Positions 1 through 64,000 of a DNA stretch of 64,000 nt are shown one piece after another. Every line of letters starts with the position of its first letter. Position 1 is the stretch's first letter. The DNA is from Apostichopus japonicus (taxonomy: Eukaryota > Echinodermata > Holothuroidea > Aspidochirotida > Stichopodidae): positions 4,504,001 through 4,568,000 of the forward strand of contig NC_092581.1 in NCBI RefSeq assembly GCF_037975245.1, given 5' to 3'. Position numbers and translations under genes: made by a program. The notes beneath the pieces were generated by a model that had not been told where the DNA came from, ran no database searches, and saw nothing but the letters and a program-made list of their open reading frames with translations.

Positions 1-228
1 TCTACCCCTCTCACTTCACCTCTCCTCTTTCCCTCTTCTTACCTCTCATTTCTACCTTGTCTCACCTCAACCTGGGCTTGAACCCAGCCAATAAGGAAAT
101 TGGGAAAGTCTAATTGCCTGCAAGCAGAGCAACCAAACCCACCATTCCGGTTCCCAACGGAAAATCTTCGTTTCTTACCTTTATACTTCCACCTTTTCCA
201 TCGAACAGAAAAGTAAAAGGCTCAGACT
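1..228. other. Intergenic leader with degenerate tRNA-like remnants
   Basis: No gene is seen. The first 60 bases are C/T-rich. On the minus strand, around 65-90, there is a B-box-like GGGTTCAAGCCC followed by pairing sequence, so this may be an old unit related to the satellite that starts just downstream. Nothing else is recognisable. Confidence 0.4.
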
Positions 229-1316
229 GGAATCGAACCGCAGACATGGAGATTGTCTGACTCTCTCAGTTACATAGCACTACCAACTTGGCCACTGCAA
301 CTGTTGAGAAATAATGCTCGTTTCTAATATTTCAACTTCCGAATTCACAATGGAAGGAGGAAAAGAGCAGAAAATCAAAATGCTCTCATGTGGAGTAGAA
401 CTCAGGACATGGAGATTGTCTGACTCTCTCAGTTACAGAGCACTACCAACTTGGCCACTGCAACTGTTGAGAAATAATGCTCGTTTCTAATATTTCAACT
501 TCCGAATTCACAATGGAAGGAGGAAAAGAGCAGAAAATCAAAATGCTCTCATGTGGAGTAGAACTCAGGACATGGAGATTGTCTGACTCTCTCAGTTACA
601 GAGCACTACCAACTTGGCCACTGCAACTGTTGAGAAATAATGCTCGTTTCTAATATTTCAACTTCCGAATTAACAATGGAAGGAGGAAAAGAGCAGAAAA
701 TCAAAATGCTCTCATGTGGAGTAGAACTCAGGACATGGAGATTGTCTGACTCTCTCAGTTACAGAGCACTACCAACTTGGCCACTGCAACTGTTGAGAAA
801 TAATGCTCGTTTCTAATATTTCAACTTCCGAATTCACAATGGAAGGAGGAAAAGAGCAGAAAATCAAAATGCTCTCATGTGGAGTAGAACTCAGGACATG
901 GAGATTGTCTGACTCTCTCAGTTACAGAGCACTACCAACTTGGCCACTGCAACTGTTGAGAAATAATGCTCGTTTCTAATATTTCAACTTCCGAATTCAC
1001 AATGGAAGGAGGAAAAGAGCAGAAAATCAAAATGTTCTCATGTGGAGTTGAACTCAGGACATGGAGATTGTCTGACTCTCTCAGTTACAGAGCACTACCA
1101 ACTTGACCACTGCAACTGTTGAGAAATAATGCTCGTTTCTAATATTTCAACTTCCGAATTCACAATGGAAGGAGGAAAAGAGCAGAAAATCAAATGTTCT
1201 CATGTGGAGTTGAACTCAGGACATGGAGATTGTCTGACTCTCTCAGTTACAGAGCACTACCAACTTGGCCACTACAACTGTTGAGAAATAATGCTCGTTT
1301 CTAATATTTCAAAATC
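229..1316 (-). repeat. 163-bp tandem satellite made of tRNA-like units
   Basis: The same anchor (the g of gaattcac) recurs at 341, 504, 667, 830, 993 and 1156, an exact 163-bp period. Units differ by only a few bases. Read on the minus strand, each unit carries a perfect RNA polymerase III A box (TGGCCAAGTTGG) and, about 55 nt later, a B box. The B box is intact in the leftmost unit (GGTTCGATTCC, minus strand of about 229-240) and degraded in the others (GAGTTCTACTCC). The spacing resembles a class II (Leu/Ser type) tRNA with a long variable arm. I infer a tRNA-derived SINE head that expanded as a satellite. Confidence 0.85.
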
Positions 1317-1800
1317 AAAATGCTCTCAAGTAGATCTGAACTCAGGACATGGAGATTGTCCGACTCTCCAGTTACAGACCACTACCAACTTGGCCACTGC
1401 AACTGTGGAGAATTGAAGTTCATTTCTAATATTTCAAATTCAAGATGCAAGGTGGAAAAGGGTAGAAGATCAAAACTGCTGTTTTGGGGGTTTGAATTTC
1501 AGACAAGTTTGTCCGACTCTATGTTACAGTGCCCTACCAACTGTGACACACTAACCATCGAGATGCAATTATCATTTCTAACACTTCAGCATGAGAGTAA
1601 GAATAAGAGCAGGAATTCTACCTACTGTGCATGTTTGATCCGTAGACAACTTCAAGGAAGTTACTACTGTGCCATACTTGAGAAATAGGCTAATGCTCAT
1701 TTCTACTATTTCAACTACAGAACTGTGAGGGAAAAGACCAATGAGATAGGGTTTGAACCCTTAAATTGACAATGTACTGACCATAGTGTCCTAGTAACTG
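1317..1800 (-). repeat. Diverged continuation of the tRNA-like satellite
   Basis: Units remain alignable to the 163-bp repeat but with many substitutions and indels. A-box-like and B-box-like blocks recur, for example minus-strand GGGTTCAAACCC at about 1750. The gradient from nearly identical to diverged copies fits an array that homogenises in its centre and decays at its edge. An open frame of 122 codons here is repeat sequence, not a gene. Confidence 0.6.
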
Positions 1801-2614
1801 TTGATAAATACTTGACCTTAAGAAATGTTTGGGGAATATTTTAAATTTATTTCAGCAACAATGAAACAGCTTACTGTACCATAGTTCCTTCTGATAAAAG
1901 TTCGATTTGCAACATCATGTTGGTTTACAAATTTCTCGAAGTAACACTTTTCTACAAGACTCCCCTCCCCCATTATTTTTGAAGGCAAAAGGAATCAACG
2001 TGATGGCGATTGATGTTTGCATGTATCTGTATGTACCGTATATGTGTGTTACACCTTGGCTTGTAAACTCTCTTGATGGTGGTTCAACTCCAAAATTGGT
2101 CTTTGGATGCAGCATGGTGAATGGGAGGAGCATATAGTCCTCTTCCATGGTTAGGTCATTGTAGTTATCTGTCTGGCAAACTTGAAAACAAAGCTTGGAT
2201 CAACCTCGAACTGAGTATGTGACAATAGTAGAGCTTAAAACACTGCTTGCATTATTTCGAAATTGAACATTGACCACAGTTAACATCCAATTGTGTCAAT
2301 TCTTTTGGTTTGTGCCAATGCCCATTGTTTTAAGCATGGTGTCTATCACCATTGGAACAACAGGTTATCATGTAGTCGTTTATAATTGACAGTTCAATTG
2401 TTTCACAGATTCGAATAATATACCTCTTCCCTTCAAACTTGGCTACTGAAAATAGTATAATGCAGAGGCAAAAAGTTAATTGCCTAAGAAAATAGATGGA
2501 TACTTTCTGCATCCATGTAAGAATTTTGTGGGAGATATAAAGTGAATAATCTGGCAAGGGCAAAGTTAATTGGTATCCCCCCCCCCCCTTACCATGTCAC
2601 CATCATAATAAACC
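1801..2614. other. Gene-free AT-rich intergenic DNA
   Basis: No coding region, RNA gene or clear repeat was recognised. A poly-C run of about 12 bases lies near 2577-2588. Confidence 0.4.
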
Positions 2615-3005
2615 AGAATGCAAAGTGCATTGTAGTTTCGATGATGTAACATGAGCAGTTTTCTTAATGAATCTGACATAATTTATAGTGAGGGTGTACA
2701 CTGTACAACATACTTTATCTTGATAGAACAGTGAAAAGCAGTGTAATGTGACAAACAATAAATTCAAAATTACAGGCTGTCTTGAAATGAACATTGACCT
2801 CAACAACAGGCTTTGTGTACTAAATGAAAAAATCAACATACTAAATATGACATCTGTTCTTGTTGAAATATTGTGTAAAACATGGTTTTCACAATTTGAC
2901 CCTTATGAACTCAATCGACCATTGACCTCTGCACACAATTTTAGGCTTCTTGTATTCAATGTGGTACAATTACATACCAAATATGTGATGTCCAATTCTC
3001 CCTTG
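2615..3005. repeat. Dispersed repeat, copy 1 (pair at 40195-40585)
   Basis: About 390 bp match the SYAP1 intron segment at 40195-40585 in the same orientation, sharing long runs such as atgagcagttttctt and caacatactttatcttgat. The following ~300 bp, to about 3300, contain weaker internal echoes of the same phrases (caataggcttctt followed by actcaatg), so the family may have subrepeats. No terminal inverted repeats or coding capacity was seen, and the family is unidentified. Confidence 0.7.
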
Positions 3006-3299
3006 CAAAATAATTATTAGGAAGTTGCATTAGTGTAGAGAGACAAGTAAGAGGCAACTGAAGTAAAGGTGGCGTTTTTTGACTTCAAATGACATTTTGA
3101 CCTCCACCGAAATCAATAGGCTTCTTTTACTCAATGATAACATTTTCATACCAGGTATGAAATCTGCTCAACCATTCCAATATTGAGTTGACAGGGTTCT
3201 CACAATTTGACCTCTGATGACCTTTGACCACCAAAAGCAATAGGCTTCTTGAACTCAATGTGGTACTTCTATACACCAAATATCTGGTCTACCCATGCT

Positions 3300-6200
3300 T
3301 CCCTTCTTGAGATATATAGTGTTTAAAATATGTAAGGTTTCCTACTTAGTGTGAACTACTTTTTCTCTTATGATGAGTGTTGTATTGTCTGCAACCTACC
3401 TTTAATTGAATATTGGTTTAACTTCATTATGATATATATGATCAGTTATAACTCATGACTCTGAAGCCTGCAACTTCATACTTGTAGTGTACCTTACAAC
3501 AAACTTGAATGCAGTCAGGACTGTTACAAAGGTACATCCAACTATGCATATCAGCTGCTTGTACTACATCACTGCAACAATCTTCAGTGTTTGGCAAAGA
3601 TGGGGCCAATTTCACCTTAAAAACTGTAGTGACCACAAAATAGCTGTTATTTATTCCACTCTATCTCAAAACGAATGTTACTTGTAACAACTCTCATTTG
3701 AAAAACAGCTTTTATCCCCTATGATTACAGAAAAAAATTGAAAACCTTTGGAAATTGATGATGAGAATTGAAAAAAAAAAAAAAAAAAAACACGGAAGAA
3801 GTCTTTCTTTTGAACTTCTTTATTTACAAATTGTAATGCAACTAGACAAATTTCAATTTTTGTTTTTTTGTAAGAAAAACTCCTAGTATGAATACTATTA
3901 TACAAAATGCAAAAATCCAAGCTGCTCTTGATGCTCTGTCACAACATGGCCAAACATGTCAAGGCAAATTGTGAAATTATTTGCAAAACCAATAAAAATT
4001 GCACTTAATTCATGGCTCTAATTAAAAATTGCCATGAAGACACAGGAATGGAACCAACTGGGTCGCACTTTCCAAAACTCCCAATTTCCAAACTGGGATG
4101 GCAGTCTCTCCTCTTCCTCTGCATCTCCATTAAAACAACTCTGCGTCCCACAATCACCAAATGCAAGTGTTTCCAAAGTTAGTACAAAAGCGTCATCAAT
4201 TTAGGAGTTTTTCTCCAGACCCCAGGCAAGTAGAGATGGCATCTTTTTTTTCACCAGTTTGGTGGACAGACAAGGAGTCCACTTTTCAGCCGAGAGAAAG
4301 AACATGAATATTCCAAGCCACTCCGGGATATTGCGGATATCAAGGTGCCAATGCTGCCGACAAGCGTTACCCTCACAGAGGTGCATCGTCCATCTTGTCT
4401 TATCTTCCTTCGTCTCTCTGGGATGTCAAACCTGTAGAATCCTATCCAATTTTTGGCCACAACCATGGACAGATTTTTTTCAGGAAATTTTTTTGGAGAG
4501 CACCTTGGGACAATTCTCATGAAATCCCCATCGGCATAATTGGATGTCCGTGAATTGAATGATGCCTGACATAATTTTAGCTACCACAATATGTGGTATT
4601 TCCATTACATCAAGCTAAAACTTGTCACGATTTCTGAAGGGCTCCTAAACCAGCCTCTCTTAAGTTCCAATTCAGTAAAGCAGCTTCTCTGCCCAAAAAA
4701 ACGAAATGGAGTCGAAGGTTTTTGAATTTGTCTCTTTCAAAAGACAAAAAAATCCCCAAAATCGACATGCCATTTTGATCTCGACTGACCAGTTTCAGCA
4801 TATGGAGCGGAGACAATACTGCATAGTTGTCCTTCTGAAGTGAAATATTTCAATTAGTATAAAAGAAAACTCTGTTATATAAAATAAAGCTATTTTTTGT
4901 CAGAGTTTCTTTCTTTCTTTTTTGCCTTTTTGTTATGATTTTATCATGTGCTATACTTTAGCTGTTTTTCTGCCTGAGATTCTATTATGTTTTGGGTAAT
5001 AGTAATAGTACCCTGTTCAGATCACAAGGAGAGAGAAAAACAGAAAAAGGAAATCATGTTAAAACCAGACAGAGCAATAACAAAACAAAAAAAAAGCGTC
5101 TGTTAACATAGGAAAAACTTATTTACTGGATTGTCATATTTCAATTACTAGAAGATGTTGGTCCACATTTTACATATTGGATTTAACAGCCTTGAGTCAC
5201 AGGCAAATTCAACTGGGTTTTACCAGTAACAAGTTTCTGTTGCAGACAATTTAGTGACGTTCAAATAGGATCCACTCTAGTAATTATTTTTTCTCTCTGA
5301 ATAATTTCAGGATAAAGTTGTTTAAGATTCCTTCTGAATGTTATTAATAACCAATTGAAATCTGGGGCTGTGACTAGAACAAATTGAAGTTTAAAGGTAG
5401 CTGTGATTGCATTCTGACAAACATGGCACTGTTTTGATTGGTTGAAATGAACGAAACATTGTAATTCCATTCATTTTTACAATGGAAGGCAATAGTTTTG
5501 CTTGATGGGCATGCATTGATGGTAAAGCAAAAGTACTTTCGCTTGTTCAAAGTTGAAATAAAACAATTTTGGCAATGGTCTGGAGCCAGCAGTATGCTAA
5601 CAAAAAATTTGTGAAAAGTTGGGAAGACTTTCTTGAAGTTTTATATCAGCTTGACAAGATACCACCCCTCCAAAGATAACACATTTGGGTTCAGCCTGCT
5701 AACAATTCAATATCCTTAGGGGTTCAACCATTTTAAGCTTTGCACTATATTTTAAGATACAAGAGCCCAGTTTACTTTGAAACCTACCTCACATGTCAGG
5801 TGTTTTTTTTCAATCACCAACCAATTAAGCATGGCAATTTTTTTTGTTTTTCAAGTTGATATATTTTTTTTCACAGTTGCAGGGAGAATTCAGTAGTCCC
5901 TTGATTTATTTTGAGACCTGGAGAGAGTTGAAGGGTGAATTCAACAGCCTCTTGACTTGTTTTGAGACCACCTAATTTTGTGAGGTCCCCAACCCTACCT
6001 CCATTAAACAAGTTCAAATTTTGTTCCAAACTCAATGTTACAAACTATCTTTATGCATAAGCCTCTTGTTCAGTAAGATGAATACACTTTCCCTGCAAAA
6101 CTTCCAGCTTTATCTCTTTCAAACCACAGCACTATTGTCTTGCAGTGTTATGTGTAACTATGAACCCCAACCATTACAACACGAGGTTGCTCTTTGACAT

Positions 6201-7740
6201 GTGTCAACCACATGCTTATCAAAATGCCGTTGTTATTCACAAAGTGAAAGATTCTGCAAGTAGCTGTTTAAGGCAAGACTTAGAAAGTTTTTACGAATCG
6301 GGCAAATGGATTAAATTATTAGGACAAAGTGCTGATGTTTGAAGACAGTAAAGCTAATACAAAAAATTTCAATGCTAGCTTTGGGAATTAAAGACAAGAC
6401 CCACCACAATGGTACTATTATGACATAGATAACCCATAAAATTCACTCAAAGGAGAGTAGGTTGGAAGAGCAATAGGGAGATTATAACTTTTGGAAATGG
6501 ATTTCTCTCCTACTCAGCATGGACCCCCCACATTCCCCCCCCCGACCCCCAAACTGTCAGTCACGTGAAAAAGACAAAGGCAAGGTTGTTCTAACAACTT
6601 AAATGAGAGAACATTTTTGCTTCAACTTTTCAGAAAACTGTGGCCCCTTTTTCAACAAAACTGCATTACACCATTGTAGTTCTTGACAAGAACACAAAAC
6701 ACAGTGTTTTGTCCTGAAACTGGACTAGATATTCAGGCGACAAAATTGGCATCGGATGAAATGGTTTAGTAAAGAACGGAACACAAAATAGATCAAACAG
6801 TCCTTCCATGATGATGATGATACCATCGAGGAAATTTTGACATTTACTGTTTTTTTTTCGGGTTTCGTCTTTCTTTTCTCTTTCTTGCAAAATGTTGCTT
6901 TATTTGATTTGAACAAATTGAGACACTGATACTAAAAACAACTACAAAGCAAAAGTAAAAGGATTGAAATCAGAAAAGACAAAAAGAATCTTGTTTCTTC
7001 AAGAGAAATTTTCAAATCTGCAATTTGCAAATTTGCTGTATCTAAAGATTCCAGTTAAAACATGTTCTAGCCTAAAAAGATATTTACAGGATGAAAAAAA
7101 GAACCTTTCATTTAGTCCAGTTCTTGTGGAAACCTTTTTTTTTTTTTTTCCCCTCTTCAGTCTCAGCATGACATCAAATGGTCCAATTCATTCAGACTCA
7201 AGAATTACACTGTACAAATCTACTAAGAAGTCAAAGATACTTCCAGAAAAAGATGAATGATCTTTGTTTTTAAACACAAATGATTAATATTAAACTTTAT
7301 ACAATGGTAACACAAAAAGGTTCCACATAATTATCACAAACACCAAAATGGTAAGTTGAAGAAGAGTTCATATCGTGATTTCTTGGCAGACAATTTGTCC
7401 TGGCCATTTGCTAATCACATTATTTTCAATATAGTTGGTTGGTTACGTGTTCCTTTCTGACTTTATTCGTCTTTCATGCTTGGTGCATTTATCTCGTACA
7501 GTTCAAGAAAGCTAAGTTTACTAAGAGCTTTTACGCCAAGAGAGTTTTGTGATAATATGATTCGGGATCCAGAAGTTGTTGTAGTGGAATTAAGAAAAGA
7601 AATTAATTCCAAGCTGTTTTTGAAGTCCTCTCTCTCTGGGTATTTTGGTTCGTCCACAGTTCAATGGACAGAAATATGTAAATGGATCACGTTCAGTTCA
7701 GGGATCCATTAATTGGAGCAACCACACCAGTTCTTGAAAT
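3300..7740 (-). other. Probable long 3' UTR and 3' flank of SYNCRIP
   Basis: There is no convincing coding region in this 4.4-kb stretch. It lies directly 3' of the SYNCRIP stop codon at 7741. Possible minus-strand AATAAA signals occur near 5905 and 3820. The second sits beside a run of about 20 A on the plus strand (3770-3790). The true polyadenylation site cannot be chosen from sequence alone. Open frames here are short and lack domain signatures. Confidence 0.35.
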
Positions 7741-10700
7741 CTACCAACTATCTGCTGACCAGCTTTGGTCACCACCATAACCTAGTGGTTTCTGAGCAAT
7801 TGGAGTAGTACCCCATCCTCCTTGGGTATTCCTCCTTTTGTTATAATCAGGCCCTTGACCATCCATCTTTCTCTTTCCCCTAATCATACCACCGCCACCC
7901 CTGTTGCCTCTTCCACCACCCCTAGGACCCCCTCTTGGGCCACCTCTCATCCCCCCAGGACCACCTCGACCCCCACGCATTCCACCTCTACCACCACCCG
8001 GTCCCATGGGGCCGCCGCGAGCTCCTCTACCTCCTCTTGGACCGCCTCTTCCACCTCTGCCTCCGTAGCCGTATCCTCCATATGACCAGTCACCGCCGTA
8101 GTCTTGGTATCCACTATCATATCCAAAGTAGTAGTCGTCATAACCACCAAAGTCCGGTTGGTACCCCCCTTGTTGGTACCCCATTCCTCCTCCACCTCCT
8201 CCTCTATTACCTCTCTGCATACCACCTCCACCTCTCTGCCGTCCGTAACCACCAGAGTTGTCCCAGTATCCACCACTGTTAACCAAAATCATTAATAACA
8301 CATTATTAAGTTAACTACCACACTGCAGTTTGGTACAGTATTACTTGCACACATTATTTCCCGTTGGGCAAACTTGAACAAAAAGCCTTCCACCATTTAT
8401 GAACTAGTAACAGGCATATTTTTATTAATATAACCATGTAACATCATATCAATTAAGTGACACTTTTCATTAGTCTCAAGACAACATCTTGCAAGTTGTA
8501 TAATCTCTGCAGTTTGTTTCAATATAATAAGTTGTCTCAAATGACAGAAGCACTGCTCCACAGATTGATATCATGATTTATATTTGTTTGTATTCTATTA
8601 CGTCTGTTCTGTTGTTACTTACCCAGACTGTTGCATCCTTGCTTGTCTTTCTTTCTTCTTATTCATTCCTTGTGGTTTTGCCAGACACACTGGTATCACT
8701 CCTCCTTCAAACTCCTTCTCATCCATTCCTTCAATGGCCTGAAAAAAATACACACAACATTAATCATCCTGCAGGGTTCATTTACTGCAATAGTGCGTAC
8801 CATATAGATCATTGGTATTAAAAGTGAGGGTAAACAACACCTTTTAGTTTGCATTGCAGAGAAAAAGAATTCGGTGATACTTGTGGAAAGATCTTGAATA
8901 CAAAGATTTCTCAAAGGGGACCATAAAAGTCGCTCTAAATACAATCACTTGATTCTGTCTCACTGTACACAAGAAAGTTAAAATGAATTTTACTCTCAAA
9001 ATGAAACGAGTTGATAGAGGGGGGGGGGGGGGGTTCAAATTTCACAAAGGCTGCGCTTAACTTGAAAATAATGAACGATTTACATCTAGAGCACATAACC
9101 ACAAACTATCAGTATTATGAATGTTTGAAAAAAATTGTTTTGTGTGGAGTAATACAATGCTCACATTCAGCTATATTGGTAATTAATTGATACACAGATA
9201 TTGCTTTATTGGAAATTTGATTGAAAATGCTTGACAAAGTTTAGATCAATAGATAACAAGATACTTAACTCACCTTTTCAGCACTTTCTCTCTCCTTGTA
9301 ATGAACAAAACAGTAGTCTTTGATTTTCTTCACCTTCTCCAATTCTCCGAATTCAGAAAACTTTTCCTTAATCTTCTCTTCAGTGGCAGCAGGAGTCAAA
9401 TTTCTAATGTAGACAACTTTGACTTTAGACATGGTCTCCTCATCTGGCTCTATGATTGGGTCTGCCCAGTCAACACTGATGTTGACACCACCGAATACCT
9501 GAACACGGCCGGACATGAGCTTCTTACGGGCAGTGAAAGCAGCCTTATGGTCTTCGTACTCTAGAAATGCAAATCCCCTGTTCAGGGATTTGTCATCTGA
9601 TGAGGTGTACACAATCACGTCTTTCAATCCATCTGAATGGAATAAAAACATAGCTAATGTTGTTAACTCGCTCTAAATCCTCTTCTTAACCAGTTAATGA
9701 TAGGAGCATTTTAAAATAATTTATTACTGATGGTCAAGTCTTTAAATATCACTAACATCGTTCTACATCTCCATCAAGTCGAATAGGGTGAAAAAATCAA
9801 TGTGTATACTTCCATAATTTCATCATTATTTAGTGATATTCCCTTCTATGTTGATGTGTAATAGTATAAAAATTTGTGACTTTTCCAAGCGGAAAAAGTT
9901 TTGATTAACTACGTTTGTTTGAACACTGTACTGTATAGACTAAGCAATTTCTCCACACAGTGTACTTGAAAACTTTCAACAAAACATGACCTTCATACTC
10001 TGGAGCACTCAGCTGATCACCACCTTGTCGATTTAGTGGAAAGGTCTAACAAAAGTTGAACAGAACTTTTCCATGCTTGAAAGAATCAAATAACATGAAA
10101 GAACAGGTTGGAAAGGCCTAACTCAAGTATGATATTGCCATGCTGTAAAAGTACCATGGGTCCTTCCTTAAAAGAAAGTTTCGGTTTGCAAAATAGACTG
10201 TAAATTGTCTCCCAATGCTTAATTTTAGCAAACTTATGCAAATATACCCCAACAAATGCTTTAAAGAATCCTTCAATCTCGCAAACCACATTTTCACGAG
10301 TACTTTCTTTCAATGACATTTTGCACTGTTAGGCTTGAAAGGCCAACATCGTTTGAGGGTTAACCATATCATTTAAAACCTTACCAGTTGCTTTTCCAAA
10401 TTCTTCCATTATCTGTTCTTTCTGCTTCGTCTTGGGAATAGAGCCCACAAAGATCCTGTTCATCTTGTAGGATATGGACACACTCAAACTAAAGCGATCG
10501 TTGGCTTTATGGCCATCCAGCTGGAAAAGAGTAATAACAAAATCATGACAGTCAACCACCAAATCTCCTCCACTACAAAGAGTGGGTTACTTGTACACCA
10601 ACATGTCCAATGTGAAAATTCATAAAATCTTTTGACAGGAGCTGTCAATTTTCCACGGCAACTAAAACTTCTCGACTCAGTCCGGTAGACCTGCAAAGTT

Positions 10701-13400
10701 CAATCCACTTCTTAACTGTTGGTGTAATAGTGTTTACAAATCATAGACTCCAGACAAAACATTCATATGTCAACACACACAGTAAATTGTCTTCACCTTC
10801 AGCGAGTCAATCGAAGGACATTGCTGCACTTACCGTCTTAATGGCCTCCTGTGCCTCGGTTTTCTCACAGAAACAGACAAAGGCAAACCCTTTATTTAAG
10901 CCTGTTGTTGGATCCAATATTAACCTGATGTCATAGATCTTTCCACAGGGTTCAAATAGTGGCACAAGTTTATCTTCAAACCAATCCTTGGGGATATTTT
11001 TGACAAAAACCTGGCAGAAGAGTGAAAAGTTGAAAAATTGTTCACTTGCAGCATAATAAAGGTATTCAGATACTTGTAACAATAAGCTGAATATCAGCAA
11101 CACATTATGACTACAGGTAAAAAATATATTGTAATTACCTATCATCTTAAAAAAAAAATTATTCTGAGGATTTTCCTATTCATTCCATAAACATTTTTAA
11201 AATACCCACAACATTAATGAAGGACAAATAAACGACATGGGGGGGGGGGGGGGGGTGAGTCATACATTCTTCATAGGAACCATGTACCAGTTATAGCTTT
11301 GATTGAGGTTTTTCCTGCTCTGGTTATTAGCTGTAGTTTTCTGTTTTACTATAATAACCTTACAATTCACTGAGTAGACCACTTCAAACAAGATAAATCA
11401 CAAAGAGGTCATAAATCACTCCAAATCAATTGTTATGAGGCAGAAGACCTCTATAAAATAAAGGTAAAATACATGTTAAAGCCCCGCACACAATAATGTA
11501 AACCAACCCGAAACAGAAATTGATAAATCATGATTGAAAAAGAATGAGTAGCTTACATATAACAAGAACTAGTTAATTCATTTACATAATATCAATATCA
11601 GCAGTCCTTGACAAGAAGTCTCAAAATAACCATTTGGAGAGCATTACAAAAAGTTAAATTTCGCTGTCATTTAGCTATCGATCTCATGATCAATTGCAAG
11701 TGAAAGACAAGCTTTGTACAAAGGGGATAACAACTTATATCATAATGAACCTACTTCTGTTCCTTGTGATGGAGCCGATGTTCCTTCTTCCCAATCAGGA
11801 GGTGGACCACCATATTGCCTTTGACTGCGGGTAATATTCAGGGTGTAGCCTGTTCTCTCCAATAATTCCTAGAAGAAAGAAGGAAAGGTCATCATGTTAC
11901 TTGGACTTAGGCAAGAGCCGATGATACCAACTGTTATGCTAACAAAAGAAACCTCATTTAACATTACTGAATAAATGAATGATTCATTCCAATGCACCAG
12001 CAGTTCAACTACAAAATTCAGAGTGCTTTGTCAACTTAATACCTCTGAAAAATTGGTTTGCCCTGCTTCAGCTGTTTGCTGGGCATAACTGCTTAAAACT
12101 TTCTGCATCTTTACTGTAGGTCAAGCATTTTTCAGTCAGGTTAAGTCAAAACCTCATCCCCATAAGCATGTTGTGTTCCAAAGGTAAGTTATATTCCCAT
12201 CATACCAATTGAACTGAAAAGTATTTTACCAGATATTATTTTAAATCATCTAAGCACAGAAAAATTATTCTACCAAAAATGTCATTTTCCAACGACAGAA
12301 CATTGACAGAAACAACTACTCCAAAAGGTCAGGTTTGAAGGATAACAACATATATTACCTACTGTGGTCCCTTTCCTGGAGCAACCAAAATAGGCTTCAA
12401 TTAGCAATTATCCATATCCTAAGTTAGAGACAACACAACGAGTCAGGGTTTCTGATAACTGCATGGAATATATTTCTTTTTTAAGAAAAGAGCTACATTT
12501 TTCTGCCACCAGAAATCTGCTTTAAAGCAACCACAAACCACAATTTTACAGTTTGAACATAATACCAAAGAGAAACGTTTCATACCTTGATTTTGTCTTC
12601 ATCTGGTGTGTGTACTTTCTGCTGTTCTGGTTTTGTGAGTGCCCCTTTTCCTTTGGTCCTGAACATCTTGATTGCCCCACATATGTATGCACTCTTGTTC
12701 TGTACAAATGAAAGATCACTTTCACAGAAGTGTTTCAAGACTTGAAGTATAGTGTCATCATCCAGACCACCGATAGCATCCAACGCCCTGTCATCAAACT
12801 CTTCGTCACCAGTCAGTTCTAATAGTGAATAAGAAAAAGAAAATTGGATCAAATGTAGAAACAAACCCATGTACCCATAGATACCTGTTGCTGACTGCAT
12901 CAGCACATCAAATTACCCAATTTAACAGAAAACAGATTATTTTCACTGCACCACAGCAACATACATACCACTTCAGAAGGCTGTCCTGACCACAAACGAT
13001 CAACAATAATATTTGGTGAGATTTTGAAGCATCGTACAGCACTAAACAACAAAGGCGAGCAAAGCAAGACCCATGGTACCAAAAATATTAAACATATCAT
13101 CATAAAATCTTTGACTGCTTTGCACACAACCCCATTGTCCTCAACTGGTAAGAACAATTTCAACTGAAGGAACAACTCACTTTTCTGGTACGTTTTGTCC
13201 AACTCCTGTGATATCTTGTCTGAGAAACCTCTGCCTAAGAATAGATCGTATTTTTCCGTTCTCTCGTATGTTTCTGCCTCTGCTGCCTCTGCCTCTGTTT
13301 CAGTACTTTCCTCTGGCTCTGTGGTCTCACCCTCTGCTTCTTCAGCTACATTTTCCACCTCTTGCTGTTCTTCCACCTGCTCAGAACCATTTGACGCCAT
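7741..13400 (-). CDS. SYNCRIP: hnRNP Q/R (SYNCRIP-like) RNA-binding protein
   Basis: Eight coding exons, in order: 13181-13400, 12586-12818, 11755-11868, 10834-11010, 10385-10520, 9274-9632, 8623-8738 and 7741-8275. All junctions are GT..AG and phases agree, giving 1890 nt and 629 aa (human hnRNP Q is about 620). A very acidic N-terminus (about residues 8-45) precedes the helical acidic domain of the family (about 50-165). RRM1 (190-260) has RNP2 VFVKNI and RNP1 KGFAFVCF. RRM2 (270-345) has IFVGSI and RGFAFLEY. RRM3 (365-435) has VVYIRNL and KDYCFVHY. The tail (452-629) is rich in RGG and Gly-Tyr and ends in a family-like WGTTPIAQKPL block. The family binds mRNA and acts in splicing, stability, localisation and translation. 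An acceptor at 13412/13413, twelve bases before the ATG, shows a 5' UTR intron. Vertebrates have two paralogues (SYNCRIP and HNRNPR), and this looks like the single pre-duplication gene. Confidence 0.95.
11239..11256. repeat. Poly-G tract in SYNCRIP intron
   Basis: A run of about 17 G lies within the intron between the exons at 10834-11010 and 11755-11868. Similar G or C runs recur throughout the window. Confidence 0.8.
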
Positions 13401-13412
13401 ACTTGAAGTGAG

Positions 13413-14105
13413 CTGTGAAGAGTAATTAAAACAGGACCTCATTAATACCTTCAACAGGACAATTCTACACAAATGCCTGATTTTGTTATACTAACAGTCT
13501 AACACTTATTGAATTGGGGGATTGAACCACCACTGATCACCTAATGATACCCTTTTACTGTTCCTCAGGGATAAAAAAAACTTCAGTCTACTTTGCAACA
13601 AATATAGAATCTAACCCATTGTCAAGTTACCTACATCACTTTCATCTGGGTTGTCTATGGGCCATATTAAAATCTTAAACGTTTGTCTTTTGTCACTGTT
13701 AATTGCTCAACTGAGCTATTATATGGCCCACAAAACAGTCCCCTCCCCAAACAAAACAAACAGGCTTAGCAATTCCTTTTCACATTGGTTTGGAAGCAAA
13801 CAAATCCAACCACTGATGAATGGCACTAAATCCAAACTGGGAGCATGCCATTTGTCAAAAACAATTTCATCTTCCAAAATTATCCAATCTAAAATTCTGC
13901 TTTATTGCTGGAGTAAGCTAGGCCTACTTCTTTTGCAACATGTTCATGTAGTCAGCTACTTGGGATCAACATTAGGTAACACCTGACTAAAATGTAAGCA
14001 AATCCATTGCATTTGTATGATGAACTATCATGAAGTTCTTTCAGCTTGTTAATGCACACAACCCAGTGACAAGATTGTATTATTGAACCAATTAAGGAAC
14101 AACTA
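13413..14105 (-). other. SYNCRIP 5' UTR intron
   Basis: A consensus acceptor (TTCACAG on the minus strand) ends at 13413, immediately upstream of the exon carrying the start codon, so this sequence is probably intronic. The non-coding first exon and promoter of SYNCRIP were not located. They may lie anywhere up to about 15.8 kb. Confidence 0.5.
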
Positions 14106-14109
14106 CACA

Positions 14110-14715
14110 AGGGAGCCGTGTCATTCCACCATCGGTACATTCCGCCATAGAAAGTGTGCCATTCCGCTATGTTATCCCAACGGTGGTAAAGCACTTTTTG
14201 TATGGCAGAAAGAGCACATTATTGTGGGTGCACTGTAGGCCTATATGCACTGTATATTGCTTCGCTTCACACTACCTAGGCCCGCAAAATCCACAAAATT
14301 GGTCATTCAAATCGACAATCAGAATGGGTCTTTTAATAAACAATCAGCCTAAATTAATTTGATTTATTCAACCAACTATTATATATTTGAAGACTGTGTA
14401 TCGACTTTCATGAACTTACAATTTATACTATTCAATCGACCTGTACAATAAAGACTGTATCAATTCCCCAATCTTGTCTTAACAATACAATTCAGTATAT
14501 CCAGCGAACCATCAAATTTGTAGATGGTGTACCTAGGCCTATGTATCCTTCCACATGATCAAAGAGAGTTTCACTGATACATTCCTGTACACCAGGGTAA
14601 AATCCATTTCTAAAATGTACCTATCCGCCATAGACTTTCAGCCAAGGCGGAAAGGATCAAAACCTATGGCAGAAAGGTATGGCAGTTTGTACCTAAGGCT
14701 GAATGGCACTAGAAC
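14110..14715. mobile_element. Candidate TIR element with CATTCCGCC ends
   Basis: The left end (from about 14117) and the reverse complement of the right end (to about 14712) share an imperfect terminal repeat of the form AGTGCCATTC..CC..GGTACA. A related copy lies at 47165-47480, and its left end matches this element's right end closely. The internal part near 14480-14640 also aligns with 47250-47350 in inverted orientation. No target duplication was seen and no transposase is encoded, so the class is unassigned. Confidence 0.55.
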
Positions 14716-16005
14716 CACCGTACAATACCATGTAACCATGCTTGATGCACATAATTGATTGCTGTGTTCACTCGACAGAACTAGCATTTTTTATACAACA
14801 CATGTATAATTTAACCGCACTCTATTGAAATATATTAGATCAAATCAACTTGCATTTGCTAACGTTAGGGCAGACTCGTTAGGCCAAATTCAAGTTAGTT
14901 CATTCAGCCAATCATTACTGTTACTTGTAAGCAATGTCTAGGCCTAGATGCAAGGTTGGCCTTACTTAAGTAAAAAATTGTGTCTTATAAATCGAGGCAA
15001 TTCGAACCATCAAGGAAACCTTGATGGCTTCCAGAAAACTAAGGCTAAGAATGTAGAAGAAACTGATAAGCACCTGGCATGTTACAGCATTCAACATGTA
15101 CCAGGAGCTTAGGCCTAACATCCTAGCACACTAAATACAGTGTGGATTTTGCCGAACAAAGGAAAGTAGTCATGCATATACACGCGTCTAACGCTGGTTC
15201 CTAGCCTATCCTTAGCAAAGTCACATAGGGGTTTTCCACGTGCTGCTGTTAAACGATATTTGCTACGAAAAATTACAGTAATTTAATAGAAACAAATCAA
15301 CAGAGCTATGACGTATTTTTTTTATTTATAATGAAGTGCAAAAGATACTTACAAATGGGAAAGGGATATGAGGAGAAATACTGTTATTTCAGTTGGGATA
15401 GAATTCGCCGGAACAGACAGTCTGAAAACCCCACGCTACTGGATCCAATGGGTGCCTTTGCTGTGTACAAACAACTATTTAACTTCGCCGTACAGTGTAG
15501 TGTGTATATGAGTACGTAGTGCTTCTTTGGGAAGTGACGTATGCACAGTAGTGTGGGTTGCCTTACCTGAAAATCAGGGTTGCAGTAATGAATATCCCTA
15601 GTCAATGAAGTACAGTCACAATAATTGAACAAAGGGCGAAAGAACACAGGTTCAAATCTAGTTCAAATTTCTCACCAACTGGGCTGCAAAACCGCCGTCG
15701 AACGCCAAGGTTAAAGTTTAAAACATGTATAAATTAGGCTATGCCCTATTCATAAGAACAGGTTACGAATTTTATCGTGGTTCCCTAGTTTCAACAAAAT
15801 GGAGAAGCGAAATTAAGTTCTAAGAGGGTGGGCTAGGTCAAGACTGATTGGTAGGCGTGCAAATCAGTAGGCAGGAAATTATTCACATTTAACCCCACTA
15901 TACCAGCCTCTTTCACCACCACTGTGTAAACTTGCCGAAATTCTTTTTACAAGAACTTGAAACTCACTACCTGTCCTCATCAACGTTGCCCTTGATATAT
16001 AACAT
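14716..16005. other. Intergenic DNA, possible SYNCRIP promoter region
   Basis: No protein gene is seen. A CACGTG E-box occurs near 15238. The sequence looks single-copy within this window. It is the likely location of the SYNCRIP first exon and promoter, but no start site can be fixed. Confidence 0.3.
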
Positions 16006-16357
16006 CAGTGGCGGCCGGAGCGTCCATTCAGTCAGGGGGCGGGTGCCCCCCCCCCCAGCCCCTGACGTACTCAAATGTACTGCTGGCGCCCTTTTCAGCT
16101 TTTTACCACTTTTTACTTATTCGCGATTATTGACTTTTTTATTGCGCTCTCATCTACCTATTGACATTTGTGACATTATTTGCAGCAAGGCCCGGAAAGG
16201 GTCATTTCCGGCGATCTAGGGAGTATCTTTACTCAAAAAATTGCTGTACGCTCCGCGCCAATCTGGGTGGCGCTACGCTTACATAGTGTCGAAAGCGTCC
16301 CTACAGATCATTATCGCCCACCCCCCCCCCCGACCAATACCCCTAGCTCCGCCGCTG
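16006..16357. mobile_element. hAT-like MITE, family A, intact (TSD tataacat)
   Basis: A 352-bp element is bounded by imperfect inverted repeats (CAGTGGCGG.. at left, ..CCGCCGCTG at right) and by perfect 8-bp direct repeats tataacat at 15998-16005 and 16358-16365. An 8-bp duplication and CAG..CTG ends are hallmarks of hAT transposons. There is no coding capacity, so it is non-autonomous. Its reverse complement aligns end to end with the outer element at 30112-32421, for which it serves as the uninterrupted reference copy. It carries the shared 'gctccgcgccaa' core at about 16245-16290. Confidence 0.93.
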
Positions 16358-16687
16358 TATAACATTTTTATGGTGAAAATTTGTGGGGCATGGGGTAGAA
16401 TTAAGTCTTCGATATATCAGCAATAACTGTGAAGACGGCTGCAATTTAGCTTTGGCCATAGGTCCCTCCCCATATAAACGAACTACTCTGACTACGGGCC
16501 TGACCAGTACTCGAGAATATATTAGTATGAGTCCTATGCAGGAAAGGATTGATTGAATTAACTAATCGCCAGCCAAACATTTGGCTTTGCACGTCGGATT
16601 TTACATAGGCCCCTATGTATTAATTCAAACGCACCAAGTGTATATGTGTTTACCAAGTGTGAGAGGGGAGGGATGGGGGGGAGGGTT

Positions 16688-18207
16688 CACTGGCGGATCC
16701 AAGGGGGGCCAAGGGGGGCCATGGCCCCCCCCCCCAAAGGTGAGCCAAAAAGTGTTTCCGAACATCCGCTAAATCATATGATTGGAAATTTAAAAAATCG
16801 AGAGGAATAGCAGTGGTAGACTAGTCCAGTGGCGGCGGAACCGGGGGGGGGGCTTGGGGGGTCAGCCCCAATGCAAAAGTTGAGGGGGCAAATGCATGAT
16901 AAGCCCCCGCAATATTTACCAAGGCTCCGAAACGTGCATCTGCCCATTTTTCAATGCATACTTGTCGATCTGTCCGATGCACACGTATAGGGCCTACTAT
17001 ATAGGTGTAATAATTTTAGTAAATGCTGGGGGACCCTCGGCCCGTCCCCTGGCTATATTTTCTTTGCGAGTACACTACGAGTAATAGCTACTCTCTTAAA
17101 ACACCATCGAATATACAAAATTACAATGTTTTTACAGACTTTCTCGTGCAATCTGAGAAATTGCAGGCTTGAGACCCATATTTTAGGGCTAGGTATTCGC
17201 AGCATAAAACACTCAGGAAGTGCCGTTTCCGGCCATCTGGGGGTTTGAAAAAACCTAAAATTTTCTTGTACGCTCCGCGCCAACCGATGGTGGCGCTCCG
17301 CTTAGATAGTCTCCACACATTAGCCCCCCAATAATTTTTCCGTTCCGCCGCGCCTGGACTAGTCTAAACCTTTTCGTTTTCTGGTTTAAAATTAAATGCA
17401 GAGCTGCCAACTGACCCGCAATTCGCGGGAATTAGACCCGCATTCTAACGCCCAAACCCGCTGACCCGCACAAGCGTCCGAAAAAACGCAGTGTAATTGT
17501 CAAGTATACATAAAAAATTTGCATCAAATTTTGACTTAGCAACCATCATTTCTTTAGCATTTAGCATAATAGAGTATAAAACCTCCTCTACAGCATCATT
17601 TGAACCTCAAATTAGCCTATATTTCTTTTCATTGGGGCGAGCAGCGAACATTTTCATGCCACGGGAAAGAATGAATTATCACCTACTATTCAATTTATTG
17701 ATGTTACACACAAAAAAAATGCATATTTCTCAGAAAATTTTGGGTGACAAAAGCCTTTCTAAGTGCCACCATTTTACATGTAGGCATCACCAGGATTCCA
17801 AAAAAATCCAAAAGGGGAGGGGGACACCCCCTCCCCTTATACCCCTCCCCCAGGACGGCGATTCGTGGCATGGACCAGCATTTGCCTTCTCAAGAGTTGG
17901 GAGCTATGTAAATGTATGAGCATGAGGATTTACAGTTTAACACCATTTTGCAGTTACAGGCTGGTTGTAAGAAATTTATAACCTATGAGAAATAAAATTT
18001 CTTGAGAAAGATGATCCCAACTTTGTTTTATAAATATTTTAGAAAATTATACCTGGGAAACATTTTTTTTAGAAGTAAATTAACATCACCATTGTACACT
18101 TTTGTCTCACCAAATTGCATCTGAGGGCATTCAGCAATAGACCCCTCCCCATATCACTCTAATGCCACTTTGGCCCCTCCCAAACAAAGGCCCTGGATCC
18201 GCCAGTG
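16688..18207. mobile_element. Large TIR element with CACTGGCGGATCC ends
   Basis: The left terminus CACTGGCGGATCCAAGGG at 16688 is mirrored by CCCTGGATCCGCCAGTG ending at 18207. Both flanks are G-rich (ggagggtt at left, a run of about 16 G then tt at right), so a target duplication may have been blurred by run-length change. The interior around 17810-17855 resembles the subrepeats of the hAT-like element at 52341-52947. A second element (16827-17356) is inserted inside. No transposase frame is visible. Confidence 0.75.
16827..17356. mobile_element. hAT-like MITE nested in 16688-18207 (TSD gactagtc)
   Basis: A 530-bp element starts CAGTGGCGGCGGAACC and ends GTTCCGCCGCGCCTG. It is flanked by perfect 8-bp duplications gactagtc at 16819-16826 and 17357-17364. 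It lies wholly within the larger CACTGGCGG element and is therefore younger. The right half, including the 'gctccgcgccaaccgatggt' core near 17270-17310, is closely similar to part of the element at 28901-29564. It is non-coding. Confidence 0.92.
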
Positions 18208-21200
18208 GGGGGGGGGGGGGGGTTGTCAAGAGGGATCGAGCCGTGCGAAGTATAAGGCTCCTGCAGGTTAGCGCCAAAGAAAATGGGTATAAACAGAAAA
18301 ACAGTAATAATTATAGAAAAAAAGGTGGCAAAAAGGGATTATATATGTCTGTCGTTATAAAGGGAGCTAAAACTGTATTTGCATACTTCGGTGATACCGT
18401 ACGGCAACCATGCATGGGGAACATTCTTTCTTAAAAGACAATCAATGTAGGGCCTGTATGGAAATTTGGTAGACCTATATTCTTTGGATAAGCTCATTAG
18501 TTCTATGGCAGACAGAAAGTAAACATTCCAGTACTATGTATAGGCAGGCCTAGGCTTAACGAGAGATAATTATAGGGTAATTTCGGGGGGGGGGGGGATA
18601 TACGCGCTGAGTCGGCAGTTTGCGGATCCGACTGAGAAGTTTGAAACGGTGTGCGTAATCATATTTGTTTTATTTTCAGAATGCTTCAAACTGAAATGAA
18701 TGACTTGAAGAAGTGGCATCGTATCTATAGATATAGTTTTTCTTCGGGAGCCTTGACGCCACTGATAGTTCAGAACCCATTGTCAGGGGTAAATCGATGG
18801 GAAAGGCTGAGTTACAATTTTGTACCAATTGTTGACTATCATTTCCGTCGTGTAACCAACATTTTGGTAGAACATGGAGTGATATTTTTTTGTGTGTTAC
18901 TGGATGTTATGCCTGTCGGAAGGTGGGATGAGATTTTTTTGCTGTTTGCTCCCCCTCACATCACCCAAAGCCCTGCTGTCTCGGCCCAGTATAGCGGGCA
19001 AACCGAAAATTCAAAAGAAAACGGCAGTCGCCTTTAGGATAGAGGGAGCTATTTCTTAATGTTGTCTTTGATTATTTGCAGTCGTGAGCAGCATGATGCA
19101 ATCAAGCTACTAACGTATAGGCGTCAGAACTTATTGGGATTACCATGAAATTTTCATTCAGTCGAGGGTTTTAATACTCTGAGTCATTTCCTAACAAACG
19201 AGAATAAACACAGATGACATTACAATAATGACACAAAGAGGAAGGAATATGGTCTTCTATACAATTTATGGAACTTTGTTCCTGCTAAAGCTGTACAAAA
19301 AAAAAAAATTGACATGGCTTCTAAACCACCAGCGTCAAAGGTCATGCATGAATAGTGTCATGAACTTATAAACAACAAGAAAAAGTATGCATGAACTTAA
19401 AAAACAAACAAAAATGAGATAGAGAAAAAAAAAACACTACATGAAAGATCAATAAAAGCAAGCTGCTTTGGTTTGGTAACTCTGTAGCATGGACATGAAT
19501 TTTAATGGAACAAAAGCATAAATTAAACCAATTTTTCAGTTTGGTGGGCAATTTTTTCTTTTCTTCTCCAAACATCCATTATTTCTCACTATAAAATTTC
19601 AATTGATGTAACAAGGACAAACTCTGCAAGACTGTTACTACACAAAGGTTTTATAAAGAGCAAGTATAGTAAATTAATTTGATTATTTATGTCCATTGCC
19701 CTGACACTTTTACGAATTAATGATTAATAACATGCATGTGAAAATGCCTAAATTGTTTAGTATACTTCATAATCTGAAATTAAACTTGACTAGTCAAGCT
19801 CAGAGGCACCACGAACCAGGTTGGGCCCAGATGACAACTAGTGTCAAAAGGCCCCCCTTTTTTTAATTACCCTAATGAACAATCATTTCAACTATACAGC
19901 TGATGCTTTCTAAGGTACATTCCACACGGATATCAAGGATTTCCAGACCAGCCATGCTCTACATACATGCTCGTAAATGTTATGTAACATATGTAGTGAA
20001 AATATGGATATTCTGGGTTAAATATGATCTGATTTCTGATGTTGAAAAAGCTACAAAGGAATCAACAAATTTCTTCCTCTCTGGTCATTTTTAAAGGTGG
20101 AGGAACGCGTGGGTGTAGGGGTGGGGAGTGTCAATGGGTCAAACCCAGCAAACTTTTAAGGACTGAAATGCATAACGTATATAATGAAGAGTGTACAAGA
20201 GTTTTACTGTTGTAATGTCTTAAAATGATTAACAAATCTACTGTTGGCAAGATAAAATTTGGTACAAAGAAAGGAAAATGATTGAAATTTGAATTTTCTT
20301 TTTCCTCATCTTACGAGAAACCCTAAAGAATCTCATAAGTGAGGAAAACACGATTATTTACAAAGTTAACGACAGCAGATAATTTCTGATACGAGCTGTA
20401 GGTCTAAACTTAAAATCAGTTACAAAAACGTGATATCCTACAGGCATAACCAATATAATGTAAATTGTATACATTACTGAAAGTAGGACACACAGTTTTC
20501 AACTTAATTAAGGAGCCATAGTTATCAAAATATGATGTTATACCATCAATCAAAACAGGCTCTTGACCTTTTTATCAATGGATATTTTTCATGTCAATTA
20601 CCACTGAATCCTACCAAGTCTTTTAATTTGTTAAAAATCATATTTAATAAATTCTTTCTAACACAAAAGGGATGGAAAATATTTCAGAGTCCTAAATGTT
20701 AATTATTTTCTCTTGTGTGTGTTTTGAGTTGGAAGTATATGTGCTTTCACTACTCCACTGTGTACATTAGTAAATTTACTCATTTCACTATTTCACCATA
20801 ACTTTGCCTGATGGTATCCTATCCATGTTAATGACTGAAAATGTAACACACTTTGACAACCAGCACACAACTGGATGGTAAGATAATCCATGTCCCCTCA
20901 ACCCTTACATACCATGCGACCACCTACACGGTCGGTGGTGTCTTTCGAAAACCTGTACATTACAGCATGGGTTAAACCTGACACACACACACACAGTTCT
21001 GCCATGTAGGCTAACTAACAAGGCTGATGTTTACAGCTTTGTCTGAACTTGGCAGAATGCCCATGTTTTTATCCACCAGGTCTATTTATAGACTGAGCTA
21101 GCCAATGATACTTACATTGCACACTGTACTGGGCTTCTAATACTCTTGTGACTAACGTACAGGCAGCACTTTAGGGGCTAATGACTTGATTCTATGTGTA

Positions 21201-22477
21201 TTGCTTATACTGTGCCGTCAGTCTTCAACCAAGCTATACCAGCCAATGCTTCCTTATTCTACTTCAATGTACAAAAACAAAAGAATTCACGATAAAATTA
21301 CTGTACTTTTCATAACCCATATGATATGATTGCAAAGAAACAAAAATTGTCAAAATATTAAACTCTCTCTCTTTATTTATTTTTTTCTCATTAAGATTTT
21401 CTCAGGCTGGTTGAAGTTAGGATTGCATGTTTTTCAAGGTGTTCTGTAGAACTAAGATGGGTTGTATGACAACAATCAACACATGTCTCCTTTTTATGAA
21501 ATCAGTTACAAACATATGCAGGTGTTTGACAATGTCATGTTCATCTATATACGTCCAATAGTTAGCATATATTGGTATCTGCACAATTCACAAAATACTG
21601 CAACCAAACTGTGCTTTTTACTTTTGCTTGGGAAGTAAAATGGTTGTATATTAGGCAGTATTAACACATGACAATGTATGTTTTCCAGTGACATAAAAAC
21701 TTATACTGGGAAAAGACATTCATTGCAGGGCAAATGCTTTGAGACTTGTTATTATACTAAACAGCATCGTAAAGAGGTCTCGTTCACACAATGACTGTAA
21801 GCTGAATGATCACACATTCCATTTAGTTTGGGCTACCGAAAACTGTGTTATTATAGAAACGGTACAACATGCTAGAATATTAGACAGCTACAAGAGTTTT
21901 GGAAGAAAAAAAAAACTTCCTCTGACCAGTGTGACACGGGCCAAGTGTATTGAAGTGAACCCCCCCCCCCACCCCCTACCGTAAAAGATCATAAACTATC
22001 TGAAACTGAGCTGCAAATTAAAGAGATTTCACAGACTTTTCATCTCCACCAATACTAAAAGAAGGCTGCAGAAGTACTCATTATGTAGCAACTACCGTAC
22101 AATTAAAGGTTTTCAGATTGTGGCCACTGACCTTTAACACCCCCCCCCCCTCCACCCAAAAGACACCTAGAACTTACTTTGGGGCATCTATATAACAAGT
22201 TTGTAGTTCCCAGCAAGCCATGCATTATGAGTAGGCATGTTTACAAGCCAGGACATTACATACACACACACACCACCTAAGGTTAGATATTATTTTGCCT
22301 TCACTGTGACGAATCAATGACAACAAGTCAACCTTGCAAAGTATTGCAGTTCCCCCTTCTCATTCAACACAGAGTGACTTGGGTGGAATTGCTGAAATCG
22401 TTGAGTCTATGTGTCCGTCATGCCAACAAAATCTGGACTTGTTGACAACATCCTGAACCCAATGTACAACTCTATTG

Positions 22478-22508
<31 letters not shown>

Positions 22509-25500
22509 CATACATACATACATACATACATACATTTAATACAGGAAGGACCAAGCCATGTATACCTAAATATAAGGCACAGCTATAAAAGAAGTCTAGA
22601 CATGTGTTAGAGCAGCCTTGATGTGAATGTAATATGAATCGATGTAAGCAACTTAGTTTTGAAATTGATCCACAGAAAGCACATGATCATGGATGAACTT
22701 TCACTTCATAACCCCAACAACAGTATTGGTTTCACAGGTAAGTAGGTACTTATAAAGAACACCAAGTCAGCAAATTTTTAACATACTTAAACACAGCTCA
22801 GGGATAAAGGAATCAAATATATGTAAATGTAGTGACGTTTTCAATACAGTATACACTGTAAGACCAGTAACACATGGATTATCCCACTTTTAACTGACAT
22901 TGTATACACAAATGCATGTATGTTAATCATATGTTTTTAAAAAAAAAAATCAATAAACTACCTCTGACAAAAGCAAGAGAATTAGGAAATGAATGAAATT
23001 CTTAACCAGATGACACCATATAGGTTTTTACTTTTTCTAATATGATATCATGGATGCATTTTGTTCCATAACATATCACAAGTACGGTTGTTCAGTGTGA
23101 GAGTAGCTTTTGAAACCTTTCTTTAACACACAATTTCATTTAAACACATGGTTTGTCTGTTAGGGGTAAAGACTGTTCTTGTCAGGAGAGCGAGCTGTAA
23201 GTTGGTCCAAGAGGCAGCAAGCTCGAGTCCAACCCCTGAAGCAACTTTGATGATGATTTAGTGGTTCAATGGCCCTATCACAAGAGATAATGTAGCTGAA
23301 GAAACATCAATAATCCCTCTCCAAGGTGTACTACTTTAAGCTAACAGCAAGGTGCAGTTTTGTGCTCCCCAACCCACCTCCCCCATCTCCACCCAATCTG
23401 TAAATCTGAGGTCAACAAATCCACTGTAGCATACTATCTTGTCTGTTCCAGATTTCAGACGCTACATTCTCTGCACACTTTCAATGTGCCCAATGCATTG
23501 GTTAGGCTGTGATTGAGTAAGAGTTACATAAGACTCAGGTACAATCTTATATTCTTGCCTCATAGAATTGGACACAAATTTTGAAGTTAGTTGTAAACAT
23601 TAATTCATTTTGCAGCTAGGTTAGATACTTTGAAACTGCATCAAGGCAATCAAAAATTGTCATACCATATTTGAAAACAAAATTAAAATAATCTTTCAGT
23701 CAGACCAACAGAAAATGTGCATTAAGTTTGTTCAAAAATTTTCTGATTTTGATTGTACCGTAGATGTAGTCTTCTTTTGAAACCCTAGTATAGTATAGAT
23801 ATGCTCATGCAGTTAAGCCTATATAGGGGGTCACGCCTCAATGGTAACATACAAATTACGAAAAGGCCAATACATCTCTCAGAAATTGGTGATTGGAAAA
23901 ATTACCCGTATTAATAAAAAGCAAAACATTTCATATTTACAAAAGTAACTTCGACTCATTCCTTTCATTCCATTGAATTTGAAAAACAGGAATACCTTAA
24001 ACATAACAACTGCTTATTTAAAGATGTTCACAGGATACGAAAGAACTTAAAATGTCTAAAAACATGCCCCTCCTCCCAGACCCCCAAAGGAAAAAAGAAA
24101 AACCTCAGATCTTTATGCAGAAAAAGACACAAAAAAAGTGCACCTATTGGCATTAAAGGTCACCTTGCTGAGATCAATTTTGTGCATTCCAATTGATAAT
24201 TTATGTTCCCATCAAGAAATACATATGCAGACATGGTAACATTGAAAAAGTTAATAATCTTTATCACTCAAACTCCACCGGCAAAGTTAAACTTGTAACT
24301 ACAATAAGTTTGCATTATTAAATGATGATAAAATCATGCATTGTAAGAGACGAAGCAATAGGTTATGCCGGATTGTTACATCTTAAAATGAACCTGACAT
24401 TTTCTTAATTAAATCTACAAGAAGGCTGAAGGTTGGACTTGGGAAGATCCTAATCTGCACCAACAAGTCAGTGGGCCCCGATCCTCAGAGCAAGTTGGCC
24501 CTCATTTACCATGTTTATGCTTCAGCTTGTTGGTTGAGATTACAAACAAAGCTCTTACCAGGCTAATCATTTTTTAAGTTGGCAAAACCATTTATGCTTT
24601 AAGTTACATGTGTACGCAATATTAATCTCCTCTAGAAAAAAAAGTCTTCCCTTCTAAGTTCACAAACCATCTACTTCGATATTCTGGGCTTCTTAATATG
24701 ATCTTTAATATTACACAAACACAACTAAATCTTTGGCAAATTTAACCCCTCAAGTCTTCCTTCAAGTGCTGACCAGAAATTGGTACAAATCCTTGCACAT
24801 TCACATACAATGTATTACCATGTTCGAATATATGCTATTTTCTGGTATCAGTTTTCAGTCACACCTTAAGTGATCGTAGAAATAAACTTTTTAGCCACCT
24901 TCAATCAATTTGATTAATTGCTACACAGAGCTCTGGGAACAACTTCACATACAACTTAGCATATATCAATTATCAAACTCTTCAAAAACAAATTTAGTAA
25001 TTTAACTGTCTCTTCCCAAAAAGAAAATTACATTTCCTGTGTTCATAATTCACAGAACTGCAGTCAACACCCTAGATTTACACTTATCCACTTTATCAAA
25101 TTTACTTAAAAATAATACAGGATTTTTAATCAAAAATGGATAAATAATGATATTTTTTTTCTTTAAATTGCTGTAGGCCTAGTTTCCTTTTTTAGATGGA
25201 TCAAACATCTTATGTGAATTAAGAAATATATATAAGAAGAGAAAAAAGGAGAAAAAAAAAGCTGGGCAACTGAGTAATGCTCCATATTATATTCTACACA
25301 ATATACACTAAAACTGAAATCTTGACTGTAATGAGCTGAAACAGCTAACAAGAATTACTTAAATCTTTACATAATAAACACAGTTTACATAGAACTGTTT
25401 GCACCTCTATTGATCCAGTAAGTGACATACATGTACTACAAAACAAGGTACAAAATAAACACATTGTGGAACTGGCAGCTGAAAAATATTTACACAAAAA

Positions 25501-25550
25501 TTGGTTAAGAAGCAGGGCTTCATGGCTTGTACTTTTCTTCTTCTAGTTTT
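18208..25550 (-). other. Gene-free stretch 3' of HECA, likely including its 3' UTR
   Basis: About 7.3 kb hold no open frame with recognisable domains. The part from about 19 kb to 25.5 kb is AT-rich, has few repeats, and lies directly 3' of HECA, whose family members often have long 3' UTRs. Two overlapping AATAAA motifs occur on the minus strand near 21371-21383. Other candidates exist, so no UTR end is claimed. Poly-G or poly-C runs lie near 18585, 21960 and 22140. Confidence 0.35.
22479..22535. repeat. (CATA)n microsatellite
   Basis: About 14 uninterrupted copies of the tetranucleotide cata. Its translation gives a spurious Met-Tyr-Val-Cys peptide that is not a gene. Confidence 0.97.
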
Positions 25551-25612
25551 TTAATTTTTTTTTTCAAGTTTTTTTTTTGGCTTTATAATTTTTTTGTTTT
25601 TTTTGGTGTTCT
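25551..25612 (-). other. A-rich tract directly after the HECA stop codon
   Basis: On the HECA strand, the roughly 60 bases after the TAA are mostly A, in runs of 7-10 interrupted by a few other bases. This could be an A-rich 3' UTR start or the decayed tail of an ancient retrocopy. No flanking target duplication was identified. Confidence 0.45.
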
Positions 25613-27301
25613 TTAATGAACATTAATCTCTATGTTCGGTAGATGTACCTCGTAACTCGTTAGGGGTTTTACACAGTGGTAATCGGGTATACCACAGTGT
25701 GGGCATCGTATACTCTGCGAAAATTCACTGAAATAGTGCATGCCCTTGGTGAGATCAAGCACCGGTTTACCGCAGCGTTTGCAACCAGCACGACCAGGGC
25801 AGCAGGGTGAGGCAGCAAAGATATCATATGAATATAGGGTGCCTAGCTGGTAATGGCTGCCATCCCAGCGTGACTTACATATACGACAAACGATTCGTTG
25901 AACACCTTCGAGGCATTTCATGCACACGGCTGCAAGGTACTGAGGGCCACGACTAGACTGGGAACATGGTATATTGATCCGTATAATGGCATCGCCGTAC
26001 CTGACCGGGGTGAGATAGAAGGTACCGTCGATTAACGGGTAACAATCAAACACAGGGAGGGTCTGGGAGCACTGCGAGCACCGCACCGTTTGGACGCCAT
26101 GAGCACTGACGGTCGAAAATATAAAAGAGCGTATCTCTTCACTCTCTGGCTGGATGTCGTCTTCCATCTGTATGTGGTAGGCATTCAATTTATGGGCAGG
26201 AAGAACTTGGAAGAACGTTGATAGATCTAGCCGTGGTAGAAAACCAGAAAAATGGTTCTTACCATTCATACCGGATGCCGAGTAATGAGTAACCATGTTG
26301 TCAGCAGCTTGAGGCATGTTCAGGTTTCCTGCATCGTTGACCCCTTGCCAGGTGTTGATACCGCTCAGGATGAAGTTATTATCTTGGTTTTGCCCTTGTG
26401 CACTCGCTGTGAATCTGTTTCCATCCTGCTTGGCAAAATCCTTGGAAGATTTTCGTTTATCTTCGTGCTGCAGCAGAGTGGTCTTGATATTGATCGAACC
26501 TGCGACACCAGATGGATCCGACTGCTTAGTCTTGCGGCCCCCACTAGCATGGCGTATCCGTTCTCTCTGCTGCTCGTGGATGATAGCCGTTGGAGTCATG
26601 GTGGAGTTAGTCGGGGTCTGGGTAGGAAATGGTGCTCGTGGCACAGATGGCATATTGCCTTGGCGACCTCCTGGGCTCACTGGGGGACTATGTCCATCTT
26701 TGCTCTCATTTGACGATGCTGATGTGTGGCGTTTCCTTCCTTTACCATTACCGTTCCCATTACCGCCAATCGAAGGTATGGCACTTCCATTAGACACCGA
26801 ATTAGACCTCCCAATACTTGGTTTGTCACTGGACTTTCGCCGCCTCCTCTGTTTACGTTCACCGTCCAATGCCTTGGGTGGTGGAATCCATTCCAAATCT
26901 TTACGCAGGTGTCCTTTCCCACATTTGCAAGAACAAGCCTTCCAGGCTAAATCATAGCCCTTCTTCGTCCACAAGTTCTGTTTTCTCTGTTTTTCAGACC
27001 AACTCCGAGCACGGCCAGACGAACGTAGATACGTTAGAACTTCTTCTTCCCACACTTCAAAACATGACTTGTGCATAAAACTGCCATATATACAACCTGG
27101 GTTGTTACACACAACCTTTTGCGCATCGTCCGGATCCAAAACATTGACAGAGTCTCCCTCGGTGCATCCAGATGGTACACAACATGGCTGATGGCTATCG
27201 TCGTCGTCGTCGTTGTTGTTTTCATCTCCATTTTGCTCTTCCATTTGCTGTCTAAATTCGTCCGCTTTTTGACGAGATTTCTCTTCCTTTGAGTAAGGCA
27301 T
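25613..27301 (-). CDS. HECA: Headcase protein homologue
   Basis: One uninterrupted frame of 562 codons ends in TAA. I start it at the ATG whose complement is 27299-27301, because the product begins MPYSKEE with a charged Lys/Glu stretch, whereas the 35 residues encoded upstream look like UTR. The N-terminal headcase module holds cysteines at about 40, 41, 46, 65, 70 and 80 and the block CSCKCGKGHLRKDLEWIPPP (about 123-142). A basic Ser-rich linker (about 145-345) follows. The C-terminal headcase domain has paired cysteines (CSQCSQ, CMKCLEG, CRICKSRWDGSHYQLGTLYS, CKRCGKP, CPHCGIPDYHC), consistent with zinc binding. In flies headcase maintains imaginal and progenitor cells and restrains TOR-dependent growth; human HECA affects the cell cycle. 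Fly headcase is extended by stop-codon readthrough, but here the frame downstream closes after nine codons. It is unusual in being intronless. Confidence 0.95.
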   Translation of the reverse strand: MPYSKEEKSRQKADEFRQQMEEQNGDENNNDDDDDSHQPCCVPSGCTEGDSVNVLDPDDAQKVVCNNPGCIYGSFMHKSCFEVWEEEVLTYLRSSGRARSWSEKQRKQNLWTKKGYDLAWKACSCKCGKGHLRKDLEWIPPPKALDGERKQRRRRKSSDKPSIGRSNSVSNGSAIPSIGGNGNGNGKGRKRHTSASSNESKDGHSPPVSPGGRQGNMPSVPRAPFPTQTPTNSTMTPTAIIHEQQRERIRHASGGRKTKQSDPSGVAGSINIKTTLLQHEDKRKSSKDFAKQDGNRFTASAQGQNQDNNFILSGINTWQGVNDAGNLNMPQAADNMVTHYSASGMNGKNHFSGFLPRLDLSTFFQVLPAHKLNAYHIQMEDDIQPESEEIRSFIFSTVSAHGVQTVRCSQCSQTLPVFDCYPLIDGTFYLTPVRYGDAIIRINIPCSQSSRGPQYLAAVCMKCLEGVQRIVCRICKSRWDGSHYQLGTLYSYDIFAASPCCPGRAGCKRCGKPVLDLTKGMHYFSEFSQSIRCPHCGIPDYHCVKPLTSYEVHLPNIEINVH

Positions 27302-28900
27302 GATTGTAAGAATATCGTTCTGATGGAGTAGAAATACAAATCCGCAAATTTTCTCGAAATAACAACCAGTATTTAGCAAAACAAGAGAACGTGAAGATCC
27401 GCACACACGCGGTTTTCAGGTTTGTTTTGATATTTTGGGCATGAGTAGAAGGCGGAGCGAGTGAAAAAGGCTTACCCAGTAATGAACTCAACATGACATG
27501 GTCGGTTAGCTTTCATTGGTTGAACGTCAAAATGTAAACACAAATTTGGTGTTTTGATTGGTTGAAAAGATGATTGATAATTTGCATATAGCGGATGTAC
27601 AGGCATCAACAACGGTTGCCCGTGAAACTCTGTACTAAAACTTGCGTATATGTAGCTAGCTAGCTGCACATATCATATTGAAAATCGCACGTACGTACAA
27701 AATTAACATATGCGACGTACAGTGCTTTTGCCGTGAAATATTTCATTTCATTATACCACGGGTACTGTAGAGATGTCCAACTGAGGTTAACAACTATGCA
27801 GTAATATCGGCCAAGGGTTCACAACGACGGTTAATATAGACAACAATTTGTATCTATACCTCATAAAACTATGTTAAAGTATGTACTGTTTGCGATAGTA
27901 CTTTGCTCTGAAAGATCATTTCATGCTCACATCATATCGGAGATGATGGTTGAAATGACGCGCTTAGTTTGCATATCTGACAGCGTGAATGTCCTCAATG
28001 ATTTTAGAATTTTGATTTAGATAGGTAATTGTGATATATCTTGTTTATAAGAGCATGGCTCCTTGGTATGAATAACATGACAGCTTGTTGTAGATATTAG
28101 GAGATGAATTCTGTAAGTGTAACAAACAGATGTCTGTCAATGCTGCCACCAAGTAACAGCAGAGTGAGTACAATCATACTCACTTTTTGTCCGGCATCTA
28201 TATATAGCTGGGCCATAATGCCTTACATATTTGTTTCGAGGAAGTATAAGATCTTTCGCAATTGTCTGCTTGTTCTGTAACTCTGTGTTTATGGTGGGTA
28301 AGTTTTTATTAATTTTTTCAACTTGAAGGTCGTCCGCGAAGCAAGGAGCAAGAGCGCTAGCAGCGACATAACAACCACTGATCTGTACAGATCAGTGATA
28401 ACAACAGACACTGAGGTGGCTGGATTAAAATCTTCCTGGAAATTCTAGAGGTCATCAAGAGGTGAACGAGGTCAGCTAAATATAGCGGACTTTTCTGCGG
28501 TTTTGAGACTGTTTAAAACTGCACGGACGGTGTGAGTTTTTTACGGAATGGTAACATACATTGGGGTCAATTGCGGGACATATTGCCGGCGATTGATAGA
28601 TTGTATCGATTGAGAGGCAGAATAATATACAGGACCTGCAACATGGGTTGTTTCATCAGGTAGCTACTATTCGAACTAGAAGTTTTTTTCGGACGAAACA
28701 GGTGACCCACTCTACCTCGGGCACCTTTAGTAGCCAGGAATTCTGAATTGGGCGGAGGCAGGCTGCAATATGTTAGGAGGGGTTAGGGGACAATATTCGC
28801 GTCCTGTAACGTGTGTACTTTCTTGAGCAAATGGTGGTGACAATATTAAGGCATCGGAAGGGGACGTTCGGTTGGTTGTGGGCAAGTTGGGAGCAGTAGG
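27302..28900. other. HECA upstream region
   Basis: HECA's 5' UTR and promoter should start here. No TATA box or first exon could be fixed. A short inverted repeat around ctgatctgtacagatcag lies at about 28379-28398. No other gene was seen. Confidence 0.4.
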
Positions 28901-29564
28901 CAAGGGCGGCGGAACCGGGGGGGGGGGCACAGGGGGCACGTGCCCCCACTTTTCCTCAGGTTAAAAATGTGCCCTTTTTCTACATAAAAATTGAGGTGTC
29001 TCAAGTTAGCAAGAGGCCAGGGAACTAGAATGAACACTCGGGAAGGGCCGTTTCCGGCCATCTGAGGGGTTTGTAAAACCAAAAGTTTTCTTGTACGCTC
29101 CGCGCCAACCGATGGTGGCGCTCCGCTCAGATAGTCGTGCATACAATTTTGCAAATCCTGGCTACGCCCATGACTTTTAATGAATTTCTGTGGGTCAAAC
29201 TCAAGCTATTTCGAATGGAAAAAAATTTGTTAAGATATTAACAAGAAATAAACTCTAACTCGGAGGATTCCTACATTAGCAACTAGCATGATTTCACCTC
29301 ATTTTGTCTCAAAAGAAAACTTGTTCCTTGTTTCCCAATTTGCACATGGGATATTGCAGTGCTAGTATGCATATTTTCCTTGAGGGGGGGGGGGGTGGGG
29401 GGGCGTTGATGGAGTGATGTGTATACGCAAATAAGATAAGACAATAAGAGTTATAAAGGAAACTAAATATAAGGCTGCATCAGTCCAATCGAATTTCTGC
29501 AAAGTGCCCTTTGATGTCGGTGCCCCCCCCCCCCCCCAGATTAAAAGTGCTTCCGCCGCCCTTG
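28901..29564. mobile_element. hAT-like MITE (TSD gcagtagg)
   Basis: A 664-bp element starts CAAGGGCGGCGGAACC and ends GCTTCCGCCGCCCTTG. It has perfect 8-bp target duplications gcagtagg at 28893-28900 and 29565-29572. A G run follows the left end and a C run precedes the right end. It carries the shared core at about 29090-29135, and its 29030-29135 segment is nearly identical to part of 16827-17356. It has no coding capacity. Confidence 0.93.
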
Positions 29565-29639
29565 GCAGTAGGAAATCGGATTTGAGTGCAAATGTAACTG
29601 GCGAAAGGAAGAATTTATTTTATTGTTTTTACGGTGATC

Positions 29640-29956
29640 GTGGTAGTTTTGTGATTACGTCATCGACCTGCCACGGTCGTAAATTGACCTCAAGCTCTAC
29701 AATTAGCCTTCATAGCTGCTTAACTACGTTAGGCTCTTTGTGTAAACACTGTGTGGAAATATGTCCATGTGTATAGTTATAATCATACAGCGTTCACACA
29801 AAGACCCTCATTACAAGAAAAAAAAAATGTGGCAGGCGTTGCAGACTAATTGGTAAAAAGAGGTCTTTTTACGACCAAGGCAGGTCGATAAAGCTCGTAA
29901 TATCAAGAAACATTTCCATGATAGCGTGGTATAGTTGGGGTCTACACAGCAGACCT
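29640..29956. mobile_element. TTAA-type MITE, family 2, left end degraded
   Basis: About 320 bp align in the same orientation to the element at 57751-58106, sharing caggcgttgcagactaattgg and cgaccaaggcaggtcgat with small changes. The right end (..GCAGACCT followed by TTAA) is intact. The left terminal repeat seen in the other copy is not recognisable. Confidence 0.7.
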
Positions 29957-30577
29957 TTAATACCGTGTGATATTGCGCGGCTTGTGGTTAATACGTCAAG
30001 GCAAGGATCCAGCTTATTTGGATGGAGTACGGGGTACGTATACGCCCTCCTCCCTTTTCAACACCAAAAAAAAATAGAGTAGCCTATAGAGCAACCGATT
30101 GCGTGTAGACCCAGTGGCGGAGCTATAGAGGTATTGGTCGGGGGCGAGAATGGTCTGCAGGGGCGCTTTGGACACTATCTAAGCGGAGCGCCACCACAGG
30201 TTGGCGCGGAGCGTATCGAATTTTTGAGTAAAGATACTCCTTAGATCGCCGGAAATGACCCTTTTTTCCGGGCCTCGCTAATTTGCAGATAAACGAAGAA
30301 TAAATAGGTGTCATCGCCACGTGCGCTTTGTCAGAAAATTTCACCAAACAAAATGTGACAAATGTCAATAGGTATTTGAGAGCCAGTGGCGGAGAATTCT
30401 TGTCAGAAGTAGGGGGGTTGCAGGCCATTGATGAAATAAAAAGTCATAACTGCTGGCTCACTATCTAAGTGGAGCGCCACCATAAGTTGGGCGAAGTAGC
30501 ACAAGATTTTTTTGGCAAATATTGCCTCCCAGATTGCAGTAAATAGCATTGCCCAGGCCTTGAAAAGCTGCATTTAA

Positions 30578-30740
30578 CCAGGGGCGTATGCAGGATTTTC
30601 TAACCCGGGGGGCGCGTATTACTATCTAAGCGGAGCGCCACCATTGGTTGGCGCGCAGCGTACAAGCAAATTTCTGGTTTTGGTACCCCCAGATCACCGG
30701 AAATGGCACTTCTCGGGCTTGAAACTGACCAACCATATGT
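30578..30740. mobile_element. Solo end of another TIR element
   Basis: The sequence caggggcgtatgcaggatttt at 30578 resembles the start of the hAT-like element at 52341 (CAGGGGCGTAGCG). It is followed by the shared core at 30622-30665. No matching right terminus was found inside the middle element, so this is probably a truncated copy. Confidence 0.5.
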
Positions 30741-31189
30741 ACACTTTTGCCTGAGAACCAAGTTTTTTCCAAATACTTTTTCTCTCATCTATAACCTTTT
30801 TGAAGATTGTCACCAGTCACACATCATGTTCGACTTCATCACATATCCTGTGGATCATTGCTTTTGTAGGTGATTCTTCATCGCGGCCCACAATATCCGT
30901 CAGCCCCACTGTTCAGAATTTGAAAATTCACAATTCTCGTGAATAAATTCACTTCAAAACATACCCATAATGTTGCACAACATATCATCTATGGACAACC
31001 GGTATAGAAAAACCTCCTTCAAACCCTAACAGACGGGTCAAAATTGCACGAGTATGATGAAGTATGATGAAGAATGTTGGTTAGGGAATTTTCGAAAATT
31101 CAGACGGCTACTAAAAAATTTCGTTGAAGGAAATAAAAATATACCAGATAGTTCCGAAACCGAACACTACACACATCGACAGTTTTGAG

Positions 31190-31745
31190 CATGGGCGCAG
31201 ATCAGTCTTGGATAATGGTGGGGACGCGTGTCTGTTCTATGACACTATCTAAGCGGAGCGCGACCATGGGTTCGTGCGTAGCGTACGATTTTTTTGGGCA
31301 AATATACCTCCCAGATCGCCGGAAATAACACTTCCCAGACCTAATGATGCTCCTAAACCTCCTTAAGTTTTAGATCTCGTGGCTTAGAAATTTAGTTTGG
31401 AGAAATACATGGGCGTCTGCAGAAAGAAAATCAGGGGACAAATAATCCAAGTAGACTTTTGTATATACGATGGGTCTGGTGTCCTCTCCCAGAAAACAAA
31501 TATAGACTGCAGCAAATGCGATTTCCGTCCTATATTTAACAACTGGATAAAATACAATAAAATGAGAACTGCTGCATGTCATTTGCACAATGCTGGATCA
31601 AACTGCGCCAAAGTTCAATACAGGGGAACTTGAAATGCAGCTATTGGTCAAGACAAATTGGTGGGGACACGGTATATCATGTCCCCACTACTGAAAAAGT
31701 TGGTGGGGACGCGTCCCGCTGTCCTCACCAGGATCTGCGCCCATG
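31190..31745. mobile_element. hAT-like MITE, inner layer of the nest (imperfect TSD)
   Basis: A 556-bp element begins CATGGGCGCAGATC and ends GATCTGCGCCCATG, a perfect 14-bp terminal inverted repeat. The flanking 8-mers gttttgag (31182-31189) and gtttggag (31746-31753) match at seven of eight positions. It contains the shared core at 31241-31290. It is inserted within the middle layer and has no coding capacity. Confidence 0.85.
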
Positions 31746-32421
31746 GTTTGGAGGCTGTTTATCGTGGAAAGACAAATTCGAATAATTTTGTCACTGTTCC
31801 TCTTTCTCTTCCCGTTTTCTTGCCGTAGTTTCTACTCCATCCTTTTCTCCTTTTCTCTCTTTCTTCTTTTTCTTTTCCTTCCTTCACCTCGTTGAAGTTG
31901 GCAAGTGTATACAGTTCCAAAGCTATTCAACAGCAAAACGTTATTTTGTGTATGTCTGTTGTGGGGTGAAGTTAGCGCTATGAGCTACAAGTTCCAATGC
32001 GCAAGGTGGGGGAAAGGGGCTAGAAATAATGTGTGGGTCAATTCTAACTCGGTTTTCTGACGTTAATTGTTGATGTAGCCTACCAGGTAAAAGGTTGAAA
32101 TGACTTTAACAATTTCAAATTTAATAATTTGATTTATTATGCCATTTGGAGCACATAACATAGGCTATAACAGAACATTACTGGCAAAAACTAGGGGGGG
32201 TTGATTGTGTGGGCCAACCCCCCCTCTTCAAAAAGTGGGGGGGTTAAAACCCCCCCAACCCCCCCTGTTTCTCCGCCACTGTTGAGAGCGCAATAAAAAA
32301 GTCAATAATCGCGAATAAGTAAAAAGTGGTAAATAGCTGAAAAGGGCGCCAGCAGTCCATTTGAGTCCGCCAGGGGGGGGGGGGGATCCGCCCCTCTGAC
32401 TGTATAGACGCTCCGCCACTG

Positions 32422-35400
32422 TGTAGACCTGTAATCTAAGAACAACTTTATAGCATAACTATGCCTCAAGATGCATCACTTCTAAAATTTCAATGGGTGG
32501 GGGGCGGGGGGAAGGCACCATACCGGCCGGGCTTATATATGGGATCCGCCTTAAATCAACGACCTTAGGATCAAACTTTTTGAACTTCATGGATCCGTTG
32601 CTGCAGATGTACGTAGTCTTTTTTTTTGTTGTAAATTTGATGTACGGAGTCGCTCTACTTTTACTTCAACAAAAGCAGCATATGATCGTTGTATAGTAGA
32701 TCGAGGGCCAGGTGGGCCAGAGGAGCAGGGACGTACGGGGTAGGGTACAAACCGTACATTGGCGATTTAATTCTTATAGCCCCCCCCCCCCACAACACAC
32801 GTCCACCGCCGTCGATTTCTCGAAGGCTTGTTAAAAACGGGCAATGGAGGATGATGCTGAGAACGGCACGTACGCCGTCAGAATATGAAAACTGCAGGCC
32901 AACTTTTGTCAATCTACACCGTGACCGACCAATGGTCTTGAGTCTTTAAAGAATGATCGATTCTTGTTGCCTGCCATATTATGTTCGTAAAGACAAGGTA
33001 TGACAACTTGATTAATAGGAAATTTATGAAGATCATTTCCATACAACCCACTGCGCACGCTCATTAACTAAACACCTGGATTACATGATATTATAACATT
33101 ATGCAACGCCTGTTTTGGTTACCTCATAGCCGGTTGGGGCTCCAAATTTGTTTGGCTCAAGGCCCGTAAAAGGACAAATCAGGTCCTGACAAATCATGTT
33201 GACCTCAGAATCACCTGATATGGATAGGTTTCCTCAATTTATCAGGGTTTACGGATACACCCCGTGCCTGCTGATCATTATGCGGTCACCAGAATACACA
33301 TGGATCTATCCTCACAAACTCAGTCGAACCACGAGTGAACACTACGTTGAAAACGATGAGCAACACACAATTATAAATAATAAACTGTTATAATAGTTCC
33401 TTTAATTTATTTCCCATTAGTTATAAATAAACTATACATATTATTAGCGGAAACACCTCTGGTTATATTTAACTCGTCTGAAAATAAATGGAAAAACAAT
33501 ATCTCGCCATCATTGTGAACTTGGCGGGAACATATTACCAGTCTGACCTACATGTCACATACGTACTGGCCGAATGCCATACACTACCAATTACTAGTTT
33601 TAATACATGACTATTTCCTCTAGCAATATTGTGTGCTGCTGCTGTTTTCCTGATGCAGCAACGCTGCAATTCAGCGACTAAAATTATAATAATACATATG
33701 TAGATATACATGTATATGAAGATCTAGTCGTCTGTAAGTGAGCCGCGGTTACTAAACTTGGCAGACAGCCAACACAGATAGTTCGACCTGTCAACGTTTC
33801 TACACGTTATGGAATAGCCCCACTACTTCAATTTTAGCAACTGCTTTGAGTCACTGGAATGAACAACGTCCAGGCCAGACAGCAAATTAACAAATTCGAT
33901 ACTAGAAAGTGCACACACAGCTTGGCTACCGTCGGTTATTAGACACTGGTGTACAGTCAATACATGCAGCTAAGGTCAATACCCACAACACAGTGTACAT
34001 AAGCATCGATGGACATTTCAGGTCCAGCTAATGATAACAAGGTATCACATTTCATTACTGTCTGCATTTTGTAGCGACAAGGAAAAAACTTCACTTGCAA
34101 GCAACGGAAAGTTAACTTTTGCAGAGGGCGGTTTGGGGCAAATCTTCAATGCCTATTCAGATTTGCTCAGGTTTTCTGCTTCATGTGTACAGGGACATTA
34201 AACATGCGATATCTCCAAAATGGAATAAGACTCTTCTTACCAGTTTGGAGAGACTGAACATCAATTTGCTCTCCAATACACAGAACAAATGATGATGGTT
34301 TGGGGTTTTGTTTCTCCAAGGATGTCAACCTGTGATGTGACTCAACTATTTTGACTGAACAAGATGCCTTTTTGATACCTCTTGGCAACAGAAAGGAAAT
34401 AAGTTAAAAGAGGCTCAGAAATGGGCTAACAAACTTTTGGAGATGGAGGAGACATCTCCGATATGTCACATCTTTGTCAGTTCTGGACTAAGATGACTCA
34501 TTAGATTCAACAAGTGATGCTGAAAAGGCAAATATCTAAGCAATCTAGGAGTATGATCTATGAAGACTGCCAAATTAAAATTAAAAAAAAATACCGATTT
34601 CCTTATCATTATAAGAGCTGTGTTTGGTGGTCACTTTGTTTTCCTGTGTTTAAAAAAAAATTTAAATTAAAAAAAAAAAAATCAAGCAGATATGAATTAT
34701 TTGAAAATAAAGCATGTAAGCTATTTCATCCCTCATTGATTTTTTGTGTGTAAACTTAAATAATTCTTATTTTCTAATAATGAAAGAGTTAATATCCAGC
34801 AATGAAAAATTCCAATTGTAATACTTAATATTTACTTAAATGAATGAAGCACAGAAAAAAAGCTAAAAAAAAAAAATAATAATGAAAATCTCAGTGACCA
34901 TGTTTCTGAGTAGTTTACTGTAAATGAAAGAAACCACAGCAATCTCCAAATGCTATGTTATGAGAAGTGGCTAGGGAAAGATAGGTATAACAGTAAACAA
35001 TGCATTGCCACAGCATCAACAGTCCTTTAGAGAGTTCATGCCTTTCCAACATTTGTTTGCATTTAGCCGCCAAAAGTTCCTCATCCTCCCACGCGAATAC
35101 AAAGAAATACTGTCCAAATTTTATGTTTTGGAAATCCATAAATTTTGCAAAGTGTAAACTCTCGATTATGCAATCAACATTAATTTAACAACACTCCTTC
35201 TATCCTCCTTGAGACTTTAGTCATGGGATAAACTTTAACAGTTAAAAGTTTCCTTTCCCACCCGTCCCTCCTCCCCCCTCATGTTCTCACTTGCCTTCAC
35301 TGCCTTAAGGATGGCAACAATATTGAAGGTATAATCACTGGGTAAGAGAACTTGTATGTACACAAGCAATGCTTTCAAAATAGAAAGGAAACGCTTAAGC

Positions 35401-37062
35401 GATCATAGATAAAAAATACAAAGAACAAAAAAAGTGACATCTCCTGGCCACTCTATGGCAATGAAATCATAAGTACTTTTAACTCAAACACAAAGTACAA
35501 ACTGGTAGGTGTACGGCTGCACACACACCTGAGTATGGTACAGGGGTTACTCAAATTATTTACCGATGTTAACCTTGAACATAAAGGTCTCCCACATGTG
35601 AGGACAATATATGCATCTCTTCATACTTAACGAATTATGCTCTTATACTTTTACACATTTTTAATTGCAACCTTGCCTAGAGGTGCCAATTATCAAGCAA
35701 ATTCCGGCAATGGCTTAACATGCTTTTCACATCCATTTACGATAATCATCTGAGCCCTAAACACATTGTTGTCAAAAACTATTAGCTACATTTCCCTTCT
35801 TTCAGCAGACTGTGAATGAGATGCATTTTGAGTAACAAAGTTTTGAGGAGAATTGTTAAACATTTTCATAGACTGGAAACGCCCCTGAATAAAAAGAGAG
35901 TGAGCCAAATTAAAAAAAAAAGTCAATAAATAACAAATAACAAAAAAGAGGAAAAAAAATTCTTAAAAATAGGAGAAAGGTACAAAAAAAAAATGTTCGA
36001 ATGTAAAGAAGATGAGATGAAACTGTGGTTACATTTTTTACAAACCACAGAATAATACAATTATCAAGCTCTATAATTTTAGACAAATAACAATAAGGAA
36101 AAATATGGTTGGTCTCAGGCAGCCCTGCGAAAGTGTGTGCCAATTTTACTTCAAACTTGACAAAAGTCGTTTCTAATCTTTTTTTCTTGATGCCTCACAT
36201 GAATGACACAGTTTACTGATGAAAAAGGTTAATTCACATTTAAAGATAACCGGTGTCCGTGAATGATATCCGCAACAATTAGAATTCAAAAAGATATTTT
36301 CTTCAGAAGTTGTCATGGTGATAATAACATGGAAGGGCAAGTCAGAATGAAGTTTTCAAGTCCATATGGAAAAACATGATTTGAATTCTTAATTAAGTTT
36401 GTCTTACGATACTTGCTTACTATTCCTCACAAAAGCGCCAAATATCGCTGCTTAGTTTAACCGATAGAAATGAGTTATTTGTACTTTGTATTGTGCTTTG
36501 GGGGATGGGCAGGGTCAAGGGGGTAGTGTCAAGGGGAAGAGTGGTTACAATACTTAAAATTCAAAATCTATATTGTTATTGAACACTGGGATCACTTTGA
36601 TTATACAAGGATATGGACAATATTAATGGTCATTACTACCATAATTTAGTGAGGCTTTGTTTTTGTCTTATGGACAAACCCAAGTGATTAGCTGCTGTTC
36701 ATCTGATGAAGTCGGGCAGGCCGCGAGAAATGAATCAACATGAATAGAGAACCGAGTGACTCACTAATACAACTTTGTTTACTTGAACAGGGCTTAAGAC
36801 CCTCACAATTGGTCCCACGAATGGCTACATATTTTTATCATAAAAACGTTAACCTTAGACAGACGTTAACCTTTGACAGACAAACCGATAGTTCTCAAGG
36901 AAAGCCGCAAAACTATTTACATTATTTTTTCACACCACCTGGCAGTGACAACGATGCCAATGCTACGTGGCAAAGATATCAACGAGATTAATTGACCGTT
37001 AATTTTTCTAGTCCTTTTTCCGTCAACCTTTGTTAATTTTCAGCCCTCCGTTTCACCGATCA
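32422..37062 (-). other. Intergenic DNA and 3' flank/UTR of SYAP1
   Basis: No coding region is supported. The 3' UTR of SYAP1 must begin at 37062 and run leftward, but its end is not fixed. A 240-bp fragment of the TTAA family 1 repeat lies at 33915-34153. The motif ctgatgaagtcgggcaggcc followed by GAAA lies at 36703-36730. Other repeats were not recognised. Confidence 0.35.
33915..34153. mobile_element. TTAA-type MITE, family 1, truncated copy
   Basis: About 240 bp align in the same orientation with the right two thirds of the element at 58560-58922 (shared phrases cattactgtctgcattttg and acggaaagttaactttt). The right end is diverged (aatcttcaatgcctattcag) and the left third is missing. This is an older, broken copy. 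Confidence 0.8.
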
Positions 37063-40000
37063 TCAGCTCTTGTCAGAGGCCGCCTCTGCTTCTAGCATGT
37101 CATTAATTTCCTGTTCCCATTCCTCGTCACCCACCGGGGAATCCCCGACGACCTCGTAATCCTGGAAAAAAATAGAATTAGTTCGATTATCGATAAATGG
37201 ATTCAACCATTCCTCGGTAGTTTAATAGTTGTTTCATGTTTTTGTGAAAGCAAATTTGAAATTTGACAATTTCTAAATTAATAGCAAGTTTGTTTCGGTA
37301 TTGTTCTTTAAGATCAGCTAGCTTTCAATTTCTTTCAAAGGTCTTCTGTCTTGGTGGGGAAATATTTAAAAATAATTGCATGTTTAAATTTTTACCGGGG
37401 GAGGGGGAGGGGGGTTGGGGTTCGAGGAGGCTGCAAAGATACGTAGGCAAAACGATGCTGTTATATCGGACCTTTCAAAAGTATTTTCAACAACATTTGG
37501 GTAATGTCTGTCCTTGAAACGTAGTATAACTGACAAAAACCATCTCCAATTTCGCAAATTCTTTGAAATTAAACTTCAACAAACAGTTAACTCAATGAGC
37601 TGCACAATATTAAGTGATTTGGTAACTACATAGGAATCTTCATGGGAAATGCAGACTGCTACTCTTACTTTAATCTGTAATTGTTTGGAGGGAAAAAATT
37701 TGCATAAATGCATAATCAACTTTTTTTCCAAACTTACTGAAAGCTCTTGTTGTAGTTCTTTCTCCCATTCTGGAACTTCCTCTTCCTCTCCTGAAGGAAA
37801 AGAAAATAATTAAAACTAAAAAATTAACAACTATCTTTGTTTACCAAACCTCTCCTTTAGCATCTCTCACTTGGTAATCCAGTTACCACAAACACAATAT
37901 CTACACTGCTGCCATATATCTGATATCACATAGCAAATGAATATACAAGTGAACAAGATGTATAGCAGTTTGTTTTTTTTGTACATAAGAACCGTAGCAT
38001 TTTATGAGTGACCACATTCAGAGCCTTAAAAACTGCTACATACAGGTTTAACACTAAATTATTCCCCGATCTGTAGTGAACAGCCAAGTACATTAGCAGC
38101 GGGACTTAAAGATGGTAGCAAAATGGAGAGGGGTAGGGGGAGGGGACCACTTCTCAGCATAACCATGACAACTTTCAATGTCTCTCACCCACTCCCCCTC
38201 CCTCCCTCCCCCCCCCACTAATCCCACCCATGACCATGCTACTGATAAGGAATGGATTGTCATACTTTTCCATTTCATTTTCATTTTCAGATCTGACTCT
38301 TCCCTATTACGATTGTCCCTACGTGGACTTAGTTCATTTGATCATTTCCATCACAGCAACGTTTCAACAGGCTTCCTCTTCACACTGTGTTTTTTAATTG
38401 TATGTAAAAGTATGCTAATTTGCTATACCACGATGTGATGTAAAGGAGAGGCAGCCAATCAATGAATGACTCATTCGATGAATGCATGACCCCCATAAAC
38501 TTCCATGAAAGTGTATTTTATGGCGTCTAATGGGTATCACGCCGAGGAGATTTCTCATACAAATGAGTTTAGCAACCCCTATTCACGGAGCGAGTGCTGT
38601 TTGTCAACATTGGAAATTGAAACCGAAACATGGGAGTGGGCGATATGTTCCATTCATGAAGAGAAACACTTGAGACTTGGATATTAATCAGAACAGTTCA
38701 GTGACACTTTGCAGGAAGGTGGACATGCATTTGTGGTGACATTTTATAGACTTTCAACAGACATGAGACCAGACTGCATTCATGCCTTTGTTGCATCTCA
38801 CAGCAGAGCCTGACAGACATACCTCTCATCAAGCAGTATCTTTTTCTACAAGACCAATAAAATCCTATACGGTAAAGCCACAATAACCAAGACCTGTATT
38901 AGTTTTGTTCTTATTTTAGTTTTCAGCTAACATTTGTGCTGTGAAAATGATCTTCTATTATTTCCGGCATGAAAAATGATGCTACATTTTATGCAGTTAC
39001 TGCTAACACCCTCTAGCAGCACGGAAGACCATTTCATACCCAGGAAAATATATGGACTTTTATAAGGCAGGGTGGGGGGGTTCTGGGTACCAGACTGCCA
39101 CACACTGTGATCTATCAAACACAGAACAGTCCAGAAGCATGTTTTGCACCGGTGATGGTGTGTGCTTAGGTTGGACATCAAACTTACTGCAGCGTAATAA
39201 ACATATTAAATTCCCACGTTACAATGTGGGAATTTTTGTAACAATACCTGAAGACCTGATTAAAAGCTTTTGTATCCCTTTTGTTCAAAATACCTTCATT
39301 TGTGTCCTTGGAATCCATTCCTAACCGATTAACAGCTTTTGTATCCCTTTTTGTCCTAATTACAGTTTGTTCTAACTATCTTTTGTTCTAATTACCTTAA
39401 TTTGTGTCCTTGGAATCCATTCCTAACCATACTAACAGCTTTTGTATCCCTTTTGTCCAAATTACCGATTGTTCTAAACTACCTTTTGTTCTAATTACCT
39501 TCATTTGCAACCCTGAAGTCCATTCCTAACCTGACTAACAGCTTTTGTATCCCTTTTGTCCTAATTACCGATTGTTCTAAACTACCTTTTGTTCTAATTA
39601 CCTTCATTTGCGTCCTTGTAGTCCATTCCTAACCCGCCTAAACAGCTTTTGTATCCCTTTTGTCCTAATTACCGTTTGTTCTAACTACCTTTTGGTCTAA
39701 TTACCTTCATTTGTGTCCTTGGAGTCCATTCCTAACCTGACTAACAGCTTTTGTATCTCTTTTGTCCTAATTACCGTTTGTTCTAATTACCTTCATTAGC
39801 GTCCTTGGAATCCATTCCTAACTGTTCCATCCCTTTGAGTAGATCGTCTTTGTCGAGTACTGACTGGTAATCATCGCTGATGAATTCACCATCCCCCGCA
39901 CTCTCTCCTGGTAGTTCGCCACCAATGTCCTCCTCTGCTTGGTTTGCGTCCTCAATCTTCTTGTCTTCTTGATCTGAAAGTGTACAAGATCATAAAGTTT

Positions 40001-43000
40001 CAAGTTTCAAGTTTATTTTCCACTTTCCATATATATAAACAGTAACACAGTCAATGACTAATTTACTCACATTATGATGAAATAACAATAAACAAAGTGA
40101 AAAATATGCTATAATGGAAGTGGAGGAACCAGAAGTAAGTAGAGACTTTTCGAGTCTGGACCCTGTTAGGACCAAAAGGTAGAAGGACCAAAAACAAACA
40201 GAATGCAAACATGCATTGTGGTTTCGACGATGTAACATGAGCAGTTTTCTTTATGAATCTGACATAATGTATAGTGAGAGTGTGCACTGTACAACATACT
40301 TTATCTTGATAGAACAGTGAAAAGCAGTGTGATGTGACAAAAAATAAATTCACAATGACACAGGCTGCCCTCAAATGACCATTGACCTCAACAACAGGCT
40401 TCTTGTACTAAATGTGATAGTTACATCAACATACTATATGTGACATCTGTCCTTGTTGAAATATTCTGCAAAAGCATGGTTTTCACAATTTGACCCCTGG
40501 TGAACTCAAATGACCATTGACACAACATTAGGTTTCTTGTACTCAATGTGGTACAATTACGTACCAAATATGTGATGCCCAACTTTCCAAAAATACAGAA
40601 ACATTGGTTATAACAATAATATGTAATATTTACTATCACACAAGAAAGTTATCTACATTATCAGTGGATACAATTATTATCATGGAAGCATTCATATTTC
40701 ATAGGTCTTATGTCTCCATATATTTATGTCTACATAAATGTAGGGCCAAACTTAGATTGATGGGATGATCAAGAGGGCAGTACACCAGAATGGATCAGAG
40801 ATATGATAAGAAGACAGGGTTGCTGTGGTGTCTTCCCTTCATTCCCCAGTGTTTCATTTATAATGGGACGACAAGGTCTTGAACGACATTTCAACAACTG
40901 CGATGAAAACACTGTCTACCAATACAAGGATGAATGGCACTCCATGTGTTGATTATAAATATTCTATTGTACATGCATTAATGTTAATGACGGGTTGGTT
41001 ACGACAAATTAATATCACACAGAGCCTTTTACCTCCAAGAGCATTAACTAGAAAGATGGGTGTTTTGTATTTCTTTGGAAATGTGTGAACAACCATGGCC
41101 ATGATCAATAATATTAAATGAAACCCTACTAGTGAGGTTGTTCTACATATATGTAACATATATGTTAGCACTTCAAGAAATGGCCATAACACTTGATACC
41201 ACCCAAAGAAGTATTTATCACCGTTAAGTGATGTTGGAGAGGAGGGAGGGGAGATGGAGAGGGGAAGGGGAAGGGGGAGGGGAAGGGGAAGGGGGAGGGG
41301 AAGGGGAGGCAATGGGAAAGTGATAGGCTAGTGATGGGATAAGTAGGGGTGGTGAAGGGTGATCAGATGTTGAGGTTGCTTGGGGATCAATTTCATCCCT
41401 CTCCCTGGTGTAAAGACAAAAAAACATTTGAGCAATATGTAAGTTTTGGGATATTATTTCTAAACTGAAGTTTTGTCTTCTTCAGCTTTTCTGGTAGACT
41501 TCTCTTGCCTCTACAAACTTGTGACCTTCCCCGTGACGATGTGACTGCTTACCTTGTTAAGAGGACTCTGAATCGGAACCCGACCTGGAGTTCTGTTCAT
41601 TCTACAAATTTGTGACCTTCCCCCTGATGATGTGACTGTTTACCTTGTTCAGAGGTCTCTGAATCAGAACCCGACCTGGAGTTCTGTCCACTCTACAAAC
41701 TTGTGACCTTCCCCCTGATGATGTGACTGCTTACCTTGTTTAGAGGTCTCTGAATCGGAACCCGACCTGGAGTTCTGTTCACTTTTGCTCTCGGACCCCG
41801 AGGATGCGGCTAGACTGGTCAGCTGTGAGGACTGCTTGATCAAGGAAACTCGGTAAAAGTAATTTTTCCAAAAGTGTTCTTCAGAAATCCTGTCAAAACA
41901 GAAACAAATTGCTGTATATTTACTTCCCCTCCGATTTGCTACGGAACATTACTTGTAAAAATTATCCATGTGTGCAAGAAAGAAGAAGAAAATAAAATTT
42001 CAACATAGAATATCAAAAAAAGACAGACAAATTTACTTGACATGAGCTAGATCTATATATTACATGCATGTGATTTACAGCCAGGAAATCACTTATAAAA
42101 GACAAAGATGGAATGCTAGCATTTCTCACTTGCCTAAATTATCCTGTTTTTAGTGAGGTTGACACAGTAAGGAACTGCTTTTCCTTAATTTCGGTAGTTC
42201 ACATATTCATCAAGGACTTCTTTCCATTTTTCATTATCTTTCAGTTTGTTAAGAAAACTTGGATGGTCAGTGTTTTTCAGCTCGTCTAACAACTTGTTCG
42301 ATTCTTAGTGAAATATACAAATTTTGGGAGAAAATGTCATTTTAAACTGAGTTACCTTCCTACCGGTATTGGTTGAGATGACTAAGGCCACAGGTGTGCA
42401 CATTGCTGGTCCCTAATAACAAGTGCAAATATTACTGGGGATCCACAGAGTTTTATTAGTTATATTTAATTAGAATTTTTTATTAGTGCAAACTGCAGAA
42501 GCCTACGAATATCAGCCGTTAACCAACTGAAACAATTAATTAACTAATAAACTGAAAGGAACAGCATGAAACTTGGCCAGTTGTACACAGAGGGCCAAGT
42601 AGAGGGCCAATCTAAGTTTTCCAACATAACATATAGATGATGCACATCAATATCTCTCTGATCATTTTCATAGTTTTGACTAGTGTAGCACCCCCATAGA
42701 CTGAACATAAAACCTCAGTGTGTCTCAGGAGATACATTTTGTGGCCTCACTCTCTCCCCCCCCCCCCCTTCACTACTTCCCTAAATTTAGGTCATCAAGT
42801 TAGGTACCATCTTGTCCATGTTGACAAATGGAACAAAAAAACAAAGCAAGATATGACATTGGACGAGACATTTTTGGGTTACAGCACTTACTTAGAGGGC
42901 ACCAATGAAAATCTCATTTTCTGCAAGTTAGGATCTTCCTGGAGAGTTGCCATAGCAACGGGAAATGAAGTAGTAAAGTCAAAGTGGAACTGAACGCCTG

Positions 43001-46000
43001 CCGGAGGGTTCCTAAGAAAGTTTCTTTTGTCCTGTAAATGAAAAATTAGAAAGATAGTTGTTAATTTAACGGCTGTCGTTATTTACAAGTACCTGGTTGT
43101 GTTCCCTCTGTCATAATCTCCCCATTTCACATTTTGGTTTCAACACTAACTTCACCCAGGATACTAGGGCATTAAATGTCAATATATAAACACCTTCTTC
43201 AACCACATCCCATATGCAAAGTTGTGTCTAGGCTAGGTACTTCTAACAGGCACGGATCCATGCTGGTGTGCACAGACTTGCATGTCGACCTAAGCTATAG
43301 CCTAAATATGCCTCAGAATACACGATTTAATTAAAGGTATAACATTTTTGCTCAATGAGGAACCTCCGATGACTCCCCCCCCTCCCCTTCTGTGAGAATT
43401 TGTTGCAACTACCCCAGTACCAATATCTGGATCTGCTAGTCTACCTTGGTATTTTGATACCTTTATAGACTAACTTGCAGATAATGGGTTTGAATAAAGC
43501 ATGTACAAAACTTTTTTGTCAATAGTGTATATTAAGTCCCTGCTTCCTTAACATTTTCCTTGTCAAACTATGCTGTGTTCTTTTCCTGTCTAGACTAACA
43601 GTGGTCCCATGAATTTCTAAGAAGTAAAATTGCCCAATCTATATACGAATCAGCAGAGAGAGGCTGTGGATGCAACGCCTTCGCACAATTCAACCTCATG
43701 GGCTCAACATTCAGGAAGGACATGACTAACATTTCCTCTGCCCCCCTCCCCCCTTGTTTCCCCCCCCCATCACTTCTCATAGCTCTCTTCCACCCTTTTT
43801 TCTCCACACCTTTCTGTCTTTGTCCTCTCCAGTTTATTCCCTACCCCCTTCCCTTAATCCTCTCTTTGTCCCTCCAGGCCTCCACTGTTTATCTCCTACC
43901 TCTCCTCTTCCCCTGTTGGTTTCTTTCTTTCTTCTCTCCATCCCTTGTCTACTAATCCCCTTACATCTATTTGTGTTCACCATGCTCATTAACCTGGCTG
44001 TATTCGGTGCATGTTTTTGTCTCTTCTGTTACTGTTATTTGTCATTTAGCCTTTGAAGAAGATCCTGCTAGGATCGAAATGTCAGGCCAACTTACTTTTA
44101 CACATTCTCCTACACAGGCTCTCTAGTGGATAAGCAGTTTGCTCACAGTTTTATTTTATTCGAGTTTTATTTCAATCTATATATACACTTATGTGGTTAA
44201 TGATTAAACTGCACACTCACTGATTTTTTTTTATTTTGCAATTAACTGCAGATTGATTGACAAGTAGTCAACAGCAACAAACCTACATTTATCAAATATA
44301 AGGAAACAAATCACTTTGTAACAGGAAGGAACTTATCTGTCAGATTCAGTCGGAAATATTGTTTACAGATCTTTGTTTTAAAATATTTCCGCTATACTGC
44401 TCTCGGCTGAACTCTTGGATGTAAGCAACGTTGTGTTCATTGTAAATTTCAGGAATGAGATGCCTCATGCAGTATTACAATCAGTTCTTTATGACACATT
44501 TAAAGCAGTATTGATGCCATTTTATGATTTTAACTTATAAATATTATAATAACTACGTACACAGTAAATATATTCCCTGATGCGCGCACATCTATAAGCT
44601 AAAACTGCAGTATGCAGGGGGTTGAGAATGTAGAGAGGCTGGGGGGGGGGGGGGATTAGAGGGTTATGTACCCCCTAGCAATAATTTGCCTGGAATTGAA
44701 CAACATGAAAGACTGAAATACAGGCCGAAGAAATTTCAGAGCATTTCAACTTTTGCACTTGTATTATTGTGCTTGAAAATTGTAACAGGGTTAACAACAG
44801 ATATATTTGGAAATGTTCCAGCTTTCAAGGACTTCAGCCTGGACCCACCCCTGTGCTCTAGTCCAATTGTGGGCCCCCTGAACCCCCAGCCAATAACAGT
44901 TTACCTACCAATAACCTCCCAATAGCCTCCTATGACACTGGTACCTACAGTACGACCAATCCATCCACACAACTTACAAGTGATATATGCAAATTTACAG
45001 TGATGAGCCTCCCACGTCAATAAAACTTGCGACTATTTTGCCAGTGAACATCATTGAGCTTTTGTCATTCAACAAAAAGGCCTGTGGTACTAGAGTAACT
45101 AGACCCCCAAAATACATTATGAACCAGTTCAACTACAGATAAACCTGACGGCCCTGGTGACAGTCAAATTAAAACCTTTCTTGTTTTGGGTCCCATGGAT
45201 TCAGAGACTATCATTAAGCAAACTTACTTGAGACAGGGCCAAAATTTGCTCTTTCATCTGTTTTTCTTCGTTGTAACCGACCCACGGAGGTACGGCCGCC
45301 TCCGACCTCTTAGAATGTTTCTCTTGGATGAATTTCTCCTGTTCCTTCTGGAAATCCCCGACCAGAGTCTGAAGTCACGAGATACATGCAAATTGGATCT
45401 TAATATTTCTGACACGTAAAATAGGTCTTGCGTACATACAAATTGGAACATAATCTCTAATTTAAGTAGACTAATTTAATATGGCGCCATTATTTTTTAG
45501 AGCTTGCCAAATAAGGGACATCAAGGAGAAAATAGATAGCTGGAACTCACATGATGCTTGTGGGTAAAATGAAGAGCAAAAACAAGCTAGAAATATGGAA
45601 GCTTAGACTGTTCAAGATCATCTCCATCCAGGGGGGTATAATGTGATGTTGACTACAGTGTTAAAGTTCAGTCATTTATATTCATTTTCCTTAATGCAAT
45701 TATGTTTGATAAGACAAAAAAACAAAATCAAAATACTGATACATTGTTTAAACTTATAATTCATTAATTAACTGAAGTAGTTAACCAATAACCACATGAT
45801 TTGAGGTGCCAAAGGAATGATATCGGTCTGTCTGTGTAAATCAATTAAACTTGGAATAAATCAGACATTATCATTTTTACTTTGATTGTTGTAGTCATGT
45901 TAAAGGCATTGAAGACTCGCCCCAAACCGTGTGCGGCCATCTGAAAAAGTTAACTTTCCGTTGCTTTTGCAAGTGAAGTTCTTCTTTTGTCACTACAAAA

Positions 46001-48285
46001 TGCAGACAGTAATGAAACGTGATACCTTGTTATCTTTAGCTGGACCTGAGATGTCCACCACTGTATCGTTTGTATACTGTGCGTTGGGTACTGACCGCAG
46101 CTATATTTACTGACTGTTGACTAGTGTCTAATTACTGACGGTAGGCAAGCTGTGTGTGTATTTTCTGGGATCGATGGTGGTGTCTAACACTTCTGTTACA
46201 CCTCATTCAAAACTAGGTTAAGATTACCGGCATTAGACGTTTCTTTTTGTGCGAGTCTTCACACCCTTTAACATTGTGTACAACATGCAGTCAACATACT
46301 GCAAAAATGGATGGTTAGACACAAAATGTTGCTTTTTATAAAAGTGAAAAATAATTTACCACTCTCTCCTCGACGGTCTTCTGTATCACTGATGCTGTTT
46401 TGGTGGCTGTTTCACTCACTCTCTGTGAGCCAACTTTAGCAAAGTTGTAAAGGTAATCTGAAGGAAATTAAGCCAAAAATTACTTAAAGTTTGGTTAGTC
46501 AGTGGAAAATTACCACTTAATTTCTTTTGTTACTACTCACTAATGAGGGGCAAGTGGAAAGTTCTACAGCAAACATGCAACTCTACATAACAGGAGGGTC
46601 AGAACTAGAGATTTCTTACTTTAAAACTGATTTGCAATAATGGTTTAAATGAATTATGTGGTTGGTTATATAGTACATGTGTGCCTAGATACATTTCACT
46701 TCACTGAAGAACTGAACCACATGATTTGAGGGACCAAAGGCTTGGTATTAGTCTGTCTGTGTTAATCATGTAAATTTGGAATAAATCAGAATAAAGAGTG
46801 ATGGATTGTGGTTTAGTTAGTTTTAACTTGGATTGTTGTAGTCATGTTAACATTATGTTCAACTAAAGTCAAAATACTGCAAAAAATTGGATGATCAAAC
46901 ACACAATGGTGCTTTTCTTTTTGTCAAAATAGAGGTTTTTTACTTTGTAACTTATTTGCAATAATGATTTTAATGTTAAGTAGTGGTTGAATGTACAGCA
47001 AATGTGTGCCAAGACACATTTCAGCTAAAAGAGATTGACATAAAATATTGTCAAATAATGCAGTAACATTAGTAACCTTTATTACCAATATTAAATTTAT
47101 ATTACAATAAAATTTCTTTGATGATATTGTTGTCTAAACAAGAAGTAACTGCTGCGTACGGACGGATCTAGTGCCATTCCGCCATAGGTACAAACCGCCA
47201 TGGCGGAAAGGTACGAAACCTGTGGCGGAAAGGTAAATTTTAGGAATGGATTTTAGGCTGGTGTACAGGAACATATCGGTGAAACTTTCTTTGAATCGCG
47301 TGGAAGGATAGGTACACCGTCTTCAAATGTGACAGTTCGCTGGATAGACTGAATTTTAGTTAGGGCTTAGACAAGATCGAGGAATTGATACACAGTCTTT
47401 AATGTAAGGATGGTTGAATATTCATTTGTAAGTTTGTAAGAGTTGATACACTGTCTATTAATATATCACATAGAAATATAGGTACTAACTTAGAATCCGT
47501 ACCATTCGACCCTACTTCCTAACCCCTAACCCTACTTCCTAACCCTATTCCCTACTTCCTAACCCTAATTCCTAACCCCTAACTCTACTCCCTAACCCTA
47601 TTTCCTAGCCCCTAACCTTATTCTGACGATTCGAAGAACAGTAAGCTTTCCCATTCATATGGTACAGATTCTAAAGTTAGGCCGAAATAAAAAATAAATA
47701 TATATTGCAGTAACATGGCGAAATGACACGGCCCCCATCTGCTCCAGTAGACAGCTAGGCCTAGTAAGTAGTAGTGTGTTGGTTTTGAGAATTTGATTTG
47801 CATTATTTATACTAGAACAGGGGTCCCAACACCTTCTCCCTCTCCAGATTTAACTATCAAAGTACAACCAACACAACACTAACTTAGTGGAAATATACTA
47901 CGAATTGGATCAAGGTGACATAGGCATAGGGAAAGGAAATACAGGCTGATAACGATAATAACAACAAAACTGCATGTCGGGGCCACTACTGCTAATGTGC
48001 TATTTCACCAGCAGGGGTTCTGAATGGGGAATGGGTAACAGCAAAATCAGAAAGTCACACAGATCAAGTTACACATTACTCACTGCCAATATCTTTGGCG
48101 GCATTGACTGCTTTGTCAGCATTTAGATTGGGTGAATCTTTCTCCGACTGTTGTTCATCTTCCTTGATTTCGTCGGTTCCTGCGTCACCTTTAGTTTCCT
48201 TTCCTACGGATTCTTCCGTTGATTCAGGGACGTTTTCGTCGACAGCCGATTTACTTCCACCCCACCAACTTGACAAAACCTCCAT
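37063..48285 (-). CDS. SYAP1: Synapse-associated protein 1 (BSD-domain protein)
   Basis: Eight exons: 48084-48285, 46360-46457, 45228-45368, 42892-43031, 41735-41889, 39791-39973, 37738-37790 and 37063-37161. Phases agree at each join, giving 1071 nt and 356 aa (human SYAP1 352). I chose the ATG at 48283-48285 because the product then starts [10 protein letters not shown], like the family N-terminus. Family blocks follow: YLYNFAKVG (about 69-77), [10 protein letters not shown] and [10 protein letters not shown] in exon 3, then the BSD domain (about 148-205, [11 protein letters not shown] and the signature Phe-Trp in [12 protein letters not shown]). The tail holds WEKELQQEL and DYEVV. SYAP1 supports mTORC2-dependent Akt1 activation and is found at synapses and Golgi. 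A family segment of about nine residues between exons 2 and 3 (human GKIDGIIDK region) is absent or lies in an unseen microexon. The 3' ends of exons 5 and 6 are tandemly copied into the following introns. Confidence 0.93.
39266..39826 (-). repeat. 103-bp minisatellite copying SYAP1 exon 6 end and 5' splice site
   Basis: The word ccattcctaac recurs at 39315, 39417, 39520, 39623, 39726 and 39812, giving spacings of 102, 103, 103, 103 and 86. The copy at 39812 is the real coding end of SYAP1 exon 6 (minus strand: last 28-30 coding bases, then GGTAATT at the donor, 39791/39790). Each intronic copy repeats the exon end and a GGTAATT or GGTATTT donor-like site followed by about 75 bp of intron. 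Confidence 0.93.
40195..40585. repeat. Dispersed repeat, copy 2 (pair at 2615-3005)
   Basis: This lies inside the SYAP1 intron between exons 5 and 6 and aligns over about 390 bp, same orientation, with 2615-3005. The family is unidentified. Confidence 0.7.
41236..41311 (+). repeat. G-rich minisatellite, potential G-quadruplex
   Basis: Tandem blocks of the form ggggaaggggaaggg with runs of 3-5 G lie in the SYAP1 intron between exons 5 and 6. The G-rich strand is opposite to the SYAP1 transcript, so the pre-mRNA carries the C-rich version. The peptide read from it is a low-complexity Ser/Pro artefact. Confidence 0.85.
41499..41770 (-). repeat. 91-bp triplication of SYAP1 exon 5 end and 5' splice site
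   Basis: The word cgacctgg recurs at 41581, 41672 and 41763, a 91-bp period. The copy at 41735-41770 is the genuine end of exon 5 (donor 41735/41734, GTAAGC). The other two copies lie downstream in the intron and keep the coding-like end (..CAGAG..CTCT..AACAAG) and an intact GTAAGC or GTAAAC donor. Reading on from the first donor in the coding frame meets a TGA in the next unit. Confidence 0.93.
43738..43970 (+). repeat. Pyrimidine-rich low-complexity tract in SYAP1 intron
   Basis: About 230 bp, mostly C and T on the plus strand, within the intron between exons 3 and 4. The overlapping open frames are compositional artefacts. Confidence 0.8.
44051..44090 (+). other. GAAGAA-hairpin-GAAA motif
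   Basis: A perfect six-base-pair hairpin (GATCCT/AGGATC with a three-base loop, 44061-44075) is preceded by tgaagaa and followed by GAAA. This arrangement is reminiscent of hammerhead-like cores at Penelope-like element ends, but the catalytic CTGATGA box is altered. It lies at the end of the pyrimidine tract and may mark a retroelement remnant. Confidence 0.35.
45904..46267 (+). mobile_element. TTAA-flanked MITE, family 1, intact
   Basis: A 364-bp element has imperfect inverted ends (AGGCATTGAAGACTCGC at left, GCGAGTCTTCACACCCT at right) and TTAA on both sides (45900-45903 and 46268-46271). TTAA duplication is typical of piggyBac-type transposition. It sits in the SYAP1 intron between exons 2 and 3. 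It aligns over its full length with the inverted copy at 58560-58922 (363 bp). It has no coding capacity. Confidence 0.9.
47165..47480. mobile_element. Copy of the CATTCCGCC-ended TIR family in SYAP1 intron 1
   Basis: The sequence begins ctagtgccattccgccat and contains a local palindrome around ccgccatggcgg. It aligns in inverted orientation with the right half of 14110-14715. A weak right terminus (gtaccattcg) lies at about 47500, just before the telomere-like repeat. The class is unassigned. Confidence 0.6.
47514..47622 (+). repeat. Interstitial telomere-like (CCCTAA) degenerate array
   Basis: About 110 bp are built from ccctaa-related words (cctaacccctaaccctacttcc and variants) interrupted by ttcc and ttcct. 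It lies in the SYAP1 intron between exons 1 and 2. The units are spaced by non-telomeric bases, so this is more likely a degenerate minisatellite or a repair scar than a functional telomere. Confidence 0.7.
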
Positions 48286-48773
48286 TTTGAACTTTACTCT
48301 CAAAACAAGTAGTGTGCTGTTGTCAAATAAACGAATGAAATGAATAGAACAATGGCCTGAAATTGAAGTTTCAAGTTATGACGTTGTACTTATGTTATAG
48401 CTAGGCTAGTATTACTATACAGTTACACTGTAGGCCCGTTTATTGTTTGTTCCATCAGTTAGCTCAAAGCAATCGTGATATAAAGTGTTGCGGTATTAGT
48501 ACATACATTTTACAACGAAGTGAGTGCAGAAAGTTGTGTTTACAAAATATTGAGGGAAGTGACGTCAGAAAAATCTTGAAAAGTCTAAAAAAAAATTTGA
48601 GGAAATTTATGTTTATTTATTGGTCCGTTTAAGTTTACCTATTTTAATTTGGTATATATTAAAATATATCTTCAGTCATTTTCATCTCCATTGATCGAAG
48701 ATTTTTCTCGACTGAAGCTAAAATCAAGCTATCACCTCAAGTATCTGGTCTCTTACCTGCTTGACCACCGAAA
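48286..48773. promoter_or_regulatory. Candidate bidirectional SYAP1/RPS4 promoter interval
   Basis: The SYAP1 start codon (minus) and the candidate RPS4 start (plus, 48774) are only 488 bp apart and divergent. A TATA-like run (ggtatatattaaaatatat) lies at 48651-48669 for the plus direction. A pyrimidine-rich ctcttacc at about 48750, shortly before the candidate ATG, could be the TOP-like start typical of ribosomal protein mRNAs. Transcription start sites are not known. Confidence 0.45.
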
Positions 48774-48776
48774 ATG
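48774..48776 (+). CDS. RPS4: Candidate RPS4 first coding exon (initiator codon only)
   Basis: The ATG at 48774-48776 sits in the context accgaaaATGGTAAATG and is followed directly by a GTAAAT donor. Joined to 49676 it keeps the frame and would give Met-Arg-Gly-Pro-Lys-Lys, lacking the Ala usual at position 2. No ATGGCN-GT exon was found elsewhere between 48300 and 49675. This is a tentative placement. Confidence 0.35.
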
Positions 48777-49675
48777 GTAAATGTTGACAATACGTTTCTG
48801 ATATTATCCTTAAAATCTGATGCAATCCTATGCCTTTGGCCGATGATTTCAATAAGATAGCAGAACAACTTTCATATATTGAATAATTTGTCGATATATT
48901 GTGATTTCTTTCTTTTTTTGTTGGTAAAAACTGGACATTACTATCGTTGTACTTGCTGAACACACACCTACTCTCAGCCTAACCAACACAGCCTAACTAC
49001 TGTTGAATTTGGCCTAACACAACCTTGTTAGGCACATTACTTAGTCTATTTGACATTTTTAAACGTATACCATTCACTGCAATGTGTGACTAACGCACAA
49101 TATTGCAACATCGTAAGTCAACGAGATTATCCATTCATCCAAGCTGTTTCTGGTCGGAAACAACATTGCCCTATACTGAAGGCTTCATAATAGAAAACAT
49201 GTAGGCCTAGGCCTTTGATGTATAAATATGGTATTGCACCAGGTTAAACTAACTAACAGTAACAACTGAACAATGAAGCAATTTAAGCTGTTAATTGCAT
49301 GTGATGTGATTGAGATTATGGATAGTATCAGCTGATAGTCACTCTCTAACCTCTCTCGATGTGTCAAGCTATGCTAGAATTACAGAAGGTGTTCCCTAAG
49401 AGTCGTTAGTGTACATAACCTTTATCACTGTATAGAATGTATCACGAAAATATCTAGTAATGAATCGATTGACCTTTTAACCTATTGCACAATACTTCTC
49501 CATGTGTAATCCAAAACCAGCTTACTAAATGATCTGGCTGCCATGTACCTCGTAGTCATGCTGTCACTTTTATCCTAGGCCTATAGTATTGACCATGATG
49601 TAATATCATTTTGGTAAAACATTCTGAACAGTCATTTTGCATTGAACTTATGAAATTGTTTTTTTCCTTTTTCAG

Positions 49676-52600
49676 CGTGGACCTAAAAAGCATTTGAAGC
49701 GGCTTGCTGCGCCCAAGCATTGGATGCTGGACAAACTGTCTGGTACCTTTGTAAGTATTCATTGTGAAAGACCTTTGTGTGTTAACTCATCACCTAGAGC
49801 AAGACTTTTCCATGATTAAGCCACTGTAAACCTGTTTAAATCATCATTTCCAAAGTACTGTTAGATATGCCTACTTCTAGGTTACAATAGGCCGACTAAT
49901 GGTTCCCGAATTTGCATACTTTCAGTTGGTATCTTTCCTTGTCATCCTGTCAGTAGTATAGACCTCATAGATAAAGGTAATTATGTGGTTGTATTTATTA
50001 ATTAGTATGTTCCATAATGGCAACCGTTCAGAGTTCACAGCCAACAATTCTGCTTTCTCCTGCCAGGCACCAAGACCATCTCAAGGTCCTCACAAACTGC
50101 GAGAATGCCTCCCCTTAGTCATTTTCCTGCGAAATAGGCTGAAGTATGCCCTGACTGCTGATGAAGTGAAGAAGATCACGATGCAGAGACTCATTAAGGT
50201 TGATGGCAAAGTCCGCACAGACATCACCTTTCCTACGGGCTTTATGGGTATGTAATATCTGTGTCATAAGCAGAATGAGAAGTAAGGATTGCACGTCTAT
50301 CATCCTCACATTTTCTATTTCCGTTACATGTATTTTAATGTTTTTCCCCTCTGTACCTCTGTTTGGGTAGCTTTAGCAATTTTAATACCCTGTATGGTAA
50401 CTTCATTGCAGCTTGGTAGGTGAAAACTTATTAAAAATATTTATTTCATTTCATTCCATGGGTCATTTCATTTATGGGTCAAATCAGAGATGGCTGTTGC
50501 TGCACTTATTATGGATAGTACAAACAATACAAAATAATGATTACAATGCTTTCCCATAATATATCTGCAAGTTGTGCAACTCATTAAGTTGCTATTTCAT
50601 GCTGCGATTCAGCATGAGGAAGGGGCTTTGATGCCAATTTTTTACCAAAGTAACCATGTTAGAGCTGTCAGGGTTTTATACTTTAATTAAAAGTATAAAG
50701 TTCTTACACCTAAACAAATTTCAGGGCTCTAGCTTTTCTCAATATTAGTTTATGAAGTTATAAAGTTGCTCCAATGTACATCTTTGACAGCCAATAACTC
50801 AAAACGTGTCATGTTTAAAAAAAAAAAAAAAAATTGGAGGAGATATAGTACCACCCTGATTGTACAAAAATATTCAGGAGAGTGTTTTGCCTTATTTTGA
50901 AATGAAAAATCCTCAAAGTTTGGGATTTTTACCCCCCCCAAAAAAATCGTTTTTGCCTGTTTTGATGTTCCACATGTTTTGAGCCTAATGAGCAGTAATG
51001 AATGGCCTGTATCGAAGGCATGTCAGGTTTACTGTATCTGAGATGTTCTTATATGGCCGAAAGTAAATCCTTTTCAAAATGGTCGCTTCTTTGGATACCT
51101 TACCCCAAAGTGGCATTACCCACTGAAGGAATACTTCATGTCTAGCTCTGTTCATTGTTTTTGTACTATTTTGTACTAAATTTGGATTTTTTTTTGGGGG
51201 GGGGGGGTTGGGGGGGGATGTGAGATTCATTGCTGCTTTAGTAAGTAAAGCGATAAGTCTGGATCTCTTCAAACATCAATGTCGCTTTTCACAACAATAC
51301 TATATAAACGTATAAAATTGATCGAGTTAAACTATACAACGATTGTAAGTGGACAATTTGTGGCACATTTGCAAGTTTGATTTTGGTGAACAAAACCTCT
51401 ATTTTTAGAACATTGGATTATAGAGATGTTATTTTTTTGTTATTAATTTTACTAATTGCTGATTATTGTTTGTCTCATTAGATGTCATCTCCATTGAAAG
51501 GACAGGTGAGCACTTCAGACTGGTGTACGATGTGAAGGGTCGATTTATTGTGCACAGAATCACAGAAGAAGAAGCCAAGGTTTGTATTGTTGCTACTATT
51601 TTTAAGCTATGTGATGTTATTGATCATTTATGGACAAAATTAAAGCCATTGAATGCATGGTTACTTTAAAAGCAAATGATACAGAAAGATGAAAATGGCA
51701 AGATGGAAATGTTTTCTTTGTTTCATAGTTGTTCTTAGTGTATGCAAATCCTTTTATAATATGTTCTTAAAGCATTCTGTTGTGTGAGGTTGGAAATGTG
51801 TGTGATGACTAGTTAGCTGTGTGGTGGAATGCTAGTGTCAGTTCCCAGAAGTTAGATTTTACGTGGTATAATGTGCGGTTGCTGTCTTCATGCTAATCCT
51901 AAAAGCTCGTGTAAAATTTAAACCCAAGTTAAGAGTTTCTAATATGCTTTTAAACATATTATAACATCAGACCAAATTAGAACTGCACATGTAGAAAGCT
52001 GTTGGAAATCCTTCAATATGAGTGCTGTTTAATTTCTTTACTTGTTTTGTTTTTACTTGTTGAAAATCGATTGAATTGATTTCCTTCCATGGCCAAAGAA
52101 ACCTTAACAATGTGGTTTTAGCTGGTCAGTTTTTTTAATTAGAATGATGCTTCCATCGTGATCAATTTGTGAATAAATTGAGCTGTAATGAATGGCCTGT
52201 ATCGAAGGCATGTCAGGTTTTTACCGTATCTGAAATGCTCTTATATGGCCGAAAGTGAATCCTTCAAAATGGTCGCTTCTTTAGAAAACCTTACCCCAAA
52301 GTGGCATTACCCACTGAAGGAATATTTCATGCCTAGCTCTCAGGGGCGTAGCGAGCGGGGGGGTGTGGGGGGGTGTCACACCCCCCCAATAATTTGGTCG
52401 CTGTCGGCAAATTTTGGGTCTGTCGGCAAAAGGAGAAAAGGTGAAGAGAGCGGAAGGGGAAGAAAGAAGGAAAGCTGAATAGAGAAAAGGAGAACGGGAG
52501 CTTCTTCCGTGCCAAATTTGACTTAAAATATGCACCAGATTGCATCTAAGGACGTTTCAAAACTAAAAATTTTCCAAAGGGGAGGGGTAGACCCCCTACC

Positions 52601-55600
52601 CTTAGACCCCTCCCCCATTTCAGTCACCACTTCCAGATCCGTCGGCAAATCAAATTTGACTTAAAATATGCACCAGATTGCATCTAAGGACGTTTCAAAA
52701 CTAAATATTTTCCAAAGGGGAGGGGGACGCCCCCTCCCCTTAGACCCCGCCCCCATTTCGGTCACCACTTCCAGATCCGTCGTCAAATCAAATTTGACTT
52801 AAAATATCCACCAGATTGCATCCAAGGACGTTTCAAAACTAAAAATTTTCCAAAGGGGAGGGAGACACCCCCTCCCCTTAGACCCCTCCCGTCGGCAAAT
52901 CAAATTCTCCACACCCCCCCAACAAAAACCCCTTCGCTACGCCCCTGCTAGCTCTATTCATTGTTTTTGTACTAAATTGGGTTTTTTTTTTGCTTGCTTG
53001 ATATAAATGTTGATATTGATACAAGAACCTTGCTCTCAACAACGATAGACATGTGGCAAGAAATCACCAAGGTCTATTGGCAGTGTTCTCTCAGTTATTG
53101 TTAGTTGTGTTCTTAATTTTGCAGTACAAGCTTTGCAAAGTGAAGAAACTCTGGACTGGAGTCAAAGGAGTACCCCAGTTGAGCACCCATGATGCCAGGA
53201 CCATCAGGTACCCAGACCCATCAGTAAAGTCCAACGACACCGTCAAGGTGGACATCGCCACAGGAAACATCACAGATTACATCAAGTTTGAAAGTGGTGA
53301 GTTTGATACATGTGACATATATGTGACCATTAACTTGTTCTTTAGTAGGAGAGATAGTGGATGGGTGAGCTGGTGGTTCATTGTAATTGTACCTTCATTG
53401 CTTACCTCCCCTGACCCAACCCCCCCCCCCCCCAAGAAAAAAAATGAATATTTCACAACAACCAACAAAGAAAGTTGGTCTTCTCCAAATAAAAAAAAAT
53501 TAAAAGTACAGTGGTTTGGTTCAATGTTCAGATTTGCATTCAATTTACTAGTTACCCTACCTTTATATAACATAAAAATGTGATGTTGCCTTGTTTTCCG
53601 CTACTTTTCATAGAGAGCTTCTTATCCTGTATATATTCATTCTTTCTTTCTTATCCAACAGGAAACCTTTGCATGATCACTGGGGGTCGTAACCTGGGTC
53701 GAGTCGGCACTCTCACCCACAGGGAGCGTCACCCTGGTTCCTTCGACATCTGTCATCTCAAGGATTCACAGAGTGAGTAGATAATAATTGTCAATGGATG
53801 GCTGGAAGAGTTTCGCATCTTTCAGTTTCAGATTCAAACAGGCAAGCAGAAATGCCGTTAAGAAGAACAGTATCCCAAGGTGGATGTGGAATAAACAGCA
53901 GATTTATAAGAACAATGCAATCTGTATGGGATTGGCATTATAAATCTCGGTGTCTTTGCAGACACTGTAAAAAGTATCCTTTCACCTCTGAGTCAACATC
54001 AGCTGCTTTTCAAATGGAACTGTTTTCTACCCTGTCCTAACCCTCCCTCACCCTCCCATTTTGGTTCTGATGCTTTGCATCCATCGGAACCTATGCAGTC
54101 AAGTTGGCATATGTGTGTGTATGTGATGCTCTATCTTGTAAACACAGTATCTCAAGAAGGAAATATCTGATTGATGTCATACTTGGTCTATATGTTGGTC
54201 ATGGTCAGTACATGATACCTATTGTGCTGTCTTCATGCTAATCCTAAATGCTCTTGTAAAATTTTAAACACAAGTTTTTAAGATGCTGTTAAACATATAA
54301 CATCAGACCAAATTAAAACTGCACATGTAGAAAGCTTTTGAAAATCCTTCAATATGAGTGCTGATGTATTTCTTTTCTTCTTTTGTTTGTACTTGTTGAA
54401 AATCGATTGAATTTGTTTTCTTCCATGGCCAAAGAAACCTTAACAATGTGGTTTTAGCTGGTCAGTTTTCGAATTAGAATGATGCTTCCATCGTGATCAA
54501 TTTGTGAATAAATTGAGCAGTTATGAATGGCCTGTATCGAAGGCATGTCAGGTTTACTGTATCTGAGATGTTCTTATATGGCCGAAAGTGAATCCTTTTC
54601 AAACTGGTCGCTTCTTTAGAAAACCTTACCCCAAAGTAGCATTACCCACTGAAGGAATATTTCATGCCTAGCTCTGTTCATTGTTTTTGTACTATTTTGC
54701 CTAATTGGTAGGCTGTTTTTTTTGGGGGGAGTTAAGCAGCACTGCTGCTTTAGTAAGTAAAGCGGTAAGTCTGAAACTGTAAACATTGATAATATCAAAT
54801 GAACCTTATACAAATTGGTATGTTTATCCTTTGAAACCAGTGTTCTGGTTTTTGTGTGTGTATTTGATGCCCTACCTTGTAAACACGGTATCTCAAGAAG
54901 GAAATATCTGAGTGATGTCATACTTGGCATATATGTTGGTCAGGGTTAGTAGATGATCCCTATTGTGTTTGGTGGGGCTATTATGCATATTAATAAGTGG
55001 GGTGGGGCTTAACATGAAATTCTTAAAATATCAATATCCCTTCAACAGTATGTCCAATGTAGTTCATACTTGGTATGATGATGAACTTAGTATGTACATG
55101 TTCTTTGCAACAACTTTTACCTTGTTAGTATTCATGAGTGGGTGGGGCTTAATGGGAAATTTGCAACAACAACTTTTGCCTCTGTTTTGTCAAAAACGGC
55201 TTGTAAACATCATATCTCAACTAACACAAGTTGAACCATTGTCATACTTGATGGACAGATGCACTATGCTGAGTAGAATTGCCCTATTGGTTTTGGTTCA
55301 CATCTTGTGATGTAAAATGGTAGTCGGGGCTTACCATAAAAAATATAAAAAATGTCAATATCTCTGCAACGGTATGTCCGATTTAGAATGGTGGTTTTAC
55401 TACATTGTATGTACATGTTCTTTGCAACAACAATTTTTTGGGGCTGGGTGGGCCCAAATTTTATTTCCACCTCCAATGCATTTTGGTAAACATACTTTGG
55501 GCCAGAATTTGTGGTGCCCCCCTTCTTGGGGGTGTAAATTTTGGGGGGCAAATATATTTTTGAGCTAAATATTTTTGGGACCATTTAGGCACAACATTTT

Positions 55601-56064
55601 ATTATACTGTCACATAATAGGCTTTCTTAACATGATAACTGAGTCCTGGTACCTTCCATCACATGTTGCCACATTAGTCAATAAATAACCCTCTTCATTT
55701 TGGTGTGCACAAGTTCATGAATATTACCATGTATGGCTTACCGCACTATGAATATGTTCAGACTTCGGAACCACTAAACACTTTTGTTTTCTGGTTCAAT
55801 CAATCCATTGGGATTATTGAATACTCAGTTCTCTTAGGTCTCTTGCATGATGTTTAAAGCTCTTTTTCCTTTTGGAATGTCTTATACGAACATTTTATAT
55901 TGGTGTCTTGTTTGTTCTTTGCAGACCATACTTTCAGCACCCGGCTGAGTAATGTGTTCATCATCGGCAAAGGACAGAAACCTTACATCTCGTTGCCGAG
56001 AGGAAAGGGCATCAGGCTCACCATCATGGAGGAGCGGGAGAAACGCTTGGCACAGAAACAGTGA
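49676..56064 (+). CDS. RPS4: 40S ribosomal protein S4 (eS4), coding exons 2-7
   Basis: Six exons: 49676-49750, 50067-50247, 51482-51579, 53125-53296, 53662-53772 and 55925-56064, joined in consistent phase to 777 nt (258 aa plus stop). Every junction is GT..AG. The product starts [20 protein letters not shown] and includes the S4 RNA-binding region ([15 protein letters not shown]), the KOW-like segment ([16 protein letters not shown]) and the near-terminal [12 protein letters not shown] block. Human RPS4X is 263 aa, so only the initiator region is missing. eS4 binds 18S rRNA in the small subunit. AATAAA signals at 56162-56167 and 56185-56190 predict a short 3' UTR. Introns carry a triplicated repeat and one hAT-like insertion, but the coding sequence is intact. 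Invertebrates normally have a single copy; the vertebrate X/Y split does not apply. Confidence 0.96.
50990..51265 (+). repeat. RPS4 intron repeat, copy 1 (short)
   Basis: About 275 bp in the intron between the exons at 50067-50247 and 51482-51579. It is shared with copies 2 and 3 in later introns (taatgaatggcctgtatcg, gcattacccactgaaggaat). It contains the undisturbed sequence tctagctctgttcattg, which is the empty site of the insertion in copy 2. Confidence 0.85.
51875..52985 (+). repeat. RPS4 intron repeat, copy 2, interrupted by a transposon
   Basis: The repeat runs 51875-52340, is broken by the element 52341-52947, and resumes at 52948-52985. The two parts join to give the same order as copies 1 and 3. 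Confidence 0.85.
52341..52947. mobile_element. hAT-like MITE in RPS4 intron (TSD ctagctct)
   Basis: A 607-bp element starts CAGGGGCGTAGCG and ends CGCTACGCCCCTG, a perfect 13-bp inverted repeat. It is flanked by perfect 8-bp duplications ctagctct (52333-52340 and 52948-52955). Repeat copies 1 and 3 in neighbouring introns have the site once. Inside are about three tandem copies of a ~139-bp unit (52507-52900) containing aaatttgacttaaaatat and a G-run/C-run hairpin (ccaaaggggaggggg / cccctcccctta). It is non-coding. Confidence 0.96.
53419..53435 (+). repeat. Poly-C tract in RPS4 intron
   Basis: A C-rich run of about 17 bases (aacccccccccccccc) lies between the exons at 53125-53296 and 53662-53772. 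The open frame running through it is the exon plus intron read-through. Confidence 0.8.
54215..54775 (+). repeat. RPS4 intron repeat, copy 3 (long, uninterrupted)
   Basis: About 560 bp in the last intron align with copy 2 from gtcttcatgctaatcctaa through to the tagtaagtaaagcg block, which also ends copy 1. It contains the intact site cctagctctgttcattg. Around it, the phrase tatctcaagaaggaaatatctga occurs twice (about 54150 and 54890) with its flanks, a second smaller duplication. Confidence 0.85.
54961..55330. repeat. Degenerate repeat with 'gggtggggctta' phrases in RPS4 last intron
   Basis: The phrase gtggggctta followed by a poorly conserved A-rich stretch, then caatatc and cttggtatgatg-like words, recurs about every 150-190 bp. 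The family is unrecognised. No coding capacity. Confidence 0.45.
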
Positions 56065-56158
56065 ATAACTGCGGTGGTTGTACTGCAGGCATTGCCCAGA
56101 AAATTTTTAAACCCATGAACTTCTTGATTTGTTCTTATGATTGGGTACTTGTGTCTGG

Positions 56159-56205
56159 AGTAATAAATATAACAAAACTAGCTGAATAAAAAAGTTTCAA
56201 AAAGA
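56159..56205 (+). terminator. RPS4 polyadenylation signals
   Basis: Two AATAAA hexamers (56162-56167 and 56185-56190) lie about 100-125 bp after the RPS4 stop codon. Cleavage is expected 10-30 bases downstream of whichever is used. Confidence 0.7.
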
Positions 56206-57750
56206 AATTTGACTTTTTGTGTCATTATTAGTTCATGAAGCCTTCTGCAAGGAATCAAAAGGCAGCTGCTTGTTTATGTTCACAACTTATTGGTTATTTT
56301 TAACCTTAAACAACTAATGTTACCGACTTGCAGAACTTACTAAGCCAAGATTTTCAGAATGTGTTAACATGTCTTTCCCAGTTTGAAGTTTAAACTTGAA
56401 TAATCTTACCAGTGAACCACATATTAAGGAATATTCATTTTAACATCGCATTAAAAATGTGTACCAAAGTCATCACAAAATTAAAGTTTGAAGAAAGTTA
56501 GTGATATATAGATGGAACGATAATAATAAAAGATAGAAAGCTAATTTAACAAAGTTTAATAGTGTATGATATATAACAAACAATAAAACGGGGGTATTTT
56601 TGGGGGGCGGGGGGAGGGGAATTTGACCTTGACTTCCACAATAACATACCATGAGCAGTTCCTTTAACACAGTCAGCAACAAGAAGAATGACACCAATGA
56701 ACACTTGAATCTGGATATTATTGATAACTAGATAAAACTAACTGGTTGTATTTCATAACTGCATCCCACTTCACAAGAGATTCACTGTTAAGTATTGTTC
56801 TGAATGAAGTCTTTGTGACCATAATGTTGTAAATAGCCATTTAGTAATCCTCATCAGGGAATGAAAACTTTAGCCCTGATTCTTGTATGCAAAGTACGCT
56901 AGGCTATGTATCTTTATGGAGTCAGGTGGAAGGGGGAGGTATGTGGGTGGGTGCTATCCAAACCCTAAATGACAACATAAAGTAACTTCACAAATACTGA
57001 CTATCATGACTCAAAATATTCTCCAGTGCGAGTGCTCCTTTGAATGCATGGATGACCATTCACTTTAACTTCACAGAAGACAATGCTCAATAAATCTTGG
57101 TTTCACCACCTACCAATCCCCCTCCCCTCCCCCCCCCCCCTTCATCAAAATGGGTTCTGCCACCCCTGTTGTAGTATGACATGTGGAACAGTAAGCCTCA
57201 GTATTGATGTTAGGAAAAAAATGCTTTATCAACCATCTGTATCAAACAGCTGTTAAGACAAATGAAAACTAGAAAACTGGTTTCATGTTGCAATGCAATC
57301 ATTTATTAGTGAGACAAAACAAAATGCTGCAAACACAACCACTTAGCTCTATGTTAGAAATTTCTAAACGGAAACATCTGAAGATAAGGTCAAAATTTGA
57401 GCCATTCAACTGGCAAAACGAGTGCAAGGTGATGAGTCGAACACAAATATTATGATAACCATATAACTCAAAAAACTCAAAATGCTTTCAGTTGTATTGC
57501 AAGTTGAATCACAAATAGGTGACCTGACCTCTGTTGGAACAATTTGACAAAAAAAATGAAACAAAATAAAAATAGGAAATGAGTTAAAAAGCGTGGGAAT
57601 ATTGGACAATAGCATTTCCTCATGATTTTGAATTACTGGCATAAAATTTATAAACCTATCACCTTTAACTTACATGATAGCTTTGTGATGAACCACTCAC
57701 ATAAGTAGCTAAGAAATATCTTGTCCCATTGGGAGATAATCCTAGCTTAA
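56206..57750. other. Intergenic DNA downstream of RPS4
   Basis: No gene or complete element was recognised. A poly-C run lies near 57127-57140. Confidence 0.4.
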
Positions 57751-58106
57751 AGATCTGCTTTATTGGCCCCAACTATAACTCGCTATAGCTAGGAAAGTTT
57801 TGTGATTTATGTAATCAACCTGCCAAGGTTGTAAAATGACCTCAGGCTCTACAATTAGCCTGCATAGCTTCTTTACACCATGAGGCTCTTTGTGTTAGCA
57901 CTGTGGAAATATGTTCGTTTCTACGGTTACAGTGTTCACACAAATACCCTCATACAAAAGAAAAAAATATGTGGCCAGCAGGCGTTACAGACTAATTGGT
58001 TAAAAGAGGTCATTATACGACCAAGGCAAGTCGATTATGTAATCTCAAGAAACTTTTCCATGTTAGCTTGCTATATATATATAGTTGGGGTCTGTACAGC
58101 AGACCT
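57751..58106 (+). mobile_element. TTAA-flanked MITE, family 2, intact
   Basis: A 356-bp element has imperfect inverted ends (AGATCTGCT..GGCCCCAACTATA at left, TATAGTTGGGG..AGCAGACCT at right). It has TTAA on both sides (57747-57750 and 58107-58110). A degraded copy is at 29640-29956. It has no coding capacity. Confidence 0.85.
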
Positions 58107-58559
58107 TTAAAGTCCGGGTCCTAATTTCCCTAGGTAGGTAGCTAGGTAGGTAGTGTTGGCATAGAAACCAATCAACATAAGCTCTTGCTAATTTTTTTTA
58201 TATTCAATTCTTGCAAAAACACTGGATAAAAGGAAAGTCAAACATGTGGCTCGATGAGTTTATACTCAAAATACTTATTAACAACTTCAGCCTCTCGTGA
58301 GAAGGAAGATTAAACCTGCGATATCTCCCAAGTGGAATAAGATTGTTCTTAGCTGCTATGGGGAAGTGAGTTCAAGACTATTATATCTATCAGTTAGACC
58401 AAAGGTGATGTTTTAGGGTTTGTCTCCTTTAAACATGAAAGCAACAAAATAAAAACTTGGAATATATGATGATATACATAGCAGTACTGAGGTACTTCTG
58501 TGCTGAGGTACTGCTATGTGATGGAAAGAAATTGGCTGATCACATCCACAAGGTCTTAA

Positions 58560-58922
58560 AGGCATTGAAGACTCGCGCACAAAGAAACGTCTCATGCCGG
58601 TAATCTGACCTAGTTTCGAATGAGGTGTAACAGAAGTGTTAGACACCACCATCGATCCCAGAAAATACACACACAGCTTGCCTACCGTCAGTAATTAGAC
58701 ACTAGTCAACAGTCAGTAAATACAGCTGTGGTCAATACCCGCCGCACAGTATACAAACGATACAGTGATGGACATCTCAGGTCCAGTTAAAGATAACAAG
58801 GTGTTATGTTTCATTACTGTCTGCATTTTGTAGCGACAAGAGAAAAACTTCACTTGCAAAAGCAACGGAAAGTTAACTTTTTCAGATGGCGGCACGCGGT
58901 TTGGGGCGAGTGTTCAATGCCT
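58560..58922 (-). mobile_element. TTAA-flanked MITE, family 1, intact inverted copy
   Basis: A 363-bp element has ends AGGCATTGAAGACTCGC and GCGAGTGTTCAATGCCT and TTAA on each side (58556-58559 and 58923-58926). It matches the element at 45904-46267 in the opposite orientation along its whole length. Confidence 0.9.
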
Positions 58923-58926
58923 TTAA

Positions 58927-59734
58927 CCAGTAACCAAACAAACTCCTCATTGGATGGTTGGGCAAAGGACCAAAAGTTTGACAAGAGGATTTTCTTTCCT
59001 TGGAAACTGAACAAATGCACCCACTGCAGAAAGTATTCAAAAATGCAGTGTTTTGCTCCAAACTTGGTGACTTGATTCGGTTCAAAAATGATAATAACTT
59101 TAACACCATATTCAGCAAAACACTAAACCTACTACCTCTCTAAAAAAGTCAGAACTTTCATAATTCTGTTACAAATAAGTGTGATGTCAAAAAAAATGAT
59201 AAATACAAGGTTCTGAGATTTCTATCAGCCAATATAATAATGGCATTCTAAGCGATACCGCTGGTTGCCTATAATTGATAAATGACATTTCATGACATAC
59301 GGGCTGTACAGAATGCTATACTCTTGTTTGTTTCTTGAATAAACTAATTTGTTCCGCACAATTCGTTGCCATCACTCAAGATCAATTTTATTCGAAGAAA
59401 AGGAAAAAAAAGAAGAAAGAAAACAAATAAAGGGAAAAAGACGGAAGAATATTTGATGGCACCATTAAGTTTAGGTAACTAAAGCCTTCAATTCAATTGG
59501 CTTAACCTAGTTTACATCCATACAGATATGATATGATGGCATGGGGATATCCTTAATATGCAATAACTTAACGTAAAAATACAAATAAAGAATGTTACAC
59601 ATAAGGTACACAATATGCAGAATAGTGAGAAATAATGTAATCATTACCACACACTGCTCTGTTTTGTTAAGTACAAATTAAGAACAACAATGGTTTCAGT
59701 CATTATGTGTGTTGCAGTGGTCAAGGGATTATGA
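58927..59734. other. Gene-free intergenic DNA
   Basis: AT-rich sequence. No gene, RNA or repeat was recognised. Confidence 0.4.
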
Positions 59735-60022
59735 AGACAAAGATTTGTGGGTGGGCAAATCCCCTCCTCAACCCCCCCCTCCCCCTCTACTGCTTCTGGT
59801 TTCATCACCATCTTCTTGTTAGCACCATTTTGAAGAACTTTGCGTCACCCTCTCAACACAGAAATGTTAGAATAATCATCTGGTTCAAAGCCGGTCCTTT
59901 TTATCAGCCTAAGCATCCATATCTATATGTAAAAGGTATGAAGCTTTCACTTTATATCAGGTAGATAATCCATGTAACAGTTTGAGCTGGGGGGAACTTG
60001 CCCACCCACAAAATCTTTGTCT
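59735..60022. mobile_element. Small TIR element, class unassigned
   Basis: A 288-bp segment is bounded by near-perfect inverted repeats of about 25 bp (AGACAAAGATTTGTGGGTGGG at left; CCCACCCACAAAATCTTTGTCT at right). No target duplication was found in the immediate flanks. It is non-coding. Confidence 0.7.
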
Positions 60023-63000
60023 CCTTGTTCCAAAATGTTAACAAGCCTTTCTGATCTCTGAAAATCTTTGAAAAAAAAACAACTTTTGGAACAATATCAA
60101 ATGAAAAATCACAAACTGACTACTACATTTGAGTAGGCCTACTGCAAACTGGGATAAATTAGAAACTTAAACCCTGTCAAAATATAGAAATGCAATAATT
60201 AAATTATTGATGCAGAAAACCCTACTGTTCATAACATTTAATGTGACCTTTGTTCTTCCATTTGCTAATCTCTCAAGTTTCATGCCTTACTTTGCTGTTC
60301 CTGGTGCTAATTCAGTGGACGGAAGTAGCAGGTCGAGTTAATCCGATACCTTATCTCTCCTCCATGGTCAAGTTTGGAATCAGTAGATTGTAACAAATAC
60401 AAACAAAATACACACAAAATGGATACAGAGCTATGTATTATCTAGATTAAGGGTTGACACCCTCTGTGGCCTCTTGCGACCATATGCTTGGTAACCCCCC
60501 TCCCCTCCTCCCTGCACCCCACTCTTCCTCCCTTTATGAAGTATTGCAAACACAAAACTGAACAGATATTTGGCACGTCTTGCCATGGGAGTGTTCACTT
60601 GACTCATTTGCATATTGCATAATTGGTGAAACGGTTTTTTGATCTTATCTTCCTGTCGACAGAATCAGGGACTGTGTGACACACCTGTCGATGGTACTAC
60701 AGCCGTGGACTGTGAAATCATCTTTATGATAATACTGCATGTGCTGTTGAATGACCCTTTGAAAATGAGTAAGCGAGTCTACCTTACAAGTTAGGAACAA
60801 ACTTAAGCATGCCCAAGATCATTTGACTTACATGTTTCCATGAGCAAAAGCATTTACTGAAAAATATCAGAGGATGTCATATTTAGAAAAAAAAGAAAGT
60901 GAGAGAGAGGAAGAGGAAGAGAGAGAGAAAGAAAGAGAGAAGTGAAACAGAATATATCCAAGTCTGCTTTAACATGAGCTGTGCAGAACCATGGAACTCT
61001 CAAACTAATCGTTACCAGCTTTCACAGGAATGTTCTAAAGGTTCGTCCTTTGCGAGCAAAGTTCCGGAAAGAACTATATTAGCTTCCGAACAAAATGACA
61101 AGCAAAAGCATGTGGGAAAGATTGAAATTAGAAAATAAAAAACCAAAAGCAAAGCAAAAGAATAAAAACATAATAATAATAAATGGAAACAAATTAACAT
61201 TGCACAAAGGACCTTTCCTCTTGGTTGGCTGTGTAACAAAAGCCAGCATACTCCCCATCCTGCACGGTCTACATTTTGAGTGCATTGACGGGGAGCAAAA
61301 TATGAACGGTGATGTGTGTAACTCTATGAACTGTATGCAGTACTGTATGTGGTGGTATTTATAACTAAGGGCAAACGATGAAGCCCTCTGAGTTGGAATT
61401 GATTTCCACACCATATAACTGTGACTTTCCTCAGAGGTATATGGAGGGGGGCCAGGGGGGGCAGATGAGGAGCAAGTCAAATGCAGATTGCAAAACTGGT
61501 TTATTCATCTGTTGGAGCTTTCAGAGGGGCTTTTCAAAACATTGCCCATTGGGACACAAAAATCAGGCAATCATTTTAAGAACCCTCTCAGTTTTCCCTC
61601 GCAGAATGCATTTGTGTGGGTCGTACCTTAAGTGGAGACCCTTTCCACTTTGAACAGTGGTCAAGAGGAGTATCACCCTATTTATACTCCCCTTGGCAGC
61701 CAAAGCCCCTCTTTGTGTCTCCTCTCCTTGGTGCATCCCTATGCCAAGAATTAATATTGACAAGTTTCACAAAATGATGACTAACTTGATGCAAGCCTCT
61801 GCTAGTCGGTGCCAAAATATTTCTGTCCGAAGTGAGTCGGTATGACAGGATCTACTTCCGAGGTCAAGACTGTGACTTCTGGGAAATGGTCGATCACTGA
61901 TTTTACACCTGTAGAATAAAGTCAATACACCAAAATTAAGTTTTAGTTTAGTCTAGTTTCATTTAATTGATTTTTTTTTGGGGGGGGAGGTACTGGGAGG
62001 GGGGGGGTTAATCTTGTTAATATGTGTGTTCATTAAACTCACCTGTGTGTCCATAAAAGATATAATCAATGTGAAAGAATGTCTTTCTCATACCCTAACT
62101 CACCATCTTTCAATATTATGCAAATATTCATGATATTATGTATATGCAAATATATATGCAAATTAATAAAGTCTTAGTTACATAACATTCCAGCTATTCC
62201 ATATTAACACACCTTCTACTTGCATCTTACATTCTGTACACACATTGTTTTCATGAACTGTAACTGAAGCATCGTAGGGTTATCCTAATATTTTTCAAAG
62301 AGTTACCAACTTTTATCAAAAGTATTAGGAGGACAAGTTATTGCGGCCAAGGGAAAGGGTCTAAGTTGAGGTATACCCCTCCCCTATCCCTTTGTGGGAA
62401 AAGCTGATTTTAAGAAGTAGGTACATGAAAATCAAATGAAATTTGTAGAAGAACAGTAATATGCCTTGTAAGATCAGAATTGTAGGACTGTTACTATTGC
62501 CACTCTGCTTTTCTCTGTTAAAATTGAAATAGCTCGATGGCCTTCCGCAAACTAAAACAAAATATTTCCACTGTCTTTTGTGCAACTTTGTCAGAACTAC
62601 CTAAGATTACGAACATATTCTAACTTTTTTGTAAATCCACTTATGCGCTCATTTAAGATAAAGAGAGACGACATGCCCTGGGAAATTAGAATGTATGGTA
62701 TAAACCCTAGACATAACAGCAAAAATGCTAGGAACCTATCAATGCATGTTAGAGAGACCCTCTAACTCACAAAAAAAATTTAACAGCACAGTTTCAATTG
62801 ACTTTATTGTTTGATTGCTCTCTATGTGGGCCATTCAGATTGCTAACATGAATTTGGTAACTAAGGCATAGGGGATAAAACTCTGAATTTACGCACTGAA
62901 TACAGTGACCAGGAAGAAAACTGTTCTGTTTCTCACCGTTTGGGGTACAGAATAAGGTCAAGAGGATAACGTTCCTTTCGTGCACATGTTCCTTTAAGAC

Positions 63001-64000
63001 TTTGACAGCTTGAACAACAGTATTCCCCGAATCTGTGAAAGAAAAAGGTTAATCACAAAATTAACGAGACTAAGCTAATAAAAGTCACGGATGTGTTCCA
63101 ATATTTAACAGTAATGAGAACGTTCTGAATATGTGACAAATTGTACCTACATTGTTAACCCTTTGACATTTGACCTTAGAACCACATGCGTAAGAGGCCG
63201 ATATGATTAGTTGTTACACTTACAGATAGGCAAGTTTAAGTATTAAAGTCAGAGGGGCACTTTCTCATTCCACAACCACCACTCATTAAGCTATAAACCG
63301 ATACACACCGGCCATATCACTTTAATATATATCATGCACTAGTATGCTATCAATTATGGTGCACGTGAATAATTAAAATAAAATATTAAAATTAACAACT
63401 CAGGCTTAAGATATCCAAAAGACAGTTCTTCATCGAAGGGGCACATTTTATTTGCCAGTAGGGCACATTTGCTATTTTGGAAAAAAAGTGGGGGCACTTG
63501 CCCCCAGTGCCCCCCCCCCCTGCACATGGCCACCAAACATCAAAATTGAGACTTATTAAACAAGGACGTGGGGCAAAAAAACTCCAAGACGTAAGGTTTC
63601 TTTACGTGTGTATTAGCATTGTTGAGCTTCACCTGTAATTTTACTATGAAAGTATTACCCAAATGTTAATGGGTAGTAAAAATGTAGCCATAACAAAGAT
63701 TGACCAATATTTACACTGTTGGAGAGATGTGTAGGTTATTGAATAGAATGCCAGATTTGGGTCGGTAAAACTCCCCTTGGGGTGGATGATAGGCCTACCA
63801 TTTGCTTTAGTTTTGGCATCTCCAAAGTGGTAGAGGGTAATGTCAATTTATCATTTAACCTTCTTTTGGGGGTATTCAGATAAAATGCAATCTGTATTTG
63901 ACGTAATGAACTATTCGTCAGCCGGAGAACTGCTTAGTCTAGTTATCCAAAGGAAAATAAGGTCATCACTCAGGATTACACAACTGCTAAAAATTTGCAC
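60023..64000. other. Gene-free right edge of the window
   Basis: No coding region is supported in about 4 kb. A (GA)n-rich microsatellite lies at 60897-60941. At 63440-63530 there is a fragment resembling the ends of the hAT-like MITE at 28901-29564 in reverse complement (agtgggggcacttgccccc next to a C run). A partial gene beginning beyond the right edge cannot be excluded. Confidence 0.4.

Follow-up and report, generated by a model that had tools for sequence, protein, structure and literature searches.

The closest described counterparts of the locus analysed here come from lancelets. According to PMC3087553, lancelet globin genes carry minisatellite-like tandem duplications of exon-intron boundaries, called 'mirages' after an earlier case in Adh3. 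Many of the units contain splice signals, and BflGb6 has six copies in one haplotype and three in another. The genes named as having mirages there and in PMC3902484 include Adh3, globins, troponin C and PGBD5. Splicing appears to be regular, as suggested by the Adh3 data and by globin RT-PCR (PMC3087553); the troponin C mirage is reported not to disturb splicing, and for PGBD5 the authors of PMC3902484 infer the same.

Human CBS provides two further comparisons, both from PMC2630376. A 31-bp VNTR at c.1444_1467+7 occurs in 16-21 copies, and since these coordinates comprise 24 exonic and 7 intronic bases, a donor should be present in each copy. The 844ins68 variant duplicates the junction of intron 7 and exon 8, and of the resulting pair of sites one is strongly favoured in splicing. 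The rules by which donors compete are the subject of work on DOK7 (PMC5585400).

The window analysed here is a 64,000-nucleotide stretch of genomic DNA whose gene content (RPS4, a SYNCRIP-like gene, Headcase and SYAP1) looks animal. SYAP1, on the minus strand, was identified by its BSD domain (E 8.8e-16) and by a match to PDB 1x3a, 'Synapse associated protein 1' (E 1.1e-35). Two of its exons end in tandem arrays that span the donor. The features concerned are as follows, with a slash marking the exon end.

37063..48285, minus strand: SYAP1 gene, from its start codon to its stop; eight exons located, with perhaps a further small one overlooked between exons 2 and 3
41735..41889, minus strand: SYAP1 exon 5 (first base 41889, last base 41735), with a phase-1 end
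41693..41783, minus strand: exon 5 array, copy 1; donor AAG/GTAAGC, +1 G at 41734; equal to the three-copy consensus
41602..41692, minus strand: exon 5 array, copy 2, intronic; donor AAG/GTAAAC, +1 G at 41643; five changes from the consensus
41511..41601, minus strand: exon 5 array, copy 3, intronic; donor AAG/GTAAGC, +1 G at 41552; five changes from the consensus, including a TAA in the exon frame
39791..39973, minus strand: SYAP1 exon 6; donor AAG/GTAATT, +1 G at 39790
39277..39793, minus strand: exon 6 array (TRF range), boundary-spanning, period about 103; its exon-derived part reaches about 30 nt deeper into exon 6

The exon 5 array consists of the last 49 nt of exon 5 and 42 nt of intron 5, in three head-to-tail copies on the minus strand (41511-41783). 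TRF reported it at 41509-41783 with a period of 91, 3.0 copies, 91% matches, no indels and a score of 480. Together with the in-register copies this bears out the proposal of the earlier note that the end of exon 5 and its donor are repeated three times at a 91-bp period; the span given there, 41499-41770, is displaced from the array by about 13 bases. Pairwise identity is 90-95% (5, 5 and 9 differences in 91 positions), and the donor begins with GTAA in all three copies. Twenty order-1 Markov sequences of window length yielded six TRF rows scoring at least 50, none of them with a period of at least 50, so the array is not a product of chance. By eye, a putative microhomology of 2 bp, AG, lies at its breakpoint. 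The intronic copies had been described as coding-like; that description suits copy 2, whose exon frame contains no stop, but not copy 3, where the same frame contains a TAA. Their donors, GTAAGC or GTAAAC, had also been called working; a donor-like sequence is kept in each copy, and 'candidate donor' is as far as the letters go.

The exon 6 array contains six copies of the donor, with the +1 G at 39790, 39704, 39601, 39498, 39395 and 39293. Five read AAG/GTAATT and the last reads AAG/GTATTT, so that GTA starts all six. TRF found 16-bp sub-repeats nested within the array, which fit repeated slippage. The earlier claim that two neighbouring SYAP1 exons underwent the same kind of duplication thus stands insofar as both carry independent donor-spanning tandem repeats, while the exon 6 array, with its six donors, is no triplication. 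The two units are unrelated, as had been stated: when one copy of each was compared with the window by BLAST (E up to 0.01), each matched its own array only. A common origin of the two arrays was rejected because there was no cross-match between the units in this search, and a dispersed element as their source because no further copy of either unit lies within the window at E 0.01.

By eye, the exon 6 array has a higher-order repeat structure, its 16-bp sub-repeats being of the GGTA(A/G)TTAG type, with three in copies 2-5, two in copy 1 and one in copy 6. Donor-like words thereby recur inside the unit too. Among 57 intron-derived positions only one distinguishes copies 3 and 4, a pattern like that of partial homogenisation.

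On their sequence, both SYAP1 arrays have the anatomy of mirages: the exon-intron boundary lies within the unit, and the extra copies are intronic and keep splice signals. The lancelet mirages of Adh3, BflGb6 and BflGb9 (PMC3087553) are alike in having boundary-spanning units, copies outside the authentic exon, and splice signals kept in many copies. The BflGb6 units are 81-100% identical, and in BflGb9 it is the 3' exon boundary that is duplicated, which is also the case in SYAP1. Unit lengths differ, being 10-72, 150-160 and 157 bp in those lancelet genes versus 91 and about 103 bp in SYAP1. Lancelet PGBD5 repeats the pattern of the two SYAP1 arrays in having two consecutive exons that each carry an array overlapping a splice site, one of these being an imperfect triplication of 108 bp (3 x 108) that abuts a 5' splice site; the exon 3 array of PGBD5 is unlike SYAP1 at 2 x 60 bp, and copy numbers in the other genome version are 7 and 6 (PMC3902484). 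The CBS VNTR is further removed, with a short unit in many copies that is polymorphic in humans, and 844ins68 is a single duplication (PMC2630376). Matched on anatomy, the SYAP1 arrays are a further case of this published class of structure.

We favour, with good confidence, the reading that each array is a boundary-straddling minisatellite, a mirage of the lancelet literature, whose extra donors are inert or feed decay. Ordinary slippage during replication, or repair at short microhomology, would have expanded a 91-bp segment into three tandem copies, which would then have drifted. The exon presumably keeps its original end, with the donor at 41734 in use, so that the two extra copies leave with the intron. 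The exon 6 array would have arisen separately through another such event, and neither array needs a function. Exon 5 encodes residues 195-245 of the joined protein, where the BSD domain finishes and a Ser/Glu-rich linker follows; the BSD match stops at residue 215, and the repeated part of the exon starts at residue 230. Tolerance of the array would follow from the position of the extra copies, entirely within the intron, and from the fact that the end of the exon codes for the linker beyond the BSD domain. Of the two explanations offered in the earlier note, tolerance of redundant donors is the one supported here, and by analogy it agrees with how lancelet structures of this kind have been interpreted in print.

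Divergence within the exon 5 array is even, with variation in 5 of 49 exon-derived columns and 4 of 42 intron-derived columns (Fisher P 1.0), so there is no sign that donor or coding sequence has been specially kept, as for neutral copies. Conservation centred on the donor was likewise not seen in either array. In the exon 5 array one of nine donor columns varies, compared with 8 of the remaining 82 (Fisher P 1.0); in the exon 6 array one of nine donor columns (counted by eye from the alignment) varies, compared with 9 of 30 other columns derived from the exon (P 0.40). Donor columns being not significantly less variable than the rest, the other explanation in the earlier note, a local mutational mechanism centred on donor sites, gains no support from the copies themselves. 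Loss of the donor between copies, which the earlier note named as grounds for refutation, was not found either: every copy retains the GT and the greater part of the donor, which is no surprise in exon 5 copies only 5-10% diverged, although donor 2 does not have the +5 G. Eight changes in the exon 5 array are private to one copy, none of them in copy 1 and four each in copies 2 and 3, and one further site differs in all three. The probability that copy 1 would have none of the eight is 0.039, a post hoc figure that assumes equal rates. This light evidence fits a copy 1 that may be constrained and in use while copies 2 and 3 drift.

The reading frame shows what use of the other donors would entail. 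If donor 1 is used in both exon 5 and exon 6, SYAP1 reads without interruption from exon 4 as far as its natural stop codon. The period of 91 is not a multiple of three, so true read-through of exon 5 donor 1 meets a TGA at 41666-41664, in copy 2 and before donor 2, after adding 23 residues; read-through of exon 6 donor 1 ends two codons beyond it. Pairing exon 5 donors 1-3 with exon 6 donors 1, 2 and 6, we computed eight alternative pairs out of 17 possible, and in all eight a premature stop falls 134-847 nt upstream of the last exon junction. The extra donors would thus truncate SYAP1 or reduce its output and would not extend the protein. Under the favoured reading, donor 1 would make the SYAP1 protein, and any use of donor 2 or 3 would bring a frameshift and an early stop, hence no full-length SYAP1; such transcripts would probably be degraded.

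That every computed alternative stops upstream of the last junction also suits a regulatory role, in which donors 2 and 3, and the later donors of exon 6, would be used to make frameshifted, degraded transcripts and the array would tune SYAP1 dosage like a poison exon. Donors 1 and 3 of exon 5 are moreover the same 9-mer and score 11.18 each under a donor frequency matrix. Set against this are the drift of the intronic copies, the missing +5 G of donor 2 and the normal splicing reported for published mirages (PMC3087553), and we regard a dosage role as very unlikely. The equality of donors 1 and 3 is nevertheless a point against the minisatellite reading as well, since donor strength alone leaves a preference for donor 1 unexplained; if the gene works, some other factor must favour that donor. 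Of two equal donors the intron-proximal one was often preferred in classical work, which would favour donor 3 here. The natural guess is that exon context or nearness to the exon 5 acceptor may favour donor 1.

The copied AG and GT signals might also turn array copies into exons or introns, making the arrays intermediates in intron or exon gain. Such a fate has been proposed for the lancelet globin mirages (PMC3087553), and it has neighbours elsewhere: human paralogs in which new introns can arise from tandem repeats located at exon-intron boundaries (PMC2812944), intron gain through a boundary-crossing tandem duplication in potato (PMC4974935), and 5 of 31 novel Drosophila intron positions assigned to tandem duplication (PMC2891723). 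These resemble SYAP1 in having tandem units at or across a boundary that are able to change splicing, but the repeats there are linked to new introns and none is indicated in SYAP1, whose exon 4-8 model is open throughout without any new intron. The PGBD5 gene prediction likewise had an exon within the 108-bp repeats; it was unconfirmed by transcripts, and the authors omitted it at the cost of an apparent 13-residue deletion (PMC3902484). Within the exon 5 array, the 15 bases before any AG hold at most 9 pyrimidines, versus 9-14 at seven SYAP1 acceptors, a crude count in which the ranges touch at 9 and the windows for the acceptors of exons 2, 3 and 8 are misplaced by one to three bases. The reading frame speaks against gain as well, since copy 3 is interrupted by a stop when read in the frame of the exon and a period of 91 changes the frame. 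A gain intermediate is accordingly rated highly improbable, and a cassette-exon or intron-gain reading of the copies was set aside, no AG in the array being preceded by a long pyrimidine tract by the same crude count.

Repeats are hard to assemble, and the copy number of the PGBD5 arrays differs between two versions of the lancelet genome (PMC3902484), so copies added in error during assembly were considered. Resequencing upheld the PGBD5 arrays (PMC3902484), and in SYAP1 copies 2 and 3 each have private changes, which shows that the array is not a single unit written repeatedly. We give an artefact practically no credence. The copy number of the exon 5 array could be allele-specific.

A process centred on 5' splice sites, acting for example through nascent RNA or R-loops, might instead duplicate donors throughout this genome, and two adjacent donors of SYAP1 each bearing an array is what would bring it to mind. 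We examined it by random placement of the four arrays of period at least 91 in the window, leaving out shorter-period rows, against 19 donors and 21 acceptors. Besides SYAP1 the site list drew on the following genes.

7762-12816, minus strand: hnRNP Q/SYNCRIP-like gene
25616-27415, minus strand: Headcase gene, 600-codon open frame
49676-56061, plus strand: RPS4

Outside SYAP1 the sites were placed, approximately, where tblastn matches end, and for Headcase the two ends of the open frame (25616, 27415) stand in for donor and acceptor. Absent from the list are the 5' SYNCRIP-like exons, the first RPS4 exon, the other Headcase exons and the possible small SYAP1 exon. All of the placement figures are based on approximate exon ends and are post hoc, the test having been chosen after the result was seen.

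For at least two of the four arrays to lie on a donor in the window, P was 0.106-0.116 with whole arrays and 0.0034-0.0066 with founding units. When the 21 acceptors were added to the 19 donors these values became 0.20-0.21 and 0.015-0.026. Within the SYAP1 span alone, P was 0.0014 for both founding units lying on donors and 0.042 for both whole arrays. With an array at 47509-47622 included, P was 0.114 for donors in the window and 0.058 in the SYAP1 span. The founding-unit values speak for a donor-centred process; they are also an observation against the minisatellite reading, as two of four founding units on donors is above uniform placement. The whole-array value of about 0.11 speaks the other way.

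Older traces of such a process were sought as local similarity around each site. A nearby copy exceeded the 95th percentile of 1500 control points at two of 19 donors and at none of 21 acceptors, and the two donors are those of the already-known arrays; the remaining 17 donors fall below that percentile for nearby old copies. A second set of 1000 control points, outside both arrays, had a 95th percentile of 44, versus 54. Published mirages, furthermore, span acceptors as well as donors (PMC3087553), and a donor-centred process is in our judgement very improbable.

If the host lies outside the lancelets, SYAP1 widens the range of mirages found in print, though other reports may exist; if it is a lancelet, SYAP1 is one more mirage gene. 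In either case the two arrays present series of equal donors (two identical 9-mers among three in exon 5, five among six in exon 6) and offer a real-gene setting for the choice among equal 5' splice sites, in which by frame only the first gives the full protein. A broader picture is a speculative one to which we assign a low probability: that the host is not a lancelet and has a genome rich in donor-spanning arrays, that mirages are spread more widely among animals, and that the equal SYAP1 donors are natural experiments in 5' splice-site choice whose alternatives feed decay.

Other repeats were seen elsewhere in the window. At 243-1448 TRF found 6.6 copies of a 163-bp unit with 99% matches, followed by related copies at a period of 125, and no exon was located nearby. 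An RPS4 intron, between exons ending at about 51577 and starting at about 53122, holds 2.7 copies of a 138-bp unit with 94% matches (52513-52890, TRF), and this array includes a GC-rich inverted stretch (GGGGAGGGGGACACCCCCTCCCC). The 47509-47622 array, in SYAP1 intron 1, is a degenerate CCTAACCCTA-like repeat that resembles decayed telomere-type sequence. SYAP1 (minus strand) and RPS4 (plus strand) are arranged head to head, with about 1.4 kb (48285-49676) from the SYAP1 start codon to the first RPS4 exon found, and a promoter region shared by the two genes is possible.
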